From: Marispirochaeta aestuarii | Lineage (GTDB): Bacteria; Spirochaetota; Spirochaetia; JC444; Marispirochaetaceae | DNA length: 64,000 bases | Direction of reading: 5' to 3' | Assembly (NCBI RefSeq): GCF_002087085.1 | Contig: NZ_MWQY01000012.1 | Coordinates: 99,419-163,418 of the forward strand | Shown here: one piece after another, positions 1 through 64,000 of the stretch | Numbering within the stretch: the first letter of the stretch is position 1 | Layout of the letters: every line of letters starts with the position of its first letter | The notes under the pieces: model-generated | The model's input: the letters and a program-made list of their open reading frames with translations, nothing else | What the model was told of the DNA's origin: nothing | The model's database searches: none | Program-made: the position numbers and the translations under genes

Positions 1-246
1 GCCACGCCCATTGCGGTTATTGCTTTCGGCGGCGCTGATGGCAGCGGAAGTTCCATTGTCACAGGCTTTTTCCTTGCGACAGGCAAGGGTATCTGGCAAT
101 CAGTATTTTCTTCAAAAATAATTACGGAGACAGTTGATAAAATTCTTTCGCTGATTGTCGCCATTGTCATCATAAAGAGCGTACCGGAAAGTACGCTGGT
201 AAAATTTCCTCTTGGAATGAATAAAATTCAAATAAAGAAATCATAA
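1..246 (+). CDS. ECF transporter S component, C-terminal part (cut by window edge)
   Basis: Open from the first base, this frame encodes the last 81 residues of a hydrophobic protein ending in TAA at 244-246. The Gly-rich hydrophobic stretch and a second membrane segment near the C-terminus fit the last helices of a substrate-binding (S) subunit of an energy-coupling factor transporter. The main support is context: EcfT, EcfA1 and EcfA2 follow on the same strand. S components bind the vitamin or other micronutrient in the membrane. The substrate cannot be told from this fragment. The call as an S component is moderately sure; the family is unassigned. Confidence 0.6.
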   Translation, partial: ATPIAVIAFGGADGSGSSIVTGFFLATGKGIWQSVFSSKIITETVDKILSLIVAIVIIKSVPESTLVKFPLGMNKIQIKKS

Positions 247-257
247 TTGTAGAGGTT

Positions 258-299
258 CCTCGAGGCGCGCACCTGAAACCAGGGGTGTACGCCTTGAGG
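258..299 (+). repeat. Inverted repeat/hairpin between S component and ecfT
   Basis: CCTCGAGGCG at 258 onward pairs with CGCCTTGAGG ending at 299, and inner CACC pairs with GGTG, leaving about 10 nt of loop. There is no T run after it, so it is more likely an mRNA processing or stabilising hairpin that sets the ratio of S component to EcfT than a terminator. Confidence 0.45.
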
Positions 300-338
300 T
301 TCAGCTGATGTTTTTGCGGAGCCTGGGGAGAATCTGAA

Positions 339-1088
339 TTGAATTCGAAAAGCTGTCTATCGAAATTGTATCCCGTATCCAAGCTGACTGCAGCTCTGGT
401 CATCGCCCTTACCGGGGTCCTGATTCAATGGGATCTTTTTGGCTATGTGGTGGTTCTGCCCCTGCTGTTTATCCTGGCGGCGGCGGACGGAAAGTTAAAA
501 AGTTTCTTCGTAAAGATGTACGGAATGCTTGTTTTCCTTGCGATAACCATCTTCCTTATAAAAGGATTGTTTCATCCCTCGGAGGATATTCTGTTCTCGT
601 TCTGGATAATAAAAATCAAGACCGAGGGAGCCAGAGATGCCCTGAGACTGATATCGCGGGTAATCAGCATAGCCGGGGCGCTGCTGCTGTTTTTCGAGAC
701 CACAGACCTTGAGGATTTTATGGTATCTCTCGTCAAGCTCGGTATGCCGTATACCGCTGCGTACATATTCTTATCCACCCTTCAGATTGTTCCTGATCTG
801 ATTAAACGGAGCAAAACCATCATGCAGGCCCAGAGGGCAAGGGGAATCGAGACCGAGGGGAATGTGCTGGTACGGACAAAAGCCTTTATTCCGGTTATCA
901 GTCCTCTGATAATCTCCTCGATCACTGAAATCGAGGACCGGGTAATAACCCTTGAATCCCGGGCTTTTTCCGTAAAGGGAAAACGGATATTTCTTGTGGA
1001 ACCGAGGGCTGGAGCGGTCGACTATATGATCGGCGGTGTTTTCCTTCTGGCCTTTGTAATCTTTCTATGGATGAGGTATTTCGCATGA
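339..1088 (+). CDS. ecfT: Energy-coupling factor transporter transmembrane protein EcfT
   Basis: EcfT couples ATP hydrolysis by the two EcfA subunits to movement of the S component in the membrane. The 249-residue protein has four to five hydrophobic segments (about 17-50, 60-78, 108-120, 135-155 and 228-246) and a long cytoplasmic coupling region. In that region the typical Ala-Arg-Gly motif is present at 167-169 (QRARGIE), with a second, variant motif at 207-210 (SRAF); these helices dock in the grooves of the ATPases. The start is a TTG at 339 with GGGGAG 8 nt upstream. The gene ends in an ATGA overlap with ecfA1, indicating translational coupling. Confidence 0.85.
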   Translation: MNSKSCLSKLYPVSKLTAALVIALTGVLIQWDLFGYVVVLPLLFILAAADGKLKSFFVKMYGMLVFLAITIFLIKGLFHPSEDILFSFWIIKIKTEGARDALRLISRVISIAGALLLFFETTDLEDFMVSLVKLGMPYTAAYIFLSTLQIVPDLIKRSKTIMQAQRARGIETEGNVLVRTKAFIPVISPLIISSITEIEDRVITLESRAFSVKGKRIFLVEPRAGAVDYMIGGVFLLAFVIFLWMRYFA

Positions 1089-1945
1089 AGGCCCTGGAGA
1101 TACGAGATGTGTCGTTCCGGTATCCGATCGGCAAAGATTTTGTTTTGAAGAATATATCCTTCTGTGTTGATCACGGAGAATTCCTCGCAGTTGTCGGTGC
1201 GAACGGTGGGGGAAAAACCACCCTCTGCAATATTCTGCGTGGATTTATTCCGGAGTTTCAGAACGGCTGTGATTTCTCCGGTGAAGTCCTCATCAACGGA
1301 AGAAAGATCTCCGATTACAGCAGCGGAGACCTGGCGCGAGAGGTCGGCTTTGTTTTTCAGAATCCCTTTATTCAGATCAGCGGAGTAAAGAAGACTGTAT
1401 TTGAAGAGATCGCCTTCGGTCTCGAGAACCTGGGAACGCCGAAAGAGGAAATGAGAAAAAGCGTAACGGATATTATCGAACTCCTGAGAATCGGAGATTT
1501 GAAGGATAAGCATCCCGCTGAATTGTCAGGAGGACAGCGGCAAAGGGTCGCGCTGGCATCCGTTCTTGTGATGAATCCGGACATCCTCATCATCGATGAA
1601 CCGACGTCTCAACTGGACCCCCAGGGAACTCAGGAAATCTTTGATATTATCAGAATCATGAAGGAACAGAATAAAACGATTATTCTTGTTGAGCACAAGA
1701 TCGACCTTATCAGCGAATACGCGGACAGGGTAATTCTTCTGAATGATAAAGGCATACTGATCGATGATACGGTGGATGCCGTACTCTCGGATAAAATCCT
1801 GTTGAACAACGGGGTCCCCATGCCGGAGATCGCGGAAGTTGCCGATATGTATCTTCAGTTAAAAGAAAAGAAAACAGATCGACTGCCTGTAAATATGGAA
1901 CAGGGAATACGGTTCTTTCGGGACAGCATGGGGGAAGTGAGTTAA
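1085..1945 (+). CDS. ecfA1: ECF transporter ATPase EcfA1
   Basis: This is the first of two ABC ATPases powering the ECF transporter. It has Walker A GANGGGKT (about 38-45), a Q loop in FQNPFIQI, a canonical LSGGQRQR signature, Walker B IIDEPTSQLD and a switch His in VEHKID. The ATG at 1085 is chosen over the one at 1067: it has GAGG 8 nt upstream, overlaps the ecfT stop by ATGA and gives an N-terminus of normal length (286 residues). The full signature here contrasts with the degenerate one in the partner EcfA2, so this subunit probably completes the catalytic site that uses EcfA2's Walker A and B. Confidence 0.88.
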   Translation: MKALEIRDVSFRYPIGKDFVLKNISFCVDHGEFLAVVGANGGGKTTLCNILRGFIPEFQNGCDFSGEVLINGRKISDYSSGDLAREVGFVFQNPFIQISGVKKTVFEEIAFGLENLGTPKEEMRKSVTDIIELLRIGDLKDKHPAELSGGQRQRVALASVLVMNPDILIIDEPTSQLDPQGTQEIFDIIRIMKEQNKTIILVEHKIDLISEYADRVILLNDKGILIDDTVDAVLSDKILLNNGVPMPEIAEVADMYLQLKEKKTDRLPVNMEQGIRFFRDSMGEVS

Positions 1946-2785
1946 ATGGAAGGTATCCTGGCGGAAAATATCACCTTTTCGTATCCTGACGGTTACACTG
2001 CGGTGGAGGATGTTTCTCTGCATATCAGTGCGGGAGAAAGTGTCGCGATTGTGGGGCAGAACGGGGCCGGTAAGACGACCATGGTAAAAATGTTCAATGC
2101 CCTTCTGAGACCGGCATCCGGAAGAATCCTGATCGACGGAAAGGATATCGCCGGTATGAGCACAGCGGCGGTATCCAAATTCGTAGGGTATGTGTTTCAG
2201 AATCCGGGGGATCAGATCTTCAACAATACAGTGTACAACGAGATCGCCTACATATTGCGGTATAACAAGTGTGATGCCGAGACACTGGACTCTCTTGTCC
2301 GGGATGCTGCTGAACTCTGCGGTATATCGGAATACCTGTCCATGAATCCCTATGATCTGCCCTTTTCATTACGCAAGTTTGTGACCATCGCGGTTGTAAT
2401 AGCCATGGGATCGAAATATATCATTCTCGACGAACCGACAGCTGGTCAGGACCTTGATGGTCTACACCGTCAGAGGGATATCATTCAGGAGCTGGTTGGT
2501 CGGGGAAAAACGATTATTACAATTACCCACGATATGCGTTTTGTCATAGAAAATTTCCAGAGGGTAATTGCCATGGCGGACAAACGTATTGTCGCCGATG
2601 CTCCACGGGAAGAACTGTTCTGGGATTTTGACGTACTTGAAAAATGTTCCCTCAAGCAGCCGAGGATTGCCGATCTGGCCCGGAATCTTGGTTTTCCGGG
2701 ACGCATAATCAGCAAGAAAGATTTTCTTGATCATGCGACGGAGGGAGAAAAAGCGGAATTCTGCAGTAATCAAAGAACGCAGTAA
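1946..2785 (+). CDS. ecfA2: ECF transporter ATPase EcfA2 with degenerate signature motif
   Basis: The second ABC ATPase of the module starts directly at the ecfA1 stop (TAAATG). It has Walker A GQNGAGKT (37-44), a Q-loop FQNPGDQIFN, Walker B IILDEPTAGQD with Glu163 and the switch His195 in ITHDM. The place of the ABC signature (about 138-143) reads LPFSLR instead of LSGGQ, so the signature is degenerate. Heterodimeric ABC ATPases often have one defective site, and this suggests an asymmetric EcfA1-EcfA2 pair. The length (279 residues) is normal. The operon seems to end here. Confidence 0.85.
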   Translation: MEGILAENITFSYPDGYTAVEDVSLHISAGESVAIVGQNGAGKTTMVKMFNALLRPASGRILIDGKDIAGMSTAAVSKFVGYVFQNPGDQIFNNTVYNEIAYILRYNKCDAETLDSLVRDAAELCGISEYLSMNPYDLPFSLRKFVTIAVVIAMGSKYIILDEPTAGQDLDGLHRQRDIIQELVGRGKTIITITHDMRFVIENFQRVIAMADKRIVADAPREELFWDFDVLEKCSLKQPRIADLARNLGFPGRIISKKDFLDHATEGEKAEFCSNQRTQ

Positions 2786-2849
2786 AATATCGCCCGGCCT
2801 TCAGGATCTTTGTATATTAGAAGAACAATAATCATTCTGGAGGCTTACT

Positions 2850-3059
2850 ATGAAAAAGAATATGGGTACCCTGGACCGCAGTATTCGAACGATTCTTGCC
2901 CTGCTTGTGGCCGTTCTCTATTTTACCGGTCAGATCAGCGGGACTGCCGCAATCATCCTGGGAATAATTGCTGTGGTTTTTCTTCTTACAAGTATTGTTT
3001 CTTTTTGTCCCCTGTATACCTTTCTTAAGATCGATACCACTGGAAAAAAGAGGGAATAA
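2850..3059 (+). CDS. DUF2892-type small inner-membrane protein
   Basis: A 69-residue protein with two hydrophobic helices (about 14-28 and 31-50) joined by a short turn, then a short SFCPLYTFLKI segment and a charged tail. This matches the DUF2892 family, the membrane part also found at the end of rhodanese YgaP. The N-terminal KKNMGTLDRSIRTI, with its conserved D-R, is typical. GGAGG lies about 8 nt before the ATG. Function is unknown; in YgaP the domain anchors a sulfurtransferase, but no rhodanese is fused or adjacent here. It appears monocistronic. Confidence 0.75.
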   Translation: MKKNMGTLDRSIRTILALLVAVLYFTGQISGTAAIILGIIAVVFLLTSIVSFCPLYTFLKIDTTGKKRE

Positions 3060-3111
3060 AGGGATATATTTCTGCACGTACTACCACCCTTCAGCTTGAA
3101 AGGCGGTTATT

Positions 3112-4197
3112 GTGGATTTTTACAAGAACCTTCCTGCCGGGGTATTTATCGGCTCTGTAAGCGCTCTGGAGCTCTATTACGGAAAAGAGCTGTCCGAACC
3201 GGTGAACCTTGTTCTGAGGGGAAGCCTTACGGATGTTGCCCGGGAATTTGACGATGTCGATTTTCCAGGTATAGAAGGCTGCGACGCTGTGGCCCGTTAT
3301 GAAGGGCATACCTGTTTGATCAGCTGTATCGACGAAGATGAACCCTTTCCCAGAATGCCGTTCTCGGTTCAGAATCTCTATTACGATCCACGGCGAAGGG
3401 TCTTTATGGACCCTCTGAATATTTATTATGACATCCGCCGCAGAGAACCCCGTCTGCTGGACGAGGTATGCTGCGATGAACAGACCGTAATCGAAGGCGC
3501 TCTGCTCTATTCCCGATTCAAATATCCACGAAACAGGTTTTACAGAGGCCTGGACTACAACTGGGAGCATATCTCAGTTTACGAACAGCGTTTGCTCTTG
3601 TCCCGGATACTTAAGGGTAAATACGCCCATCGGGGGCTGGATATCCTGATGCGCACCGGGTTTATTTCCACCCACTGGCCGGAACTGGCCCGTATGGATG
3701 CCACCGAACATGCCAAGGAGCATCATCCCGAGGGAAACGCCTGGGAACACACCCTGGAGACCTTCCGGTACCGGAAAAACACCGACCTTGCTCTCTCCCT
3801 CGGACTCCTGCTTCACGACGCCGGTAAACCGGCGGCAAAACGGAACGAAGGAAACACCTTTGACCGCCATGCTCAGATAGGAACCGGGATCGCCAGGCGA
3901 TTTCTGGAACGCCTCGAATTTGAAAGAGACCTGCAGGATGAGGTGGTTTTCCTGGTCCGGGAACACATGCTGCCCGCCTTTATTCCCCGGCTTCCCACCT
4001 ACCGGACCGAACGGAGCATGTCCTCCCCCTGGTTTCCGAAGCTTCTGGAGCTCTTCCGCTGCGACCTCTCCTCCACATTCCGCGGGCCGGAGAAATACTA
4101 CGAAGCCTGTACCACCTACCGAAGCTTCCTGAAATACCGGAAGAACCCCTTCAGGACTGCGGAAGGAAAAAAACAGCTGAGACTCTACGTTGAATAG
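3112..4197 (+). CDS. HD-domain protein related to CCA-adding/poly(A) polymerase family
   Basis: The C-terminal half holds an HD phosphohydrolase domain: EHHPEGNAWEH supplies the first His residues, LLLHDAGKP the His-Asp pair, DRHAQIG another His, and VREHMLP the last. This arrangement resembles the HD domain of bacterial tRNA nucleotidyltransferases. The N-terminal 150 residues look like the nucleotidyltransferase head but lack a clear GxGxxD...DxD catalytic motif (GSVSALELYY stands at its place), so nucleotidyl transfer is doubtful. The start is GTG at 3112 with a weak AAGGCGG site. It is likely a metal-dependent phosphohydrolase on nucleotides or RNA ends; the substrate is unknown. Confidence 0.6.
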   Translation: MDFYKNLPAGVFIGSVSALELYYGKELSEPVNLVLRGSLTDVAREFDDVDFPGIEGCDAVARYEGHTCLISCIDEDEPFPRMPFSVQNLYYDPRRRVFMDPLNIYYDIRRREPRLLDEVCCDEQTVIEGALLYSRFKYPRNRFYRGLDYNWEHISVYEQRLLLSRILKGKYAHRGLDILMRTGFISTHWPELARMDATEHAKEHHPEGNAWEHTLETFRYRKNTDLALSLGLLLHDAGKPAAKRNEGNTFDRHAQIGTGIARRFLERLEFERDLQDEVVFLVREHMLPAFIPRLPTYRTERSMSSPWFPKLLELFRCDLSSTFRGPEKYYEACTTYRSFLKYRKNPFRTAEGKKQLRLYVE

Positions 4198-4662
4198 GGG
4201 AATTTGGAACAGGTATGGGGAGGATGGGAAAGATACAGTAAGCGCCCATATCCTTATTTCTCGCTGCTACTCCGCGTCTCCCTTCTGCGTTACTCTGCGG
4301 CCTCTGCGTGATCCCTTCTCCCTGTAGTGGATCTCTTTTTCCGAATCGAGAAACATGGACAGTAAGAAAACCATGGAGTCGCTGAGAACACGGAGAAACA
4401 CAGAGGAAGTATGGAACAAAGATGGGGAGGATGGCCAGGATGGGTGTAGAAGTAGAAACTGATGATCCTGAACCTTGCGAGTTACGCACTTAGGTAAATC
4501 ACAGTCACAACTACTCCGCGTCCCCCTCTGCGCCCTCACCGACCTCTGCGCGGCCTTATTCCTCCGCGTCTCCCTTCTGCGTCCTCACCGTCCTCTGCGT
4601 AGTCCTAATCCTCAGCGTTACTCTGCGTCCTTTGCGGTCTCTGCGGCGTATCTTTTCGCACC
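4198..4662. repeat. Gene-free mosaic of short dispersed repeats
   Basis: This 465-bp spacer between two convergent genes holds no convincing gene. It is built of repeated words: CTCTGCG and its variants recur many times; the 21-bp unit beginning CTCCGCGTCTCCC occurs exactly at 4270-4290 and 4562-4582; a 23-bp unit beginning TGGAACA and ending GGGGAGGATGG occurs at 4205-4227 and, with three changes, at 4412-4434. A block of the type AACACGGAGAAACACAGAGG (from 4387) is inserted between them. Similar CTCTGCG-rich intergenic repeats are common in many bacterial genomes and are often mis-called as short ORFs. Confidence 0.7.
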
Positions 4663-5982
4663 TTACCCGAAGCTCTTCAGCAAATACTCCTTCAACGCTT
4701 CCAGGCTGTTCTCCACCATCACCGATTTCTTCTCGAGCTCCATGACCCCTGCCAGCTGTTCAGGTACAGGGGGCTTTTTGGCTGTGGCCTGCTCCACGAT
4801 CTCGGTAAATTTTCCCGGAGCGGCTGTCCCGAGGCTTATGATCTGCGGTTTTTCGTTTCCCCGGTAGGCTTCAAGAAAGCGTCTGGATGCCAGGTATCCC
4901 ACGGCAGTATGGGGGCACAGGAATTCCCCGGTCGCTTTTTCCACCTTCGCAATGGTCTCGAGGGTCTCGGCGTCGGTAACAGTGTCTCCGGTAATGACCG
5001 CGCTCATCTCTTCCCAGTCTCCCCCGAAAATTGCCAGAAGGCGTTCGAAATTGCTCGGATCACCCACGTCCATGGCGTTCGAGTAGGTCTGAACCGAGGG
5101 ACGGGGGGTAAAAATACTGGATTCCAGATACTCAGGGACCACATCGTTTACGTTGGTGGCGGCAATAAAACGTTCGACCTCAAGACCCCAGCTCCAGGCA
5201 AGAACTCCCGCAGTCAGGTTGCCGAAATTCCCCGAGGGGACGCAGAACAGAAGGGGCCTCTCATTCCGGGAGACCTGCGCGGCAGCCCAGATATAATAAA
5301 AGGACTGGGGCAGAAGCCGACCCAGGTTGATGGAGTTGGCGGAACTCAACAGAATACGATCGATCAGCTCCCCGTCCACAAAGGCCTCTTTAACCATGCG
5401 CTGACAGTCGTCAAAGGAGCCTTTAACCTCCAGGGCGCTGATGTTGCCCCCCAGGGTGGTCAGCTGTTTCTCCTGAAGGGGACTGACCCTGCCGGAGGGG
5501 TAGAGAATCACCACATCGATATTGGAGGATCCGTAAAAGGCCCGGGCTACGGCACTCCCGGTATCCCCGGAGGTGGCCGTCAGTATTACTGCCCTCTCGT
5601 CCCTTCCGGCGAGGATCGAATCCATAACCGCGGCGAGAAAGCTCGCACCGAAATCCTTGAAGGCGCAGGATGGTCCGTGAAACAGTTCCAGAATGGAGAG
5701 GTCCTCGTCCATCTTACGCAGAACCGGCGAAAAGGAAAACGCACGCTCGCAGACGGCTTGGGCCTCCTCCCTGCTGAACTCCTGGGGCAGCAGCGTGTGG
5801 AGGGTTCTTCCTGCAATCTCGGTAAAAGGGGTATCAGGAGAAAAGGAGCGGAAGAGTTCCCGCAGATCGGGGACTGTGTCGGGATGGTACAAGCCTCCGT
5901 CCGGAGCGAGGCCGCGGAATACCGCCTCCTTGAAGCTGATCTTCTTATCCGGCGACCGGGTACTGGCAAAGGCGATGGCCAT
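4663..5982 (-). CDS. thrC: Threonine synthase
   Basis: Converts O-phosphohomoserine to threonine with pyridoxal phosphate. The 439-residue protein has the ThrC N-terminal signature (FRGLAPDGGLYHP) and the PLP-binding Lys109 in GPSCAFKDFGASF. A Gly-rich phosphate-binding loop (TATSGDTGSAVA) follows, with further family motifs (VPSGNFGNLTAG). Length and motifs fit the long type I threonine synthases. The ATG at 5982 overlaps the upstream aspartate kinase stop codon as TAATG, so the two are translationally coupled in a threonine biosynthesis operon. Homoserine dehydrogenase and kinase are not in the window. Confidence 0.95.
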   Translation of the reverse strand: MAIAFASTRSPDKKISFKEAVFRGLAPDGGLYHPDTVPDLRELFRSFSPDTPFTEIAGRTLHTLLPQEFSREEAQAVCERAFSFSPVLRKMDEDLSILELFHGPSCAFKDFGASFLAAVMDSILAGRDERAVILTATSGDTGSAVARAFYGSSNIDVVILYPSGRVSPLQEKQLTTLGGNISALEVKGSFDDCQRMVKEAFVDGELIDRILLSSANSINLGRLLPQSFYYIWAAAQVSRNERPLLFCVPSGNFGNLTAGVLAWSWGLEVERFIAATNVNDVVPEYLESSIFTPRPSVQTYSNAMDVGDPSNFERLLAIFGGDWEEMSAVITGDTVTDAETLETIAKVEKATGEFLCPHTAVGYLASRRFLEAYRGNEKPQIISLGTAAPGKFTEIVEQATAKKPPVPEQLAGVMELEKKSVMVENSLEALKEYLLKSFG

Positions 5983-7370
5983 TACTGTACCTCCTCCAGA
6001 AATGCCTTATGCACGGCATTGAGTGCGGCGCTCCGGCTCTCCTGATGAATAACAAAGCTGATATTTCGCTCCGAGGATCCCTGGGCTATAGCGAGAACAT
6101 TGATGTTGGCCCGACCGAGAGCACTGAAAAGGCGGCCGGAAATTCCCGGGGTACCCCGCATGTTCTCACCCACCACGGCGATAATCTCCAGTTCATTTAC
6201 AAGCTCGATGCTCTGGATCATTCTGTAGCGCAGTTCCTCCGCCAGTTCGGTTTTCAGCGCGGCTACCGCAAGGGCTGCCTCTTTTTCACGGCAGACCATG
6301 CAGATGCTGTGCTCCGAGGAGGCCTGGGATATCATGATGATGTTTACCTTTGCGTGGGCCAGGGCACTGAAAACACGGGAAGCGACTCCGGGATGACCGA
6401 GCATGCCGCCGCCTTCGATGTTGATCAGGGCGACATTTTCAATGGAGGCAATGCCGGTAATGGGGGCTGATCCACCTTTGGCTCCGGCTGCGATCCTGGT
6501 CCCTGGAACGTCCGGATTCAGGGTGTTTTTAATATAGATGGAGATATTCTTGTCCACGGCGGGAAGCATGGTGTAGGGGTGAATGACCTCTGCCCCGAAA
6601 TAGGAAAGCTCCATGGCGTCTTCCAGGGATATCTCCGGCAGAACAAAGGCCGTCGGAACGAGCCTGGGGTCCGCTGAGAGTACGCCGTCCACATCGGTCC
6701 AGATTTCCACCCTGTCGGCATCGATGGCGGCTCCCACCAGGGAGGCGGTGTAGTCTGAGCCGTTGCGCCCGAGGGTGGTGGTGACGCCCTTCTCGGTACG
6801 GGCGATAAAGCCGGTAACGACGGCAATACCTTCCACCTTTGAAAGGGTCTGGCGGATCAGGGGATAACTGGCTTCAAAATCGACCTTTGCGTTGCCGTGG
6901 CTTGAATCGGTGACAATCATGCTGCGGGCGTCAACATACTGTGCCGGAGTTCCGCTGGCGCTGAGATACGAGGCAATCAGTCTGCAGTTTATTCGCTCAC
7001 CGAAGCTCATGATCATATCCATGGTTCTGACGGAACATTCCCTGACCAGTTCAACACCGTGGAGTATGTCGGATAGCTCGTCGAGAAGGGTTCCTATCTC
7101 CTTTTCAATGGTTTTCGCAGTATCGTTACCGAAAAGGGCGGCAATGGCTTCCTTCTGCCGGGTTTTTATTTCCTCAACCAGTCGCCGATAGGCGGGATCG
7201 CCCTTTTCTGCTGATGTCGCTGCGTCGATCAGCATATCGGTAATACCTTTCATGGCGGAGAAAACCAGGACGACTGGCTCCGAGGAAGCAGCCCTGCGGG
7301 CTATATCGCTTACATGCTGAATCTTTTCTGCATCTTTGACGGAACTTCCGCCGAATTTCATGACCTTCAT
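5982..7370 (-). CDS. lysC: Aspartate kinase
   Basis: Phosphorylates aspartate, the first step to lysine, threonine and methionine. The N-terminal KFGGSSV motif binds ATP; TTLGRNGSDYTASL and the following DVDGVLSADPR segment are typical of the amino-acid kinase fold. Two ACT domains fill the C-terminal third (each with a G-[MT]-x-G-x-x-[GS] turn), suggesting feedback control, probably by threonine given the coupling to thrC. Start: the ATG at 7370 is preferred (AGGA 6 nt upstream, first residues MKVMKFGGSS); a TTG two codons upstream is the alternative. It is monofunctional, with no homoserine dehydrogenase domain. Confidence 0.93.
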   Translation of the reverse strand: MKVMKFGGSSVKDAEKIQHVSDIARRAASSEPVVLVFSAMKGITDMLIDAATSAEKGDPAYRRLVEEIKTRQKEAIAALFGNDTAKTIEKEIGTLLDELSDILHGVELVRECSVRTMDMIMSFGERINCRLIASYLSASGTPAQYVDARSMIVTDSSHGNAKVDFEASYPLIRQTLSKVEGIAVVTGFIARTEKGVTTTLGRNGSDYTASLVGAAIDADRVEIWTDVDGVLSADPRLVPTAFVLPEISLEDAMELSYFGAEVIHPYTMLPAVDKNISIYIKNTLNPDVPGTRIAAGAKGGSAPITGIASIENVALINIEGGGMLGHPGVASRVFSALAHAKVNIIMISQASSEHSICMVCREKEAALAVAALKTELAEELRYRMIQSIELVNELEIIAVVGENMRGTPGISGRLFSALGRANINVLAIAQGSSERNISFVIHQESRSAALNAVHKAFLEEVQ

Positions 7371-7471
7371 GGGCAATCCTGTTGATAAGTGATTTGATCT
7401 GACTATACAAAATTACCGGGTAAAAAAAAAGAGTGGCACATACCCTTCTTCCTTGGTATGATTTGCATCGT

Positions 7472-8653
7472 ATGAGCCTTTTGTACCGGCTTTCAGCAGG
7501 TATATGCATTATAACCGTCTCATTTCTCCTTATTCATTGCAGTACAGGCCCCAATGTTGTTCCAGCTGTTCCTGTGCAGACGGATAAGGAGCTGAGTGAA
7601 GGGCAAGGCGGGGACCAGGTCTCCGGCACGGGGAATGCTGCGGATCGTTCCGAGGAGCTTTCCGGAGAGATACCTTCTGAAAAGGACCTGCAGAGCTTTG
7701 CATCTCTTCTGAATTCCGAAATACGACCGGTTCTGGATTACAACGGCAAGCCCCTGATGGAAACATGGCAGCGGGATGGCAGGATCTATGGTGCGGTACT
7801 CTGTGTACAGAATGACGGGGAGTATCGGTTTCCGGTTCTTTCTGATCTTTCACGCATGTACGAACAGGAGTCCCGGCAGTTTTTCTATGTGGCAAACATA
7901 CAAGGCTACAGAGGAAAGGTGTTTTTAGCCTATATAACGGAGCTGGGGGATTTCCCGGTTATCGATCGCTACTCGGCAGCTCCTTTCGGCAGCGCCTCGG
8001 CACCGGTGGCGCTCAATGTGGGGTTCCAGACCGGAGAAGGGGGAGAAGAAATTATCCTGTTCCTCAATGAGCGGGAAGCTGAATCCATCAGACTGCGCCA
8101 GAACTCTGCTTCCTATGCACAGCGGCGGGATCTGGACGGAGACGGCATTAATGATGTTCTTCTGTACGAGGCAATTTACGAAGAGGGAACCGGCAAGGAG
8201 ACCTTTGTATCCTGGTATCGCTGGGACGGTAAGGGTCTTTCCATCTACCAGACCACCACAATAGTCAGAAGACTTAATGAATATCTCCGGGGGGCTGCCG
8301 ATCTGCTGGAGGAACACAGCTTTGACCGTTTTATCTCCCGTTATGTCGCGCCTCCGGAAAAACAGTCGCTGCTGCTGACCCTTCCCTTTGAAGAGGCTTT
8401 TCACCGATTATTCTCCCCGGACAGGCAGATGTCCGTTCACGTTCCCCTGGATCGGGGTGCCTTTGCCTCGATACGGCGGGTAGCCTTCCCGAATATTCTT
8501 GAGAATCCCTTTAACGTGGCTGCGAAGGAGTACTCGGTGGAGCTGCCTGTCCATTTTATCGCTGATCGTGATTACCGCTATACCGTTCGTCTTCTGATGG
8601 ATTCCAATCCCTTCAAGGACCGTCCTTTCAATTTCGTTCCCCGGCAGCCTTGA
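7472..8653 (+). CDS. Predicted exported lipoprotein, unknown function
   Basis: A 393-residue protein with a lipoprotein signal peptide: basic start, hydrophobic stretch and a spirochaete-type lipobox LIHC at about residue 22, followed by a disordered acidic linker. The body has no family I recognise. One segment, DLDGDGINDV, is a calcium-binding-like loop of the FG-GAP/EF-hand kind. The ATG at 7472 is chosen because the lipobox fits it. No Shine-Dalgarno precedes it, but a TATGAT -10 lies at 7457-7462, only 9 nt upstream, so the message may be nearly leaderless. It is divergent from lysC and followed closely by murA. Confidence 0.6.
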   Translation: MSLLYRLSAGICIITVSFLLIHCSTGPNVVPAVPVQTDKELSEGQGGDQVSGTGNAADRSEELSGEIPSEKDLQSFASLLNSEIRPVLDYNGKPLMETWQRDGRIYGAVLCVQNDGEYRFPVLSDLSRMYEQESRQFFYVANIQGYRGKVFLAYITELGDFPVIDRYSAAPFGSASAPVALNVGFQTGEGGEEIILFLNEREAESIRLRQNSASYAQRRDLDGDGINDVLLYEAIYEEGTGKETFVSWYRWDGKGLSIYQTTTIVRRLNEYLRGAADLLEEHSFDRFISRYVAPPEKQSLLLTLPFEEAFHRLFSPDRQMSVHVPLDRGAFASIRRVAFPNILENPFNVAAKEYSVELPVHFIADRDYRYTVRLLMDSNPFKDRPFNFVPRQP

Positions 8654-8678
8654 ACAGCATCCAAGGCTAGGATAGATT
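8650..8678 (+). promoter_or_regulatory. Sigma-70 promoter of murA (leaderless start)
   Basis: TTGAAC at 8650-8655, a 17-bp spacer and TAGATT at 8673-8678. The -35 box overlaps the stop codon of the preceding lipoprotein gene. Only 7 nt separate the -10 box from the murA ATG, so transcription should begin at or next to the start codon. Confidence 0.6.
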
Positions 8679-8685
8679 TCTCAAT

Positions 8686-9969
8686 ATGTACAGTTATAAA
8701 ATAGAGGGGAATATCCCCTTAAAGGGGACAATAAAAGCGAGCGGCAACAAGAATGCCGCCTTGCCCTGTCTTGCAGCCTGTCTCCTGACCGATCAGCCGG
8801 TTATTTTACGGAACATTCCTGATATTGAAGACGTTTCGGTAATGCTTCAGATATTGAACACCCTTGGTGCAAAAGCGGAGCATCGGGGAAACGGCACTGT
8901 GGCGGTCTGTTGTGCCGACACTCCCAAGTCTGAGGTTCCCGCCGACCAGGCCCGGGATATCAGGGCCTCGATTCTCTTTGCCGGTTCCCTGCTGGCACGG
9001 ACCGGAAAGGTCCTGCTTCCTCCTCCCGGGGGAGACGTAATCGGCCGCAGGCGGCTGGATACCCACTTCATGGCTTTTTCGGAACTGGGAGCGCGGGTCG
9101 AGGTGGACGGAATCTTCAAGCTCACCGCCAACAAGCTGGTGGGGGCGGATCTGTTTCTGGACGAGGCCTCGGTTACGGCAACGGAAAACGCCCTGATGGC
9201 ATCGGTAACGGCGGAGGGCACCACGGTAATCCGAAACGCCGCTTCCGAGCCCCATGTTCAGGACCTCTGCAACATGCTGAACTCCATGGGGGCTAAAATC
9301 AGCGGAATCGGTTCCAACATCCTGACCATCCAGGGGGTTAAAAAGCTTAAAGGTGCCGATTTTTCCATCGGCGCGGACTTCATGGAGGTGGGAAGCTTTA
9401 TCGGTCTTGCGGCGGTTACCCGGGGAGAGATCGAGATTCAGAATGCCAATCCCGAGCACCTGCGCATGACAAAAATCGCCTTTAACAAACTGGGAATCCA
9501 CTGGGAGACCGACGGCAGCACCATCCGGGTTCCGGCGGGTCAGAATATGCGGGTCATGCCCGATCTCGGGGGTATGATTCCCCATATCGATGATGCTCCA
9601 TGGCCGGGGTTTCCTGCGGACCTGACCAGCATTATTACCGTCGTTGCCACCCAGGTTGAAGGAACGGTGCTGGTTCATGAGAAGATGTTCGAATCACGGC
9701 TCTTTTTCGTGGACAAGCTTATCGGCATGGGGGCAATGATTGTGCTTTGCGATCCCCACCGGGCTGTTGTTACCGGTCCGTCCCGTCTTCGGGGTGCTGA
9801 CCTTATTTCTCCCGATGTACGTGCCGGCATGGCCATGGTTCTGGCCGCCCTCTGCGCGGAGGGGACGAGCATGATACACAATGTTTACCAGATCGAACGG
9901 GGATACGAAAATCTCTGTGACCGCCTGGCGAATCTGGGTGCGAGGATCGAGCGTATTTCCAATCGTTAA
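8686..9969 (+). CDS. murA: UDP-N-acetylglucosamine 1-carboxyvinyltransferase, Asp117 variant
   Basis: MurA transfers enolpyruvate from PEP to UDP-GlcNAc, the first committed step of peptidoglycan synthesis. The 427 residues cover the whole two-domain EPT fold, with [11 protein letters not shown] near the N-terminus and ATENALMA in the middle. The active-site loop reads [11 protein letters not shown]: residue 117 (codon 9034-9036, GAC) is Asp where most MurA enzymes have the Cys that fosfomycin alkylates. Asp at this place is known in Mycobacterium tuberculosis, Chlamydia and Borrelia enzymes and gives intrinsic fosfomycin resistance. No Shine-Dalgarno is present. The 3' end overlaps the convergent J-domain gene by 4 bp. 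Confidence 0.93.
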
Positions 9970-10373
9970 TCTTTTCTGCGGGAGTTTATGATTCTGTCAT
10001 GGGCTTCCCTGATTTTCAGGAATGCCTCCTCCGAGGTTTTTCGCTGGGCCTCGCTCAGATAAAGCCCGGTATCGGGATGAAACTGGGACGCCAGGTTCTT
10101 GTAGACCCTTCGTACTTCCGTGAGATTCGCTTCCGGTTTGAGTCCCAGGATTTTATAGTCCTCTTCCCGGGCAGTATGGTCTTCTTTTTCCGGTGTATGC
10201 TGTTTACTCCGCGCTTTTTCCCGGGCAGCTGTGAGCTCCCGGCGCAGAAAATCAGCGTACATAAGCCCCAGTATCAGGGTAAAAATCAGGCCGAAGAGAA
10301 TCGATCCGGATATCAGAAAAATCAGAGCAACCAGTAATATGGGGAGAATGGCCAGGCGCTTATACTGAATCAC
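9966..10373 (-). CDS. Membrane-anchored J-domain protein
   Basis: A 135-residue protein with two adjacent N-terminal hydrophobic helices (about 8-40), a charged linker and a C-terminal J domain of about 55 residues with the HPD motif in SQFHPDTG. J domains stimulate the ATPase of DnaK-type chaperones. The usual order (J domain first) is reversed, so this is a small inner-membrane co-chaperone with its J domain in the cytoplasm. The start is taken as the GTG at 10373, overlapping the end of the upstream membrane-protein gene by 14 nt; a longer N-terminus is possible. It is probably cotranscribed with the two membrane proteins upstream. Confidence 0.65.
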
Positions 10374-12081
10374 TCGTGCTTTGTCCTGCAAGCAGAATAA
10401 GGCTACCGGTAAAGAGCAGTGCCTGCACAAACAGCATCGCCACGAGGCTCAGCAGGAAACCGCTCTGAAGCAGCAGGTATAACTGCAGGAGCCGGCTGGC
10501 ATAGAGATACAGGTCTGACAGAATAAAAACGACAACGGGAATCACCGGAAGCAGCAGCACATGATACCATCGGCGACCGAAACGGGCCCGCAGGGCCCAG
10601 CCGATGGCGATGCTCAAGGTACCGAATATCAGCAGACTGAAGGGCCGCATACTCCTCATCAAAAGCTCACTCTCCACCGAAGCGGGGTGAAATCCCCGCT
10701 CTTCGTATCCCTTTCGCAGGGCAAGAAGCTCGTGAAGGTACTGCAGTTTAAGGGAGGATTCTGTCATACTGTAGCCCGGTATCTCTGTAATCGAGGGAGA
10801 GAGAGGCTTCAGGGTTGATGGGGTTCCCCGGGGCGAGCCTTCCAGGTAGACCGGTTCATACACAAGGTCCGGAATGTTCCGGTGTATTGATTTGAGCATG
10901 ATAAGCGTACCGTCGGATTCTATGATCTTTCCGGCGGGCACTGTAAAGTGGTAGATAAGGTCTCCCCGGGGTGAAATCCCGAGAAATTCGATATCAAACG
11001 CATAGGCCAGGGTTCCAAGGGACACAAAACGGTTGAAATAGACAAACTCCCGGAGCTCGGGTTCCGATTTATTCAGAAAGAAGATCCTGTGCCTCCCCGG
11101 GATGGGACGTACGTGATCGGTCTCATCGATAAAAAAGGTCTCCTGCCGTACCCGTTTCAGAGCTTCTGAGCTGAAGGTCTGTATATCCCTGTCCAGGGGA
11201 TACTCGTTAAGCAGATCCGTAAAGAGATAATAGGCCTCAATGGTATTTCCCCGGTTCAGCTGGCTGTACGCTTCGCGTTTGCGGCGGAACAGGTCCCCCG
11301 ATTCCTTTGCTTCTCTGCTGAATTCTGATTCCTTGATTCTGTTCCAGGCCTCGGCGGCGACCCGTCGGGCATCTTCACGCTGGGGATCGAGCTGCATTGC
11401 CATGTCAGCGTAATAGTGGGCGGAGTAATAATCCCTGCGGGCCAGGTACTCCTGTGCTGTAGCTGTCAGTTCCCCGGCATCCTGATTCAGCATCTCCGAG
11501 CGCCTGGTTTCCGTTTCCTCAGACCTGGAAAGCCCTTCATCGTCTTCATCAAGCTCCAGGGCGGCAGCGGCTTTTTCCCGGCGCGCCGATACCTCTTCAT
11601 TATCGGGATCGATGGAAAGATAATAATCGAAGTAGGGCAGCGCTTCCTCGAGCCTGTTCTGAAGGAACAGACGATCGCCCTCCTTCAGGGAGCCTTCGGC
11701 GAAGCGGGTGTTCCCTTTGTACTCTTCAAGACGTACCCTGAGGCCGGGGGCAAAACCTTCAGCGAACATGGTATAGACCGCAACAAGAAAGATAAAAATG
11801 AGAAGCGAAGTTCCGGTTATCCGGTGGAAATTCAGGGATGAGTTGGGGGTTCCGGAGGCTTTGAAAAAGAAGCTGAAGCTGAGGAGGATTGCGGAAATTG
11901 TAACCGGCATGAATGCTTCAATTGTCCTGATGCCGGCTTCGGTGAAGACCCACTGCCACAGGTATCCGGGAAGAAGTTCCGAGGCAGGAAAATGGATAAG
12001 ACCGAGGATAAAAAAACCGAGATATGCAAGGAAGTTGAAGAGCAGAATGATTAAAAGCAGGCGGCGACCGACGTTTTTCAT
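10360..12081 (-). CDS. Large membrane protein with TPR-like region, unknown function
   Basis: 573 residues: three hydrophobic helices at the N-terminus (about 6-30, 55-75, 90-110), a long soluble middle and three more helices at the C-terminus (about 465-485, 495-515, 530-565). The first part of the soluble region has tetratricopeptide-like helical pairs (RLEEALPYFDYYLSIDPDN; DYYSAHYYADMAMQLDP), the second a beta-rich domain. The 3+3 helix layout around a large domain recalls LptF/LptG permeases, but no sequence signature supports that firmly. The start overlaps the upstream gene by ATGA, so the two products are likely made in equal amounts and may form a complex. Confidence 0.5.
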   Translation of the reverse strand: MKNVGRRLLLIILLFNFLAYLGFFILGLIHFPASELLPGYLWQWVFTEAGIRTIEAFMPVTISAILLSFSFFFKASGTPNSSLNFHRITGTSLLIFIFLVAVYTMFAEGFAPGLRVRLEEYKGNTRFAEGSLKEGDRLFLQNRLEEALPYFDYYLSIDPDNEEVSARREKAAAALELDEDDEGLSRSEETETRRSEMLNQDAGELTATAQEYLARRDYYSAHYYADMAMQLDPQREDARRVAAEAWNRIKESEFSREAKESGDLFRRKREAYSQLNRGNTIEAYYLFTDLLNEYPLDRDIQTFSSEALKRVRQETFFIDETDHVRPIPGRHRIFFLNKSEPELREFVYFNRFVSLGTLAYAFDIEFLGISPRGDLIYHFTVPAGKIIESDGTLIMLKSIHRNIPDLVYEPVYLEGSPRGTPSTLKPLSPSITEIPGYSMTESSLKLQYLHELLALRKGYEERGFHPASVESELLMRSMRPFSLLIFGTLSIAIGWALRARFGRRWYHVLLLPVIPVVVFILSDLYLYASRLLQLYLLLQSGFLLSLVAMLFVQALLFTGSLILLAGQSTSDSV

Positions 12082-13019
12082 CTGCCCGTCTCGTTTTCGG
12101 GGAAGCGGCGGAAAGGAATGAAGATAAGGTCCCAGAGAACAAGCACCGCTCCCGCTCCTGTGAAGATGTAGTGTATAACATCGGTTAACCTGCGCTCCGG
12201 GACAAATGCCTTGAACAGCTCCTGAGCCTCAGATCCCAACAGCAGGGCCGAGAGAAATACAACGATTCTCATGACAAAGAGCAGATAGACCGCATTCAAC
12301 AGTGGCCAGGAGGTAAAGCGTCCAAAAATCCAGCAGGCGCATATCAGAAAGCCGAAGGAAGCAATAACCAGCACCGCCTGATATAACGATCTGCTGTAGC
12401 TGTAGGCGAAAAAAGAGCTGATCACCGTAAAATCCTGAAATATTCCTCTGATAACAGGCGGGGTCTGCAGGGCCTCGTTGAAGAAAGGATTTTTTGGTAT
12501 GCGATCAAGGGATATGTTGCCCAGGCTCACCACTTTGTCGCTGACCTCCTGGATTTTCCCCGCCGTCAGGTTCAGATTACCGGAAACGGACATAATTACC
12601 CCAGGATCACCCTGAGTAAAGGATTTCTCGATGTAGACAGCCCCATCCCGGTAGGAGTGGATTTTTCCCGGGATCTCCACCGGGGAAGAAACCCGTCGCG
12701 GCAGGGGCTGATAGGGACGGAGGTACGCGATCTGCAGGAAAAGCAGGCCGGAAAAACTCAGCCAGAGAGCGATGAACATCAGCCAGGGAATACCTTTGCC
12801 TCCCTGCAGCATCAGGATCAGAATTACCAGAGCGACAAGGGATGCAGGAACCAGTACTGCGTACAGGCTGCGAAAAATAAGCCCGGCATGTTCATGCATC
12901 CCGGTAATCTGCATGGGGTTTTCGCACCAGCTGTACACATAGACGCCCAGTGTAAGTATAAAAGCGCATAACAGGTAGATGAGAAGATACTTTACAGGAA
13001 TAAGAACTGTCCCTTTCAC
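12078..13019 (-). CDS. Membrane protein, partner of the TPR membrane protein, unknown function
   Basis: 313 residues with about three N-terminal helices, a soluble middle of roughly 110 residues (segments such as SVSGNLNLTAG suggest beta strands) and three C-terminal helices, the same plan as the coupled downstream gene. I do not recognise the family. The start is set by a good promoter on this strand at 13039-13067: the longer frame reaching back to 13118 would begin upstream of it. GTG at 13019 (GTGAG 4 nt upstream) or GTG at 13028 are the possible starts. Confidence 0.5.
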   Translation of the reverse strand: MKGTVLIPVKYLLIYLLCAFILTLGVYVYSWCENPMQITGMHEHAGLIFRSLYAVLVPASLVALVILILMLQGGKGIPWLMFIALWLSFSGLLFLQIAYLRPYQPLPRRVSSPVEIPGKIHSYRDGAVYIEKSFTQGDPGVIMSVSGNLNLTAGKIQEVSDKVVSLGNISLDRIPKNPFFNEALQTPPVIRGIFQDFTVISSFFAYSYSRSLYQAVLVIASFGFLICACWIFGRFTSWPLLNAVYLLFVMRIVVFLSALLLGSEAQELFKAFVPERRLTDVIHYIFTGAGAVLVLWDLIFIPFRRFPENETGR

Positions 13020-13038
13020 TATGCTCACTTCGAAACGA

Positions 13039-13067
13039 ATCGTAGCATGAGGACCGCCCCCTGACAA
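13039..13067 (-). promoter_or_regulatory. Sigma-70 promoter of the membrane-protein operon
   Basis: Reading the minus strand: TTGTCA (13062-13067), 17-bp spacer, TACGAT (13039-13044). Transcription should start near 13032, just before the GTG start candidates at 13028 and 13019. A perfect DnaA box lies about 25 bp upstream of the -35 box. Confidence 0.6.
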
Positions 13068-13336
13068 GCATTCAAAATGTAATACGCACAACTTATCCAC
13101 ATTGGATTTCTGGTACATCTACTAAGGTTTGGGAACAGAAATTTACTATTTCTTTGTATAGCGTGCAGAACTGCAATGGAGTTTTTGAAGATATGGGTTT
13201 AATTCATTATCCAGAAAGAACTTATTTGTCCTGCCGTGTTCGCCCTGTACAGGCACGCTTTCAGCAAAATGCTTATGCTGTATGTATTTAGCTGTTATCC
13301 GGAACTTATTCAGAACTTATCCACAATCTATTCAGA
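13068..13336. other. AT-rich spacer with a cluster of DnaA boxes
   Basis: This gene-free stretch is visibly richer in A+T than its surroundings. It carries two perfect DnaA boxes TTATCCACA (13093-13101 and 13317-13325) and three near matches in the same orientation: TTATCCAGA (13207-13215), TTATCCGGA (13295-13303) and TTATTCAGA (13306-13314). Three of the five lie within 31 bp. No dnaA or dnaN gene is nearby, so this is either a secondary DnaA-binding locus (regulatory or titrating) or, less likely, an origin. Confidence 0.5.
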
Positions 13337-14023
13337 TCAGCGGAGCATATAGCCCCCGGGACGGCAGGTCAGGATGACAGTACGAACCTCCGGAGGGAGG
13401 GCTGCTTTCATTTTTTTCCGCAGTTTTGCGATATGCATGTCAATTGCCCGGGATTCTTCACGGTGGACTCCCCACAACAGGTAAGACAGCAGTTCCTTTT
13501 CCACACGCTTCTGCCGGTTTCGTACCAGGGTTCGCAGTATCGTTTCCTCCGCAGGACTCAGTATTGCACTTCCCCCGGGACCCAGACATTCGTTGTTTCT
13601 CAGACGCAGGTCTCCCCAGGGGTAATCGAGGTTGACGGCATTACGAATCTGCTGTGCTCTGGTCAACAGTTCCCGCTCGTCCCAGGGTTCCTTGAGATAA
13701 TCGCTGCAGCCGGCAAGAAAACTGCCCGGAAGGCCGTAGGCGGGTCCATATACAAAAACAGCTTTTCCCGTCAGGAAAGGAACCGATCGCAGCCAGAACA
13801 GGCAGCTGAGGGGAATTAAGTAGAGATCTATCCGTGTGTCTGTGAGGGGTTCATCACTGAAGCAGAAGGCGATTCCTCTGTTTTCGCGGGCAAACAGATT
13901 CAGTCGAAGCTCCAGTTCTTCTTCCCGGGGCGCCAGATTGACAAGAATTCCCTGGGAAACTCCTGAGAAGAAAGAGGTGTATACATTCTTTTCGGGGATA
14001 AGTCCGGATTGATCAGCTTTCAC
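13337..14023 (-). CDS. OmpR-type DNA-binding protein with atypical receiver domain
   Basis: The C-terminal 100 residues form a winged-helix OmpR/PhoB-type DNA-binding domain (LSPAEETILRTL; DMHIAKLRKKM; CRPGGYML). The N-terminal 120 residues keep the size and end of a receiver (DYLKEPWDERELL, with the conserved Lys-Pro replaced by Lys-Glu-Pro), but the place of the phospho-acceptor has DLYLIPLSCLFWL and no clear acidic pocket. Phosphorylation by a kinase is therefore doubtful, and no kinase gene is adjacent. The start is GTG at 14023. The gene is transcribed towards the DnaA-box spacer and the downstream membrane-protein operon, which it could control; that is inference. Confidence 0.65.
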   Translation of the reverse strand: MKADQSGLIPEKNVYTSFFSGVSQGILVNLAPREEELELRLNLFARENRGIAFCFSDEPLTDTRIDLYLIPLSCLFWLRSVPFLTGKAVFVYGPAYGLPGSFLAGCSDYLKEPWDERELLTRAQQIRNAVNLDYPWGDLRLRNNECLGPGGSAILSPAEETILRTLVRNRQKRVEKELLSYLLWGVHREESRAIDMHIAKLRKKMKAALPPEVRTVILTCRPGGYMLR

Positions 14024-14096
14024 AGGTTTTTACAAATATACTTTTTCAACATTACAATAAAATTCAAGAAAACAGGAGAACAGGTCTGTTTTTTCT

Positions 14097-14648
14097 CTAT
14101 CCCAGAAATACCTGCCCTGAATTGTCGATGGCCAGAATGGTTTTGCACTCGGAGCAGCGAAAACGTCCCGATTTGGTCGCCTTGAGTTTCTTGCCGCAGA
14201 TCGGGCACTGGAAAATCTTCGGAAAAACATCGGTGGAACCGCTCTTTCCATCGGAATTGAAAAAATCAACCGCTTCGTTGAGATTGTCCTTGATGTTAAA
14301 GAACTGAGAGAAACCGAGGAGCTGAAAAACTTCGTATACCTTGGGCTGGATCTCCAGCAGGACCAGATCGCCTCCCCGGGGTTTTACCGCCTTGAGAAAT
14401 GCGGTAAACGAGCCAATTCCCGTACTGGAGACATAGTTGAGACCACCGCAGTTAAAAATCAGCTTGGTATAACCGCTTTCTACAGCCCGGGTAACTCTTT
14501 TTTGAAAGAAGTTGGAATTATAGGTGTCGATATATCCTGTAAGATACAGCACCAGACATCCGTCGACGGAGTCGACTTTCTGCAGGCGGATCTTGAGGCT
14601 GTCGTCCTTTTCGTCGTCAAAACCAGCTACAATGTCGTTATTGCTCAT
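14097..14648 (-). CDS. STAS-domain anti-sigma factor antagonist with C-terminal zinc ribbon
   Basis: Residues about 18-130 are a STAS domain of the SpoIIAA/RsbV kind with the phosphorylatable serine in NYVSSTGIGS (Ser74/75). After a short linker a zinc ribbon follows, with Cys148-x2-Cys151 and Cys165-x2-Cys168. STAS antagonists release sigma factors by binding anti-sigma kinases when unphosphorylated. The added ribbon is unusual and may bind a partner protein or nucleic acid. No kinase (RsbW type) or phosphatase is adjacent. A strong promoter precedes it (14691-14719), and AGAGG lies before the ATG. Confidence 0.75.
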   Translation of the reverse strand: MSNNDIVAGFDDEKDDSLKIRLQKVDSVDGCLVLYLTGYIDTYNSNFFQKRVTRAVESGYTKLIFNCGGLNYVSSTGIGSFTAFLKAVKPRGGDLVLLEIQPKVYEVFQLLGFSQFFNIKDNLNEAVDFFNSDGKSGSTDVFPKIFQCPICGKKLKATKSGRFRCSECKTILAIDNSGQVFLG

Positions 14649-14690
14649 GTGACCTCTTTCATCAGAAATGGAATTCCTCAGACTATGCTA

Positions 14691-14719
14691 ATAGTATAGG
14701 GCTCTCCATTCTTTGTCAA
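14691..14719 (-). promoter_or_regulatory. Strong sigma-70 promoter of the STAS gene
   Basis: On the minus strand: TTGACA (14714-14719), 17-bp spacer, TACTAT (14691-14696). This is one of the best matches to the consensus in the window, giving a leader of about 35 nt before the ATG at 14648. Confidence 0.75.
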
Positions 14720-14823
14720 ATTATTACCACATATTCCCGAAATTACAAGACATTTATCAGTATTATCCGGGAATCCCTATAATCTTTTCATCGGCTAAAG
14801 TCTGCTTCATCTTAACTGCTTAC

Positions 14824-14853
14824 TTGACCGGTAATAAGCTAAGGACGTAAGAT
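14824..14853 (+). promoter_or_regulatory. Sigma-70 promoter of the exported protein at 14876
   Basis: TTGACC (14824-14829), 18-bp spacer, TAAGAT (14848-14853). A GGGGGAG ribosome-binding site (14863-14869) lies 6 nt before the ATG. Together with the STAS promoter it forms a divergent pair. Confidence 0.6.
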
Positions 14854-14875
14854 TATTGCAAAGGGGGAGTAACCT

Positions 14876-15352
14876 ATGCTGCGATCTGTTCTCCTTGTAC
14901 TGCTGATTGCTTTATGCGGGATCTCTGTTTCGGCGGAAACTCCGTTCCAGGCGCTTTCGGATATCCTGGATCTGGAGGCTTCCCTTAAGGCCGTGAGCAC
15001 CGATCCGGCTCTTATTGAGGAGCTGCGGGATAATCAGCGACTGGTACTCTTTACCGGGACCATCGCCGCCAGAAAGATAATCAACGGAGACGAGGCCGAT
15101 TTTATCGGGGAACTGGAGCTGATAGATGGAGAATGGCACGGGACAAGCGCCGTCTCCATGTATAAAAGCTACCTTCGCCTCGAGGGACCCCGGTATTACG
15201 GAACGATACCCGAACGGCGAAGCCGCCGGCAGGACCCCAGGGAGATCGAAACAAACACCCGCTATCTGGTTATCGGGGAGGTTATTGATCTCCGGCGGGA
15301 GGACAGGGGGGTTTTTCCTGTCATTAATGTGATGTTTCTGCGCCGGATATAG
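14876..15352 (+). CDS. Exported protein, unknown function
   Basis: 158 residues with a clear Sec signal peptide (hydrophobic residues 4-18, cleavage expected after SVSA), then a small soluble domain with alternating hydrophobic residues typical of beta strands (RLVLFTGTIAARK; YLVIGEVIDLR). I do not recognise a family. Promoter and ribosome-binding site are both strong, which supports it as a real gene. It stands alone between the STAS gene and the convergent sigma-54 activator. Confidence 0.55.
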   Translation: MLRSVLLVLLIALCGISVSAETPFQALSDILDLEASLKAVSTDPALIEELRDNQRLVLFTGTIAARKIINGDEADFIGELELIDGEWHGTSAVSMYKSYLRLEGPRYYGTIPERRSRRQDPREIETNTRYLVIGEVIDLRREDRGVFPVINVMFLRRI

Positions 15353-15379
15353 TGCCTCAATCCCATGGCCCCTCCTGTA

Positions 15380-16477
15380 TCAGCTGAACAGCAGGTCTTC
15401 TCCCCGTATCAGGTCGGATTCTGCAATCAGCGCTGCCCGGGTAAGACAGGAGCTGAGCTGACGAATGTTTCCCGGCCAGTCATAATCCAGTAAACGGTCC
15501 ATTGCCCGGTGATCCAGGCGTTTATCCTTTTTTCGGAGAAGGTGGAAGGTCAGGAGGGGAATGTCCTCCTTTCGTTCCCGCAGCGGAGGGATGTGGATGG
15601 GGAGAATATTCAGGCGATAGAAGAGGTCTTCCCTGAAGCACTTTTCCGTGACCATTTCTTTCAGGTCCCGGTTGGTGGCGGCGATAAAGCGCGTATCCAC
15701 GCTAACCGGTCTGTTCGAACCCAGGGGGTGAAAAACCCCCTCCTCGATAACCCGCAGCAGTTTGGCCTGATGGTCCATGGGGAGTTCTCCGATTTCGTCC
15801 AGGAAAAAACTTCCTCCGTTGCTGAGTACCAGTCCGCCCGCCCGGTCTACGGCCCCCGTGTAGGAGCCGGTTTTTGTTCCGAAAAGCTCGGACTCGATCA
15901 GGGCCGGGGGAATGGCGCCGCAGTTCCGGAAGCAGAAAGGTCCATCTCTGCGGGGTGAAAGCTTGTGAATAATCTCCGCCGCAACCCCTTTTCCCGTGCC
16001 GCTTTCGCCGCTCAGTAATACTGGCTGGTTTGAGGCGGCGAACTTTTCCATCAGCTGTTTTACCTGCCTGATTGCGGTACTTTCTCCGAGGAAGCCGTCA
16101 AATACCGAATTTTCGCCGCAACACAGGGGTTCCGTGTTTCTGCATAAAAGTTCCGTGCACAGCCTGGTTATTGTACCGGGTTGGGGCGGATCAGGAAGCC
16201 AGTCATAGGCCCCCAGCTTCAGGGCCTGTACAATCGAGTTTACCTCCGAACGGGGGGCCAGGGCCAGAATCGCCGGGGAAAATGCCTTTCTGCGGATTTC
16301 CTTGAGAACTTTCTGCCAGTCCCGTATACCGAGATCGAGAATGACAGTGTTAAAGGATTCATGACCCCGGCAATCCTCGATGGAGCGGCACACTTCGGTA
16401 CAGGAAGAGGGAGGCACCATGGCATCAATGAGGGAGGATGTAAGTGTATTGTCTGTAATAATCAGTAGTTTCAACAT
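15380..16477 (-). CDS. Sigma-54-dependent response regulator lacking a DNA-binding domain
   Basis: A 365-residue protein: receiver domain (about 1-118, phospho-acceptor Asp48 in VILDLG) joined to an AAA+ sigma-54 interaction domain (about 130-350) with Walker A GESGTGKG, the sigma-54 contact loop in the form GSYTGA instead of GAFTGA, and Walker B FFLDEIG. The protein stops right after the AAA+ lid helices, so the usual Fis-type helix-turn-helix is absent. Such activators can act from solution on sigma-54 holoenzyme. The start is ATG 16477: the earlier ATG at 16489 lies only 2 nt from the -10 box of the promoter at 16492-16520 and would not be transcribed. Confidence 0.8.
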   Translation of the reverse strand: MLKLLIITDNTLTSSLIDAMVPPSSCTEVCRSIEDCRGHESFNTVILDLGIRDWQKVLKEIRRKAFSPAILALAPRSEVNSIVQALKLGAYDWLPDPPQPGTITRLCTELLCRNTEPLCCGENSVFDGFLGESTAIRQVKQLMEKFAASNQPVLLSGESGTGKGVAAEIIHKLSPRRDGPFCFRNCGAIPPALIESELFGTKTGSYTGAVDRAGGLVLSNGGSFFLDEIGELPMDHQAKLLRVIEEGVFHPLGSNRPVSVDTRFIAATNRDLKEMVTEKCFREDLFYRLNILPIHIPPLRERKEDIPLLTFHLLRKKDKRLDHRAMDRLLDYDWPGNIRQLSSCLTRAALIAESDLIRGEDLLFS

Positions 16478-16491
16478 TTTTAATTGCATCC

Positions 16492-16520
16492 ATAGTACAC
16501 CATAACTCGGGATTTTGCAA
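16492..16520 (-). promoter_or_regulatory. Sigma-70 promoter of the sigma-54 activator gene
   Basis: On the minus strand: TTGCAA (16515-16520), 17-bp spacer, TACTAT (16492-16497). The predicted leader before the ATG at 16477 is only about 7 nt. Confidence 0.6.
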
Positions 16521-16550
16521 GTAATTGGTCAGTCCACAGCGTTTTTCTGA

Positions 16551-16580
16551 TTGACATGGAGGCTGGCTGCACGCGAGAAT
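16551..16580 (+). promoter_or_regulatory. Sigma-70 promoter of fxsA (leaderless start)
   Basis: A perfect TTGACA -35 (16551-16556), 18-bp spacer and GAGAAT -10 (16575-16580), then 7 nt to the ATG. No Shine-Dalgarno fits in the gap. Confidence 0.55.
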
Positions 16581-16587
16581 AGAAACG

Positions 16588-17031
16588 ATGATCACCGAAC
16601 GCCCGCTTCTCGGACTCTTTGACCGCGCCGCCATATACCGGCTTTTTTTACTTGTTCTTGCAGTTTCTCTGCTCTTTATCGCTGAAATAAGCCTCTATGC
16701 CCGGGCTTTTTCCCTCTTTTCTCTGGACCTGGTTCTGGCTGTTACAGCGGGAACCGGTTTTCTGGCCTTTTTCTGGCTCGTGCTGATGGTACGGCGACTT
16801 CTTAACCGTATCCTTAAGGAGATCCGGACGGGGGTATTTCCGGAGCAGCTTGTCGTCCGTCTTCTGGGGGTCATATCCGGGGGGCTTCTGCTGTTGCTCC
16901 CGGGCTTTATTACCGATTTCCTTGGTCTTGTGATACTCCTGAGTTTCCTCAAAAGGCTTGCCGGCAGGATACTTCTGGCTGTCTACGGAGAGAGGATCAA
17001 AGGCGCCTACGAGTATCTCAAGCTTTCCTGA
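16588..17031 (+). CDS. fxsA: FxsA-family membrane protein
   Basis: 147 residues with hydrophobic helices at about 18-36, 44-66 and 92-120. The family hallmark LLLLPGFITDFLG (about 99-111) matches FxsA, the inner-membrane protein first known for relieving F-exclusion of phage T7 when overproduced. Its cellular role is unclear. The gene has its own promoter and no Shine-Dalgarno; the mRNA is predicted to start at the ATG. The end overlaps the convergent glycosyltransferase gene by 14 bp. Confidence 0.8.
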   Translation: MITERPLLGLFDRAAIYRLFLLVLAVSLLFIAEISLYARAFSLFSLDLVLAVTAGTGFLAFFWLVLMVRRLLNRILKEIRTGVFPEQLVVRLLGVISGGLLLLLPGFITDFLGLVILLSFLKRLAGRILLAVYGERIKGAYEYLKLS

Positions 17032-17770
17032 TGCGGGCAGAGAGCATTGCGAAGCTGAAAAAAAGGTAAGCGAATCCACGCAGCGTCCGCCACGGGCGTT
17101 TCAGGAGAAGGGGCAGCACATAACGGCCTTTCTCCCAGGATTCCCGGGAGATTCTTTTCTTTTTCCCGGCAAAAATTTCAAAACAGTCGCCGCAGTAGAT
17201 GTATATTCCCTCCGAGAGTCTGTCACGGTTCTCCAGAAGCCATTTTTCCCGGCCCTTGATGCCCCGGCCGGTAAGCAGCAGGGACGGCGATGCCTTGCGA
17301 ATGGCCAGAAGAATATTCTCCTCCGCCGGCCGCTTGTAATGACCCGCGCAGCGCCCCACGATATTGAGACCCGGAAAAGAGGTACGCAGGTTTGAAGTGG
17401 ATATCTGGATATTACCGTGGGTTGACCCCAGAAGGTAGACCGATTTCCCGTAACGCTCCAGGCAGCCCAGAAGCTTGATAATAAAATCAAAGGGCATGTA
17501 GGTGGCGGGTACCGGCCGTTTGAGAAAGCGGCATACCCGTCCTGTTCCGCGGGTAACGGGGATAACCAGGCTCGCTTCCTGGAGAATGCGGGCGCGCTCA
17601 TGACTGTGCCGGGCCCGGATAAGGTCCCAGGTCTCCACCAGAACTATCTGGTGTTTTCCTCCCCGTTCCAGCATCTCCCTGACTGCAGCGTCGAGGTTCT
17701 CCTCCGGCAGATCGTGTACCGGTACGGAAAGAAAATCTATGCGCCGTGTTCCGGCGACTTTAACTGCCAT
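17018..17770 (-). CDS. WecG/TagA/CpsF-family glycosyltransferase
   Basis: A 250-residue protein of the GT26 family, which adds N-acetylmannosaminuronate, N-acetylmannosamine or related sugars to lipid-linked intermediates. Family features seen: the FLSVPVHDL start, a mid-protein VYLLGSTHG motif, and the C-terminal block CGDCFEIFAGKKKRISRESWEK, an alternative of the usual G-x-x-F-x-x-x-A-G-x-x-x-R-A-P. The catalytic Asp of the common TPDG-like motif is not evident; RGTGRV stands near there. The gene overlaps rsmE by 34 nt in a shared operon. The cell-surface polymer it serves is unknown. Confidence 0.75.
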   Translation of the reverse strand: MAVKVAGTRRIDFLSVPVHDLPEENLDAAVREMLERGGKHQIVLVETWDLIRARHSHERARILQEASLVIPVTRGTGRVCRFLKRPVPATYMPFDFIIKLLGCLERYGKSVYLLGSTHGNIQISTSNLRTSFPGLNIVGRCAGHYKRPAEENILLAIRKASPSLLLTGRGIKGREKWLLENRDRLSEGIYIYCGDCFEIFAGKKKRISRESWEKGRYVLPLLLKRPWRTLRGFAYLFFSFAMLSARIRKA

Positions 17771-18507
17771 CTCCCTGACTCCCGCAGAATAGTCTGTACC
17801 GCCGCGACAGCGTAGATGGCCGCGGTTTCGGCCCGGAGTACGCTGTCTCCCAGGTAGATCGAATCATAATGCAAGGAAGAGAAAAGTTCCAGTTCCTTAT
17901 GGGAAAATCCGCCCTCAGGGCCGATCAGAAGCCCGATCCTGCCGGATGTGTTCTGCAACAGTCCGTGCAGACCAGAATCCCCCAGGGGTTTCTCGTGAAA
18001 AAAAAGGACCGTATCCAGGTCCCTGGTAGTTGCTTTCAGGTCTTTGTGCCTTATGGGGAGCAGTATTTCCGGGGGGATCCCTGTTCCGCTCTGCTGCAGA
18101 GCTTCCCTGGCGACTTTTTTCCAGCGTTCCTGTTTACGCCGGAAGTCCCCGGGCTCGAGCCTGACGCTGGAATGATCACTTAGAAAAGGGACAATCCTGC
18201 GCACACCGCATTCCGTTGCCTGCCGCACAACCTGGTCCATCTTTTTCCCCCTGGGGATACCAAGGATGAGACTCAGCTGGAAGTCCGCCTCCGGTACTTT
18301 TTTGTTCTGCGGACGAATCTTCACAGAGGTGCTTTCGCTGTCCATGGACAATATGCAGCAGTCAAAGCGTCTGCCGGCGCTGTCGAGGGCCGGAAATTCG
18401 ATTCCGGGACTCAGGCGCAGCACCCTGCTCAGATAATGGTGTTCCCCGCCGGTCAGAACGAGGTCCTCCTCGCCGGACCAGGAGGGGGGCAGCACAAACT
18501 GGCGCAT
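17737..18507 (-). CDS. rsmE: 16S rRNA (uracil-1498-N3)-methyltransferase RsmE
   Basis: SPOUT-class methyltransferase that methylates U1498 of 16S rRNA. The 256-residue protein has the N-terminal PUA-like segment (GGEHHYLSRVLRLSPG) and the knotted SAM-binding motifs LLIGPEGGFSHKE and LGDSVLRAETAAI typical of RsmE. The ATG overlaps the stop of yjbQ as TGATG, indicating translational coupling. The operon order ctp-yjbQ-rsmE-glycosyltransferase mixes unrelated housekeeping functions. Confidence 0.9.
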   Translation of the reverse strand: MRQFVLPPSWSGEEDLVLTGGEHHYLSRVLRLSPGIEFPALDSAGRRFDCCILSMDSESTSVKIRPQNKKVPEADFQLSLILGIPRGKKMDQVVRQATECGVRRIVPFLSDHSSVRLEPGDFRRKQERWKKVAREALQQSGTGIPPEILLPIRHKDLKATTRDLDTVLFFHEKPLGDSGLHGLLQNTSGRIGLLIGPEGGFSHKELELFSSLHYDSIYLGDSVLRAETAAIYAVAAVQTILRESGRWQLKSPEHGA

Positions 18508-18911
18508 CAGGCAGATGGTATAAGCTGTACAAATACCGAGCGGTTCCGGGGACCGTCAAACTCGGTCAGATAGATTCCCTGCCAGGTCCCCAGGGTCAGT
18601 CTGCCGTCGTGTACCGGAATCGAAACGCTGGGGCCCATCATGCTGGTCTTGATGTGGGCTGCGGAATTGCCCTCCGCATGGGCGTAGCCGTCCTGAAAGG
18701 GGACAATCCTGTTCAGTTCCATCAGCATGTCCCGCTGTACGTCGGGGTCGGCGGCCTCGTTTATCGTAACTCCGCAGGTGGTGTGGGGGATGTAGACGAG
18801 GCAGATCCCCTCCCGGAGACCTGCGTCGGCGACAATCCGTTTTACCTGGCTGCTGATATCCATGAATACGGTCTGCCCGGTGGTTTTTATCTTGAAATTG
18901 ATAAAAGACAT
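18507..18911 (-). CDS. YjbQ/UPF0047 family protein
   Basis: A 134-residue protein matching the compact beta-fold YjbQ family: IPHTTCGVTINE with a conserved His, HAEGNSAAHIKTSMMG and LGTWQGIYLTEFDGPR are its signature blocks. Members have shown weak thiamine-phosphate synthase activity, but the true role is not settled. The start lies 3 nt after the protease stop and the end overlaps rsmE, in a tight operon. Confidence 0.85.
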   Translation of the reverse strand: MSFINFKIKTTGQTVFMDISSQVKRIVADAGLREGICLVYIPHTTCGVTINEAADPDVQRDMLMELNRIVPFQDGYAHAEGNSAAHIKTSMMGPSVSIPVHDGRLTLGTWQGIYLTEFDGPRNRSVFVQLIPSA

Positions 18912-18913
18912 AA

Positions 18914-20323
18914 TTACCGCACCTCCCCGGACTCGAGCATCTCCACAGCCCGCTGAAGAACCTTGTCGAACTCCAGGTCGTAGACCGGAGGAAAATCCAT
19001 GCGGCGGTTGTATTCGCTGCGGACAAGAAAACGTATGTCCCGTTCATCGAGACTGATCCCCTGGTTCCGGAGTCTGTCGATAAAGGCGTCTACCTTCTCC
19101 GGGTCTTCCCGGGGATTCTCCTCCACAAAGGAAACGATGGTGTTGTTTTCGAATATCTGCTGCAGAGACGCCTGTTCCTCTTCACTCAGTTCTTCCGGGG
19201 GTATACCCAGATCCGGCTCTACTCCGACCTCATCCACGCTGATACCCGCCGGGGTGTAGTAGCGGGCAATGGTCAGTTTGAATCCGGTTTCTCCGAACTC
19301 TCTGACCCATTGAACGGATCCCTTGCCGTAGGTGGTTTCACCGATCAGGTATCCCCGGCCGGAATCCTTCATGGCACCGGCAAAGATCTCCGACGCAGAT
19401 GCGGATCCCTTGTCCACCAGCACAATTACCGGTACCGTCTCCGGGATTTCCGTGGAAGAATCCGCGGTAAAGCGCTTGTTTTCGCTGGGAATCCGGGAAC
19501 GGGTACTTACGATAGTCCCGGAATCGAGAAAGAGGTCCGCCACATCGACGACGGAATCAAGCAGACCGCCGGGGTTTCCCCTGACGTCGACGATAATGGA
19601 CCGGTATCCCCGCTCTTCAAAGAAGTCGAAGGCCTCCCGTACCCTGTCGTCGGTATAGGGGGTCCAGTCGACGATGCGGAGGTACGCGATAGTGCCGATC
19701 ATATCCTGCTTTATGGTGGGAACCTCGATAATCGCCCTGGTAATGGTAACATCAAAACTGATGGAATCCCGTCTGAGGATCTTAACCTTAACCTCTGTTC
19801 CCGGGGGGCCTTTCAGCTTGTCCACGACCTCGTCCAGGGTCAGTTCTTCGGTGGATTCTCCTTCCACGGCAGTGATATGGTCCCCGGCATGGATGCCGGC
19901 CCGGTACGCCGGGGCCCCTTCAATGGGCGAGACAACCTCGACGTACTGTGGATAGGGCCGCCGGGGGGTGGGTTCCAGCTCCAGGGAAGGATCCGGCTTG
20001 GATATGATCAGACCTACGCCGCCGAAGCGTCCGGTGGTGGTGTTGCGGAGCAGCCGCATATCGTTTTTCGTCAGGTAGACCGAATAGGGATCGTCGAGGC
20101 TTTCAAAAAGTCCCTTGATGGCTCCCATGTAGAGGGTTTCCGGGTCTATTTCCTCCACGTAGTTATCCTGTACGTATCTGAACAGAAAATTGAACATGTT
20201 CAGGTATTCCTGGGTATTCTCGGTCTGGGATTCCGCTGTCAGAACCGGGTTTGACAGGGCAGAAAACGAGATAAAAACCGCCAGGACGGTGGCCATGATC
20301 AGCAGTACAGGTTTCAGTTTCAT
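18914..20323 (-). CDS. S41-family C-terminal processing peptidase
   Basis: Periplasmic serine protease of the Ctp/Prc family. N-terminal signal or anchor helix (5-25); then a helical part, a PDZ domain (about 95-185, GGVGLII; SPAYRAGI-like ligand groove), and the protease core with the Ser-Lys dyad Ser309 (GSASASE) and Lys334 (TYGKGSVQ), 25 residues apart as in E. coli Prc. These enzymes trim C-termini of exported proteins, including peptidoglycan hydrolases. GAGGAGG precedes the ATG, and the promoter at 20344-20372 is on the same strand. It is the first gene of the operon running to 17018. Confidence 0.9.
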   Translation of the reverse strand: MKLKPVLLIMATVLAVFISFSALSNPVLTAESQTENTQEYLNMFNFLFRYVQDNYVEEIDPETLYMGAIKGLFESLDDPYSVYLTKNDMRLLRNTTTGRFGGVGLIISKPDPSLELEPTPRRPYPQYVEVVSPIEGAPAYRAGIHAGDHITAVEGESTEELTLDEVVDKLKGPPGTEVKVKILRRDSISFDVTITRAIIEVPTIKQDMIGTIAYLRIVDWTPYTDDRVREAFDFFEERGYRSIIVDVRGNPGGLLDSVVDVADLFLDSGTIVSTRSRIPSENKRFTADSSTEIPETVPVIVLVDKGSASASEIFAGAMKDSGRGYLIGETTYGKGSVQWVREFGETGFKLTIARYYTPAGISVDEVGVEPDLGIPPEELSEEEQASLQQIFENNTIVSFVEENPREDPEKVDAFIDRLRNQGISLDERDIRFLVRSEYNRRMDFPPVYDLEFDKVLQRAVEMLESGEVR

Positions 20324-20343
20324 GGTGCCTCCTCTATAGATCC

Positions 20344-20372
20344 TCTATAGAATAGTGTAGCCATTATCGCAA
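20344..20372 (-). promoter_or_regulatory. Promoter of the protease operon with tandem 11-bp repeat
   Basis: On the minus strand: TTGCGA (20367-20372), 17-bp spacer, TATAGA (20344-20349). The leader contains TCTATAGAGGA twice in tandem; the second copy merges into the GAGGAGG ribosome-binding site. Confidence 0.5.
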
Positions 20373-20424
20373 AGAAAATCACCTCCTGAAAGCCTCTTAG
20401 CCCTTCAACCTTGACTGGTCCAAC

Positions 20425-20453
20425 TTGACTGGCGTAAGTGCTGTACGTACAAT
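20425..20453 (+). promoter_or_regulatory. Sigma-70 promoter of the 20461 operon (leaderless start)
   Basis: TTGACT (20425-20430), 17-bp spacer, TACAAT (20448-20453), then 7 nt to the ATG. A second TTGACT lies at 20411-20416. The TTG within the -35 box is in frame with the gene but cannot be its start. Confidence 0.65.
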
Positions 20454-20460
20454 CGATACT

Positions 20461-20934
20461 ATGATGCGACGTCCCTGGCTGTTTCTCGGTGAATTTGTAT
20501 GGGAAATCCTGCGCCTGGCGCTGGTTTTCAACCTGGTTGTGTTACTTGCCAACCGGGAAGGTTTTTTTGATACCGCTGCTCTCCTGTTTCTGCTGGGTAT
20601 TCCCGGAACAATCTACCCCGTCGGGATCCTGGCCCTCTTTTTCGAGCCGGACAACTCAAGCCTCCGCATGATCCTTGCCCTGGGCAAGGGCCTGATGGTT
20701 TTAACTGAAGCTGTTTTACTGGGACTCGTTTCTGTTCTGGGGACCTTTCTCTCCCAGGTATTTCCTGCTCTTCTTTCACTGCGGCTCCCGGCATCCCTTG
20801 GTCCTGCGATTCTGATTCTGCTTGTCGCCGATTTGCTTTTCTTCTTCCTTCTGTTATTATTTAAAACGTCCCTCTCCGGGTCCGGAGAAAGGGGCATTCC
20901 CGAACCGCCGATCGTGGAAATCAAGGAGGAGTAG
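20461..20934 (+). CDS. Membrane protein, unknown function, upstream of FlhG-like ATPase
   Basis: About 157 residues, strongly hydrophobic, with four predicted helices and a short polar C-terminal tail (PPIVEIKEE). I do not recognise a family. The start at 20461 follows from the promoter, whose -10 box ends 7 nt before it; the message should be leaderless. The stop codon TAG is followed at once by the ATG of the ATPase gene, so they are cotranscribed. It probably belongs to the same cell-surface or flagellar process as the ATPase and FapA-type genes; this is inferred from position only. Confidence 0.55.
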   Translation: MMRRPWLFLGEFVWEILRLALVFNLVVLLANREGFFDTAALLFLLGIPGTIYPVGILALFFEPDNSSLRMILALGKGLMVLTEAVLLGLVSVLGTFLSQVFPALLSLRLPASLGPAILILLVADLLFFFLLLLFKTSLSGSGERGIPEPPIVEIKEE

Positions 20935-22077
20935 ATGCAGGTTTTGCCAATAGCAAGCGGTAAAGGCGGAGTCGGCAAGTCTCTGGTTGCGACGAACCTG
21001 TCCATCGCCCTGGCCCAGGCGGGAAAGCAGGTCGTGCTGGCGGATCTTGACCTCGGTGCCTCCAATATTCACCTGGTCCTGGGCCTGGGATCGGTCCGGG
21101 AGGGCATAGGAACCTATCTGGAGAATCCCGGAAAAAAGATTAACGATGTTGTCATCGATTCAGGTTACGAAAACCTGCGTTTTATTCCCGGAGATGCAGA
21201 AATCCCCGGTATTGCGAATATTAAGACTTCCCAGAAAAGGAAGCTCCTGAAGGACCTTGGGTCCCTGGACGCGGATTACCTGATAATGGACCTGGGGGCG
21301 GGAACGAATAATAATATCCTCGATTTTTTCCTTTACTCAGGGCAGGGAATTGTGGTTACCGCTCCAACCCTGACGGCGACCTTGAACGCCTATCTTTTTC
21401 TGAAGAATGCCATTTTCCGGATCATGAGCAACTCCTTCAAACGTAATTCCGCCGCCTGGGACTACCTGGACAAACTGCGGCAGGATGGGCAGTCCCTGCA
21501 GAAGGTCTATGTCCCCAAGCTGCTTGAGCGGATGAGCGCCGAGGATCCGGAAGGATTTGAGGTTTTCGAACGCAAGATGAGTCTTTTCCATCCCGGTCTC
21601 ATCATGAACATGCTGGATGATCCCAAGGAGGGTGTCCGGGCACAGAAGATCCGGCGCTCCTGCAAGGAGTACCTTGGTCTGGATCTTGAACACCTGGGAA
21701 TAATCTACCGTGATCATCTGCAGGATGTAGCCCTGAACTCCCGGCTGCCTATTATTGCCTATAAACCTCAGACGGTCCTTTCCCAGGCCATCTATCGTAT
21801 TGCCGACAAGATTCTGCAGCAGGAGGGGGAAAACACCGGTCCCCTGGACTATATGACCCTGGATGACTCCTATTTAACCGCCGAACTTGAGGCGGAAATA
21901 GATTTTGACGCCAGGGTTTTTGAGATGGAGGGGATGCTCAATTCCGGCGCCCTCTCCTATGGGGATCTGGTGGAAACCATCAAATCGCAGCAGTATGAGA
22001 TTTCCCAGCTGCGTAAAGAGAATGCTCTTTTAAAAAAGAAGATAGTAAGCCTGATGCAGGACAGACAGGATTTTTAA
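20935..22077 (+). CDS. MinD/ParA-type ATPase, FlhG-like
   Basis: A 380-residue deviant Walker-A ATPase: SGKGGVGKSLVATNLS near the N-terminus, switch I with ADLDLGASN, and LIMDLGAGTNNN as Walker B. FlhG/FleN and MinD proteins place flagella or division sites by ATP-dependent membrane cycling. The N-terminus lacks the FlhG helix that stimulates FlhF, and the C-terminus ends in a coiled coil (SQQYEISQLRKENALLKKK), unusual for MinD. Position just before the FapA-type gene matches other spirochaetes and suggests a shared role. GGAGGAG lies inside the end of the previous gene. Confidence 0.75.
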   Translation: MQVLPIASGKGGVGKSLVATNLSIALAQAGKQVVLADLDLGASNIHLVLGLGSVREGIGTYLENPGKKINDVVIDSGYENLRFIPGDAEIPGIANIKTSQKRKLLKDLGSLDADYLIMDLGAGTNNNILDFFLYSGQGIVVTAPTLTATLNAYLFLKNAIFRIMSNSFKRNSAAWDYLDKLRQDGQSLQKVYVPKLLERMSAEDPEGFEVFERKMSLFHPGLIMNMLDDPKEGVRAQKIRRSCKEYLGLDLEHLGIIYRDHLQDVALNSRLPIIAYKPQTVLSQAIYRIADKILQQEGENTGPLDYMTLDDSYLTAELEAEIDFDARVFEMEGMLNSGALSYGDLVETIKSQQYEISQLRKENALLKKKIVSLMQDRQDF

Positions 22078-22109
22078 TCCTGCCAGGCTGGGACAGGTAA
22101 GAGAGAAGA

Positions 22110-25064
22110 ATGGCGGCGAAGGCAGATTCTGGAGCTTTTCAATTAATTGTTGATGAAACAAAACTATCCGCCGGTATACGATTCACCCCCCGGGCTGAAG
22201 GTGCCGAATATTCTGCCGAGGATCTCAGGAACTTTCTGACTGCCCAGGGAATACGTCAGGGAATTGACAATAAGGCCCTGTCCGAAGCCGCTGCACGTTT
22301 TTCCGAAGGGGAGGAGTCGGAAGCCGGAATGCTTGCCCTGGGGGAAGCCCCCCGGGATCCGGAACCGGCGCGGTATGAGTGGGAGGATCTTCCGGTCCCG
22401 GAGGATCTGAAATACGAGGCTTCTCTCGTGCTGGATAATGCCCCTCCTCCCGAAATTTTTCAGACCAGGACGGAAAAGGTTAAACGGCACAGGACGGTCC
22501 GAAAAAAAGGGCTTCTTCCTTTTATGCCTGTCAAAGAGAAGACCGTCGAAGTTGTAGAAAAGCTTGAAAAACAGGAAAAGGTTTATGTCGATCCCCGCGT
22601 TCTGGCTTTCGGCTGGTGTGAAAAGGATGCACGCATAGGAACCGTTCAACCCGGGAAGCCCGGGACACCGGGGGTCAATGTTTTCGGTCAGGCACTGCCT
22701 CCTAAAGTCGACAGCCGGTCCTTTTTCTGCGGCCAGGGGATACACCTGGAGAAGGGAACCTTGGTTGCCGGAGATTCCGGTTTCTTTCGCCGGGGAGATA
22801 ACTGGATAGATCTTGTTCCCTATACCCTGCATCAGTGGGATGTCTCCCTCTCAGAAGACCGAAATACCTGTTATCTGGACTTCAATCCCGGATTCAAGGA
22901 TGCGGCTCCCCCCGCGGCGGAGGATATTGTACACGCAGCCGTGGAACTGGGATATCCAAAGGAAAAGCTCCTGGCAAGTCAGGATATCCAGAACATGATT
23001 GCCGAAGCCGTAAAAGCCGGAACGGCCCTGAGAAAGCAGGGAATCTCCGTGGATGAAGACGGCTGGTTCGCTGTTCGGGTCTCCGAGGATAAACTGAAGG
23101 CACACCTTTCCATACGCAAACGCCGGGGAGGTGGCAAGCCCCTGGTTTTGAAAGAGGTCGGCGCGGCCATTGTCCAGGCAGGGTTCAAGGGGCTGGATAA
23201 GCCTGCGGTTCAGGCGGCTATCATGGAGTTTTACCGCGGTCCAGAGGCTGAAATGCGGGACTATGTTCTGGTGGAGGGAAAAGCCCCGCTTGCCGGCGAT
23301 GACGAGAGTTTTTCGTTAAAGGTTACTTCCCTGGCCCAGGCGGATATGTCCGCCATTATCGGGCGGGCCGAACAGCTGCGCAGGGACGGGCTGATCGACC
23401 TGGAATCCTGGAACATCTTCCCCCCGGAGAAGGTCGAAAAGATGGCCCTTGTACGGGCAGAGCAGCTCGTGGGAGAGATAGTCAAAGGGAAGAACGGCGA
23501 GGCGGGAACCGATGTTTTCGGTGCCAGGATCGAAGCTCCAGCCGGAAAGAAGGCGCCTCTTCACGTCTGTGAGGGACTGCGCATAGAGAAGAACCTTATT
23601 GTGGCCGAGTCCGACGGAGTTCTGGAGATCGGCGAACAGGATGGTACTACCTACCTGCGTCATCACCCTCATAAAAGCGCATCGGTGTCTGTACGACTCT
23701 CCGAGGACCGGATGAAGGCCGTATTGACGGTCAGCCCTGTGGAAGGGACAGGTTTTCCCGCCACGGAGGAGGATATCCGGGAGGCCCTTAAGAAAGCCGG
23801 GGTGAGTCAGGGGATTGATGAGGAACTCTGTGCGCGGGTCTGTGCCCGGACCTCCCGGGGAGAGGCTGTAAGCGATATGGTCGTGGCGCGGGGAAGAGCC
23901 CCCCGGGATGCAGGCAGGGTGGAGGTAGACTTTAAAATCGACTTCGCCAGTGGAAAAGGGGTAACCATAAACAAGAAAGGGCAGGCGAATTATCGCAGCC
24001 AGGACCGCATGACCACCGTCAATGAGGGGGATTTGATCGCCGAGGTGCGGGTTCCCCAGGGGGAATCGGAACCCGGCTGGGATGTAACCGGTAAAACCCT
24101 GAACTCCCGCGAGCTGAAGCAGATTCCCCTGGAAGCGGGGGAGCATGTCGAGGTCCGGGAGGAGGAAGCCGGGCTAACCCGATTTTACGCTTCCGCTTCC
24201 GGAGAACTTATCCGGGAAAAGAACCTCATCAGTGTGCGCAATGTCTATACCATCGCCGGTGACGTGGATATGAAGACGGGTAATATAAAGTTCTCGGGTC
24301 CGGTCCAGATCAAAGGCTCGGTAATGCCGGGTTTCGTTGTCTTTTCCACCGGTGACGTGCAGATCGGAGGGCTCGTGGATGCGTCTCTGGTTTCCTCAGA
24401 GGGCTCCATATACATCGGGCACGGGGTCAAGGGAGGGGGAAAGGCCGTGCTGCGGTCGAAAAAGAACGTATATGCCGGTTTTATCGAGCAGGGACATGTA
24501 ATGGCCGTGGGAGATATCGTCGTTAAGAACTCCTGCCTGCGTTCCTCCCTTCGCTGCAACGGCAAACTGGTTTTGAAAACCGACAAGGGAAACCTGAACG
24601 GGGGAATAGTCAAAACCCGGCAGGGAGCGGAGGTCCAGAACCTGGGAAACCCGAACGGTGTAAAGACCCAGGTCTCCTTCGGCCAGGATTATCTGGTAGC
24701 CGACCGCATTCAGGTGGAGGAGAAAGAGATTACCCAGACCCGGGACAAGGTAATAAAGCTGGATTCAATATTGAACCGGCTGGAAAAGGCGGGGGAGACG
24801 GAAAAACTCCATCGGGCCCGGCAGGAAAAGCTGAAGTTTATCAAGCTTATTGAAAAGCGCAGCCTGCGTCTTTTTACCCTGCGGGAAAAGTATGAAGAAC
24901 ACTACCCCTCCGAGGTGGTTGTGCGGGGCAGCCTGTATCCGGGGGTGGTGTTCGAGAGCCACGGCCGCTATTACGAGGTGGACAAAGCCGAATCCGGGGT
25001 CGTGGTTTTCTTCGATTCCAGGGTGGGCAAGATCCAGAAAAAGCCGATCAGTAAAGAGGAGTAG
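22110..25064 (+). CDS. FapA-type (DUF342) protein with repeated N-terminal modules
   Basis: A 984-residue cytoplasmic protein of the FapA family, which have a dimerising N-terminal domain, a right-handed beta-helix and a C-terminal coiled coil. The last third fits this: repeated GDV/GS turns (GDVDMKTGNIKFSGPVQIKG; GDVQIGGLV) mark the beta-helix, and residues about 870-930 a coiled coil. The first two thirds contain several copies of the N-terminal module: segments starting SxxxxKAxLxx at about 6, 240, 325 and 535, and the G-x-x-G-x-[DN]-V-x-G turn at about 193, 467 and 650. Common FapA proteins are about half this length. AGAGAGAAG precedes the ATG. It is in the operon with the FlhG-like ATPase and lgt. 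Confidence 0.75.
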   Translation: MAAKADSGAFQLIVDETKLSAGIRFTPRAEGAEYSAEDLRNFLTAQGIRQGIDNKALSEAAARFSEGEESEAGMLALGEAPRDPEPARYEWEDLPVPEDLKYEASLVLDNAPPPEIFQTRTEKVKRHRTVRKKGLLPFMPVKEKTVEVVEKLEKQEKVYVDPRVLAFGWCEKDARIGTVQPGKPGTPGVNVFGQALPPKVDSRSFFCGQGIHLEKGTLVAGDSGFFRRGDNWIDLVPYTLHQWDVSLSEDRNTCYLDFNPGFKDAAPPAAEDIVHAAVELGYPKEKLLASQDIQNMIAEAVKAGTALRKQGISVDEDGWFAVRVSEDKLKAHLSIRKRRGGGKPLVLKEVGAAIVQAGFKGLDKPAVQAAIMEFYRGPEAEMRDYVLVEGKAPLAGDDESFSLKVTSLAQADMSAIIGRAEQLRRDGLIDLESWNIFPPEKVEKMALVRAEQLVGEIVKGKNGEAGTDVFGARIEAPAGKKAPLHVCEGLRIEKNLIVAESDGVLEIGEQDGTTYLRHHPHKSASVSVRLSEDRMKAVLTVSPVEGTGFPATEEDIREALKKAGVSQGIDEELCARVCARTSRGEAVSDMVVARGRAPRDAGRVEVDFKIDFASGKGVTINKKGQANYRSQDRMTTVNEGDLIAEVRVPQGESEPGWDVTGKTLNSRELKQIPLEAGEHVEVREEEAGLTRFYASASGELIREKNLISVRNVYTIAGDVDMKTGNIKFSGPVQIKGSVMPGFVVFSTGDVQIGGLVDASLVSSEGSIYIGHGVKGGGKAVLRSKKNVYAGFIEQGHVMAVGDIVVKNSCLRSSLRCNGKLVLKTDKGNLNGGIVKTRQGAEVQNLGNPNGVKTQVSFGQDYLVADRIQVEEKEITQTRDKVIKLDSILNRLEKAGETEKLHRARQEKLKFIKLIEKRSLRLFTLREKYEEHYPSEVVVRGSLYPGVVFESHGRYYEVDKAESGVVVFFDSRVGKIQKKPISKEE

Positions 25065-25068
25065 GTTT

Positions 25069-26013
25069 ATGTCACTACCGCTGGCCTATCTGCAGTTTCC
25101 CGACTGGATATCTCCGGTCATTTTACCCGGCCTGCCCTTTCGCTGGTACGGCCTCATGTATCTCCTTGCCTTCGGGACCGCCTACCTCCTGGTGCGGTAT
25201 CAGGTTCGAAGGGAGGAGCCGAAACTCTCCACTGATATTGTGGCGGACCTCTTTTTCTGGATAATCCTCGGCCTGCTTCTGGGTGGACGCCTGGTTTCTA
25301 CCCTGATTTATGATACTTCCGGTATCTACTGGGTCAAACCATGGCTGATTTTCTGGCCCTTCGATGAATCCATGCGCTTTGTGGGGCTTCAGGGGATGTC
25401 CTACCATGGCGGCCTGCTGGGCGGAACCATCGGAGGAGTCCTTTTTTGCCGTCGCAGGGGGCTCTCTCCCTGGCTCTGGGCAGACAGGATTGCCCTGGCT
25501 GTCCCCCTGGGGTATACCTTCGGACGTCTGGGCAACTTCATCAACGCCGAGCTCTACGGCCGTGTTACCAGCGCCCCCTGGGGGATGGTCTTTCCCGGGG
25601 CCCCGGAATTTCCCCTCTCCGTCGACTGGGTGGCCGCCATGAGCCGCGAACTGGGTCTGGCAGCGGAGGGAGGCGTAAATCTGCCCCGGCACCCGAGCCA
25701 GCTGTACGAGGCTTTCGGTGAGGGGGTCCTTCTCTGGCTCTTTCTCTGGTTCATCATCCGGAAGCGAAAGAGTTTTAACGGATTTATAATGGGGTGGTAT
25801 CTGATAGGGTACGGGGCTGTCCGCTTTGTAATTGAATACTTCAGGCAGCCCGACAGCAACCTGGGCTTTATAGTCGAACTGGGTTCTCCCCATTCCATCT
25901 ATCAGACCGGAAGTTTCCTGAATTTCACCATGGGACAGCTCCTGTGCACTCTGATGATTCTTGCCGGGGCAGGGGTCCTGATTTTCGCCGGACATCGCTC
26001 CCGGAAATCCTGA
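25069..26013 (+). CDS. lgt: Prolipoprotein diacylglyceryl transferase
   Basis: Lgt adds diacylglycerol to the lipobox Cys of prolipoproteins in the inner membrane. The 314-residue protein has seven hydrophobic helices, the essential SYHGGLLGG motif, and the signature GRLGNFINAELYGR with its key Arg, Asn and Gly residues; a further conserved RHPSQLYEAFGEG follows. The ATG at 25069 has AGGAGTAGG upstream, within the last codons of the FapA-type gene, so the operon continues. It would modify the lipoproteins seen at 7472 and 62419. Confidence 0.95.
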   Translation: MSLPLAYLQFPDWISPVILPGLPFRWYGLMYLLAFGTAYLLVRYQVRREEPKLSTDIVADLFFWIILGLLLGGRLVSTLIYDTSGIYWVKPWLIFWPFDESMRFVGLQGMSYHGGLLGGTIGGVLFCRRRGLSPWLWADRIALAVPLGYTFGRLGNFINAELYGRVTSAPWGMVFPGAPEFPLSVDWVAAMSRELGLAAEGGVNLPRHPSQLYEAFGEGVLLWLFLWFIIRKRKSFNGFIMGWYLIGYGAVRFVIEYFRQPDSNLGFIVELGSPHSIYQTGSFLNFTMGQLLCTLMILAGAGVLIFAGHRSRKS

Positions 26014-26020
26014 TTCTTAT

Positions 26021-26056
26021 CGGGGATTCCCCGATGCCAGGATAGGGGAATCCCCG
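26021..26056. terminator. Long inverted repeat after lgt
   Basis: CGGGGATTCCCC (26021-26032) and GGGGAATCCCCG (26045-26056) form a perfect 12-bp stem around a 12-nt loop, right after the lgt stop. No T run follows, so it may be a Rho-dependent or 3'-end stabilising structure, or a site for a dimeric protein; each arm is itself nearly palindromic. Confidence 0.5.
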
Positions 26057-26109
26057 AAAAACAGTCTCAAGAATCCCTGATTGCGGGTTCGTGCTTTCCG
26101 CGTGATTAT

Positions 26110-26122
26110 TGATCTGAGATCA
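26110..26122. promoter_or_regulatory. Palindrome upstream of the sigma factor gene
   Basis: TGATCT G AGATCA is a perfect 6-1-6 dyad 30 bp before the sigma-factor ATG. It could be an operator; no regulator is linked to it by evidence in the window. Confidence 0.35.
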
Positions 26123-26151
26123 GACCAATTTGGTTGCGCAGGAGCATGATC

Positions 26152-27120
26152 ATGATGAATACGGCACAGGTTTCCCGGATTGAGAATGATGACTATTATG
26201 GCATCGACAGCGATCCCCTGGCCCTCTATCTGCGGCAGATTGCCGGATACCGCCTTCTCAGTAAGGCTGAAGAACTCAAGCTCGGGAAGGACATCGTGGA
26301 GCTTCGAGGACAGATAAAAAGCCTGGATAATGATCTGAGCCGCGGTACTATTGATTCTGCGGATTATCGTGCCCTTCGGAATTCCCTTGAGGCTGAGCTT
26401 GGGCTTCTGAAAAACCGCATGATAACATCTAACCTGCGGCTTGTGGTCTCCATCGCGAAGAGGTATCAGCACCGGGGTTTGAGCCTGCTGGACCTTATCG
26501 ACGAAGGCAATATCGGTCTCATCGAGGCGGTTGAACGCTTTGATTATACCAGGGGCTGCAAATTCTCCACCTACGGCACGTGGTGGATTCAACAGGCGAT
26601 CATAAAGGCGGTAGCCGATAAAGGCCGGACCATCAGGATTCCGGTCCATGTTCTGAACTCCATCAGAAAGTGTTTTTCCGTCTCCAAGTATCTGACCCAG
26701 GAACTGGGGCGTGACCCGCAGCTTCAGGAACTCGCCGATTATATGGATGTTCCCGAGGAAAAGGTCAAGCAGTTCATGGAATACACCGTTGATACCGCCT
26801 CGCTGGATACCACCGTGGATGACGACAACGCCACGAGTCTCTCCGACCTGGTTCGGGGCGACGAGTATGCCGAGCCCTTCGAGTCGGTATTTTCCAATTC
26901 CCTGCGGGATATTCTCGACCGGGTGCTGGACCAGTTGAGTTCCAGGGAACGAAGGATCCTCGAGCTGCGTTTCGGTCTTGGCAGTCAGGCGCCCCTGACT
27001 CTGGAGGAAATCGGAAGCCGTATGGGAATTACCCGGGAGAGGGTACGGCAGATTCAGAACAAGGCAATCGAAACCCTGGGGACCTTTTCCGCTATACAGG
27101 AGCTGCGGGAAGTTTTGTAA
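26152..27120 (+). CDS. RNA polymerase sigma factor, sigma-70 group 2 type
   Basis: About 322 residues with regions 1.2 (DPLALYLRQIAGYRLLS), 2 (NLRLVVSIAKRYQHRGLSLLDLIDEGN; TYGTWWIQQAI), 3 and 4 (LTLEEIGSRMGITRERVRQIQ), without region 1.1 and without the long insert of a primary RpoD. This is the build of an RpoS/SigB-like alternative sigma of group 2. The ATG at 26152 is chosen because GGAG lies 7 nt upstream; ATG 26155 and 26146 are also possible. The recognition helix looks close to that of RpoD, so promoters should resemble the TTGACA/TATAAT type seen all over the window. Confidence 0.85.
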   Translation: MMNTAQVSRIENDDYYGIDSDPLALYLRQIAGYRLLSKAEELKLGKDIVELRGQIKSLDNDLSRGTIDSADYRALRNSLEAELGLLKNRMITSNLRLVVSIAKRYQHRGLSLLDLIDEGNIGLIEAVERFDYTRGCKFSTYGTWWIQQAIIKAVADKGRTIRIPVHVLNSIRKCFSVSKYLTQELGRDPQLQELADYMDVPEEKVKQFMEYTVDTASLDTTVDDDNATSLSDLVRGDEYAEPFESVFSNSLRDILDRVLDQLSSRERRILELRFGLGSQAPLTLEEIGSRMGITRERVRQIQNKAIETLGTFSAIQELREVL

Positions 27121-27213
27121 AGGGCTGGAGAAATTCGACAAGTCTTCGTTTTTTTGTCAAATCCCTTTGAAATTTTCCGTTAAATAGACAACACTTACTA
27201 AAGGGATACTCTG

Positions 27214-27247
27214 AAAACACCACATATCAAGATATAGAGGTGTTTTT
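27214..27247 (+). terminator. Rho-independent terminator after the sigma factor gene
   Basis: AAAACACC (27214-27221) pairs with GGTGTTTT (27239-27246), extended by an inner CATATC/GATATAG arm, followed by a short T run. It separates the sigma-factor gene from cheY. The rest of the 210-bp spacer shows nothing I can name. Confidence 0.65.
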
Positions 27248-27329
27248 GGAACCACCCTGGGAACGGACCAGTTGTGGCCCGGTAAATCCTAAAGCTCCCC
27301 CGTGAGCGTAAACGGAGTATGTCCTGCTT

Positions 27330-27695
27330 ATGGCAAAGAAGATATTGATCGTGGACGATTCCAAAGCGATTCGTCAGAGCATACGGTTTGTCCTTGAACA
27401 GAATGAGTATCAGGTCCTGGATGCAGAGGACGGGCTTGACGCCCTGGAAAAACTGGAAAACGGAACAGTGGATCTGATCATTACCGATGTGAACATGCCC
27501 AACATGAATGGCATTGAACTCATCCAGGAGGTCCGCGGAAAGGACGCCTTTAAATTCGTTCCGATTATGGTTTTGACCACCGAGTCCCAGTATTCGGTTA
27601 TGGAAAAGGGAAAAGCCGCCGGGGCTACCGGCTGGATCGTAAAGCCCTTCAGCACGGACAAACTGCTCGCAGCCGTACGAAAGGTTGTGGGGTAA
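27330..27695 (+). CDS. cheY: CheY-type single-domain response regulator
   Basis: A 121-residue stand-alone receiver. Acidic pocket Asp9/Asp10 (IVDDS), phospho-acceptor Asp53 (IITDVNMPN), switch Thr83/Thr84 (VLTTES) and Lys105 (IVKPF) are all present. The wording around them (TTESQ..; KAAGATGWIVKPF) is that of chemotaxis CheY proteins, which bind the flagellar switch when phosphorylated by CheA. CheW and an MCP follow within 1 kb. GGAG lies 12 nt before the ATG, rather far. Confidence 0.85.
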   Translation: MAKKILIVDDSKAIRQSIRFVLEQNEYQVLDAEDGLDALEKLENGTVDLIITDVNMPNMNGIELIQEVRGKDAFKFVPIMVLTTESQYSVMEKGKAAGATGWIVKPFSTDKLLAAVRKVVG

Positions 27696-27766
27696 AATCA
27701 AGAGTATCCATATGTCCCGATTTCGGCTATATTTTTTTTTAACACATATATACAGAGGTTGGAGAT

Positions 27767-28282
27767 ATGCCGAGATACCGTCGTCACGGTTTTGAAGAAT
27801 TTGGCCCCCGCTTCCGCCAGCGGGGACTTCGAATGACCATACCCCGCCAGGTTATTCTGGAAGCTCTGGATGACTTTGATGGCTTTGCCAGTGCGGAAGA
27901 CATCTTCATGCGGGTTCACAAGGATCATCCCGGGGTCGGACTTGCCACAATCTACCGGACCCTGATTCTTTTGACTGAGATGGGCCTGGTGAGCAAGATC
28001 GATCCCGGTGATGGGAAGTTTCGCTACGAACTCAGGGAGCAGAAGAAGGAGACCAAACATCAGCATCTTCTTATCTGTTCCCGCTGTTACCGGGTCATCC
28101 GCTATTCGGATTTTTCCGATGAAGAGCGGGACACCCTCCATTCAATAGAAGCCCGGCTGGAGAAGGCCCATGATTTTACCATACAGCGCCATTCCGTACA
28201 TTACTATGGCATCTGTCCCAGCTGCCGGGAGCGGGAACGACCGGATAACAGTACCGACACTGGCATGGATAAATTGGAATAA
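27767..28282 (+). CDS. Fur/PerR-family metalloregulator
   Basis: 171 residues. N-terminal winged helix (TIPRQVILEAL; GLATIYRTLILL, the recognition helix), then the dimerisation domain with HQHLLICSRC (His98, His100, Cys104, Cys107) and CPSC (Cys150, Cys153) forming the structural zinc site. Basic N-terminal extension as in PerR or Fur proteins. The sequence does not clearly decide between iron and peroxide sensing. An AT-rich promoter region with TATATT and TATATA lies upstream, and GGAG 5 nt before the ATG. Confidence 0.8.
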   Translation: MPRYRRHGFEEFGPRFRQRGLRMTIPRQVILEALDDFDGFASAEDIFMRVHKDHPGVGLATIYRTLILLTEMGLVSKIDPGDGKFRYELREQKKETKHQHLLICSRCYRVIRYSDFSDEERDTLHSIEARLEKAHDFTIQRHSVHYYGICPSCRERERPDNSTDTGMDKLE

Positions 28283-28365
28283 TTTAATAAAATATTTGCA
28301 TAGACTGTTCTCTATATAATATACTTTGGTGAGTCTTATGCATTGGATAAAGAGGGGAGGAGATC

Positions 28366-28899
28366 GTGGCAGAAGAGAAGTACAGGCAAATCGATGACGA
28401 CGACATGTTCCTCGTGGATGACGAGGACGAGCAGTATCAGGAAAACAAGTACCTTCTGTTCAATATCGGCAAGGAAATTTACGGCATAAACATTATGGTT
28501 GTTACGGATATCATCGAACTTCAGAAGATCACCGAGGTTCCTGATATGCCGGACTATATAAAAGGTGTGATCAATCTTCGGGGCAAGGTGATTCCGGTCA
28601 TGGATCTGCGGCTGCGTTTCGGGATGGAGCCCAGGGCGTATGACGACCGGACCTGCATTATAATTGTTCACGTCGAGAATACCTCCATCGGGTTTATTGT
28701 GGATACCGTTTCCGAGGTAAAGGATATCCGCGAGAGCGACATAGACCCGCCGCCGAGTTTCAAGAAACATGCTGCCCGGGACCGGTATATATCGGGACTT
28801 GGAAAGGTAGACGAAGAGGTGCGGATCCTTCTGGATGTTAAAAAGATTCTGGAACAGGATGAGGATCTTAAGCTCGAGTCCATTGGCAGCGAAAAATAA
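28366..28899 (+). CDS. cheW: Chemotaxis coupling protein CheW
   Basis: CheW links chemoreceptors to the kinase CheA. The 177-residue protein has an acidic N-terminal extension (about 30 residues, EEKYRQIDDDD...) before the usual SH3-like double barrel, with family motifs KEIYGINIMVVTDII, MPDYIKGVINLRGKVIPVMDLR and FIVDTVSEV. GTG start at 28366 with a strong GGGGAGGAG. A TATAAT-like box lies in the spacer upstream. The MCP gene follows after 21 nt, so the two are cotranscribed. Confidence 0.93.
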   Translation: MAEEKYRQIDDDDMFLVDDEDEQYQENKYLLFNIGKEIYGINIMVVTDIIELQKITEVPDMPDYIKGVINLRGKVIPVMDLRLRFGMEPRAYDDRTCIIIVHVENTSIGFIVDTVSEVKDIRESDIDPPPSFKKHAARDRYISGLGKVDEEVRILLDVKKILEQDEDLKLESIGSEK

Positions 28900-28920
28900 G
28901 AGAAGGGAGAACTCCAGCAA

Positions 28921-31158
28921 ATGTTTAAGAACATGAAGATGGCCATGAAGATGACAGTGGGATTCGGCAGTATCATTCTGCTCATCGCTGTCGCGCTTAC
29001 CATTATTCTTATGAACGTAAAGACCATCCAGACCGATTCGGCGGCCCTTAATCGGGAGTACGTACCTGAGGTCAGAATTGCCAATGACGTGGAGCGAAAC
29101 ACCCTCCTGTACATGTATGCCATGCGGGGATACGGATTTACCTTCCAGGACAGCTACTGGAAAGAGGCCGCCGAAGCACAGCGTGCTGTGTTTAAAGCCC
29201 TGGATGAGGCTGAAATCCTGGCAGAAGAGTCTGTGTACCTCAGGAAGTTATCCGCCGGTGTGACGACAGCAAAAACCCGGCTCGGGGAGTACCGGGACCT
29301 GGCAGAGGAGACCAACAGGGTTATTTCCGGCGTTACCGGTGAGCGCACTGTTCTTGACGAGGCTGCCGCGGAATTCATGGGGCACTGTGAGGACTTTCTT
29401 ATGGGGCAGAGTTCCAAGCTCAGCCGGGAAATTGCCGCCGGAGCAGGTTCCGGTGCTCTGAACGAGCGCTACCGTAAAATATCTTTGATTAACAATATTA
29501 TTGAATTGGGCAATGCCATCAGGATCTCCAACTTCCGGGGGCAGTTGTATATCGATCCAGCAATAATCAATGGAGGGGTGGCCAATTTCAATACAATGGA
29601 CTCCCTGCTGTCGGAAATCCGAGAAATAACCGTGGAACCCCAGGAACTGCAGGATCTGGATGATATAAAAGTGGCGGCGGATACCTACAAAGGGGGGATG
29701 CAGAATATTCTCGCCAGCTATAAACGGCTGGCAGAGCTGAACGAGGGCCGTATTGCAGCGGGAAATGATGCCCTTACTGCGGCTCAGGATACTGCCCGGG
29801 CAGGACTCGAGGGTACGGCGGAGCGTACCGATCGGGCACTCTCTCTGGTAAATCTTACCTTCACCATTGTAGTGGCGGGCATAATACTTGTAATCCTGAT
29901 TTCCGTAGTCATCGCCCTTGCTCTGACCCGCATGATTACCAGGGCCCTTTCTCAGGGTGTGGCCTTTGCCGGTAAGATCGCCCAGGGAGATCTGGATGCT
30001 CAGCTCGATGTATACCAGCGGGACGAAATAGGTAAGCTTGCGGACGCCCTGCGGGATATGCTCAAGTCCCTGCAGTACAAGGCCGAGATGATCGAGTACT
30101 TCGCCGCAGGAGACTTCAGCCGCAAGGTGGAGCTTGCCAGCCAGAAAGACGGCCTGGGAAGGTCCCTCGAAACAATGCGGAACTCCCTGAACGACCTGCT
30201 GGGGCAGGTCAATGTAGCCATTGATCAGGTAACCTCCGGAAGCGAGCAGGTTTCCCAGGCAAGTCAGTCCCTTTCCCAGGGCGCGACCGAACAGGCCAGC
30301 TCCCTGGAGGAAATTTCCTCTTCGGTAAACGAGGTAAACGGACAGTCCCAGCAGAATGCGAAGAATGCGCTGGAGGCGAATGCTCTGGCCAAACAGGCTA
30401 CCGAAAACGCCGAAAACGGAAACAGCCAGATGAAGGGGCTGATTACCGCCATGGATGAGATCAACGCCTCTTCCGACGAGATCAAGAAGATCGTCAAGAT
30501 CATCGATGACATCGCTTTCCAGATCAACCTGCTGGCACTGAACGCCAATGTAGAGGCAGCCCGGGCTGGTAAATACGGCCGAGGATTCGCCGTTGTTGCC
30601 GAGGAGGTTCGAAACCTTGCCGCCAGGGCTGCCGAGGCTGTCAAGGAGACGACCGTCTCTGTGGACAAGACGGTGGAGAGCATCGAGAGCGGCAACCACG
30701 CGGCTGAAGCCACCGCATCTCAGCTGGAGGAGATTGTCGGCGGCGTCGGCAAGGTCGCCACCTTCCTTGAAGAGATTGCCCAGGCAAGCCGCGAACAGGC
30801 TCAGGCTGTCAGCCAGGTAACCGAGGGACTGGACCAGATCGACCAGGTAACCCAGGCCAATACCGCCTCCGCCGAGGAGAGCGCTTCCGCCGCGGAAGAG
30901 CTGGCCTCCCAGGCTCAGCATCTGCAGCAGATGATAGCCCAGTTCACCCTGGAGGCCCGCACAGTGCGTCAGCTGGAGGCTCCCAAGGCTCAAACCTATC
31001 ATGGTAGCGGAGGGAGATCTTCCCACAAGCCGGTATCCAGGCAGAGCGCAGCAAAGCGAAATTACAACGACAGCTACGAGGTCGAGGAGACGGGAATTAA
31101 ACCGGTGGATCCATCGGAGGTTATTAAACTCGACGATGACGATTTCGATCGTTTTTAG
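28921..31158 (+). CDS. Methyl-accepting chemotaxis protein
   Basis: A 745-residue receptor. TM1 about 12-32, a helical extracytoplasmic sensor of about 280 residues, TM2 about 312-335, HAMP to about 385, and a long cytoplasmic signalling coiled coil. Its hairpin tip carries the nearly invariant [20 protein letters not shown] and [15 protein letters not shown]. Methylation helices with E/Q-rich repeats flank it. The C-terminal tail is acidic (DDDDFDRF) and lacks the NWETF-type CheR tether. The sensed ligand is unknown. It is coupled to cheW. Confidence 0.92.
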
Positions 31159-31170
31159 ATGTTATATGCG

Positions 31171-31190
31171 GCCCCCTTTTTCAAGGGGGC
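31171..31190 (+). terminator. Hairpin after the MCP gene
   Basis: GCCCCCTT (31171-31178) pairs with AAGGGGGC (31183-31190) around TTTC. The stem is strong, though the T run after it is poor. It lies 13 nt after the MCP stop. Confidence 0.55.
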
Positions 31191-31304
31191 TGTAGTCATT
31201 TAAGAATTTCAGGTTCTAAAAAATCATATCTTTTTGCCGACAGAGCCGGATGACTGCTGTTGATACCAAATAACTGTCTATAATACAGACACTTATTATT
31301 TCTG

Positions 31305-31333
31305 TTGAATCCTGATAAATTGGCATGTATATT
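31305..31333 (+). promoter_or_regulatory. Sigma-70 promoter for the polyprenol-kinase-like gene
   Basis: TTGAAT (31305-31310), 17-bp spacer, TATATT (31328-31333), about 27 nt before the ATG. A TATAAT at 31279-31284 may be an additional -10. Confidence 0.45.
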
Positions 31334-31359
31334 GCAGAGTTAACATAGAGTTATAGTAT

Positions 31360-32004
31360 ATGAATAATTTACAGCAGAGTGGCATCCTGTCATTACCATT
31401 AGACTATTTTCCATCCATACCCGTTCCTGTCCGTACGGAAGTTCTGCGGAAAAGTATTCACATGCTTGTGGCTCTGGTACCCTTCGCTGCTTCCCTGAAT
31501 CAGGGTATTACCCTGGCCCTGCTTGCCGCGGGAACGATTGTTTATACATACGCGGAACTGCTGCGCTGCATGGGCGTTCGGGTCGTATTGATCTCCCGCC
31601 TGACCGCCATGGCTTCCCGGGAACGTGACCTGGGCAGGTTTGTTCTGGGTCCGGTGACCCTGGGAATCGGCACCATGCTGGCCCTGCTTCTGTACCCGGC
31701 TCCCGCTGCGAGTATTGCGATATTTGCCCTTGCCTTTGGTGACGGCCTTGCCAGTCTGGTGGGAAAACTTTTCGGAAGGATCCGGATTCCCCATACCGGC
31801 GGCAAGACAATTACCGGGAGTGCAGCCTGTTTCGCCGCGATATTCCTCTCCGCCCGGGTTGTCGGAGCGAGTGCAGAGACGGCTCTGGCTGTCGCCTTCG
31901 TATCCACCCTGGTGGAAATGCTGCCTCTCAAGGACCTGGACAATATCCTGCTGCCCCTGACTGCCGGCACGACGGCCGCACTGTTTGCCTACATGCAGAT
32001 CTGA
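31360..32004 (+). CDS. Dolichol/polyprenol kinase-like membrane protein
   Basis: 214 residues with about six hydrophobic helices. The pattern E-x-x-R-K-x-x-H near the N-terminus (TEVLRKSIHMLVAL) and the block FGDGLASLVGKLFGR followed by GGKTITGS match the CTP-dependent dolichol kinase/phytol kinase family, related to phosphatidate cytidylyltransferase. Such enzymes phosphorylate long-chain isoprenoid alcohols or diacylglycerol in the membrane; the substrate here is not known. No Shine-Dalgarno is obvious. The stop is 2 nt from the convergent gene. Confidence 0.7.
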   Translation: MNNLQQSGILSLPLDYFPSIPVPVRTEVLRKSIHMLVALVPFAASLNQGITLALLAAGTIVYTYAELLRCMGVRVVLISRLTAMASRERDLGRFVLGPVTLGIGTMLALLLYPAPAASIAIFALAFGDGLASLVGKLFGRIRIPHTGGKTITGSAACFAAIFLSARVVGASAETALAVAFVSTLVEMLPLKDLDNILLPLTAGTTAALFAYMQI

Positions 32005-32005
32005 T

Positions 32006-32809
32006 TCATATCCACAGATATATCTCATGGGTTCTGCGGGAAAACAGGTTTATACCGACGATTATACCGGCGGCTGCGACTATGCGAAGCCACAGGACTT
32101 CACTCCCAAGGGCAAGATCGTATCCGAAGAGAACAATGCTTCCTCCCAGACCGAGCCACAGGAAATCCCGGCTGTTATTGCGGATCCATGCAACGAGGAA
32201 ATTGATTACCGCCAGAATGCGCAGGGTAATCATCACTATGCTGACATCGCCAATGGTGACAAGGTCAAGGCCTGTATCCGTTTGCAGGGATGCTTCCGCA
32301 ACCGGCAAAAGGGACGAGAGGGTAAAGGCTGTGAGCAGAGAAATCCCATAGGCTATGGAAACCTTCTGGTACTGCATCCCGTTGGCGAACAGACCGGCTG
32401 TAAAGAGACTGAAAATCCCGAAAAAACGAGCCATATATAGAAGCCGGATTACCAGTTGATACAGGTAAACGGGGACCTGCAGTTCCCGCAGTGCCGGAGG
32501 AAAAACCCTGGCCCCTTCAATTCCCATGGACAGCAGAAAAAGTATGAAGAAAAATATTTCCGGTGATGCTGTCTTGCGAAAACGTTTATACAGAACAAGG
32601 CTGGATATGAGGGATGTCAGCTGCAGAATGAACAGAAAAATCAGATCCGCGTTATAGACCGAAGCCAGTGTACCAAGAAACTCCCGAATCTCCGTCACCC
32701 CTGCCGGAAAGGGTACCAGAAGGGAAAGGCTCAGGCAGAAACCGGCGAGGAGCAGCAGGTTGAACCCGGCTCCGAGAAGAATAATTGCGTTTCGCAGACT
32801 TAAGGTCAT
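32006..32809 (-). CDS. Seven-helix-type membrane protein, unknown function
   Basis: 267 residues with about seven hydrophobic segments spread over the whole length and short loops, a plan like the 7TM sensor modules of bacterial signalling proteins but without any attached kinase or cyclase domain. I do not recognise a family. The ATG at 32809 is placed by the promoter at 32816-32844, whose -10 box ends 6 nt before it; no Shine-Dalgarno of normal spacing exists, so a leaderless mRNA is predicted. Divergent from the exported protein at 32918. Confidence 0.5.
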   Translation of the reverse strand: MTLSLRNAIILLGAGFNLLLLAGFCLSLSLLVPFPAGVTEIREFLGTLASVYNADLIFLFILQLTSLISSLVLYKRFRKTASPEIFFFILFLLSMGIEGARVFPPALRELQVPVYLYQLVIRLLYMARFFGIFSLFTAGLFANGMQYQKVSIAYGISLLTAFTLSSLLPVAEASLQTDTGLDLVTIGDVSIVMITLRILAVINFLVAWIRNNSRDFLWLGLGGSIVLFGYDLALGSEVLWLRIVAAAGIIVGINLFSRRTHEIYLWI

Positions 32810-32815
32810 ACCCCT

Positions 32816-32844
32816 ATTGTGACGAAAAACAGGCAGCTGATCAA
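32816..32844 (-). promoter_or_regulatory. Sigma-70 promoter of the 7TM gene (leaderless start)
   Basis: On the minus strand: TTGATC (32839-32844), 17-bp spacer, CACAAT (32816-32821), 6 nt gap, ATG at 32809. Confidence 0.45.
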
Positions 32845-32917
32845 TCGAAACCCTGCTATGCTTATTGCTCAACTTTTTTGGAATTTGTTCGATATTTGTA
32901 GTATGGAGGCACAAGGT

Positions 32918-33610
32918 ATGTTTAAAAGAGGTTGTATTCTGTTGCTACTGCTTGTCGGGCTGGTTGTCCCGAGCCTGGCAGGTGACGTGGCGACCTATGT
33001 CAATCTTGGGTTTTCTGTAAATTCCCGCTATTTTCTCTTCGGCTACTACGGAATTGACGATAAAACCTCAAATCCTTATGCCAATATGTATCTGGTGGAT
33101 GTGCATGCCAACGAATTTGTGCCGGAAGGCCGCATGCGGGGCATCTATCCGGTGGAGGTTTCCGCAGGACAGGATGGTTCCGGTGCTCTGTATACCCTGT
33201 TTGCGGACAACGTGGAGACCATCAAGGAGTATGGTATAGATCATCTCCGTTCCGGCAGGATTGTCTATCTGCTGATTAACGGAGCGGAACCGAAATCCCA
33301 TCTTGAGTTCCGGGATTTTGAGCGCAACAGCAGTGTAAGCGTGGACCTGGTTCAGAAGAGTGAGGGGTCAGGAAAAACGGTACGCTCCGCCTTTCATTTA
33401 AACCTTAAGCTGAAAGACGCGAATGGAAAAACCCGCGACTATGTTGTCGGGCTTCCGGATTATTACAGATCCGGGGTAAAGCGCTACAGAATAAAACAGG
33501 TCTGCTATTCTCCCGATGAAAGCTCCCTTGTATTCATCCTCGAAAAAGAGGAGCTCGACGGCGAGGGCTCCGATATCCGCTATATGGTGGAAACCGTCAA
33601 GATCCGCTGA
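32918..33610 (+). CDS. Predicted secreted protein, DUF2259-like
   Basis: 230 residues with a Sec signal peptide (FKRGCILLLLLVGLVVPSLAG). The mature part begins with the ATYVNLGFSVNSRYFLFGYYG pattern and a later VCYSPDESSLVFILEK, which I associate with the DUF2259 family of secreted proteins common in spirochaetes; this assignment is from memory of the pattern. Function is unknown. The ATG at 32918 has GGAGG 8 nt upstream, better than the ATG at 32903. Confidence 0.6.
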   Translation: MFKRGCILLLLLVGLVVPSLAGDVATYVNLGFSVNSRYFLFGYYGIDDKTSNPYANMYLVDVHANEFVPEGRMRGIYPVEVSAGQDGSGALYTLFADNVETIKEYGIDHLRSGRIVYLLINGAEPKSHLEFRDFERNSSVSVDLVQKSEGSGKTVRSAFHLNLKLKDANGKTRDYVVGLPDYYRSGVKRYRIKQVCYSPDESSLVFILEKEELDGEGSDIRYMVETVKIR

Positions 33611-33679
33611 TCCTGTGGTTAGCATTAACGGATGAAAAGCCTGACTATCGGTGGTATATTGTTTTCGGGGTCTCCATCT

Positions 33680-34354
33680 ATGAAAAACAGTACACTGCTG
33701 ATACTGCCGGTTGTTCTCTTCTCCCTGGTTCTGGCCGCTCCGTGTGAAGCTCTCGATCTGGCTGCTTTCGATGTACATTCCGGGCTTCTCTGGATGATAG
33801 ACGAACCTGCCGACGATGAGACCACCGGTGCTCCTGATCCCCTGCTGACCCCCATCGGGGCCGCCCTGAGTTATCCCCTGAACGAGCGCCTGAGCTTTGA
33901 CCCGGGAATTTATGTTTTCGGCTTGAATTACGGATTCCAGGAATGGGACCGCCCGCGGCCTGCCCAGATAGAGCACCGGGAGATGTATGTGGTCTCCCTC
34001 CTGCTTAATCCCGCCTTTGTGTTCACCTTTCCCTGGACAGAACGCATCAGCTGGGGCACGGTGCTTTCTCCAAGCCTGCTTCTACGTATTCCAACGCTTA
34101 CCGCCGAGGGCGAAGAGGCTGCTCACAGCGACATGCTGAGCTATTTTATGGGTGCCGGAAGGTTTATCTTTCCCGAGGCGGGCTTATTCCTCGATATCGG
34201 GGTAAACGAAAAGATTTCCTTCAGGCCGGGATTGCGCTTTTTCCTGCCGGTTTTTCATCTCTGGGACGGGGATCCCCTGGCCGATCAGAGTCTGATCTAT
34301 TTTGATGCGGCCCTGCGTTTTCGACTCTCCTCCGGCGGGGACTCCGGCTCCTGA
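33680..34354 (+). CDS. Exported protein, probable outer-membrane beta-barrel
   Basis: 224 residues: signal peptide (KNSTLLILPVVLFSLVLAAPCEA), then alternating amphipathic stretches ending in a C-terminal strand with aromatic residues (LIYFDAALRFRLSS), as in small outer-membrane barrels. No family recognised. The ATG at 33680 is preferred over an earlier one at 33632 because it fits the signal peptide; a TATATT box lies at 33655-33660. A role in the envelope beside the 32918 protein is likely but unproven. Confidence 0.5.
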   Translation: MKNSTLLILPVVLFSLVLAAPCEALDLAAFDVHSGLLWMIDEPADDETTGAPDPLLTPIGAALSYPLNERLSFDPGIYVFGLNYGFQEWDRPRPAQIEHREMYVVSLLLNPAFVFTFPWTERISWGTVLSPSLLLRIPTLTAEGEEAAHSDMLSYFMGAGRFIFPEAGLFLDIGVNEKISFRPGLRFFLPVFHLWDGDPLADQSLIYFDAALRFRLSSGGDSGS

Positions 34355-34367
34355 ACCCTTCAGAACC

Positions 34368-35594
34368 CTAAACGTAATCCTTCAGAAAGATCTCATGGTG
34401 CTGATCTTCGTGTCTGGCCGCCAGAAGTCCGGCAAAGGCGGCTGTGGCCGTATCCAGAACCACGCCGTAGCTGATCAGAAGGGGCAGAACTGGTCGCAGG
34501 ATCAGGTATCCTTCTTCGATACCTCTGCCATACCATGAGCAGAGGAGGGCAAGACCGATAAAAACGGCGCTCCCCGGGAAGGGGCCGGTCAGGAAGGAAA
34601 CCAGAAAGGAGAAAAGCATTACCCAGAGGACTGCAGAGACGGTAAGTCCCAGGGATGAGTAGGATTTAAGAATCACGATAAAGGCAATACCGGTAACCAT
34701 GGCGCTTCCTGCCTTGCCGAACATGGCGTAGAGAGGAAACAGCGCGGAACCGACCCTCCTGGAAACTCCCAGGTTTTCCCGGCCGTGGTGAATCAGACTC
34801 ATAAGGGTAAAATAGGCGTCCCCGGAGACCGCTGCCGCAGCAAGGGGGGTGATAATCCCGTAGAGCCACTTGTAGGGGTTCTCCCTGCCTCCCAGAAAGT
34901 AGAGGAGCAGAGGAAAGACTCCGAAGAGAATGAATACCCCGTTGATTGAAAGCAGCAGCAGCAGCTGACCAAAAAGCTCGAACTGGGGAATCCGGTTCAC
35001 GGTGAAAACCATGTTCGCCGTCAGGGCGATCATTCCAAGACCCAGGATTTCCACGATGAATTTGTTTCCGTGATAGAGGATCCGCGAGAAGGCGTCAAAA
35101 AGCTGCACCACCGGGCGGCTTATGGAGCGATCAAAGGTGAAATTCATTCCCAGAAAGAGGGCAAAAACATAGATGGGAAGAAGAAAGCTCCCGGCGCCGG
35201 TGAATACCGTAAAGATATTCCGGGGAAAGATGGATTTGAGAATTTCTCCCACTCCCGGGACGGAGAAGGGCGACTCCTGCTCAATGATAATAGGTATGCG
35301 GTCCGGAGCGAGGAGTACCACGGAAGCTGTGCCGATCAGTACCAGCAGAAATGTTGCAGCCAGACCATACAGAACTCCCCGGCCGAGAACACGCAGGGTC
35401 ATGTTTTCCTTGCGCAGTTCAAATATTCCCACGGCTAAAGAGAAAAAGACCAGGGGAAACAATACGTAATAGCCAATATTAATAACCAGTTCCGCTGCAT
35501 ACTGGAAGAACTCAGCGGCCCCGTCTTCCGGCAGATATCCCCCCAGAAATGCTCCGATGACAAGCCCCAGGAGAACCTTAATCCATATCTTCAT
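34368..35594 (-). CDS. Dicarboxylate/amino acid:cation symporter (DAACS family)
   Basis: 408 residues with eight helices and two re-entrant loops as in GltP/DctA carriers. The helical hairpin with VSGDAYFTLMSL and the AMFGKAGSAMVTGIAF segment take the place of the substrate-binding serine-rich and NMDGT motifs; the latter is not present in its common form, so substrate preference cannot be given. GAGG just before the ATG. It stands last on the minus strand after the 35643-44086 genes. Confidence 0.75.
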   Translation of the reverse strand: MKIWIKVLLGLVIGAFLGGYLPEDGAAEFFQYAAELVINIGYYVLFPLVFFSLAVGIFELRKENMTLRVLGRGVLYGLAATFLLVLIGTASVVLLAPDRIPIIIEQESPFSVPGVGEILKSIFPRNIFTVFTGAGSFLLPIYVFALFLGMNFTFDRSISRPVVQLFDAFSRILYHGNKFIVEILGLGMIALTANMVFTVNRIPQFELFGQLLLLLSINGVFILFGVFPLLLYFLGGRENPYKWLYGIITPLAAAAVSGDAYFTLMSLIHHGRENLGVSRRVGSALFPLYAMFGKAGSAMVTGIAFIVILKSYSSLGLTVSAVLWVMLFSFLVSFLTGPFPGSAVFIGLALLCSWYGRGIEEGYLILRPVLPLLISYGVVLDTATAAFAGLLAARHEDQHHEIFLKDYV

Positions 35595-35642
35595 GTGCCT
35601 CGACCTTAGCCTATAGTATGTATTACCGTCAATGCGGTTGTA

Positions 35643-36290
35643 TCAGCGGGAAAAATGGGAGAAAATTCCTCCCCGTTCTCCGGGACGCATCCATTTTCCC
35701 CAGCGTTTATCATCGTTGGCCCTGAGAATTTCCGTTACCTCCCGGTAAAAATCCTCGGCATTCTCCCGGTGGTCCTCGAAGCCCCGGATCCGGATCCTGC
35801 TCTCTCCGTAGACCTGGAAGAGGGCGCTGCCCATCTGCCGGAAGGCCCCCTCCATGGCTGACTCGAGGGACGGCCGCACCGAAGAGGGATAACCTGCAAG
35901 AAGCAGGGTAAGGTCTCCCCGGGAATGGGTATCGAAGTGGTTCAGGATCTCCTTGCAGATAAAAAGCCCTCCCCGCAGGGCTGTGTCTATGGAGATGTCG
36001 ATAATTGTGCCTGGAACCTGGTGCAGGGGCCGGGACTCTTCGCCGTGTTCGTACAGAAGATAGGCTTCGTCGATTACGGCAGCCTCATTCTCGATGGTCA
36101 GCATTGTATTCCTGGCGGAGATGGGAGACCGGGGATTCCAGGCCAGGTGCCGGTAGCCTTCAATCTCATCGGCGTTTTCTTCCAGTGTCGGAGAGGCCAG
36201 AAAGAGAGTGTCGCCCCGGTCCAGAAAAAAATCCAGCAGCACGGAGGGGAACGGATTGCGTCGTGAGATCAGAAGCGTCGTCTTTCCCAT
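35643..36290 (-). CDS. Hypothetical protein, SDR/Rossmann-like
   Basis: 215 residues. The beginning (TTLLISRRNPFPSVLLDFFLDRGDTLFLAS) and the spacing of strands look like a divergent Rossmann fold of the short-chain dehydrogenase type, but the glycine-rich TGxxxGIG motif and a YxxxK catalytic pair are not visible. Function unknown. It has its own promoter at 36299-36327, ending 8 nt before the ATG, inside the spacer and the end of the GH13 gene, so it can be expressed independently of that operon. Confidence 0.45.
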   Translation of the reverse strand: MGKTTLLISRRNPFPSVLLDFFLDRGDTLFLASPTLEENADEIEGYRHLAWNPRSPISARNTMLTIENEAAVIDEAYLLYEHGEESRPLHQVPGTIIDISIDTALRGGLFICKEILNHFDTHSRGDLTLLLAGYPSSVRPSLESAMEGAFRQMGSALFQVYGESRIRIRGFEDHRENAEDFYREVTEILRANDDKRWGKWMRPGERGGIFSHFSR

Positions 36291-36298
36291 AGCTTAGG

Positions 36299-36327
36299 AT
36301 ACTATCCCCTCAAGGGTGGTCTTTCAA
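36299..36327 (-). promoter_or_regulatory. Sigma-70 promoter of the 35643 gene (leaderless start)
   Basis: On the minus strand: TTGAAA (36322-36327), 17-bp spacer, TAGTAT (36299-36304), 8 nt gap to the ATG. The -35 box lies within the last codons of the GH13 gene. Confidence 0.55.
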
Positions 36328-39300
36328 GGAGGAATCACCCATTTTTTTCTCCTCCCCCTCCTCCCTGTTCAGGAGATCGATCAGCCGTGTGAGCCTGAAG
36401 GATGAGCGTTCCTCACACTCGAGCCAGGTATGCAGGGTGTTGAAGAGCGAGTCGATCCGGGGATGGGCCTTGGCCCCCGGTTTTTCGGTCAGCTGTACGA
36501 CGGCAATGCAGAAGAACCACCAGAGCATATCCTCGAAGCGATCCTTGTTGAACCAGAGAATGTTGTTGTAACGGTTAACCAGCAGAAAATCCTGTATCTC
36601 CTGTTCATGAAGAAGTTCCGCCAGGTAGCGGTTGCCATCCCGGTCCCGAACACTGAGGTGCCAGTTCTGGTAGGAGGTAAGCAGCTTGACAAGGCTCACG
36701 GCATAATCCGCCTTGGGCCAGCTCAAACCGGCATGGCTGAAGATATCCCTCAAGGGGGTCCCAAGATGCCAGTCGTCGATGAGGGAACGGGAAACCCCGG
36801 GGTTCGAGGTCTCACCGAAGGCCCCGCTCAAACCGTGGGTAAGACACCAGGCGGCGAATACCGATGGAGCTTCGGGGCGCATCTCGAGGCCCCGCTGAAG
36901 GTAGCCCCTGAAACCTGCCAGCTCTTCCTCGATGTCTCCCCGGGAGGAGAGATCGAAGGTCGCGATCTGCAGTACCGCCCGGGCGGCGGAGGGCATGACG
37001 TTCCGGGGCGGGTGTTTCTTATCCGATGCCGTGCTGAGAAAACTGCGGTAATCCTCCGCCCAGGAGGCAAGAAAGCCGGTTTCCGGTTTTTTCTGGTTGA
37101 ACATGGCCTCCTGAAAGACGGCGATAATCTCCGGGCGCAGGGTTCTGGCCAGTTCCTGATGCAGGGGTTTCATGTGCATGAGCCGGATTTCCCGGTCTAT
37201 TCCGGAGCAGCCTGAACCCTTCAGCTTCTCGGCTATACTGCGGTAGCTTCCATCGGGATCATCGGCAACGATACGCATATCGAGATAGACCTGGCAGCCG
37301 TAACCCGGAAGCACGGCGTCAAGACCCCGGCGGGCCAGATCACGACAGTTCCGTATAAACTCCAGGTCCGTGGCATGCTGACGCATGATGAGCCAGCGCC
37401 GGGGGTTGTCCGGTACTCCCAGGGCCTCTCCAAGGCTGCGCCTGTGCAGCTCTCCGTCCCGTTCCTTGTCCCGGTAGGGAACGGAGGTCCGGATGCTTCC
37501 GGCGGCACTCTCCAGGCTGTTGTTGTAGAGCACCAGGGCAACTTCGTCGCCTGAGCGGTTGGTATAGGCAAAGACGTTCTGGTTGACTCCGCTGGGCCCG
37601 ATAAAGTCGAAAAGGGTGAACTCTTCGGATTCAGCGAACAGGGCCCGCCGTTTGAGGAGGGGAAAAATCTCCTGTTCGTGGCGTTCAATCAGCTCCTGAT
37701 TCGGGCTTTCATCCTTGTAGGCACGGCTGTACTCCATGCCGTACTTTTCGCTGAAGCCCTCGATCTGGCCGTGGCCGAACATGGGGAGACCCGGCATGGT
37801 GACCAGCAGGGTGCAGATACCGAAATATTTGTCGCCGCTGCCGTACTGGGCCAGGGCGGTTTCCTCGTCGGGATTGTTCATGAAGTTGACGAAGCGCTTG
37901 AGAATTTCCCGGTCGAACTCCAGGGTGTTCTTCAGGGTGCTGCGGTATTTATCGTTTTCCTCGTTTTTGAGCATGTTCATGAATGCGGAGTTGTACACCC
38001 GGTGCATGCCCAGGCTGCGCACGAAATACCCCTCCATCATCCAGAAGGCCTCCGCCAGCAGCAGAGTTCCCGGTACCTCCCGGGCGACCCGGTCCACAAC
38101 TTCCCGCCAGAACTCCTCCGGAATGGCCCGTTCAAAATCGGCCTGAGAGAGGGCATGCTCCGCCCGGGACGGGATAGATCCTCCTTCGCCTGGTTCCGGG
38201 AACCAGAGCCGGCGTATATGCTGTCTGGCCAGGGTCATGGCCGCATCAAAGCGGATTATGGGGAAATTCCCGGCTACCTTGAGAATAGTCTGCACCACCG
38301 CTTCCCGGACCCCGGGATTCAGGTAGTTGAGCTGGGCTGTGTCGTTCCAGGGCATGTGGGTGCCGTCGTTTCCATGGTAGATATAGCGAACCCGGCCTGT
38401 GGAATCCTCCACGTGTTTGAAGACCACCGCAGCATCGCTGTGATCGAAGTAGTGGTCCTCCAGACAGGTTGTGTACCCTTCACGGGATGCGAGGTTCTCC
38501 CCGGAGAAGCTGTAGGAGGGATAGGGTGATACCGGTACCTGGAGGTAGTACTCCGGGTGTTCATAGATCCAGTCAGCGTCTATACCGGTATGGTTGGGAA
38601 CCATGTCGCTGGCAAGGCGAAGGCCGAACCTGGCTGCCTTTATGCGCAGCGCCTCCAGGGCTTTTTCTCCTCCCAGTTCGGGACTTATGCGGTACGCTTT
38701 CAGGGAGTAGGCGGAGGCCTCGGCCTGGGTATTGCCGAAGAGGTGCTTGATCCGTTTGGAGGCTCCGCTGCGTTCCCAGATACCGATAAGCCAGAGGGCG
38801 GTAAAGCCCCGCTCCGCAAGAAGGGAAAGCTCCTGATCGGGGATGTCGTCCAGGTGTGTGTAGTTCCTGCCGTATTTGACGGAGAGCTGGTGCAGCCAGA
38901 CCAGGGTGTTTTTGGCTATCATCACCACCATGGGCATCCAGGCCTGGTCGGGACTGAAGCCCTCGAAGTCTCCCTCTGAATAGGAGTAGGGGTGCTGTTC
39001 CCCCGGTCCGCCGCCGAACCAGGGTCGCTCCTCCTCCGCCAGAAAGTCGAGGCTGCTCAAAAGGGGAATGGTCAGCTCGCTGACAAGGTCGCTCCAGTTC
39101 TCCCGGATGTAGATGAGCTGTTCCCGCACCGAACGGGGATGGAGAGTCAGGGGACGGCGCAGCATCTGCAGCAGGGATTCTCCGGATTCAGCCTGGGCGG
39201 GAGGAATGAACAGGGTATCCGCTGCATTTATCAGGCCGGCGTAGGCGCTGTTCCGGGTAAGTTGAGTGTCATCGATGAGTTCCCGAACCCTCTCCGCCGC

Positions 39301-39714
39301 GGGATTCTCGTTGCTCAGACGCAGAAGGATCAGGTCCGCCAACAGTTCATGGGTCTCCCGGGGACCGTCGGGCTCGGCGGGAAACTCCCTGTTCACCAGC
39401 TCCGTCAGTTCCCGGAGCTGCCGTTCATCTCCGGAATCCGGAAGGATCCTCCGGATACCCTTTTCCGAAAGGGTATCTCCCTCTCCGGCCTGTTTTCTTA
39501 GGATAAGCCGGTAGATTTTCTCCAGCATTCCCAGTCCGTAAAGCTCTCCGGCTCTGAGTATTTTTTCCGGATCGATTTCGTCTCCCCGGGAGGAGTTTAC
39601 CAGGTGGCAGATGGAGCGGACGGCGTGAAAACTCGAAAGATCCGGCCGCCCTGCGGAGTCCAGGAGGGGACTCCCCAGTTTATAGGTCTTGCGGGATTGC
39701 TTGTTGATTATCAT
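36310..39714 (-). CDS. Large GH13 (alpha-amylase family) protein, unassigned subfamily
   Basis: 1134 residues. A TIM-barrel GH13 domain occupies about 265-740, with region I DMVPNHTG (370-377), the nucleophile Asp490 in IRFDAAMTL, the acid/base Glu555 in LLLAEAFW, and Asp616 in NNPDEE where most members have NHD. A MFGHGQIEGF motif follows. The first 260 and last 350 residues are helical and match no domain I know. A single long chain like this recalls GH13 maltosyl/glucosyltransferases, but the product is unknown. The start overlaps the end of the activase fusion gene by 35 nt. No signal peptide, so it acts on internal glucan or sugar phosphates. Confidence 0.75.
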   Translation of the reverse strand: MIINKQSRKTYKLGSPLLDSAGRPDLSSFHAVRSICHLVNSSRGDEIDPEKILRAGELYGLGMLEKIYRLILRKQAGEGDTLSEKGIRRILPDSGDERQLRELTELVNREFPAEPDGPRETHELLADLILLRLSNENPAAERVRELIDDTQLTRNSAYAGLINAADTLFIPPAQAESGESLLQMLRRPLTLHPRSVREQLIYIRENWSDLVSELTIPLLSSLDFLAEEERPWFGGGPGEQHPYSYSEGDFEGFSPDQAWMPMVVMIAKNTLVWLHQLSVKYGRNYTHLDDIPDQELSLLAERGFTALWLIGIWERSGASKRIKHLFGNTQAEASAYSLKAYRISPELGGEKALEALRIKAARFGLRLASDMVPNHTGIDADWIYEHPEYYLQVPVSPYPSYSFSGENLASREGYTTCLEDHYFDHSDAAVVFKHVEDSTGRVRYIYHGNDGTHMPWNDTAQLNYLNPGVREAVVQTILKVAGNFPIIRFDAAMTLARQHIRRLWFPEPGEGGSIPSRAEHALSQADFERAIPEEFWREVVDRVAREVPGTLLLAEAFWMMEGYFVRSLGMHRVYNSAFMNMLKNEENDKYRSTLKNTLEFDREILKRFVNFMNNPDEETALAQYGSGDKYFGICTLLVTMPGLPMFGHGQIEGFSEKYGMEYSRAYKDESPNQELIERHEQEIFPLLKRRALFAESEEFTLFDFIGPSGVNQNVFAYTNRSGDEVALVLYNNSLESAAGSIRTSVPYRDKERDGELHRRSLGEALGVPDNPRRWLIMRQHATDLEFIRNCRDLARRGLDAVLPGYGCQVYLDMRIVADDPDGSYRSIAEKLKGSGCSGIDREIRLMHMKPLHQELARTLRPEIIAVFQEAMFNQKKPETGFLASWAEDYRSFLSTASDKKHPPRNVMPSAARAVLQIATFDLSSRGDIEEELAGFRGYLQRGLEMRPEAPSVFAAWCLTHGLSGAFGETSNPGVSRSLIDDWHLGTPLRDIFSHAGLSWPKADYAVSLVKLLTSYQNWHLSVRDRDGNRYLAELLHEQEIQDFLLVNRYNNILWFNKDRFEDMLWWFFCIAVVQLTEKPGAKAHPRIDSLFNTLHTWLECEERSSFRLTRLIDLLNREEGEEKKMGDSSLKDHP

Positions 39715-42700
39715 GATAACTTGGTACTCCTGGGCTCCGTTTTTCCAGCTCTCGTGCGTTTATTATCAGCATCTGCAGCCTGTTCTCCACGTTGGCAAGA
39801 CTGGTATCCGGATCAAAGTCGAGGGAGAGAACCTGAATGTGGGGGAGCTTCTTTTTTACCGATTTGATTATTCCCCGGCCGGTAATGTGGTTCGGCAGAC
39901 AGCCGAAGGGCTGGATTATAACGAAGGAGTTGACCCCCCGCATACTCTGATCGATTATGTCAGCCGGAATCAGCCAGCCCTTCCCCGAGTTGAAGACCGG
40001 GTCTACGAGACCGTCGATGTGCACTGCAAGATCATCGTACCTTTCCCTGGTTTCAAAGAAGCGAAAGCTCCGGTTGATCCCTTCCATAAGGCTGATACCC
40101 CAGTCTATCAGATTGTCAGTGGCGATGGATTCCAGGGCTTCGAGAAAAGGAAAGCGCACGTGAAAGCGGCGCATGGACTGCCGAACCGTGGAGGCGTCCT
40201 TCTTGAATACGTCGATCATGGGGGGCATGACTACCTCCATGCCGTTTTTCTCCAGGTACTCCTCGATGTGGGCGTTGGAAACGGGGTGGTAGTTGATAAG
40301 GATCTCTCCGATGACAAATACCCTGGGCTTCCGCTCCCCCTCCACAAGGGGAATGCGGTTAAAGGCCGTCACAGCCGACCGGTACTCCTCCAGGGCGGCC
40401 CTGGTTCCCCGTTCAAAGCCCTGTTGGACACGTTCCAGCCAGTACCTGTGGGTCCTGTCGGTTTCGCCGGAATTCTGTTCATAGGGTCGAAGGCGCCGGG
40501 CCATGCCGTCCAGGCTGTCACCGATAAGGATGGCCCAGAGCATGCGGTACTGGAAGCTAATGCCGAGTTTGAGTCCCGGGTGTATCCCCTTTTTATCCTT
40601 TCCGGTGGTTATAATGGGTACCTGCGGGTACCCGGCGTCGTCCAGGGCTTTCCGTGCCACCGTCGCGTACTGGGCCAGTCGACAGTCGCATTCGAAATGG
40701 GCCAGGCCCAGGGCGAAATCGTCGGGACGACCCGAGGCCTCGATATGGGCCAGGGCTTCTCCGATATTCAACTGGGCGGGAAAACACATATCGTTGTGGA
40801 CATATTTTTTTCCCAGTTCCACTGCCCGCTCGCCGGCAAGTTCCATGGGGATGGCTCTGTATCCTTCTCTGCGGAGTACCGCGGCGGTGAGCCGGGTAAA
40901 GGTGGGGGAGAGGTTGGGAACCAGGATCGTTTTTTCGCTCCGATGTCCCCTGGTGTACTTGGCTGGAAAGGGGTCCGGAAGCTTGTGTGTGGCCGTATTT
41001 TTTCCTGTCCGCACCCGTTTTGCCCGGACCGTTTCGACAAAGGATTTGATCCGGATGTTCAGGGGGCCTGGTACATCGCTTTCGTCCAGTTTCAGCACCA
41101 GGGGATCCTTGTTCCCTCCCGCCTTCATGATACGTATGATCTCGTCGGAGATAACCGCGTCATGCCCGCAGCCGAAACTGACGATCTGAACCAGTTCCAG
41201 GGCGGGATGTTCCGCGGCAATCAGGGCGGCTTCGAACATGCGCACGTGAAAATTGATTGCCGTCTCACCCCGTACCCCCGAAAGATCCACCTCGTTGAAG
41301 CCGGGCAGGCTGTCCACGGTGAGGACGGGGATTCCGTGGCGGGTGAAAAAGCGGGAGAGGTCGTGGTTGACCAGAAAATCGTTATGGTAGGGTCTTCCCG
41401 CCAGTACCACGGCGAAATCCCCTTTTTCTTCGCTGCTGCGGATAATCTCCCTGCCTTCGTTCTGCAGGGTCTGCCTGAACTCGCCCTGGGCCCTGTCTGC
41501 TTCGGCAATGGCCTGCTTGAGCACCTGTCGCGGGATGTTGTAGGTGGAGGCAAAGTAGTCCGCCAGCTGCCTGTCCCGGGACCGGAGGTCGTACCAGTGG
41601 AAGGCCGGGGTATCCATGGGGATTCCGTGGAGGATGGCCGGTTCGTGGCTCTCCTTGAGGATCAGGGGATAGCCCTGGACCACGGAACAGAGGTAGTTGG
41701 AGACGGCGCTTTTGTTTTCCGACTCCATCCGCAGCATCATGGGCATGAAGATGCGGTCCACCCCTTTTTCAATCAGGTCCATCAGGTGGCCGTGGGCTAC
41801 CTTGCCGGGAAAACAGGCGGTATCCGAGGGAACATAGCGCAGTCCCGCTTCATAGAGTTTACGGGTGCTCTCCCGGGAAATTTGCACCTTGAAACCCAGG
41901 GAACTGAATAGGCTCCGCCAGAAGGGCATGCTGTGCCAGAACTCCAGAACCCGTGGAAGGCCGATGGTATAATTCTTGGGAGGGCTGAGCTCCCGGGTTT
42001 TGTAATCAGCAAAAAGGAGCTCCCGCCTTCTGCGCATCATGTCTGGAACGGTGTCCAGTTTTTGACTGGCGGCCTTGAGTTTTTCCCTGACTCCGGGATC
42101 TTTTACGTCCCCGATTATCTGTCCCCGTTCGCAGCGGTTTCCGGTTATAAACCTCGATCCGTCAGCAAAGCTGACCAGGGTCCGGCTGCAGTTATTGGAA
42201 CAGAAGGGGCAGATGTGCCCCGGTTCCTTGGTAAAGGAGAAGTTGGCAAGGCCCTCCTGTCCGATAAATCTGCTTTTTCCGGAAAGATTCTGCTTCTTTG
42301 TCAGCAGGGCAATACCGATGGCACCCATCTCTCCGGGGAAAGGGGCCCGGGTTATCCGCTTGCCCGAGTACTGCTCAAAGGCCCGCAGAACCGCGTCGTT
42401 CTTGAAGGTCCCGCCCTGAACCACCACCGAGTCTCCCAGGGCGTCCAGGTTTGATACCCGGATGACCTTGGTAAAAACGTTCTCGATAATCGACTTGCAG
42501 AGACCCGCCATAATATCCTCCGGGGTCTTGCCGTTCTTCTGTTCCGTGATTATCGAGGAGTTCATGAATATTGTGCAGCGGGAGCCGAGTTTGGCAGGGG
42601 CGGAGGAGGAAAAGGCCTTTTCCGCGATCTCCTCCACCGGGATCTCCAGGGAGTTGGCATAGGTTTCCACGAAGGAGCCGCAGCCGGCGGAACAGGCCTC

Positions 42701-44086
42701 ATTGAGGACGATGCCGGTGACGATTCCGCCGGTGAGGGAGATTGCCTTCATGTCCTGGCCGCCGATGTCGAGAATGAAACTCGCCTCCGGCTGGTAGTGG
42801 AGGGCGGCTTCTGCATGGGCCACGGTTTCCACGGTGTGATAATCCGCCTTGAAGGCGGCGGCGAAGAGCCCTTCTCCGTAGCCGGTGCTGCCGGCGCCGA
42901 GGACCCTGAGCTTGACTCCCTGGGCTTCAAAGTGACGATAGCAGTCAAGCAATCCCTGCTGTACTACCGTCAGGGGATCTCCGTTATTGCCGGAATAGAA
43001 GCGGTAGACCACCTCTTCCTCTTCGTTCAGAAGGACGAACTTCGAGGTTGTGGATCCTGCATCTATACCCAGATATACGGAAAGCTCCGTTCCCGCGGGA
43101 TGGGCTGGGCTTCTGAAGGCTGTGAGAGGATATCTCCGGTGGAATTTTTCCTTCTCTTCAGGGGAGGAGAAGAAGGGAACCGCCTCGAAATCCCGTTTGT
43201 CGGCGTATTCTCCCTGGGGACGGGCCAGAGCCTTCATGGCCTCGATCTCCTGGTAGCGGTTTTCATCATCTCCGAACATGATTCCCACCGAGAGGGCGGT
43301 GCCGTAGGCTACAATCACCTCCGGCCGCTCCGGCAGAATGATCTCGTGCTCCTTGAGTCCGAGACGTTCGGCAAAAACCCGGATCAGCACCGGATTAAAG
43401 GTCAGGGGACCGCCCTCGAATATAACGGGCGGGACGATCTCCATACCCTGGGCGAGACCGCCGATGGTCTGTTTGGCAATGGCGTGAAAGGTTGAGAGGG
43501 CGATGTCCTCTTTGGATACCCCCTGGTTCAAAAGGGGCTGAATATCGGTCTTGGCAAATACCCCGCAGCGCCCGGAAATGGGGTAAACCGTCTTTCCCCG
43601 TTCGGCGTAACTGTTGAATTCCGTGGAGGTAATCTTTAACAGGGAGGCGACTTCGTCAATAAAGGCTCCGGTACCGCCGGCACAGGAGCCGTTCATGCGC
43701 ATGTCCGAGGCCATCAGCCTGCCGGTGTTCTCGTCGTGGTGGAAAAAAACGACCTTCGCGTCCTGTCCGCCCAGTTCAATGGCGACCCTGGTCCGGGGAA
43801 AGAATTCCCGTATGGCCAGGGAGTTGGCCACCACCTCCTGAATGTAGTGTCCGTTTACGGCCTTGGCGATGATCCGCCCGCCGGATCCGCAGACGGCCAC
43901 GTTGAAATCGGCTCCAGGAAAGAGCGCATGGGCTTCTGCCAGCAGTTCCCTGGCGCAGGCAGCCTGCTTGGCCCCGTGACGACGGTATACGGCGTGGAGA
44001 AGTTCTTTTGTTTCAGGGTCGACAAGGGCAATTTTAAGGGTAGTGGATCCGACATCAAGTCCGGCCCAAATTTGAGAACGGGACAT
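39680..44086 (-). CDS. Giant acyl-CoA dehydratase activase-like fusion (two ASKHA domains plus HgdB-like part)
   Basis: 1468 residues. Two BadF/HgdC-type ASKHA ATPase domains lie in tandem (each beginning GLDVGSTTLK or GIDAGSTTSK, with GGQDAK/GGQDMK and the second with the CSAGCGSF cluster ligands). Then a Cys-rich knot (CPFCSNNC, GNRCERG) and a long region resembling the DUF2229 and HgdB-like 2-hydroxyacyl-CoA dehydratase parts (CFPGKVAHGHLMDL; FGCGHDA). HgdC injects electrons into the dehydratase at the cost of ATP; the fused form is widespread in anaerobes but its substrate is not known. The ATG at 44086 has AGAGGA 6 nt upstream; a longer frame to 44179 has no such site. Confidence 0.8.
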   Translation of the reverse strand: MSRSQIWAGLDVGSTTLKIALVDPETKELLHAVYRRHGAKQAACARELLAEAHALFPGADFNVAVCGSGGRIIAKAVNGHYIQEVVANSLAIREFFPRTRVAIELGGQDAKVVFFHHDENTGRLMASDMRMNGSCAGGTGAFIDEVASLLKITSTEFNSYAERGKTVYPISGRCGVFAKTDIQPLLNQGVSKEDIALSTFHAIAKQTIGGLAQGMEIVPPVIFEGGPLTFNPVLIRVFAERLGLKEHEIILPERPEVIVAYGTALSVGIMFGDDENRYQEIEAMKALARPQGEYADKRDFEAVPFFSSPEEKEKFHRRYPLTAFRSPAHPAGTELSVYLGIDAGSTTSKFVLLNEEEEVVYRFYSGNNGDPLTVVQQGLLDCYRHFEAQGVKLRVLGAGSTGYGEGLFAAAFKADYHTVETVAHAEAALHYQPEASFILDIGGQDMKAISLTGGIVTGIVLNEACSAGCGSFVETYANSLEIPVEEIAEKAFSSSAPAKLGSRCTIFMNSSIITEQKNGKTPEDIMAGLCKSIIENVFTKVIRVSNLDALGDSVVVQGGTFKNDAVLRAFEQYSGKRITRAPFPGEMGAIGIALLTKKQNLSGKSRFIGQEGLANFSFTKEPGHICPFCSNNCSRTLVSFADGSRFITGNRCERGQIIGDVKDPGVREKLKAASQKLDTVPDMMRRRRELLFADYKTRELSPPKNYTIGLPRVLEFWHSMPFWRSLFSSLGFKVQISRESTRKLYEAGLRYVPSDTACFPGKVAHGHLMDLIEKGVDRIFMPMMLRMESENKSAVSNYLCSVVQGYPLILKESHEPAILHGIPMDTPAFHWYDLRSRDRQLADYFASTYNIPRQVLKQAIAEADRAQGEFRQTLQNEGREIIRSSEEKGDFAVVLAGRPYHNDFLVNHDLSRFFTRHGIPVLTVDSLPGFNEVDLSGVRGETAINFHVRMFEAALIAAEHPALELVQIVSFGCGHDAVISDEIIRIMKAGGNKDPLVLKLDESDVPGPLNIRIKSFVETVRAKRVRTGKNTATHKLPDPFPAKYTRGHRSEKTILVPNLSPTFTRLTAAVLRREGYRAIPMELAGERAVELGKKYVHNDMCFPAQLNIGEALAHIEASGRPDDFALGLAHFECDCRLAQYATVARKALDDAGYPQVPIITTGKDKKGIHPGLKLGISFQYRMLWAILIGDSLDGMARRLRPYEQNSGETDRTHRYWLERVQQGFERGTRAALEEYRSAVTAFNRIPLVEGERKPRVFVIGEILINYHPVSNAHIEEYLEKNGMEVVMPPMIDVFKKDASTVRQSMRRFHVRFPFLEALESIATDNLIDWGISLMEGINRSFRFFETRERYDDLAVHIDGLVDPVFNSGKGWLIPADIIDQSMRGVNSFVIIQPFGCLPNHITGRGIIKSVKKKLPHIQVLSLDFDPDTSLANVENRLQMLIINARELEKRSPGVPSYHDNQQAIPQDL

Positions 44087-44380
44087 TGTTTTTCCTCTTG
44101 CCTGCCGATGATAGTAATTATTCCGGTTTTTGTCGAGCAGTCGGGTCTGATTCCGCGGTAATGCAGGATTCTCCGGCAACGTTTTCCGGAATAAAAAGTA
44201 TGGCAGATTCTATCTGTCAGTCTATTATGCAGAGGGTCAGACGTGAGAATACTAATGAAAAAATTTGTAACATAAATGTAATACAGGCTTCAGATTTGCT
44301 TCATAAATATTCCTTAGATTGTACTTGAACACCGGGAGGAAGAATCCCGGATGAAAGATGTGTTCTGGAGGATAGTAAGT
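44087..44380. other. Gene-free divergent spacer before the SHOCT gene
   Basis: An AT-rich stretch (44220-44330) that should contain promoters for the divergent genes; TTGCTT at 44297 with TGTACT downstream is only a weak candidate. CCGGGA and TCCCGG (44332-44350) form a 6-bp hairpin just before the SHOCT gene. No gene seen. Confidence 0.4.
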
Positions 44381-44911
44381 ATGAAACGCTACTTTTTTGT
44401 TTTTTTTGCCGTGTTTATTCTTGTTTCCGTAGCCGTCTGGGGCGATTCTGATACCCATGATCAGAGCATTGCGGATGTGGAGTCTGAAATCAGGGACGTC
44501 CTGGGACTGACCATGACCGAAAACATAAATCCGGAAAAGGTTCCTGACAACCTGATGCTCGAACTTGGTGACGCTGTAATGGCCAGTCATGTCGGCAGTG
44601 GAGCGCAGCACGAATGGATGGACCGGATGATGGGCGGAGAAGGCTCCGATTCGCTGGACTCTGCACACCGGTGGATGGCTTTCCAGTATCTTACCGGCGG
44701 CTATGGTGCTTCTGGTATGGGGGGTTACGGTATGATGGGAGGCGGCATGATGGGCGGCGGCATAGGCCGCGGCTGGGGCCTGATGAGCAATTCGGGGGTA
44801 GAGAATTATTCCAACCCCTACAATTCGCCCGAGGACATCCTCAAGCGGCGCTATGCCGCCGGAGAGATTACCCGGGAACAGTATCAGCAGATGCTCAAGG
44901 ATCTGCAATAA
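44381..44911 (+). CDS. Exported Met/Gly-rich SHOCT-domain protein
   Basis: 176 residues: signal peptide or N-terminal helix (KRYFFVFFAVFILVSVAVWG), a helical part, a low-complexity Met/Gly region (GMGGYGMMGGGMMGGGIGRG, about 110-130) and a C-terminal SHOCT motif (PEDILKRRYAAGEITREQYQQM). Met-rich segments bind Cu(I) in exported copper proteins, and a copper ATPase with its two-component regulators lies 5 kb on, so a copper-buffering role is a reasonable guess. The ATG at 44381 is preferred to 44351 because GGAGGA lies 8 nt upstream. Followed by a strong terminator. Confidence 0.65.
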   Translation: MKRYFFVFFAVFILVSVAVWGDSDTHDQSIADVESEIRDVLGLTMTENINPEKVPDNLMLELGDAVMASHVGSGAQHEWMDRMMGGEGSDSLDSAHRWMAFQYLTGGYGASGMGGYGMMGGGMMGGGIGRGWGLMSNSGVENYSNPYNSPEDILKRRYAAGEITREQYQQMLKDLQ

Positions 44912-44921
44912 TGCCCCTCCT

Positions 44922-44964
44922 GCCGGGGGTAACGCGCATCAGCCACGTAACCCCCGGCTTTTTT
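44922..44964 (+). terminator. Rho-independent terminator after the SHOCT gene
   Basis: GCCGGGGGTTA-type stem: GCCGGGGGT (44922-44930) with ACCCCCGGC (44950-44958) and an inner ACG/CGT, then TTTTTT. It separates the SHOCT gene from the methyltransferase gene. Confidence 0.85.
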
Positions 44965-44983
44965 CATTACCGGAGCACCCTGT

Positions 44984-45604
44984 ATGAAATCCGATCAGGA
45001 ACGTATACAACGCCGATATGACCGCATAGCGCCCCTGTACGATCTGCTTGAGCGCCCCATGGAAGCCAGTTTTGTGGCATGGAGAGTGCAGCTTCTGACC
45101 AAGGCTGCCGGCCGTGTTCTGGAAGTCGGCGTCGGCACCGGCAAGAATCTTCCCTATTATCCGCCCGATGTATCGGTAACGGGAATCGATTTCAGCCGCG
45201 AAATGATTGAACGAGCCCGGTCCCGGGTGGAGAGTCAGGGTCTGGATAACGTGACCCTCATTGAAATGAACGCGGAAGAGCTTTCCTTTGAGGATAACAG
45301 CTTTGACACAATAGTCAGTACCTGTGTTTTCTGCTCGGTGCCGCTACCGGTAAACGGGCTGCGGGAGTTGCAGAGAGTCTGCAGGCCCGACGGGAGAGTC
45401 CTCATGCTCGAGCATGTCAGGAGTGAGGGACCTGTTATGGGTCCCCTTATGGATTTCCTGAACCCCCTTCCCCTCTATCTGTATGGAGCCAACATAAACC
45501 GCCGGACTGTGGATAATCTGCTGCAGGCCGGTTTTCAGCACATAGAGGTAACAAACCTGTGGCGCGATATCGTCAAACAGATAATTGCCCGTCCGGGCGC
45601 ATGA
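44984..45604 (+). CDS. Class I SAM-dependent methyltransferase
   Basis: 206 residues of the UbiE/Methyltransf_11 type. SAM-binding motif I is VLEVGVGTGKN, motif II VTGIDFSREMIERA, then NAEELSFEDNSFDTI and GRVLMLEHV. The C-terminal part is short. Substrate unknown; enzymes of this sort are found next to metal and arsenic resistance genes as well as quinone biosynthesis. CGGAG precedes the ATG. Only 37 nt separate it from the EI-YHS gene, suggesting cotranscription. Confidence 0.8.
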   Translation: MKSDQERIQRRYDRIAPLYDLLERPMEASFVAWRVQLLTKAAGRVLEVGVGTGKNLPYYPPDVSVTGIDFSREMIERARSRVESQGLDNVTLIEMNAEELSFEDNSFDTIVSTCVFCSVPLPVNGLRELQRVCRPDGRVLMLEHVRSEGPVMGPLMDFLNPLPLYLYGANINRRTVDNLLQAGFQHIEVTNLWRDIVKQIIARPGA

Positions 45605-45641
45605 GTTCTTCGTACCCCGGTGCGGAAGGATATACGATACT

Positions 45642-47567
45642 ATGAATGACAACCTACTGAAGCAACCACAACGTTATGTTCTTGCAGGTACCGACATTGC
45701 AGGCGGGCCTTCCGTGGCCGGCATTCTTGTTTCCGGCGTTTCCGGACCTGAAGGCTTCTCGAAGGAAAAAAAGTTTACATCGACTACATCCGGTGCAGAA
45801 GAAGAGAAGTATAGCATTGAGACGGAAATTGCCCTGCTTGGGGATGAAGTTCGTTCCATGGCGGAAATACTGAACCGGGAAGGTTTCGAGTCGGAGTCGA
45901 AAATACTCGATACGCATGTTCTGATGCTTGAGGACGAAGGAATAAAGTCCAGACTCATGCACCGAATTGAGGAGTACGGAGAGTCTGCAGAGGAAGCGGT
46001 GGTCTGTGTATTCGGAGAAATGAAAGATCGCCTGCTGGAATCGGATAATGCCCTGATACGTGAACGATCCGCTGATGTTGAGGATCTGATGCAGCGTCTT
46101 AAGTCTCGATTATCCGGAATTGAGCAAATCCGGGAATTGCCCGTCCCGGTAAGAAACGCCTCCCTGGTGCTTGTTTTTCCAGAACTCTTTGTATCGAATG
46201 TTGTGGAGGCTCGAAACGCCGGTGTTGCGGCGATTATCGTTGAGTCCGGAACAGGATTTTCCCACGCTGCCATCATGGCGAAAGCATTCGGGATACCCGT
46301 ACTTAGAGTCAATGGTATTGAAAAGCTGTATGAAGCGATGGGCGCAATAGTCGTGGTGGATGTGGAAAACGGTCGACTGGTGATACATGCCGACGAAGAC
46401 GACATTTCGTCAGCTGCACTGGCATCCGCAACTGCGACGGATGAAGCATATATCGACTCGCCCCTGAATATATGGCTCAATCTTGTTGATACGGATTCAC
46501 ATCCCCCGGAATCGTTACATGGCGATACTATAGCGGGAATCGGGCTCTTTCGGAGTGAGTCTCTGCTTACCGAGCGATTGTCAGGATTCCCCAGCGAAGA
46601 AGAACAGTACGCAGTCTATCTACAGCTCTGCAGACGGTGGAAGCGTTATCCCGTTACTATCCGCATGTTTGATATCGGTGGCGACAAGACCGTACCGTAT
46701 TTTTCACTGGGACCACAGGATAATCCTTTTCTGGGACTGCGGGCCCACCGACTGTATCGCTTTCATCCGGAGCTTTTCATGAATCAGGTCCGGGCAATTC
46801 TTCGAGCCGGTATTGAGTGTTCTGATCTTCGTATTCTTTTCCCGATGATAGAAACAGTTGAGGAGCTCAAATATCTGCAGGAACTGCTGGCGTCTGCGAT
46901 GGAAGAAATGAAGCAACAGGGAACGGCGTATCGTCATGACGTTAAACAGGGAGTATTGATTGAAGTTCCTTCCGCTGTATGGATTCTGAAAGATCTACTG
47001 GAACGGCTGGATTTCATCAGCGTCGGTACCAATGATCTGTTGCAGTACCATTTTGCAGTTGATCGCGGTAATATTAATGTGAGTAATTACTACCAACCCG
47101 AGCATCCGTCAGCTCTTCGGATGCTGAAATATATTGCTGACGCTGCATCGGAATCCGGGAAGCAGATTACTCTCTGTGGAGAGATTGCAGCGGATCCGTA
47201 TCTTGTTCCTGTACTTTACGGTATGGGGTTCAGGGATCTCAGTGTCGACTTCCATGCCGTTAATTCTGTCCGGCTTTCCGTGCCTGAAGGTTCAAGCGAC
47301 GGGTTGGAGAATATTGCCGCCCGTTGTGTGTCCGCATCCTCAATCGAGGAGGTACACGCGATCTTGGACGAATCGGGAGGTTCTGATCGCTTGAAGCCTC
47401 TCGACCACAGTAATCGGGGGACAGGATTCATTGATCCTGTTTGTGGAATGGTAGTCCACAGGCAGGAAAATCTATACTCGTTTACTACGGACAGGGAGAC
47501 GTACTTTTTTTGTTCGCCGGAATGTTTAGAGCAGTTTTCCCGTAAACCTGAAAGGTATATACGCTAA
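45642..47567 (+). CDS. PTS Enzyme I-like phosphotransferase with C-terminal YHS metal-binding domain
   Basis: 641 residues. Residues 1-585 are a complete Enzyme I of the PEP:sugar phosphotransferase system: phospho-acceptor His208 in TGFSHAAIMAK, MFDIGGDKTVPYF, NPFLGLRAHR, GTNDLLQYHFAVDRGN and the active-site Cys512 in LCGEIAADP. Residues 596-641 add a YHS domain (DPVCGM at 598-603; YFFCSPEC with Cys624 and Cys628; FSRKPERYI), known from copper-ATPases and metal-handling proteins. I know no characterised EI-YHS fusion. No HPr or EII gene is in the window. The gene is poorer in GC (about 47-50 % in sampled lines) than copB and copS, a sign of transfer. GGAAGGA lies 12 nt before the ATG. Confidence 0.88.
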   Translation: MNDNLLKQPQRYVLAGTDIAGGPSVAGILVSGVSGPEGFSKEKKFTSTTSGAEEEKYSIETEIALLGDEVRSMAEILNREGFESESKILDTHVLMLEDEGIKSRLMHRIEEYGESAEEAVVCVFGEMKDRLLESDNALIRERSADVEDLMQRLKSRLSGIEQIRELPVPVRNASLVLVFPELFVSNVVEARNAGVAAIIVESGTGFSHAAIMAKAFGIPVLRVNGIEKLYEAMGAIVVVDVENGRLVIHADEDDISSAALASATATDEAYIDSPLNIWLNLVDTDSHPPESLHGDTIAGIGLFRSESLLTERLSGFPSEEEQYAVYLQLCRRWKRYPVTIRMFDIGGDKTVPYFSLGPQDNPFLGLRAHRLYRFHPELFMNQVRAILRAGIECSDLRILFPMIETVEELKYLQELLASAMEEMKQQGTAYRHDVKQGVLIEVPSAVWILKDLLERLDFISVGTNDLLQYHFAVDRGNINVSNYYQPEHPSALRMLKYIADAASESGKQITLCGEIAADPYLVPVLYGMGFRDLSVDFHAVNSVRLSVPEGSSDGLENIAARCVSASSIEEVHAILDESGGSDRLKPLDHSNRGTGFIDPVCGMVVHRQENLYSFTTDRETYFFCSPECLEQFSRKPERYIR

Positions 47568-47636
47568 TTCATGCAAGAAATCGACCTTGAGGATTTGCTT
47601 TCTCCGGATGAACGATGACGAGTTGTTCCGGACTCA

Positions 47637-48758
47637 TCAGGAATCTGAATCTATGGGAAGGGTTAAGGTAAAGGTGCTGCCGAAGCCGGGCCCCCGGCTG
47701 TCTGCGGTAATAGTGCCGCCGTGGGCGCGGGCCAGGTGGATCGCGATGGTCAATCCGATTCCGCTGCCTCCGTGGGCCCGGGCCCGGGAAGAATCGACCC
47801 GGTAGAAGCGGTCGAAGAGATGCGGCAGATGTTCCGGCGCAATTCCTATGCCGGTATCCTGGATTGAGAACCGGAGATGAGAGTTGAGGAGGCTGCATTT
47901 GAGCCGTACAACTCCACCCTGGTTTGTGTATTGCAGCGCGTTGCCGAGCAGGTTGATCAGGATCTGCAGTACCCGTTCACTGTCCATCCTGATATGTGGC
48001 AGGTTGTGGGATACTTCCACGACAAGCTGCACGCCTTTGTCTTCAAACTGGGATTCCAGCCGGGATACGGTACGACGTATGAGCTCCGCCGGATTGGTCT
48101 GCTCGAGATCTAGCTGAATAATCCCCGCTTCCGCCTTCGAGAGCTGGCTCAGTTCCTCGGTCAGGCGCTGCAGCCGGGATGTTTCTCGCTGGACATCGAG
48201 GAAGGTTTCGGTATCCGGAGAAAGCACCCCGTCGATAAGCCCCTCCATCATGCTGCGGATTCCCGTCAGGGGTGTCTTGAGCTCATGGGCGAGGTTCCCG
48301 ATCAGCTCCGTACGTCGGCGCTCGGTTCCTTCCAGGATTTCCGCCATCTGGTTAAAACTCAGGGCCAGTTCGCCCAGCTCGTCATTCCATTTGGTCTGTA
48401 TCCTGTCGCTGTAATTGCCGTCCGCTATGCGTTTGCTTGCTTCCATCAGGGACCGGATGGGGCTGACGATCCTCCAGGCAATGAAACTGCTTGCCAGTAC
48501 CGCGGCAACAGAGGCTACAACCCCGGAAATGAGAAGAATCTCATTGCTTGCCGCCAGAAAATTTCTGCGCAGGTCCTCCGCCATTGCATTATCCGGTCCC
48601 AGAAGGATCCGCATGTGTTCCATGTGGTGCAGAAACGCGTTGGGCGCCTGAATCCGGGATGTAACTACCAGAACCAGGCTGCCGACAACAACGATCAGAA
48701 TGTGCGAAAGGAAGAGCTTCCAGCCCAGCAGGTGAGGTACGGGTTTCCTGATTTTCAT
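47637..48758 (-). CDS. Sensor histidine kinase of the copper operon (CopS/CusS-like)
   Basis: 373 residues. TM1 about 14-33, a short periplasmic loop (about 34-72) with HHMEHM, TM2 about 74-97, HAMP (VSPIRSLMEASKRIADG) and a HisKA/HATPase core with the phospho-acceptor His158 in NLAHELKTPL, N box NLLGNALQYT, and G boxes DTGIGIAP and GGSGIGL. The clustered His and Met residues in the tiny sensor loop fit direct Cu(I) or Ag(I) sensing; this is inference. The start overlaps the regulator stop by ATGA. Convergent with the EI-YHS gene. Confidence 0.85.
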   Translation of the reverse strand: MKIRKPVPHLLGWKLFLSHILIVVVGSLVLVVTSRIQAPNAFLHHMEHMRILLGPDNAMAEDLRRNFLAASNEILLISGVVASVAAVLASSFIAWRIVSPIRSLMEASKRIADGNYSDRIQTKWNDELGELALSFNQMAEILEGTERRRTELIGNLAHELKTPLTGIRSMMEGLIDGVLSPDTETFLDVQRETSRLQRLTEELSQLSKAEAGIIQLDLEQTNPAELIRRTVSRLESQFEDKGVQLVVEVSHNLPHIRMDSERVLQILINLLGNALQYTNQGGVVRLKCSLLNSHLRFSIQDTGIGIAPEHLPHLFDRFYRVDSSRARAHGGSGIGLTIAIHLARAHGGTITADSRGPGFGSTFTLTLPIDSDS

Positions 48759-49465
48759 GCGTTTGCCGCCTCAAAACGGTATCCGGCGCTGCGCACCGTC
48801 ACGACAATGCCGGCGGAGGCCGGATTATCCTCTATTTTCTGCCGCAGGCGCCGGATGTGAACATCCACAACACGCTCATCGATGTAATAGTCGTCCTTCC
48901 ACACATGCTCGATGAGCTGGTCCCGGCTGAGCACTCTGTCGTGGTTGGTTGCCAGGACATGCAGCAGATCGAATTCGATCGGTGTCAGCTGCAGCAGCCG
49001 GTCGTCCTTCCATACTTTTCGCCCCGCCGGATCGATGGTAATCCGGGAGAACCGGATTGACCGGTCCCCCTCGCTGGTCGAATGCCGTTCACGGCGCTGG
49101 AGTACCGTTACCCGGGCTGCCACTTCCCGTGGACTGAAGGGTTTGACAACATAATCATCGGCACCCATCCGCAGTCCGAGGAGCCGGTCCGTTTCGTCTC
49201 CCCGGGCGCTCAGCATCAGAACCATGACGGAAGATTCCTGCCGTATGCGGCGGAGCACCTCTATGCCGTCGATCCCGGGGAGCATGACATCCAGAATTAT
49301 TACCGAGGGCGTGAACCTGCGCATTGCAGGAAGAACCTCGTTGCCGTGGGAAACTTCCTCTACCTCATACCCCTCGTTTTCCAGGTACGCCCGCAGGGAT
49401 TTCCTGATTGCCGACTCGTCGTCGACAACCAGTACCCGCTTTTCCGTCTTCATAGCGTTACTCAT
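48755..49465 (-). CDS. OmpR-family response regulator of the copper operon
   Basis: 236 residues. Receiver with Asp59 (IILDVMLPG) and Lys in VVKPFSP, and a winged-helix DNA-binding domain (LTPIEFDLLHVL; DVHIRRLRQKIE; VRSAGYRFE). Typical CopR/CusR partner of the following kinase, coupled through an ATGA overlap. Start at 49465 or, with better spacing from GGGGATGAG, ATG 49453. It lies 50 nt downstream of copB, on the same strand, so copB-regulator-kinase form one operon and would be self-regulated. Confidence 0.88.
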   Translation of the reverse strand: MSNAMKTEKRVLVVDDESAIRKSLRAYLENEGYEVEEVSHGNEVLPAMRRFTPSVIILDVMLPGIDGIEVLRRIRQESSVMVLMLSARGDETDRLLGLRMGADDYVVKPFSPREVAARVTVLQRRERHSTSEGDRSIRFSRITIDPAGRKVWKDDRLLQLTPIEFDLLHVLATNHDRVLSRDQLIEHVWKDDYYIDERVVDVHIRRLRQKIEDNPASAGIVVTVRSAGYRFEAANA

Positions 49466-49515
49466 CCCCGCTCAGGAGAAATTGACTCCGTCTACCGGCC
49501 GCCGGGTGCGAAACT

Positions 49516-51537
49516 TCACGCGGTGGCCTCCTCCAGCTCCTCTTTTTTGACCCGCAGGAGCCGGGCGTTGATAGCGACGATAACCGTGGAGAGGGACATG
49601 AGGATCGCGCCGACTTCGGGAGAGAGCACGATGCCTGCGTTGTAGAGAACACCTGCTGCCAGAGGAATAGCCACGACGTTGTACCCGGTTGCCCAGATCA
49701 GGTTCTGCACCATTTTTTGATAGGTTGCTCTACCGAAAAGGATCAGGGCGGTAATGTCCAAGGGATTGGAATTGACAAGAATAATGTCCGCCGTGGAAGC
49801 CGCGACATCCGTTCCCGAGCCGACCGCAATACCCACTTGGGCCTGTGCCAACGCTGGTGAGTCGTTAACGCCGTCGCCGGTCATGGCGACGTATTCTCCC
49901 TTTTTCTGCAGTTCCTTTATCTTCTCCTGTTTCTGGTCCGGCAGAACCTCCGCAAAGAAGCCGTCCATTCCCAGTTCCTCTGCAACTGCCTTCGCTGTAG
50001 CAGTGTTATCTCCAGTAAGCATCCAGCACTTTATGCCCCGTTTCTGCAGGGCCTGCACCGCTTTGTAGGATTCGGGACGGATGGTATCGGAAAGGGCCAG
50101 AGATCCCGCAATGGTGTTGTCCACAAGAACGAACACCCTGGTAACCCCCCCTTTGGCTTCCGCACCTTCCGGAATCGCAAGATTCTGCTCCTTCAGGTAT
50201 CCGGGGCTGACTACCTCTATCTGCTTTCCGGAAACGATACCGGAGACCCCTTTTCCCTTGATGGCTTCGAAATTATCCGCCGACTCAGGCTTGATCCCCA
50301 TGGTCGTGGCTTTCTGAACAATTCCCTTGCCGATAGGGTGCTCGGAATGCCCTTCCAGGCTGGCGGCGAAGGAGACAATCTGCTCTTCGGTGTAACTGTC
50401 GCTGTGAACGTTGACGGCGGTTACTTCGAAGGTCCCGTTGGTCAGGGTTCCGGTTTTGTCGAATACCAGGGTGCTTATTCTGCGGGCGTTTTCGAAGGCT
50501 GTCCGGTTGCGTATCAGAAGACCATTCTGGGCAGATTTCGAGGTGGAAACGGAGACAACAAGAGGAATCGCCAGGCCGAGGGCATGGGGGCAGGTAATGA
50601 TCATGACCGTGGCCATGCGTGCGATTGAGAACTGCAAATCCATTCCGGCGATAAGCCAGGCGGCAAGGGTAACGGCCCCCACGCTTATGGCGACAATGGT
50701 AAGCCAGAAGGCCGCCCGGTCGGAGAGGGCCTGGGTTTTGGATTTTGCTGCCTGGGCCTCGCGTACCATGTTGATGACCTTGGAAAGGTACGAATCCTCG
50801 CCGGCGCCTTCGACCCGAAGCTCCAGAGATCCGTCGCCGTTGATCGAACCGCCGATCAGGGTGTCGCCGGTCTGCTTTTTGACGGGCCTGGATTCCCCGG
50901 TCAGCATCGATTCGTCGATGTAGCTTTCGCCCCTGACGACCTCGCCGTCGGAGGGAATCTTTTCTCCTGGTTTGATCAGCAGCACGTCCCCTTTTTGGAT
51001 TTCTGATAAAGGAACGTCTTCCGTTTCGTCGCCTTTTTTACGGTGAGCTTCGCTCGGCATGAGCTGTGCCAGTTTTTCCAGGGAGGACGAGGCGCTCAGG
51101 ACCGATGCCATCTCGATCCAGTGTCCCGCCAGCATGATTGCTATCAGGGTTGCAAGTTCCCAGTAAAAAGGCGACCCTTGCAGGCCGAAGGTCACCGCCG
51201 CGCTGTAGACGTAGGCGACTGAAATAGCCAACCCGATAAGAGTCATCATGCCGGGATTTTTCGCCTTTAATTCGCTGATCAGACCTGAGAGGAATGGACG
51301 TCCTCCATAGAAGAAGATAACCGTTGCCAGTGTGAAAACTACGTAGTCCGACCCTGCGAACCCGAAGGAAAATCCCAGCAGCTGTTGAATAAGTTTCGAA
51401 AGGGCCAGGATCGGGACGGTAAGAACAAGGGTAACATAGAAGCGCCTCCTGAAGTCCCGTATCATCATGCGGTGGTGTTCGTTGTGGTCGTGATGACTCT
51501 GGTGTTCATGATGTTCGTGATGGTCGGTTGTGGCCAT
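49516..51537 (-). CDS. copB: CopB-type copper/silver P1B-ATPase
   Basis: 673 residues. A His-rich N-terminus (residues 6-22 with ten His) replaces the CxxC metal domains of CopA. Motifs: CPH at 316-318 in the metal-transport helix (the CPH class of P1B ATPases), TGES in the actuator domain, phosphorylated Asp360 in FDKTGTLTNG, the SEHPIGKG loop (HP motif) and MTGDGVNDSPAL. CPH enzymes export Cu(I)/Cu(II) or Ag(I) to the periplasm. First gene of the operon with the two regulators. Its promoter (51734-51762) holds a CsoR-like operator, about 200 nt upstream. Confidence 0.92.
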   Translation of the reverse strand: MATTDHHEHHEHQSHHDHNEHHRMMIRDFRRRFYVTLVLTVPILALSKLIQQLLGFSFGFAGSDYVVFTLATVIFFYGGRPFLSGLISELKAKNPGMMTLIGLAISVAYVYSAAVTFGLQGSPFYWELATLIAIMLAGHWIEMASVLSASSSLEKLAQLMPSEAHRKKGDETEDVPLSEIQKGDVLLIKPGEKIPSDGEVVRGESYIDESMLTGESRPVKKQTGDTLIGGSINGDGSLELRVEGAGEDSYLSKVINMVREAQAAKSKTQALSDRAAFWLTIVAISVGAVTLAAWLIAGMDLQFSIARMATVMIITCPHALGLAIPLVVSVSTSKSAQNGLLIRNRTAFENARRISTLVFDKTGTLTNGTFEVTAVNVHSDSYTEEQIVSFAASLEGHSEHPIGKGIVQKATTMGIKPESADNFEAIKGKGVSGIVSGKQIEVVSPGYLKEQNLAIPEGAEAKGGVTRVFVLVDNTIAGSLALSDTIRPESYKAVQALQKRGIKCWMLTGDNTATAKAVAEELGMDGFFAEVLPDQKQEKIKELQKKGEYVAMTGDGVNDSPALAQAQVGIAVGSGTDVAASTADIILVNSNPLDITALILFGRATYQKMVQNLIWATGYNVVAIPLAAGVLYNAGIVLSPEVGAILMSLSTVIVAINARLLRVKKEELEEATA

Positions 51538-51722
51538 AAAAATCCTCCGTGTTTTGCGCAGCGGGAATCCCCGGAACGGTTACATATAAACGCATATCCG
51601 ACGGAAAAGAACAGACCTGCAAGAATGAGCCGCATGCTCTGCCCGGCAGAGACTCCGCTTCAAAGGTAAAAATCTCTGGCGTAAAGATCTAACGAATCCG
51701 TTACGTCGATGATTTTATGATC

Positions 51723-51736
51723 ATTCTTATAAGAAT
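51723..51736. promoter_or_regulatory. 14-bp palindrome at the copB transcription start
   Basis: ATTCTTATAAGAAT is a perfect palindrome overlapping the -10 box and the likely start point of the copB promoter. It may be a second operator, for example for the OmpR-type regulator; this is unproven. Confidence 0.4.
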
Positions 51737-51762
51737 ATACTATACCCCCCCGGGGTATTCAA
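51734..51762 (-). promoter_or_regulatory. copB promoter with CsoR-like operator in the spacer
   Basis: On the minus strand: TTGAAT (51757-51762), exactly 17 bp, TATATT (51734-51739). The spacer is filled by the perfect inverted repeat ATACCCC CCC GGGGTAT (51742-51758). TACCCC/GGGGTA dyads with a G/C-rich centre are the known operator form of CsoR and CstR copper and persulfide repressors. A repressor here would block RNA polymerase. No csoR gene is in the window. Confidence 0.7.
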
Positions 51763-51909
51763 GAAAAATCATTATCCACCATAATATGGTAATACGCGCT
51801 CTTGACGTGTATATTTTTTCCCCCCATGATTTACATGAAGGCAAGATTAGATTCAAAACTGGCACCGGGAGGGCTTTTCCTGCATGTCGGTTCCTGTCGG
51901 GGGGATAAT

Positions 51910-52194
51910 ATGAGCGATTCGCAGAAGAAAACCAAACTGATGGAAGTCTCAGTCTGCATAGGAACGAATTGTGCGTTCCGCGGTGCATCGCAGCTCATGG
52001 AAGCCCTTGTTGCAGATAAAGAAATCCGTGAAAAATGTACCATTCATGAGATTTCGTGCCAGAACGATATGTGTGATCATTCCCGCAGATCTCCGGTGGT
52101 TCGGATAGATGGTGACTATTTTCTGGAGGCACGCCCGGAAGTAATCCTCGACGAAGTCCATCGGCGTATCGCGATGAAAAAGATTAAGGCCTGA
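51910..52194 (+). CDS. NuoE-like [2Fe-2S] thioredoxin-fold protein
   Basis: 94 residues. The thioredoxin-like [2Fe-2S] ferredoxin fold is indicated by two Cys pairs, VCIGTNC and ISCQNDMC, and the following RRSPVVRIDGDYF strand. In hydrogenases and complex I such subunits (NuoE, HydC type) pass electrons between a flavoprotein and the main chain. The stop is 3 nt before the hydrogenase ATG, so the two are made together. A start at 51910 has a strong G-rich site (GGGGG) upstream. Confidence 0.75.
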   Translation: MSDSQKKTKLMEVSVCIGTNCAFRGASQLMEALVADKEIREKCTIHEISCQNDMCDHSRRSPVVRIDGDYFLEARPEVILDEVHRRIAMKKIKA

Positions 52195-52197
52195 AGC

Positions 52198-53733
52198 ATG
52201 AAAGAGATTGGTGTAAAGCGTGTTTTCGAGCGAATGCGGGGGATCTATACACCCGTTACGGATTTACGCCGTCGCCTGCTTATGGAAATCGCCGGATTTG
52301 TTCTGGAAGGGAAAGAACCTGCTGCAATCGAAGAAATCCCTTTCAAAGTTATCGAAATGGGTAAACCGACCTATCGCTGCTGCTCCTACCGGGAGCTGTC
52401 TATAATCCGGCAGCGAATACGGCTGGCATTCGGGTTGGCGCTGATTGAAGAGCGGGATAACATCCCAGTTTCGCGGGGAATCGAAAAAGCCTTCACCGAT
52501 AGGAAAGTGATCGATGCCCCGTTGGTGCATGTTATTCGTGCCGCTTGTGAAAAATGTCCTGAAGACGTGGTTCTTGTTACCGATAAATGCCAGGCCTGCA
52601 TGGCCCATCCCTGTTCCATTGTCTGCCCCCGGAACGCCATCTCGTTCCCGGAAAGTAAGGCCGTTATCGATCAGGAAAAGTGCATTAAATGTATGAAATG
52701 TGTTCAGGTCTGCCCCTATGCGGCAATCACGAGGATGGTGCGTCCCTGCGCCGAAGCCTGCGGTGTGGATGCGATTGATTCCGACGACGAAGGTTTTGCC
52801 CGGATAAATCATGCAACCTGCGTCAGCTGCGGGTTGTGCATTGTCTCCTGTCCTTTTGCCGCAATAGCGGAAAAATCGGAGATTGTTCAGGTGGTTATCA
52901 GTCTGCTCCGTAAAAGCAGTCAAAGTAAATTGTATGCCATTGTTGCGCCTTCTTTTCCTGGACAGTTCGGAAGCAAGGTTTCTCCCGAGATGATTTTCGC
53001 AGGGATCAGCAAGCTTGGATTCGACAAGATTATGGAAGTCGCCTACGGTGCGGATTGCGACACGATTCTGCTTGCAGACAGGTACCGAAAAAAGCAGAGC
53101 GGGTTTCTGGGGACCTCTTGCTGCCCTTCGTGGGTCAAGGCGGCACGGGCATATTATCCGGACCTGGCGGAGAATATTGCAGACAGTTACACCCCAATGG
53201 TGGAAACTGCAAAAAAGATCAAGGAACGGGATGCGGATGCAAAGGTTATTTTTATCGGACCCTGTATCGCCAAAAAAGATGAAGCCATGAGCGAAGAAGT
53301 TGCCGGATACGTTGATCATGTCCTGACCTTCGAGGAACTGGCGGCTTTGTTTGTGACTTTCAGTATCGATTTGCTTTCCCTTGCGAGGGAGATGCCCGTG
53401 GATGATGCCAGTGTCCTGGGCCGGGGATATGCGAATGCAGGAGGTGTCGGCGAAGCTATTATCCGTACAGCTGAAAAAAGCCATGGGATAACCGATATTC
53501 AGTTTGAACGAGCCGATACCCTGCAGGAATGCAGGGCGATGCTGGAAAGAATCAAGCGCGGAGAGAGAAGCCCGGACCTCATAGAGGGAATGGCGTGTCC
53601 CGGCGGATGTGTCGGCGGTCCGGGGACGCTGTCATCTCTAAAGCAGGCGGCGCGGCAGGTTACCAGGTTTGCCGAATCCGCATCCTTTCATTTTCCCCTT
53701 TGTGATGAGGAACCTTCAGTCGGTAATCCGTAA
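52198..53733 (+). CDS. [FeFe] hydrogenase large subunit, group B-like
   Basis: 511 residues. The C-terminal H-cluster domain has all three signatures: L1 TSCCPSW (306-312), L2 GPCIAKKDE (with Cys356) and L3 EGMACPGGCVGG (463-474, with Cys467 and Cys471). Upstream lie three Cys-rich ferredoxin segments (131-143, 162-172, 208-218) for [4Fe-4S] clusters. GPC in place of MPC at L2 points to group B, a little studied class found in anaerobes. An N-terminal 110-residue part is unfamiliar. No maturases HydE, F or G are nearby, so they must be elsewhere. Only the small [2Fe-2S] protein is linked to it. Electron partner unknown. Confidence 0.88.
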   Translation: MKEIGVKRVFERMRGIYTPVTDLRRRLLMEIAGFVLEGKEPAAIEEIPFKVIEMGKPTYRCCSYRELSIIRQRIRLAFGLALIEERDNIPVSRGIEKAFTDRKVIDAPLVHVIRAACEKCPEDVVLVTDKCQACMAHPCSIVCPRNAISFPESKAVIDQEKCIKCMKCVQVCPYAAITRMVRPCAEACGVDAIDSDDEGFARINHATCVSCGLCIVSCPFAAIAEKSEIVQVVISLLRKSSQSKLYAIVAPSFPGQFGSKVSPEMIFAGISKLGFDKIMEVAYGADCDTILLADRYRKKQSGFLGTSCCPSWVKAARAYYPDLAENIADSYTPMVETAKKIKERDADAKVIFIGPCIAKKDEAMSEEVAGYVDHVLTFEELAALFVTFSIDLLSLAREMPVDDASVLGRGYANAGGVGEAIIRTAEKSHGITDIQFERADTLQECRAMLERIKRGERSPDLIEGMACPGGCVGGPGTLSSLKQAARQVTRFAESASFHFPLCDEEPSVGNP

Positions 53734-53781
53734 TCCGTCCAGGAAGAGAATTCCAGTATACTATTCGGAGGGAAACCTTGC

Positions 53782-54225
53782 ATGCCGGGCAGCGAAGATG
53801 AGATTATAAACCAGATTGTTTCGGACCTGAACTCCCTGGCCCGCCTGGCTGCTCTGGAGAATGCCTGGGAGACCCGCGGAATCGCTGCCATGATGGCGGA
53901 GCTGTATCGGTACCGCAGAAGAAGCGAGGGCGAGCCGGTGGAACTGTCGGCGGAATTGCGGGCGGTGGAGCTGTGTCTGAGGCTGGTCAAGCCCCGGTAT
54001 GGTGTCGACTGTTCCTGGGACTTCCTTACCTCGGGGGTCGAATCAATCCTGGTTCCCCGGGGAGAACTTCTGCGTCATGTGGAGGAACAGGTCGCCTGCC
54101 GTACAGGCAGAGAAGAGGGTTTCTGGATCCGGATAGAAGCGATTCCGGAGGAAAAGAGCTGCTCAATTCTTGTCAGTGACGGCCCCGGTCCGGGAGAGCC
54201 GGTCCAAATGAGCTACCCCCTGTGA
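53782..54225 (+). CDS. Degenerate LytS/YesM-like regulatory protein
   Basis: 147 residues. The middle segment LSAELRAVELCLRLVKPRYG recalls the YxxIxxxRF-type helix of LytS/YesM histidine kinases, and LVSDGPGPGE near the end a remnant of a G box. The phospho-acceptor HFLFN motif, N box and most of the ATPase domain are missing, so it is not an active kinase. It could be an eroded kinase or a small partner that binds the full kinase 8 nt downstream. The ATG has GGAGGG 9 nt upstream, so it is probably expressed. Confidence 0.5.
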   Translation: MPGSEDEIINQIVSDLNSLARLAALENAWETRGIAAMMAELYRYRRRSEGEPVELSAELRAVELCLRLVKPRYGVDCSWDFLTSGVESILVPRGELLRHVEEQVACRTGREEGFWIRIEAIPEEKSCSILVSDGPGPGEPVQMSYPL

Positions 54226-54232
54226 GGCTCCC

Positions 54233-55744
54233 ATGAAAAATCCTTTCAGCTTTCGCTGGCCCTGGCGGGCCCTGAACATCCGGAACAAAATGCTTTCCTT
54301 TTATGTGGCCATGATATTGATGATCCTCGTCATAAACCTGAGCGTCAGCCTTACCGCTTTCCGCTATATAAAGGTTTTCGATGAGAAGCTTTCAGTCTAT
54401 TACGATATCCAGGAGTACCGCCTGGCCTGGGTGAGCAGCCACGAATCCTTTTTCCGCTATCTCAGGGATCGGGCGCAGGGGCAGCAGGAACTCTATTTTT
54501 CCTCCATTCCTACCCTGTGGCAGTTCTTTCACCAGATGAAGCTGAAGGCGAACACGGGGCTGCAGGCGGAGTTTCAGCTGACGGCAATCGAACGGGGAAT
54601 GACGGAGTTTTTTCGACGTGCCGGGTATGCGATCCGTATGCTGGACAGCGGTGACAGCAATTACTACCGTGCCTATGTGGATGCCCGGAGGGTTTATGAT
54701 TATGTTTCCGGTTACACGGAAATCCTGCTCAATATCAACCTCAATGCCGGAAGCCAGACCTATGCCGTACTTGCCGCCCGGGCCAATAATGTGCGGATTC
54801 TCTCCTTTATTTCCACAGCCGTGGTGGGTGGGGCCTTCTTTCTTTTCGCGGTACTCTTTTCCAACTCAATATCCCGTCCCATACACCGCCTGGCGGAACT
54901 CTCCTCCCGGATCGCCGGTGGGGACCTGGAGGTCGAGATTCTTCCCGTGGAGCGTGCGGACGAAGTGGGTACCCTCTTTTCCTCCTTCAACGCCATGAGC
55001 CGGAGTATCAGGCAGATGGTGGAGGGCCTTAAGGAGAAGGCGGATCTGGAACGGCGGCTTCACGAAGAAGAGATCTCCATGGAGAGGATGCAGCGTTCCC
55101 TGCAGGAGGCGCGTTTTATGGGGCTCCAGTCCCAGATCAATCCCCATTTTCTCTTTAACGCCTTGAATACCATCTCCAGGACGGCCATGTTTGAAGGGGC
55201 CGAGGGGACCAGCGGACTTATAAAGTCTCTGGCGACCCTTTTCCGCTACCATCTGCGGGACCCCCGCAAACGGATCAGTCTGGCGGAAGAACTTACCATA
55301 CTGCGGGAGTACCTTTCGATTCAGCAGTACCGCTACGGAGATCGGCTGCGCTACAGTATTGAGTCCTCCGTTCGTACGGAAGAAATCTATGTTCCTGCGT
55401 TTACTCTCCAGCCGCTGGTTGAGAATGCCGTGAAACACGGTATTGAACCCCGGGAGGAGGGAGGTGAAATCTTTGTTGAAGTACAACGTCGCAGGAAAAG
55501 AATAGAGATACAGGTCCGGGATACGGGATGCGGCATGGACAGTGAAGAAACCGAGGGAATGATCCACGCGTCCCGCGAAAGAGACGGGGCGGGCATCGGT
55601 ATTTCCAATGTCAGGGAACGGCTCGCGTTGTTCTACGGCGGTCGCGAGGATTTTCTGGTTACCAGCGAGAAAGGGGTCGGCACCACGGTCACCATAAGCA
55701 TACCGGCGGATAAAAAGGGAGGCGAGGGATGTATACCCTTCTGA
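54233..55744 (+). CDS. Sensor histidine kinase, LytS/YesM type
   Basis: 503 residues. TM1 about 22-45, a helical extracytoplasmic sensor of about 140 residues, TM2 about 185-207, HAMP (SISRPIHRLAELSSRIAGG), a coiled coil and the His_kinase/HATPase pair with QINPHFLFNALNTI (phospho-acceptor His), LQPLVENAVKHG (N box) and DTGCGM with AGIGISNVRERL (G boxes). The stop overlaps the response regulator start by 16 nt. YesM kinases sense carbohydrates; with a TRAP operon downstream the signal is probably an organic acid or sugar acid. Confidence 0.9.
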   Translation: MKNPFSFRWPWRALNIRNKMLSFYVAMILMILVINLSVSLTAFRYIKVFDEKLSVYYDIQEYRLAWVSSHESFFRYLRDRAQGQQELYFSSIPTLWQFFHQMKLKANTGLQAEFQLTAIERGMTEFFRRAGYAIRMLDSGDSNYYRAYVDARRVYDYVSGYTEILLNINLNAGSQTYAVLAARANNVRILSFISTAVVGGAFFLFAVLFSNSISRPIHRLAELSSRIAGGDLEVEILPVERADEVGTLFSSFNAMSRSIRQMVEGLKEKADLERRLHEEEISMERMQRSLQEARFMGLQSQINPHFLFNALNTISRTAMFEGAEGTSGLIKSLATLFRYHLRDPRKRISLAEELTILREYLSIQQYRYGDRLRYSIESSVRTEEIYVPAFTLQPLVENAVKHGIEPREEGGEIFVEVQRRRKRIEIQVRDTGCGMDSEETEGMIHASRERDGAGIGISNVRERLALFYGGREDFLVTSEKGVGTTVTISIPADKKGGEGCIPF

Positions 55745-57255
55745 TAGCTGACGATGAGAGGCTGGAGCGGGAAGCCCTGAAGTACATTATTCGCCGGGGT
55801 ACTGCGGAGATCGGAAACATTATCGAAGCTGTAAACGGCAGGGAAGCCATTGAAATTGCAGAAAAGGAAAAGCCGGATATCGCCTTTCTGGATATAAAGA
55901 TGCCGGGGATCAACGGCGTTGAGGCGGCACGGCGGCTGAAGGAACTGCTGCCGGCATGCAAAATCGTATTCTTGACCGCCTTTGATACTTTCGATTATGC
56001 CCGGGAGGCCCTGCGTCTGGGGGCTGAGGATTTTCTGGTCAAACCGGTGGAGGATGAACGGGTTCTGGAACTGCTGACTCTTCTGGCCCGCCGACTCCGG
56101 GAGGAGGACCAGGAAAAAAAGAAGCTGGACCGGACTCTGGAAGCCCTGCAAGGCATGATACGGGCCCGAGAAATCGAGCTGTCCGCACAGCTGGCAACGG
56201 GTTTCCTTGATACCCGCAAGCTTGCTGATTTTATCACCCTGCTGGGAATAGAATCTCCGAGGATGGAAATCGCCGTTCTCAAGGTTGATCTTAAGAGCTA
56301 CCCCATGCGGGTGGACCGGGAAAAGCACTCGGAGGTCCTGCTCTCCCGCTGCGAACAGCTTCTCCGCAGGGAGGCGGAAAAGGCGGGAATCCACTGTATT
56401 CCCGGCAGGCTGGACAGCGAGATTCTGATGCTGCTGGTCGGCGGAACAGAGGCGGAGACCTTCTTTTCTCCGGAGATTGTGGAGGATCTGGAACGCTCCG
56501 TACAGGAGCAGGTATCCCTGCGGGGGACCCTTACAATCGAGGAAGGAATCAGGGATTTCAGTGATCTTGAACGCCGGCTTGCCCGGGCTGTGGCTGCCGA
56601 TGGAGGAAGGACAGGAATCTCGAGCCTCAATATCAAGGAGACCCTGCTGCAGAATATCGAAAGGGGGGAAGAGTCCAATCTGAACCAGGCCGTGGGTATG
56701 GTCTTTCGATGGATGGACTCCCTGCCGGAGAAGGATACGGCCCTGGACAAACTGGATGAGATCCTGGCGGTCCTGAGGCACGACCTGTCCCGTCGTTTTC
56801 CCAGCCTGGAGCTGCCTTCCTGTGCCCGGGTATCTTTGCGGGAGACCACAGATGAGGAGAGGGAGGCCGTTTTACGGGAGATGCTGCGCTGCCTGAGGGA
56901 CGGGGTGCGACGTCAGGCTGAAATCGGGCACCCGGCGGTACGCTTTGCCATTGATGTCATGAGGCAGAGGTTCCGGGAGGAGCTTTCGGTGGAGACCATC
57001 GCCGGGGAGGCAGGACACTCGCCTTCCCATCTTTCCCGGCTTTTTCGGCAGGAGCTGGGAACGAGTATCCTGGATTTTCTGACCCGTCTCAGAATAGACG
57101 AAGCCAGGAGACTGCTCCTCAGTGATGTCAGTATGAACATCGGACAGATCGCTGAAGCAGCAGGATACCGAGACCCGAACTATTTTTCCCGGGTCTTCCG
57201 CCGGGAAACGGGAGTGAGTCCCAGGGAATACCGTTTGTCCGGGAAAAGCGGATAA
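55729..57255 (+). CDS. YesN-type response regulator with AraC DNA-binding domain
   Basis: 508 residues. Receiver with the phospho-acceptor Asp in FLDIKMPGINGVEA and Lys in LVKPVEDER, a middle region of about 270 residues, and a C-terminal AraC-type double HTH (VETIAGEAGHSPSHLSRLFR; IGQIAEAAGYRDPNYFSRVF). Partner of the kinase just upstream, with overlapping genes. The likely targets are the TRAP genes that follow, where a 7-1-7 dyad lies at 57288-57302. RBS GAGGG within the kinase end. Confidence 0.9.
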   Translation: MYTLLIADDERLEREALKYIIRRGTAEIGNIIEAVNGREAIEIAEKEKPDIAFLDIKMPGINGVEAARRLKELLPACKIVFLTAFDTFDYAREALRLGAEDFLVKPVEDERVLELLTLLARRLREEDQEKKKLDRTLEALQGMIRAREIELSAQLATGFLDTRKLADFITLLGIESPRMEIAVLKVDLKSYPMRVDREKHSEVLLSRCEQLLRREAEKAGIHCIPGRLDSEILMLLVGGTEAETFFSPEIVEDLERSVQEQVSLRGTLTIEEGIRDFSDLERRLARAVAADGGRTGISSLNIKETLLQNIERGEESNLNQAVGMVFRWMDSLPEKDTALDKLDEILAVLRHDLSRRFPSLELPSCARVSLRETTDEEREAVLREMLRCLRDGVRRQAEIGHPAVRFAIDVMRQRFREELSVETIAGEAGHSPSHLSRLFRQELGTSILDFLTRLRIDEARRLLLSDVSMNIGQIAEAAGYRDPNYFSRVFRRETGVSPREYRLSGKSG

Positions 57256-57287
57256 TTATGGCAGAATTGTCCGATAAAGATTGTATA

Positions 57288-57302
57288 ATCCAGATTCTGG
57301 AT
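57288..57302. promoter_or_regulatory. Perfect dyad upstream of the TRAP operon
   Basis: ATCCAGA T TCTGGAT, a perfect 7-1-7 inverted repeat 35 bp after the regulator stop. A TATAAT lies at 57391-57396, 34 nt before dctP, without a good -35. This pattern fits an activated promoter; AraC proteins usually prefer direct repeats, so the dyad's user is uncertain. Confidence 0.4.
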
Positions 57303-57429
57303 TTCTTGACAGAACGAACAGAGGTATTCACGGAATCGAAATGTCCTTGAATAAGATGATTGTCTTTACCCCGGATTCTCATGGTCCTCCTATAATAAAA
57401 TCATAAACCCATTTTTTCAGGAGGTAACC

Positions 57430-58440
57430 ATGAAAAAGAATCTGGTTTTAGTTCTGATCGTACTCTTGACCGCAGCCGGGACCCTGTTTGCCGGCGGAGG
57501 ACAGGAAGGTTCTGGAGGGGCTGCGGAAGCCCAGAAACCCATTGTACTGCGTCTGGCAGAAACCCACGCAGCGGATTATCCCACAACCAAAGGGGATTTC
57601 TACTTTGCGGACCTGGTAAAGGAACGCACCAACGGACGAATTACCATCGAGGTCTATCCGTCATCCCAGCTTGGAGAGGAAAAACCGGTAATCGAACAGG
57701 TTCAGTTCGGGGCTATCGATTTTACCCGGGTCAGCATTTCTCCCTTGTCGGCATTCTCACCCAACTTCGATGCCCTGCAGATGCCCTATCTGTACCGGAA
57801 CGCAGAGCACATGTGGAAGGTCCTGAAGAGCGATATCGGCAAAGAGTTCCTGGAGAGCCTTGAGCCCGCCAACTTTGTCGGCCTTGGATGGTTTGAATCC
57901 GGCGCCCGCAGCTTCTACAACTCCAAACGGGAGGTAAAGACTCCCGCAGATCTTAAGGGGATGAAGATCCGGGTCCAGCAGGCGGACATCATGGTGAATA
58001 TGGTTAACGCCCTGGGTGCCGTTGCCACCCCCATGCCCTTCGGCGAGGTATACTCCGGACTTCAGACCGGTGTAATCGACGGAGCCGAAAACAACTGGCC
58101 CAGCTACTATTCCACCAGCCATTATGAGGTGGCGAAGTACTATACCCTGGACGCCCATACCCGGGTTCCGGAGATTATCATTGCCAGCAAGATCAGCATG
58201 GACAAGCTCTCCGCGGAGGATCAGGAGATCATTCGGGAGGCAGCCTGGGATTCCATGGATTACCAGCGCCAGCAGTGGGCGGACTATGTAAAGGTCGCGG
58301 AAGAGAAGATCCGCGCCGCCGGTAATGTTATTACCGAGATCAAGGACAACTCTGCCTGGCAGGCAGCTATGCAGCCCATGTACAATGCCCTGAGCCCCGA
58401 GCTGCAGGAAGTCGTCAAGAAGATCCGGGCAGTCAAATAA
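57430..58440 (+). CDS. dctP: TRAP transporter substrate-binding protein DctP
   Basis: 336 residues: signal peptide ending around LFAGGG, no lipobox Cys. DctP-family body with QLGEEKPVIEQVQFGAIDFTRV, ESGARSFYNSKREV carrying the Arg that holds the substrate carboxylate, and GAENNWPSYYSTSHYEV. TRAP carriers take up carboxylates (C4-dicarboxylates, sugar acids, 2-oxo acids) with sodium. RBS GGAGG 6 nt before the ATG. A terminator between it and dctQ likely gives higher expression of this binding protein than of the membrane parts. Confidence 0.92.
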   Translation: MKKNLVLVLIVLLTAAGTLFAGGGQEGSGGAAEAQKPIVLRLAETHAADYPTTKGDFYFADLVKERTNGRITIEVYPSSQLGEEKPVIEQVQFGAIDFTRVSISPLSAFSPNFDALQMPYLYRNAEHMWKVLKSDIGKEFLESLEPANFVGLGWFESGARSFYNSKREVKTPADLKGMKIRVQQADIMVNMVNALGAVATPMPFGEVYSGLQTGVIDGAENNWPSYYSTSHYEVAKYYTLDAHTRVPEIIIASKISMDKLSAEDQEIIREAAWDSMDYQRQQWADYVKVAEEKIRAAGNVITEIKDNSAWQAAMQPMYNALSPELQEVVKKIRAVK

Positions 58441-58465
58441 GGCTCCCAGGAACAGTGAACGGAAC

Positions 58466-58509
58466 ATCTTCGTCCCGCCTCTTGAATGGGGGTGGGGCGA
58501 AGATTTTTT
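58466..58509 (+). terminator. Intra-operon terminator between dctP and dctQ
   Basis: ATCTTCG (58466-58472) with CGAAGAT (58498-58504), inner CCC..CC/GG..GGG pairs, then TTTTTT. A strong rho-independent structure inside the operon; partial read-through would set the DctP to DctQM ratio. Confidence 0.8.
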
Positions 58510-58563
58510 CTCCTTTCCGTTCTGTCTTCCGGGAGCAGAGTTTTACGATTTTCAGGAGGAAAA

Positions 58564-59112
58564 ATGCTGCAAGGTATAGTGAGGTTTTTTAACCTTCTTC
58601 ACATACTTCTGGTGGTATTCGCCAAGATTCTGCTGGTGGTAATGGTATTGACGATCTTTGCCAATGTTGTACTGCGCTACGGTTTCAGCTCCGGTCTGCA
58701 GTGGTCGGAGGAACTCGGGCTTCTGATGGCGGTCTGGTTCAGCTTTATCGCCATGGTGCTGGGGGTCAAGCAGAATCTTCATATTCATATAACCCTGCTC
58801 CCGGAAAACAAGCTTCCACCTCTGGTGGATATGATTCTGAGGAAGATCAACGATTGTGTAATCATCTTTGTCGGTTTTATTTTTCTGCGCTGGGGGATTC
58901 CCTTGGTTGCCTTTACGATGCGCTCCATACTGCCGGCATCCCATGTTCCCGCAGGCTGGCTCTATATAATAATGCCGGTATGCGCGGTTTTTCTGATGTA
59001 CGAAGGTCTGACGGATCTTCTGGGTATCGATACGGACGATAAGGCGGTGGACGGTTATCTGCTTGGGACCGTCTCCCTGGGCAGGATACTGAAGGGGGGC
59101 AAAAATGGGTGA
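58564..59112 (+). CDS. dctQ: TRAP transporter small permease DctQ
   Basis: 182 residues with four helices, in the DctQ pattern: FANVVLRYGFSSGLQWSEELGLLMAVWFSF is the family signature, with the acidic Glu-Glu. It pairs with DctM in the membrane. The ATG at 58564 has GGAGG directly upstream; an earlier frame to 58486 lies within the terminator region. Its stop overlaps the dctM start by 8 nt. Confidence 0.9.
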   Translation: MLQGIVRFFNLLHILLVVFAKILLVVMVLTIFANVVLRYGFSSGLQWSEELGLLMAVWFSFIAMVLGVKQNLHIHITLLPENKLPPLVDMILRKINDCVIIFVGFIFLRWGIPLVAFTMRSILPASHVPAGWLYIIMPVCAVFLMYEGLTDLLGIDTDDKAVDGYLLGTVSLGRILKGGKNG

Positions 59113-60415
59113 TACCAGTGTTGCCATCGGCCTCCTGCTGGGAATCTTCGGTGTTCTCCTGGTTCTCCGGGTTTCGATTACCTTTACCCTTGCCTGTGCC
59201 TCCATTGTTACCGCCCTATATCTGAATATTCCCCTGATGGCTATAATCCAGCGCATGGTTCAGGGGGTTAACTCCTTTTCCCTGCTGGCGATTCCCTTCT
59301 TTATTCTGGCAGGAGAGATCATGGGGCAGGGGGGTATCTCCCGCAGACTGATCCAGTTTTCCAACCTGCTGATAGGCCGCCTCAGGGGCGGACTGGCCCA
59401 GGTAAACGTACTGGCGAGCATGTTTTTCGGGGGGATTTCCGGCTCCGCTGTGGCGGATGTCTCGTCCATCGGAACGATCATGATTCCCATGATGAAGCAG
59501 AAGGGCTATGATGCCGACTATTCCACGGCGGTTACTGTAACCAGCGCCTGCCAGGGAATCATTATTCCCCCCAGTCACAACATGATTATCTACAGCCTTG
59601 CCGCAGGGGGGGTCTCCATCGGAAGGCTCTTTCTGGGAGGCTTCATTCCCGGTGTACTCCTGGGTGTCGCCCTGATGATCATAAGCTGGATTATTGCGGT
59701 TAAACGGAATTATCCCAAGGAGGAGAGATACTCCCTGAAAGAGGCCCTGATAATTACCAAGGACGCCCTCCTCGGGCTCCTGACGGCGGTAATCATCATA
59801 GGAGGGGTAATCAGCGGGGTATTCACCGCCACCGAATCAGCGGCCATAGCGGTTGTATACGCCTTTATTATTACCTTCTTTGTCTATAAGGAGATCAAGC
59901 TTTCTGAGTTCAAGCGGATACTCTACTCATCCCTGAAGACCCTGGCCATGGTCATGAGCCTCATTGCCGCAGCCAGCGCCTTCGGTTACCTGATGGCTTA
60001 CCTTAAGATCCCTGCAAAGGCAACGGAGGCTCTTCTGGGAATAACCCAGAACAAGGTTGCCCTGCTCCTGCTGATCAACCTGCTGCTGCTCCTGTTGGGG
60101 ATGATCATGGATATGGCCCCGCTGATCCTGATAACAACCCCGATACTGTATCCCGTTGTGGTGGGTGCCCTGGGGATGAATCCGGTACACTTCGGGATCA
60201 TGCTGATGCTGAACCTGGGAATCGGTCTCTGTACGCCGCCAGTTGGTTCCGCCCTCTTCGTCGGCTGTGCCGTGGGCCGGGTCTCCATGGAAGAGGCCAC
60301 CAAAGCGATGCTGCCCTTCTATATTATGATGATTATCGTTCTGTTGATGGTCACCTTCCTGCCGGACCTGGTCATGCTGGTCCCCAATGTGCTGATGCCC
60401 ATGACGGCGGGGTAA
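59105..60415 (+). CDS. dctM: TRAP transporter large permease DctM
   Basis: 436 residues with 11-12 helices. Typical DctM features: AIPFFILAGEIMGQGGIS, FGGISGSAVADVSSIG, GIIIPPSHNMIIY and LNLGIGLCTPPVGSALFVG, with the hairpin motifs that bind sodium and substrate. It completes a three-gene TRAP system, with the YesM/YesN pair just upstream as the probable regulator. A rho-independent terminator follows. Confidence 0.93.
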   Translation: MGDTSVAIGLLLGIFGVLLVLRVSITFTLACASIVTALYLNIPLMAIIQRMVQGVNSFSLLAIPFFILAGEIMGQGGISRRLIQFSNLLIGRLRGGLAQVNVLASMFFGGISGSAVADVSSIGTIMIPMMKQKGYDADYSTAVTVTSACQGIIIPPSHNMIIYSLAAGGVSIGRLFLGGFIPGVLLGVALMIISWIIAVKRNYPKEERYSLKEALIITKDALLGLLTAVIIIGGVISGVFTATESAAIAVVYAFIITFFVYKEIKLSEFKRILYSSLKTLAMVMSLIAAASAFGYLMAYLKIPAKATEALLGITQNKVALLLLINLLLLLLGMIMDMAPLILITTPILYPVVVGALGMNPVHFGIMLMLNLGIGLCTPPVGSALFVGCAVGRVSMEEATKAMLPFYIMMIIVLLMVTFLPDLVMLVPNVLMPMTAG

Positions 60416-60438
60416 AAACCTGCAGATACTTTCAGCAT

Positions 60439-60471
60439 AACCCCGGTCAGCAGACGGCCGGGGTTTTTTTT
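60439..60471 (+). terminator. Rho-independent terminator after dctM
   Basis: AACCCCGG (60439-60446) with CCGGGGTT (60458-60465) and a T run to 60471. The T run overlaps the last base of the convergent kinase gene. Confidence 0.85.
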
Positions 60472-62422
60472 ATCCCTGGAGGAGAGGCGCCACCACAGGA
60501 ATTTTCAGCTTGAAAACAGTACCTTCTCCCTCGGTACTTTCGCAGTTCAGGGTTCCCCCCAGGATGTTCCGGGCGCTGTTGTAGGCGATATTCAGTCCCA
60601 GCCCTGTTCCTCCCCGGCCCAGGCGGGTGGTAAAAAAAGGATCAAAAATCTTTTTCCGAATCTCTGCAGGAATACCCTTTCCGTTGTCCTGAACTGAGAT
60701 TTGCACCATGGGAATTTCTTCTCCGGGGGGTTCGGAAATCCTTCCTGCTTTGATCCAGATGCTGCCACTGTCGTCGTCATCCCAGGCGTGGGCCAGTGCG
60801 TTGGTGATCAGGTTTGTTAGTATCTGTCCCAGAGAGCCGGGATAACTGTCCATCTCGACCTCCTGTTCCAGATCTGTTTCCATCCTGTGTCTGCTGTGCC
60901 TGATCATCGGATTCATGGTCAGAAGTACATCGTGAATCATGGTATCCAGAAAAAATTTTCTGCGTACAGAACTTGTCTGATCACTGGCCACATGCTTGAA
61001 ACTGTTAATAAGCTCCGCAGCCCTGGAAACATTACGTTCGGCGATATCGAGTCCCTCGTCGCAGTAACGGAGAAAACGTTCCAGGGTGGAGCGCCTAAGC
61101 CCTGACGACACCTCCCTCCCAAGTTCGTGTGTCTCTGCCTTAAGGCTTGAGATTGACATGATTGCATTCCCGATGGGGGTATTCAATTCATGGGCCACAC
61201 CGGCAACGAGTCGACCCAGGGCCGCCTGTTTCTCGGTCTGGATCAGTATTTCCTGCATCCGGTTCATATTCTCCAGGGTTTCCTGCAATTCCCGGTTGCT
61301 GTTTTCCAGGGCCCGGGTTCTCTCCTGTACCCGGTCTTCCAGTTTCTGGTTCAGGCGTATCAGGGATTTTTCCCGGTCGAAAATCTTGTCAGCCATTATT
61401 TTCTGGCTTTCAGAAAGCTCATGGAATTCCCGGATCATCCAGTCTTTCTGGGGCGTGTAATGGTGTCCTTCGGCGATTTTCTGGGACTGCTGCATCAGGT
61501 GCATTACCTGGGTATTCAGCCGGTATGACCAGAGGGGAGACAAAAGGAGTGCTAAAACGAGGTACGAGATCGAAAGAAAGATTATATCTATAAGGGTGTT
61601 CCTGATATACCTGTTGTCGAGGCCCGCCGGTATAAGGTTCATAAAAATCCATCCCAGCTTTTCTGAAATGTCCGCAGCGGGATAATAGTTTTTTCCGTTT
61701 ACTGTAACGGTAACAGGAAGCTGTTGACTGTCGAGAGCCTGCTGAATCGCTCTGTTCCCCAGCACATTTGTAATTCCGGTACTGAATTCGTTGTCTGTAT
61801 CGACGATCAGTTCACCACGTTTATCAACCACCCACAGGCGCACGGAGCTCTCTGCCGCGATCTCTACCGTTGACAGCAGGGCTTCCAGAGAGATTTCGGC
61901 TATGGCAGTATGGTTTTCCATCCGTATGCCCACTCCCACAGAAGTGTCGCCGGATAAAACGGAGATGAACTTGTCGCTCCACACTGATTGATTTGAGTTC
62001 TGCAGAGCTGAATAGAGAGAACTGTAGGAGAAGTCGATTCCGATGAAATCCTCGTGCAGAGGGTTTCGATGATCCTTTGCATGTACAGCATAGGTCTGTC
62101 CGTTTCCGTCCAGAAAATAGATGACCCGGATGCTTTCATGCTGCGGCAGTACGGCCTGCAGCAGATCGGCGAAGTCTTCGGTATCCATTCTCAGACTGGC
62201 CTGAGTCAGGATTCCGATGCTCTCTTCTATCCCGGCCAGCAGTCCCTCGGTTCGCCTGACCAGTATTTTGGATTCCTGTCTGGCTCTCTCCATATTTTCC
62301 GCCGCGAAGGTGGACTGTCGCAGCAGAAAAATTATAGTTCCGGAAATCAGAAGGGTTATTATGGAGGAAGAAATAATCAGCCAGAAGATGAACCAGCGAA
62401 AGGTGTAGGGACGGATTTTCAT
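60470..62422 (-). CDS. Sensor histidine kinase coupled to a substrate-binding protein
   Basis: 650 residues. TM1 about 10-33, an extracytoplasmic Cache-like sensor (about 40-275), TM2 about 278-300, a coiled coil and a HisKA/HATPase core: GVAHELNTPIGN (phospho-acceptor His), NLITNALAHA, DNGKGIPAEI and GTGLGLNIAYNSARN. No receiver or regulator gene is next to it. The start overlaps the stop of the binding protein by ATGA, so the binding protein probably presents the ligand to the kinase rather than to a transporter. Confidence 0.85.
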   Translation of the reverse strand: MKIRPYTFRWFIFWLIISSSIITLLISGTIIFLLRQSTFAAENMERARQESKILVRRTEGLLAGIEESIGILTQASLRMDTEDFADLLQAVLPQHESIRVIYFLDGNGQTYAVHAKDHRNPLHEDFIGIDFSYSSLYSALQNSNQSVWSDKFISVLSGDTSVGVGIRMENHTAIAEISLEALLSTVEIAAESSVRLWVVDKRGELIVDTDNEFSTGITNVLGNRAIQQALDSQQLPVTVTVNGKNYYPAADISEKLGWIFMNLIPAGLDNRYIRNTLIDIIFLSISYLVLALLLSPLWSYRLNTQVMHLMQQSQKIAEGHHYTPQKDWMIREFHELSESQKIMADKIFDREKSLIRLNQKLEDRVQERTRALENSNRELQETLENMNRMQEILIQTEKQAALGRLVAGVAHELNTPIGNAIMSISSLKAETHELGREVSSGLRRSTLERFLRYCDEGLDIAERNVSRAAELINSFKHVASDQTSSVRRKFFLDTMIHDVLLTMNPMIRHSRHRMETDLEQEVEMDSYPGSLGQILTNLITNALAHAWDDDDSGSIWIKAGRISEPPGEEIPMVQISVQDNGKGIPAEIRKKIFDPFFTTRLGRGGTGLGLNIAYNSARNILGGTLNCESTEGEGTVFKLKIPVVAPLLQG

Positions 62423-63567
62423 AAGGGGGATTTCTCGAATTTCTGGTTTCGGATAATAACGAAGGAAGAGTCCCTGCGGGTATCACCGTATTCATTAATT
62501 ATGAACTCCTGCTGAAGCCCCTGGTAGGGACTGTTCCGCAGTATTGCCTCTTTCAGTGATTCACCCTGTCTGCGATTTTTTTCCGCTACCAGAATGACCT
62601 GGACGGTTTCGTAGGCTATAACGCCGGAGAAGTTTGGTTCTATCTTGAATCTTTTACGATACTCGTCGATAAAGCGAAGAAATCTCTCCTGGGTGCCGAA
62701 CTTGTCGAAGATCTGGAGGACCTCGACTCCCTCAACGGCTTTTCCTCCCAGTTCTATAAGCTGCTGGGTCCCCGCCCACTCCACGGCAATTATCGGGGTA
62801 CTGATATCCACTTTACGTATCTGCTGAGCGAGCCTGGCGACATCAACCGAATTGGCTACAAGAAGGACGGCTTCCGGTTCCGGTGCCAGCAATTCTTCTA
62901 CAAGATCGTTATAGCCGGTCAGGACCAGAGAATTAAAGGATGATTGTGCTTTAATTTCTCCCCCCAGGCGGGAGTAGGCCTTCTCGAATTCAGCGACCCA
63001 GTTCTGCGAAAAGGAGAAATTCTGGAGATCAAAGGCAATGGTAGTAGTGGAATAGTCCCGCCTGCGGACCATGAAATCGGCATAATCCTCCGCGTTCTCC
63101 GTTGTACTGGAACAGAGACGAAAAAGATTGTCATCTTTTCCGACCAGTTGCAAAGCCGAGGAGGTGGGGGTAAATACCAGCATCCCTGCGTGTTCGGTAA
63201 CAGTCATTACCGCTTCGGTCATGGTGGTGCTGAAAGCCCCGATAATGGCTTCCACCCGCTGATTCACCAGGTCCTGGGCTGCGGTTATAGCCATTATCCG
63301 GTTATGACCGTCATCCCGTATCAGGAGGTCTATGTGGCGGCCCTTTACGCCGCCCATACGGTTGGCTTCTTCCACGGCCAGGAGAGCCCCGTTACGGCCT
63401 GCCTCGCCGGAATCGGCGTTACCTCCGGAAAGTCCGCTTATGAGGCCGAGTTTGTAGGCCTCCCCGGTACATGACTGAAGAAGAAGGCCGACGAGAAGCA
63501 TCATGGGCATGAGAAATAGTAATCTGTGAATGGCTGAACCCACTGCTGCCTGAGGTTCTCTTTTCAT
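62419..63567 (-). CDS. Branched-chain amino-acid-type substrate-binding lipoprotein (sensor partner)
   Basis: 382 residues. Lipobox LLQSC near residue 33 after a hydrophobic segment; mature protein of the Peripla_BP_6 (LivJ-like) fold, with LGLISGLSGG, GRNGALLAVEEANRMGG and IGAFSTTMTEAV typical of the class. No permease or ATPase of an ABC transporter is near; its gene is coupled to the histidine kinase instead. Ligand unknown (amino acid, amide or aromatic acid by family). AGAGG before the ATG; a perfect dyad sits 18-35 bp upstream of it. Confidence 0.85.
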   Translation of the reverse strand: MKREPQAAVGSAIHRLLFLMPMMLLVGLLLQSCTGEAYKLGLISGLSGGNADSGEAGRNGALLAVEEANRMGGVKGRHIDLLIRDDGHNRIMAITAAQDLVNQRVEAIIGAFSTTMTEAVMTVTEHAGMLVFTPTSSALQLVGKDDNLFRLCSSTTENAEDYADFMVRRRDYSTTTIAFDLQNFSFSQNWVAEFEKAYSRLGGEIKAQSSFNSLVLTGYNDLVEELLAPEPEAVLLVANSVDVARLAQQIRKVDISTPIIAVEWAGTQQLIELGGKAVEGVEVLQIFDKFGTQERFLRFIDEYRKRFKIEPNFSGVIAYETVQVILVAEKNRRQGESLKEAILRNSPYQGLQQEFIINEYGDTRRDSSFVIIRNQKFEKSPL

Positions 63568-63584
63568 GAAATACAGACCTCTTT

Positions 63585-63602
63585 ACACGTTAACCAACGT
63601 GT
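63585..63602. promoter_or_regulatory. Perfect dyad upstream of the sensor lipoprotein gene
   Basis: ACACGTT AACC AACGTGT, a 7-4-7 inverted repeat ending 18 bp before the ATG at 63567, between promoter region and ribosome-binding site. It looks like an operator. Confidence 0.5.
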
Positions 63603-63689
63603 TCTTAGTTTTTATGGTAGTCTGTCGCCGGCAAGGAAGCAAATTTTTCGGGAGAAAGAAGGTTTAGTGTTCCTGACCGTGGGGATATC

Positions 63690-64000
63690 TTACGCCCATG
63701 AATAGGCGGGAAGGTATTCTGCCATCTGTTTCATGGGTGTACTGATTCCTCGAAGCCAGATTACGATATCGCTGCTTGAGAGCCATCTGCTCCTTGAGAA
63801 AAAACGGCGCCGGGTAAATACAGTCTTCATCTCAGATGCGATAGGTTGAGCTGGAATACCTGCCCACTCTGCATGGGTCTTTCTGCTCTCCTCTCTCTTC
63901 CCGATCCGATACGGCTTGATGTAATTGTGATACAGCCGATAGACTGCAAGCCGCTCCATGCAGTTGTTCGCGTTCCGGGCGAACTGAACCGTCTCCCGGG
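63690..64000 (-). CDS. Transposase, C-terminal part (cut by window edge)
   Basis: An open frame entering from the right edge and ending at 63690. The readable 103 residues contain FARNANNCMERL, YRLYHNYIKPYRIG and KTHAEWAGI. This is the pattern seen at the end of some DDE-type transposases, in which a conserved glutamate-rich N-x-x-E-R-L helix is followed by HNYIKPxR. The identification is from motif memory. It may be the end of an intact insertion sequence or a fragment; terminal repeats lie outside the window. Confidence 0.55.
   Translation of the reverse strand, partial: RETVQFARNANNCMERLAVYRLYHNYIKPYRIGKREESRKTHAEWAGIPAQPIASEMKTVFTRRRFFSRSRWLSSSDIVIWLRGISTPMKQMAEYLPAYSWA

Follow-up and report, generated by a model that had tools for sequence, protein, structure and literature searches.

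EI-YHS, a protein encoded in the Marispirochaeta aestuarii DNA analysed here (a stretch of 64,000 nucleotides, referred to as the window), is by its residues a catalytically complete PTS Enzyme I (EI) joined to a YHS domain (Table 1). The sequence of both parts, together with the analogy of a copper-responsive adenylyl cyclase, points to a copper-switched PEP phosphotransferase that would act as a second input to the HPr of the cell, a reading that we regard as evenly poised between right and wrong. Both halves, and the plan of placing a sensor on an enzyme, are of known kinds; their combination is undescribed as far as could be found. No description of an EI-YHS protein was met in open-licence PMC full text, where the YHS passages of papers on YHS domains and copper treat the cyclase, archaeal islands, selenoprotein lists and FetA, with no EI-YHS among them.

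Table 1. Features of the EI-YHS locus, in window positions.
Feature	Position	Strand	Remarks
Met/Gly-rich SHOCT protein	44351..44911	+	N-terminal hydrophobic segment; 53% identical homologue at locus L019
Probable intrinsic terminator	44922..44964	+	9-bp GC-rich stem, 19-nt loop, T6; between SHOCT gene and methyltransferase
Class I SAM methyltransferase	44984..45604	+	37 bp upstream of EI-YHS
EI-YHS	45642..47567	+	641 aa; ATG at 45642, stop ends 47567
EI-YHS layout			PTS Enzyme I, aa 1-~577; linker, ~578-594; C-terminal YHS domain, 595-640
His208 codon	46263..46265	+	Predicted phosphohistidine, in loop GTGFSHAAI
Cys512 codon	47175..47177	+	Equivalent to E. coli Cys502 by alignment
YHS domain (Pfam match)	47430..47561	+	Predicted metal ligands Asp598, Cys601, Cys624, Cys628
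Sensor histidine kinase (HAMP-HisKA-HATPase)	47637..48758	-	Converges on EI-YHS
OmpR-type response regulator	48755..49465	-	Domain matches
Copper-type P1B ATPase (CopB-like)	49516..51537	-	TIGR01511 618.2 bits, cut-off 397; His-rich N-terminus, CPH motif

The start and stop codons of the gene both agree with the boundaries given in an earlier annotation made without database searches (the sequence-only reading). The protein scores 360.8 bits against TIGR01417 (PTS Enzyme I; cut-off 341.7) and 276.9 bits against NF008382, the E. coli-type PtsI equivalog, for which 824 bits are required. Four Pfam families match at E ≤ 0.01, namely PEP-utilisers_N (PF05524, the HPr-binding domain; 42.3 bits over residues 48-142, cut-off 24.4), PEP-utilizers (36.5 bits over residues 176-244, cut-off 23.1), PEP-utilizers_C (268.5 bits over residues 290-547, cut-off 22.8) and YHS (PF04945; 36.8 bits over residues 597-640, cut-off 30.3), with no GAF domain among them. 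EINtr (PtsP) is a GAF-Enzyme I with the GAF domain at its N-terminus, and an assignment of EI-YHS to EINtr was rejected on the lack of a GAF match. Like EINtr, EI-YHS is an EI paralogue that carries an extra, presumably sensory, domain and exists beside another EI, but its extra domain is a C-terminal YHS rather than an N-terminal GAF.

A search of 5.8 billion proteins with EI-YHS returned 4169 matches at E ≤ 1e-20. Thirty family members were picked by hand from the best 120 of these; 33 sequences were aligned at first, of which P0064 (without the YHS tail) and P0004 and P0006 (near to sequences kept) were dropped. Against the profile of the 30, family members in nine carrier genomes score at least 542 bits and the other EIs there at most 452. 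Whether such fusions are common had been left to a database search by the sequence-only reading. The profile recovers at least 164 protein clusters at E ≤ 1e-145 (7999 candidates scored), so that the fusion is not a one-off and goes partway towards being common, but it is rare in species genomes: it was found in one of 98 relatives of the window genome (two of the same genus included, both without it), and, with so few candidates scored per genome that absence is not certain, in one of 392 genomes of the phylum (at most three candidates each) and, around two other carriers, in one of 369 (at most three) and one of 145 (at most eight), the hit in every case being the genome on which the search was centred. 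Source names among the matches listed include Alkalispirochaeta sp., Deltaproteobacteria and Rhodothermia, and the automated JGI/NCBI names of P0087, P0094 and P0097 mention the YHS part. Nine further family loci come from five sources labelled Spirochaetota, Spirochaetales or Spirochaeta, one Gammaproteobacteria, one Phycisphaerales and two labelled uncultured bacterium, the phylum labels being tentative as the named carriers are all metagenome-assembled. Viral contigs gave 37 pattern matches, none of them confirmed, and plasmids gave two EIs at E ≤ 1e-60, both below 31% identity.

In an unrooted maximum-likelihood tree of the EI part, a single branch (length 1.12, support 100/100) separates the 30 members from E. 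coli EI and 17 other EIs drawn from the ten carrier genomes. These 17 sequences, used for the tree and for the column counts below, are from 19 other-EI loci, L051 (386 aa) and L054 (PEP-synthase-like) falling below the length limit of 430. The GC content of the gene is lower than that of the window, as the sequence-only reading had remarked (49.3% versus 53.5%, and 55.5-58.4% for the genes of the ATPase, kinase and response regulator). This, and the absence from the two same-genus genomes, would fit a recent fusion accident or assembly artefact without selected function, an explanation that is already contradicted by conservation (the number of clusters, a single well-supported branch and the retention of ligand and active-site residues) and that we consider most improbable. 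A chance junction of open reading frames was rejected likewise, since the same architecture recurs in diverged homologues.

In the YHS part, Asp598, Cys601, Phe623, Cys624 and Cys628 are invariant in all 30 aligned members, partly by choice since the tailless P0064 had been dropped; residues 601, 624 and 628 are the three cysteines that had been noticed in the window protein beforehand. With a looser pattern, the Asp and three Cys are found in 115 of the best 120 of the 4169 matches (the window protein included), 111 of the 115 having C-x22-C spacing, and regular expressions for the YHS half-motifs in the same 120 find both in 112, a single one in four more and neither in the remaining four. 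Among the matches listed, P0042 has a Cys in place of the Asp, and P0062, P0064, P0096 and P0116 are without the YHS tail. Used alone as a protein query, the YHS region matched only itself among eight candidates, and as a single sequence it gave E values of 0.03 or worse against the PDB. A YHS profile matched PDB entries for eL24/L24e, phenol hydroxylase (which we take to be kin of the toluene hydroxylase named in the cyclase paper) and a zinc finger MYM-type protein, all weakly (E of 0.001-0.05, the best being 0.0011). L24e is counted as a TRASH protein in passages of the paper on the class III adenylyl cyclase of Mycobacterium phlei, where YHS domains are described as related to TRASH domains (PMC4626032).

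The same passages report that the C-terminal YHS domain of the cyclase, with D178, C181, C204 and C208, confers its response to copper: with Cu2+ at 1-10 µM, the activity of the full-length enzyme rises sixfold in the presence of Mn2+ and is turned on in that of Mg2+, and the catalytic domain alone is not stimulated, the metal site itself being termed probable (PMC4626032). The spacing of these four residues is identical to that of Asp598, Cys601, Cys624 and Cys628 in EI-YHS. A YHS domain has also been predicted in FetA, from a gene cluster of Campylobacter investigated in iron-limited conditions, and the metal of the YHS domain in EI-YHS may therefore be other than copper.

His208 and Cys512, from which a complete EI had been proposed, align with His189 and Cys502 of E. 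coli EI, and at all ten further PEP, Mg and active-site positions checked the window protein has the E. coli residue. His189, Arg296, Arg332, Arg358, Glu431, Asn454, Asp455, Arg465 and Cys502 (E. coli numbering) are present in the window protein and in all 30 members; of His189 and the ten further active-site positions, only Glu504 varies in the family (29 of 30 members have it), and it is also the only one to vary in the 17 other EIs, of which 12 have it. The catalytic residues stay unchanged at identities of 35-47% to the window protein. A dead EI serving as a scaffold is accordingly not favoured, the catalytic residues being kept. The loop ahead of the active His differs: the family has G-[TS]-x-[mostly L/F]-SH and the window protein GTGFSH, which does not correspond to the GGRTSH of E. 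coli-type PtsI, whereas the other EIs mostly have GGxTSH. The Thr at position -2 from the active His, presumably equivalent to the control site of plant PPDK, is thus found in one of the 30 members versus 16 of the 17 other EIs. The EI part contains more Cys than other EIs (mean 5.9 versus 3.2), which is the opposite of what a copper-protected isozyme arising through Cys depletion would show, and this candidate was rejected.

The YHS domain could instead be a copper chaperone or sink, with the EI part merely carrying it or lending it a dimer and with phosphotransfer incidental. Such a role would accord with the presence of YHS and TRASH domains in copper ATPases and copper-binding proteins (PMC4626032 among sources, in the passages on these domains) and with the linker that precedes the YHS part, which is of low confidence in the structure model (the structural listing spans residues 11-579) and probably flexible. 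Invariant catalytic residues at the identities given above would be unexpected in a passive carrier, and we consider a chaperone or sink improbable.

The SHOCT protein, the methyltransferase and the copper-type ATPase that the sequence-only reading placed beside EI-YHS were all found. The ATPase, from its CPH motif, is taken to be CopB-like. The SHOCT protein is likely to be exported, and the methyltransferase and EI-YHS are probably co-transcribed. The probable terminator between the SHOCT gene and the methyltransferase was read from the sequence, its loop being too long for the promoter/terminator scan, in which it is therefore unlisted; the scan itself gave 9 versus 6.3 and 10 versus 8.9 expected from shuffles, which is about chance. 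A common operator upstream of the SHOCT, methyltransferase and copB genes was sought and rejected, as the matches were of 13 out of 16 positions, all involved the SHOCT upstream region and none was convincing. The two-component pair that the sequence-only reading had linked to copper is present as a histidine kinase and response regulator, but scores 180.7 of 292.55 and 173.9 of 279.2 bits against the heavy-metal models TIGR01386 and TIGR01387, below both cut-offs, so that the word copper applies to it by linkage only.

Elsewhere in the window, a monomeric group B [FeFe] hydrogenase is encoded at 52198-53733 (+; TIGR04105 523.6 bits, cut-off 450). Ahead of it lies the gene of a 2Fe-2S thioredoxin-like protein with a sub-cut-off match (51865-52194), and behind it a short open reading frame with a sub-cut-off histidine-kinase match. 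At 39680-44179 (-) lies a giant of 1499 residues resembling CoA-enzyme activases, with two BadF/BcrAD-type ATPase stretches and DUF2229.

Ten family loci were compared, the window and L011-L019, many of them on short contigs. At five of the ten, the family gene has a metal pump above cut-off within 10 kb, either a copper ATPase (TIGR01511) or an RND pump for heavy metals (TIGR00914), versus none of 18 control EI genes from these genomes (Fisher p=0.0026; L051 was kept among these controls and the PEP-synthase-like L009, L010 and L054 were left out); the ten loci are not independent, as the window and L019 share an island and L012 and L013 share neighbours. With partial and below-cut-off metal matches the counts are six of ten versus one of 18 (p=0.0033), from a below-cut-off list picked by eye, a re-reading of which gave no further entry within 10 kb of any EI. 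The metal genes differ between loci: a CusB with heavy-metal-binding domains and CusA at L015, a copper-type ATPase and a CsoR-type repressor at L017, and a divergent copper ATPase with HMA domains at L016; L011 combines the end of an RND pump with a P-II-like gene and a fragment of an ATPase. L014 has no more than the C-terminal 70 residues of an RND pump, and the sole candidate at L012 is an AraC regulator whose HMA match stays below cut-off (22.7 of 24.8); no metal gene was found at L013 (a 7.5-kb contig) or at L018 (Phycisphaerales). The YHS part is seen at nine of the ten loci, the exception being L017, where a partial family member (5470-6675, +; profile match 86-468) shows no YHS.

Several of these loci have further features. 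The L017 member is cut at both ends and runs into an unrelated open reading frame, as in a truncated gene or an assembly join. At L018 a CheX-type gene (6876-7406, +) follows EI-YHS, and the neighbours scanned include CBS/PAS, PRC-barrel and ion-channel genes. The P-II-like protein of L011 (PF00543; 4206-4577, +) is encoded between EI-YHS and the copper-ATPase-like fragment. P-II proteins read metabolic state too.

At L019 (12502-13720, -), in an uncultured Spirochaeta, the six genes of the window island are all present but differently ordered, with identities of 84% for copB, 68% for the methyltransferase, 66% for the response regulator, 60% for the kinase (over the 247 residues available), 53% for the SHOCT protein and 49% for EI-YHS; the SHOCT-kinase-regulator-copB island is accompanied there by the methyltransferase and EI-YHS. 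A related island in genome G018 (L062) matches the SHOCT-like protein, kinase, response regulator and copB, but its 11-kb contig, which breaks off within copB, carries no methyltransferase or EI-YHS gene, and a search of the genome (81% complete) yielded no family member. Since the island of L019 has both genes and that of L062 has neither, the gene content suggests that EI-YHS and the methyltransferase form a separable module added to the copper island.

A location in metal-efflux islands would also suit a copper-tolerant spare EI, in which the YHS tail would sequester copper around the reactive Cys and keep PTS flux going under copper stress, with no signalling. Each of the nine other carriers does have another EI or a piece of one (in G445 a 386-aa frame only). 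An EI part richer in Cys than those of other EIs, with Cys512 kept in all 30 members, runs counter to such a role, which we rate slightly lower still than that of a copper chaperone or sink.

The genome of the window has three other EIs, namely an ordinary ptsI, a GAF-PtsP-like one and a third accompanied by HPr and EIIA genes; of its four HPr matches, three are strong. None of these HPr matches is on the window contig, which bears out the earlier statement that no HPr lies near EI-YHS. HPr is present in all ten carrier genomes, with exactly one match in eight (that of G443 containing a stop codon inside the match), and an EIIA-type PF00359 protein is present in all ten. In the eight genomes with one HPr, an EI-YHS that is an HPr donor would have to use the HPr that the other EI uses.

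On the surface that would face HPr, Ile72, His76, Asp82, Arg126 and Asp129 are kept in 27-30 of the 30 members; His76, together with Leu79 and Leu123, is counted here among the HPr-facing positions on our own assumption. Tyr122 of E. coli EI, which contacts HPr, is Tyr in none of the 30 members versus 14 of the 17 other EIs. The acidic HPr-facing patch is also weaker, with a mean charge of -1.17 versus -2.47 in the other EIs (p=0.0014, uncorrected for kinship) and a charge of -3 in the window protein versus -5 in E. coli EI. The HPr contacts listed in passages on the EI-HPr interface are Glu67/68, Glu74, Asp82, Glu84, Tyr122, Arg126, Asp129 and hydrophobic residues (PMC3724859).

The loss of Tyr122 and the weaker acidic patch leave room for acceptors besides HPr, or ahead of it. 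EI-YHS might thus be copper-controlled but serve an acceptor other than HPr, such as another phosphocarrier or a regulator, possibly linked to the methyltransferase. The change of Glu74 to Arg or Gln in 22 of the 30 members and the location of the HPr genes of the window genome on other contigs would agree with this, as would a methyltransferase homologue at four of the ten family loci (the window, L012, L016 and L019) that is absent together with EI-YHS from L062. On the other hand, no candidate acceptor recurs beside the family gene in the ten loci inspected, the HPr-binding PF05524 domain persists, every one of the 30 members having Asp129 and 27 of them Arg126, and eight of the ten genomes offer a single HPr match only. 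A different acceptor is thus unlikely, though the foremost of the alternatives to the copper-switched input to HPr.

For that preferred reading, the cyclase provides the closest precedent. Both are dimeric enzymes with one C-terminal YHS domain after a short linker, the same Asp and three-Cys spacing and copper as the proposed signal (the cyclase as described in passages of PMC4626032); the catalytic part of EI-YHS is unrelated, being a PEP phosphotransferase, and its output would be protein phosphate, not cAMP. Autophosphorylation of EI from PEP is described, in passages of PMC5537066, as needing dimerization and a large swing of the His domain, and this need would offer a handle for a tethered sensor. 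The shared ligand spacing and the swing and dimer requirement together favour a copper-gated phosphotransferase. The YHS domain would hold Cu, which would alter the domain swing or dimerization needed for autophosphorylation and thereby switch the phosphorylation of His208 on or off; from His208 the phosphate would move to the shared HPr and on to EIIANtr-type and other acceptors. Copper load and PEP supply would in this way be read jointly and written onto the existing phosphotransferase network. By analogy with the M. phlei cyclase, which Cu activates, copper would more probably switch the enzyme on than off. The proposal of the sequence-only reading that this is a metal-responsive PEP phosphotransfer protein is partly supported, by sequence and by analogy, in that the active-site residues and YHS ligands are kept in the 30 members, metal-efflux genes recur at family loci and the cyclase spacing is shared.

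With respect to other known systems, EI-YHS differs from E. coli EI (PtsI; PDB 2hwg) in its C-terminal YHS domain, its altered active loop, its lack of Tyr122 and its own 100/100 branch. It resembles the TRASH/YHS domains of copper ATPases and of archaeal CopT/CopM in having a small domain, predicted here to bind metal, in copper loci, but this domain sits on a PTS enzyme and not on a pump or a transcription factor.

The PTS network reads carbon (PEP/pyruvate) and, through EINtr, nitrogen signals. More tentatively than the copper switch itself, and with the balance somewhat against it, the unnamed EI branch may represent one old EI-YHS fusion that spread in metal-resistance islands of several bacterial lineages as a copper-gated PEP input, competing with ordinary EI for what is often the only HPr, such that copper stress would directly reset carbon and nitrogen control. 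If EI-YHS is copper-gated, metal load would be a direct input to the phosphotransferase network, YHS sensing would gain an output besides cAMP, and the presence of a PTS enzyme inside metal-efflux islands would be accounted for. A copper-gated EI would also make the coupling of metal stress to central metabolism accessible to experiment.
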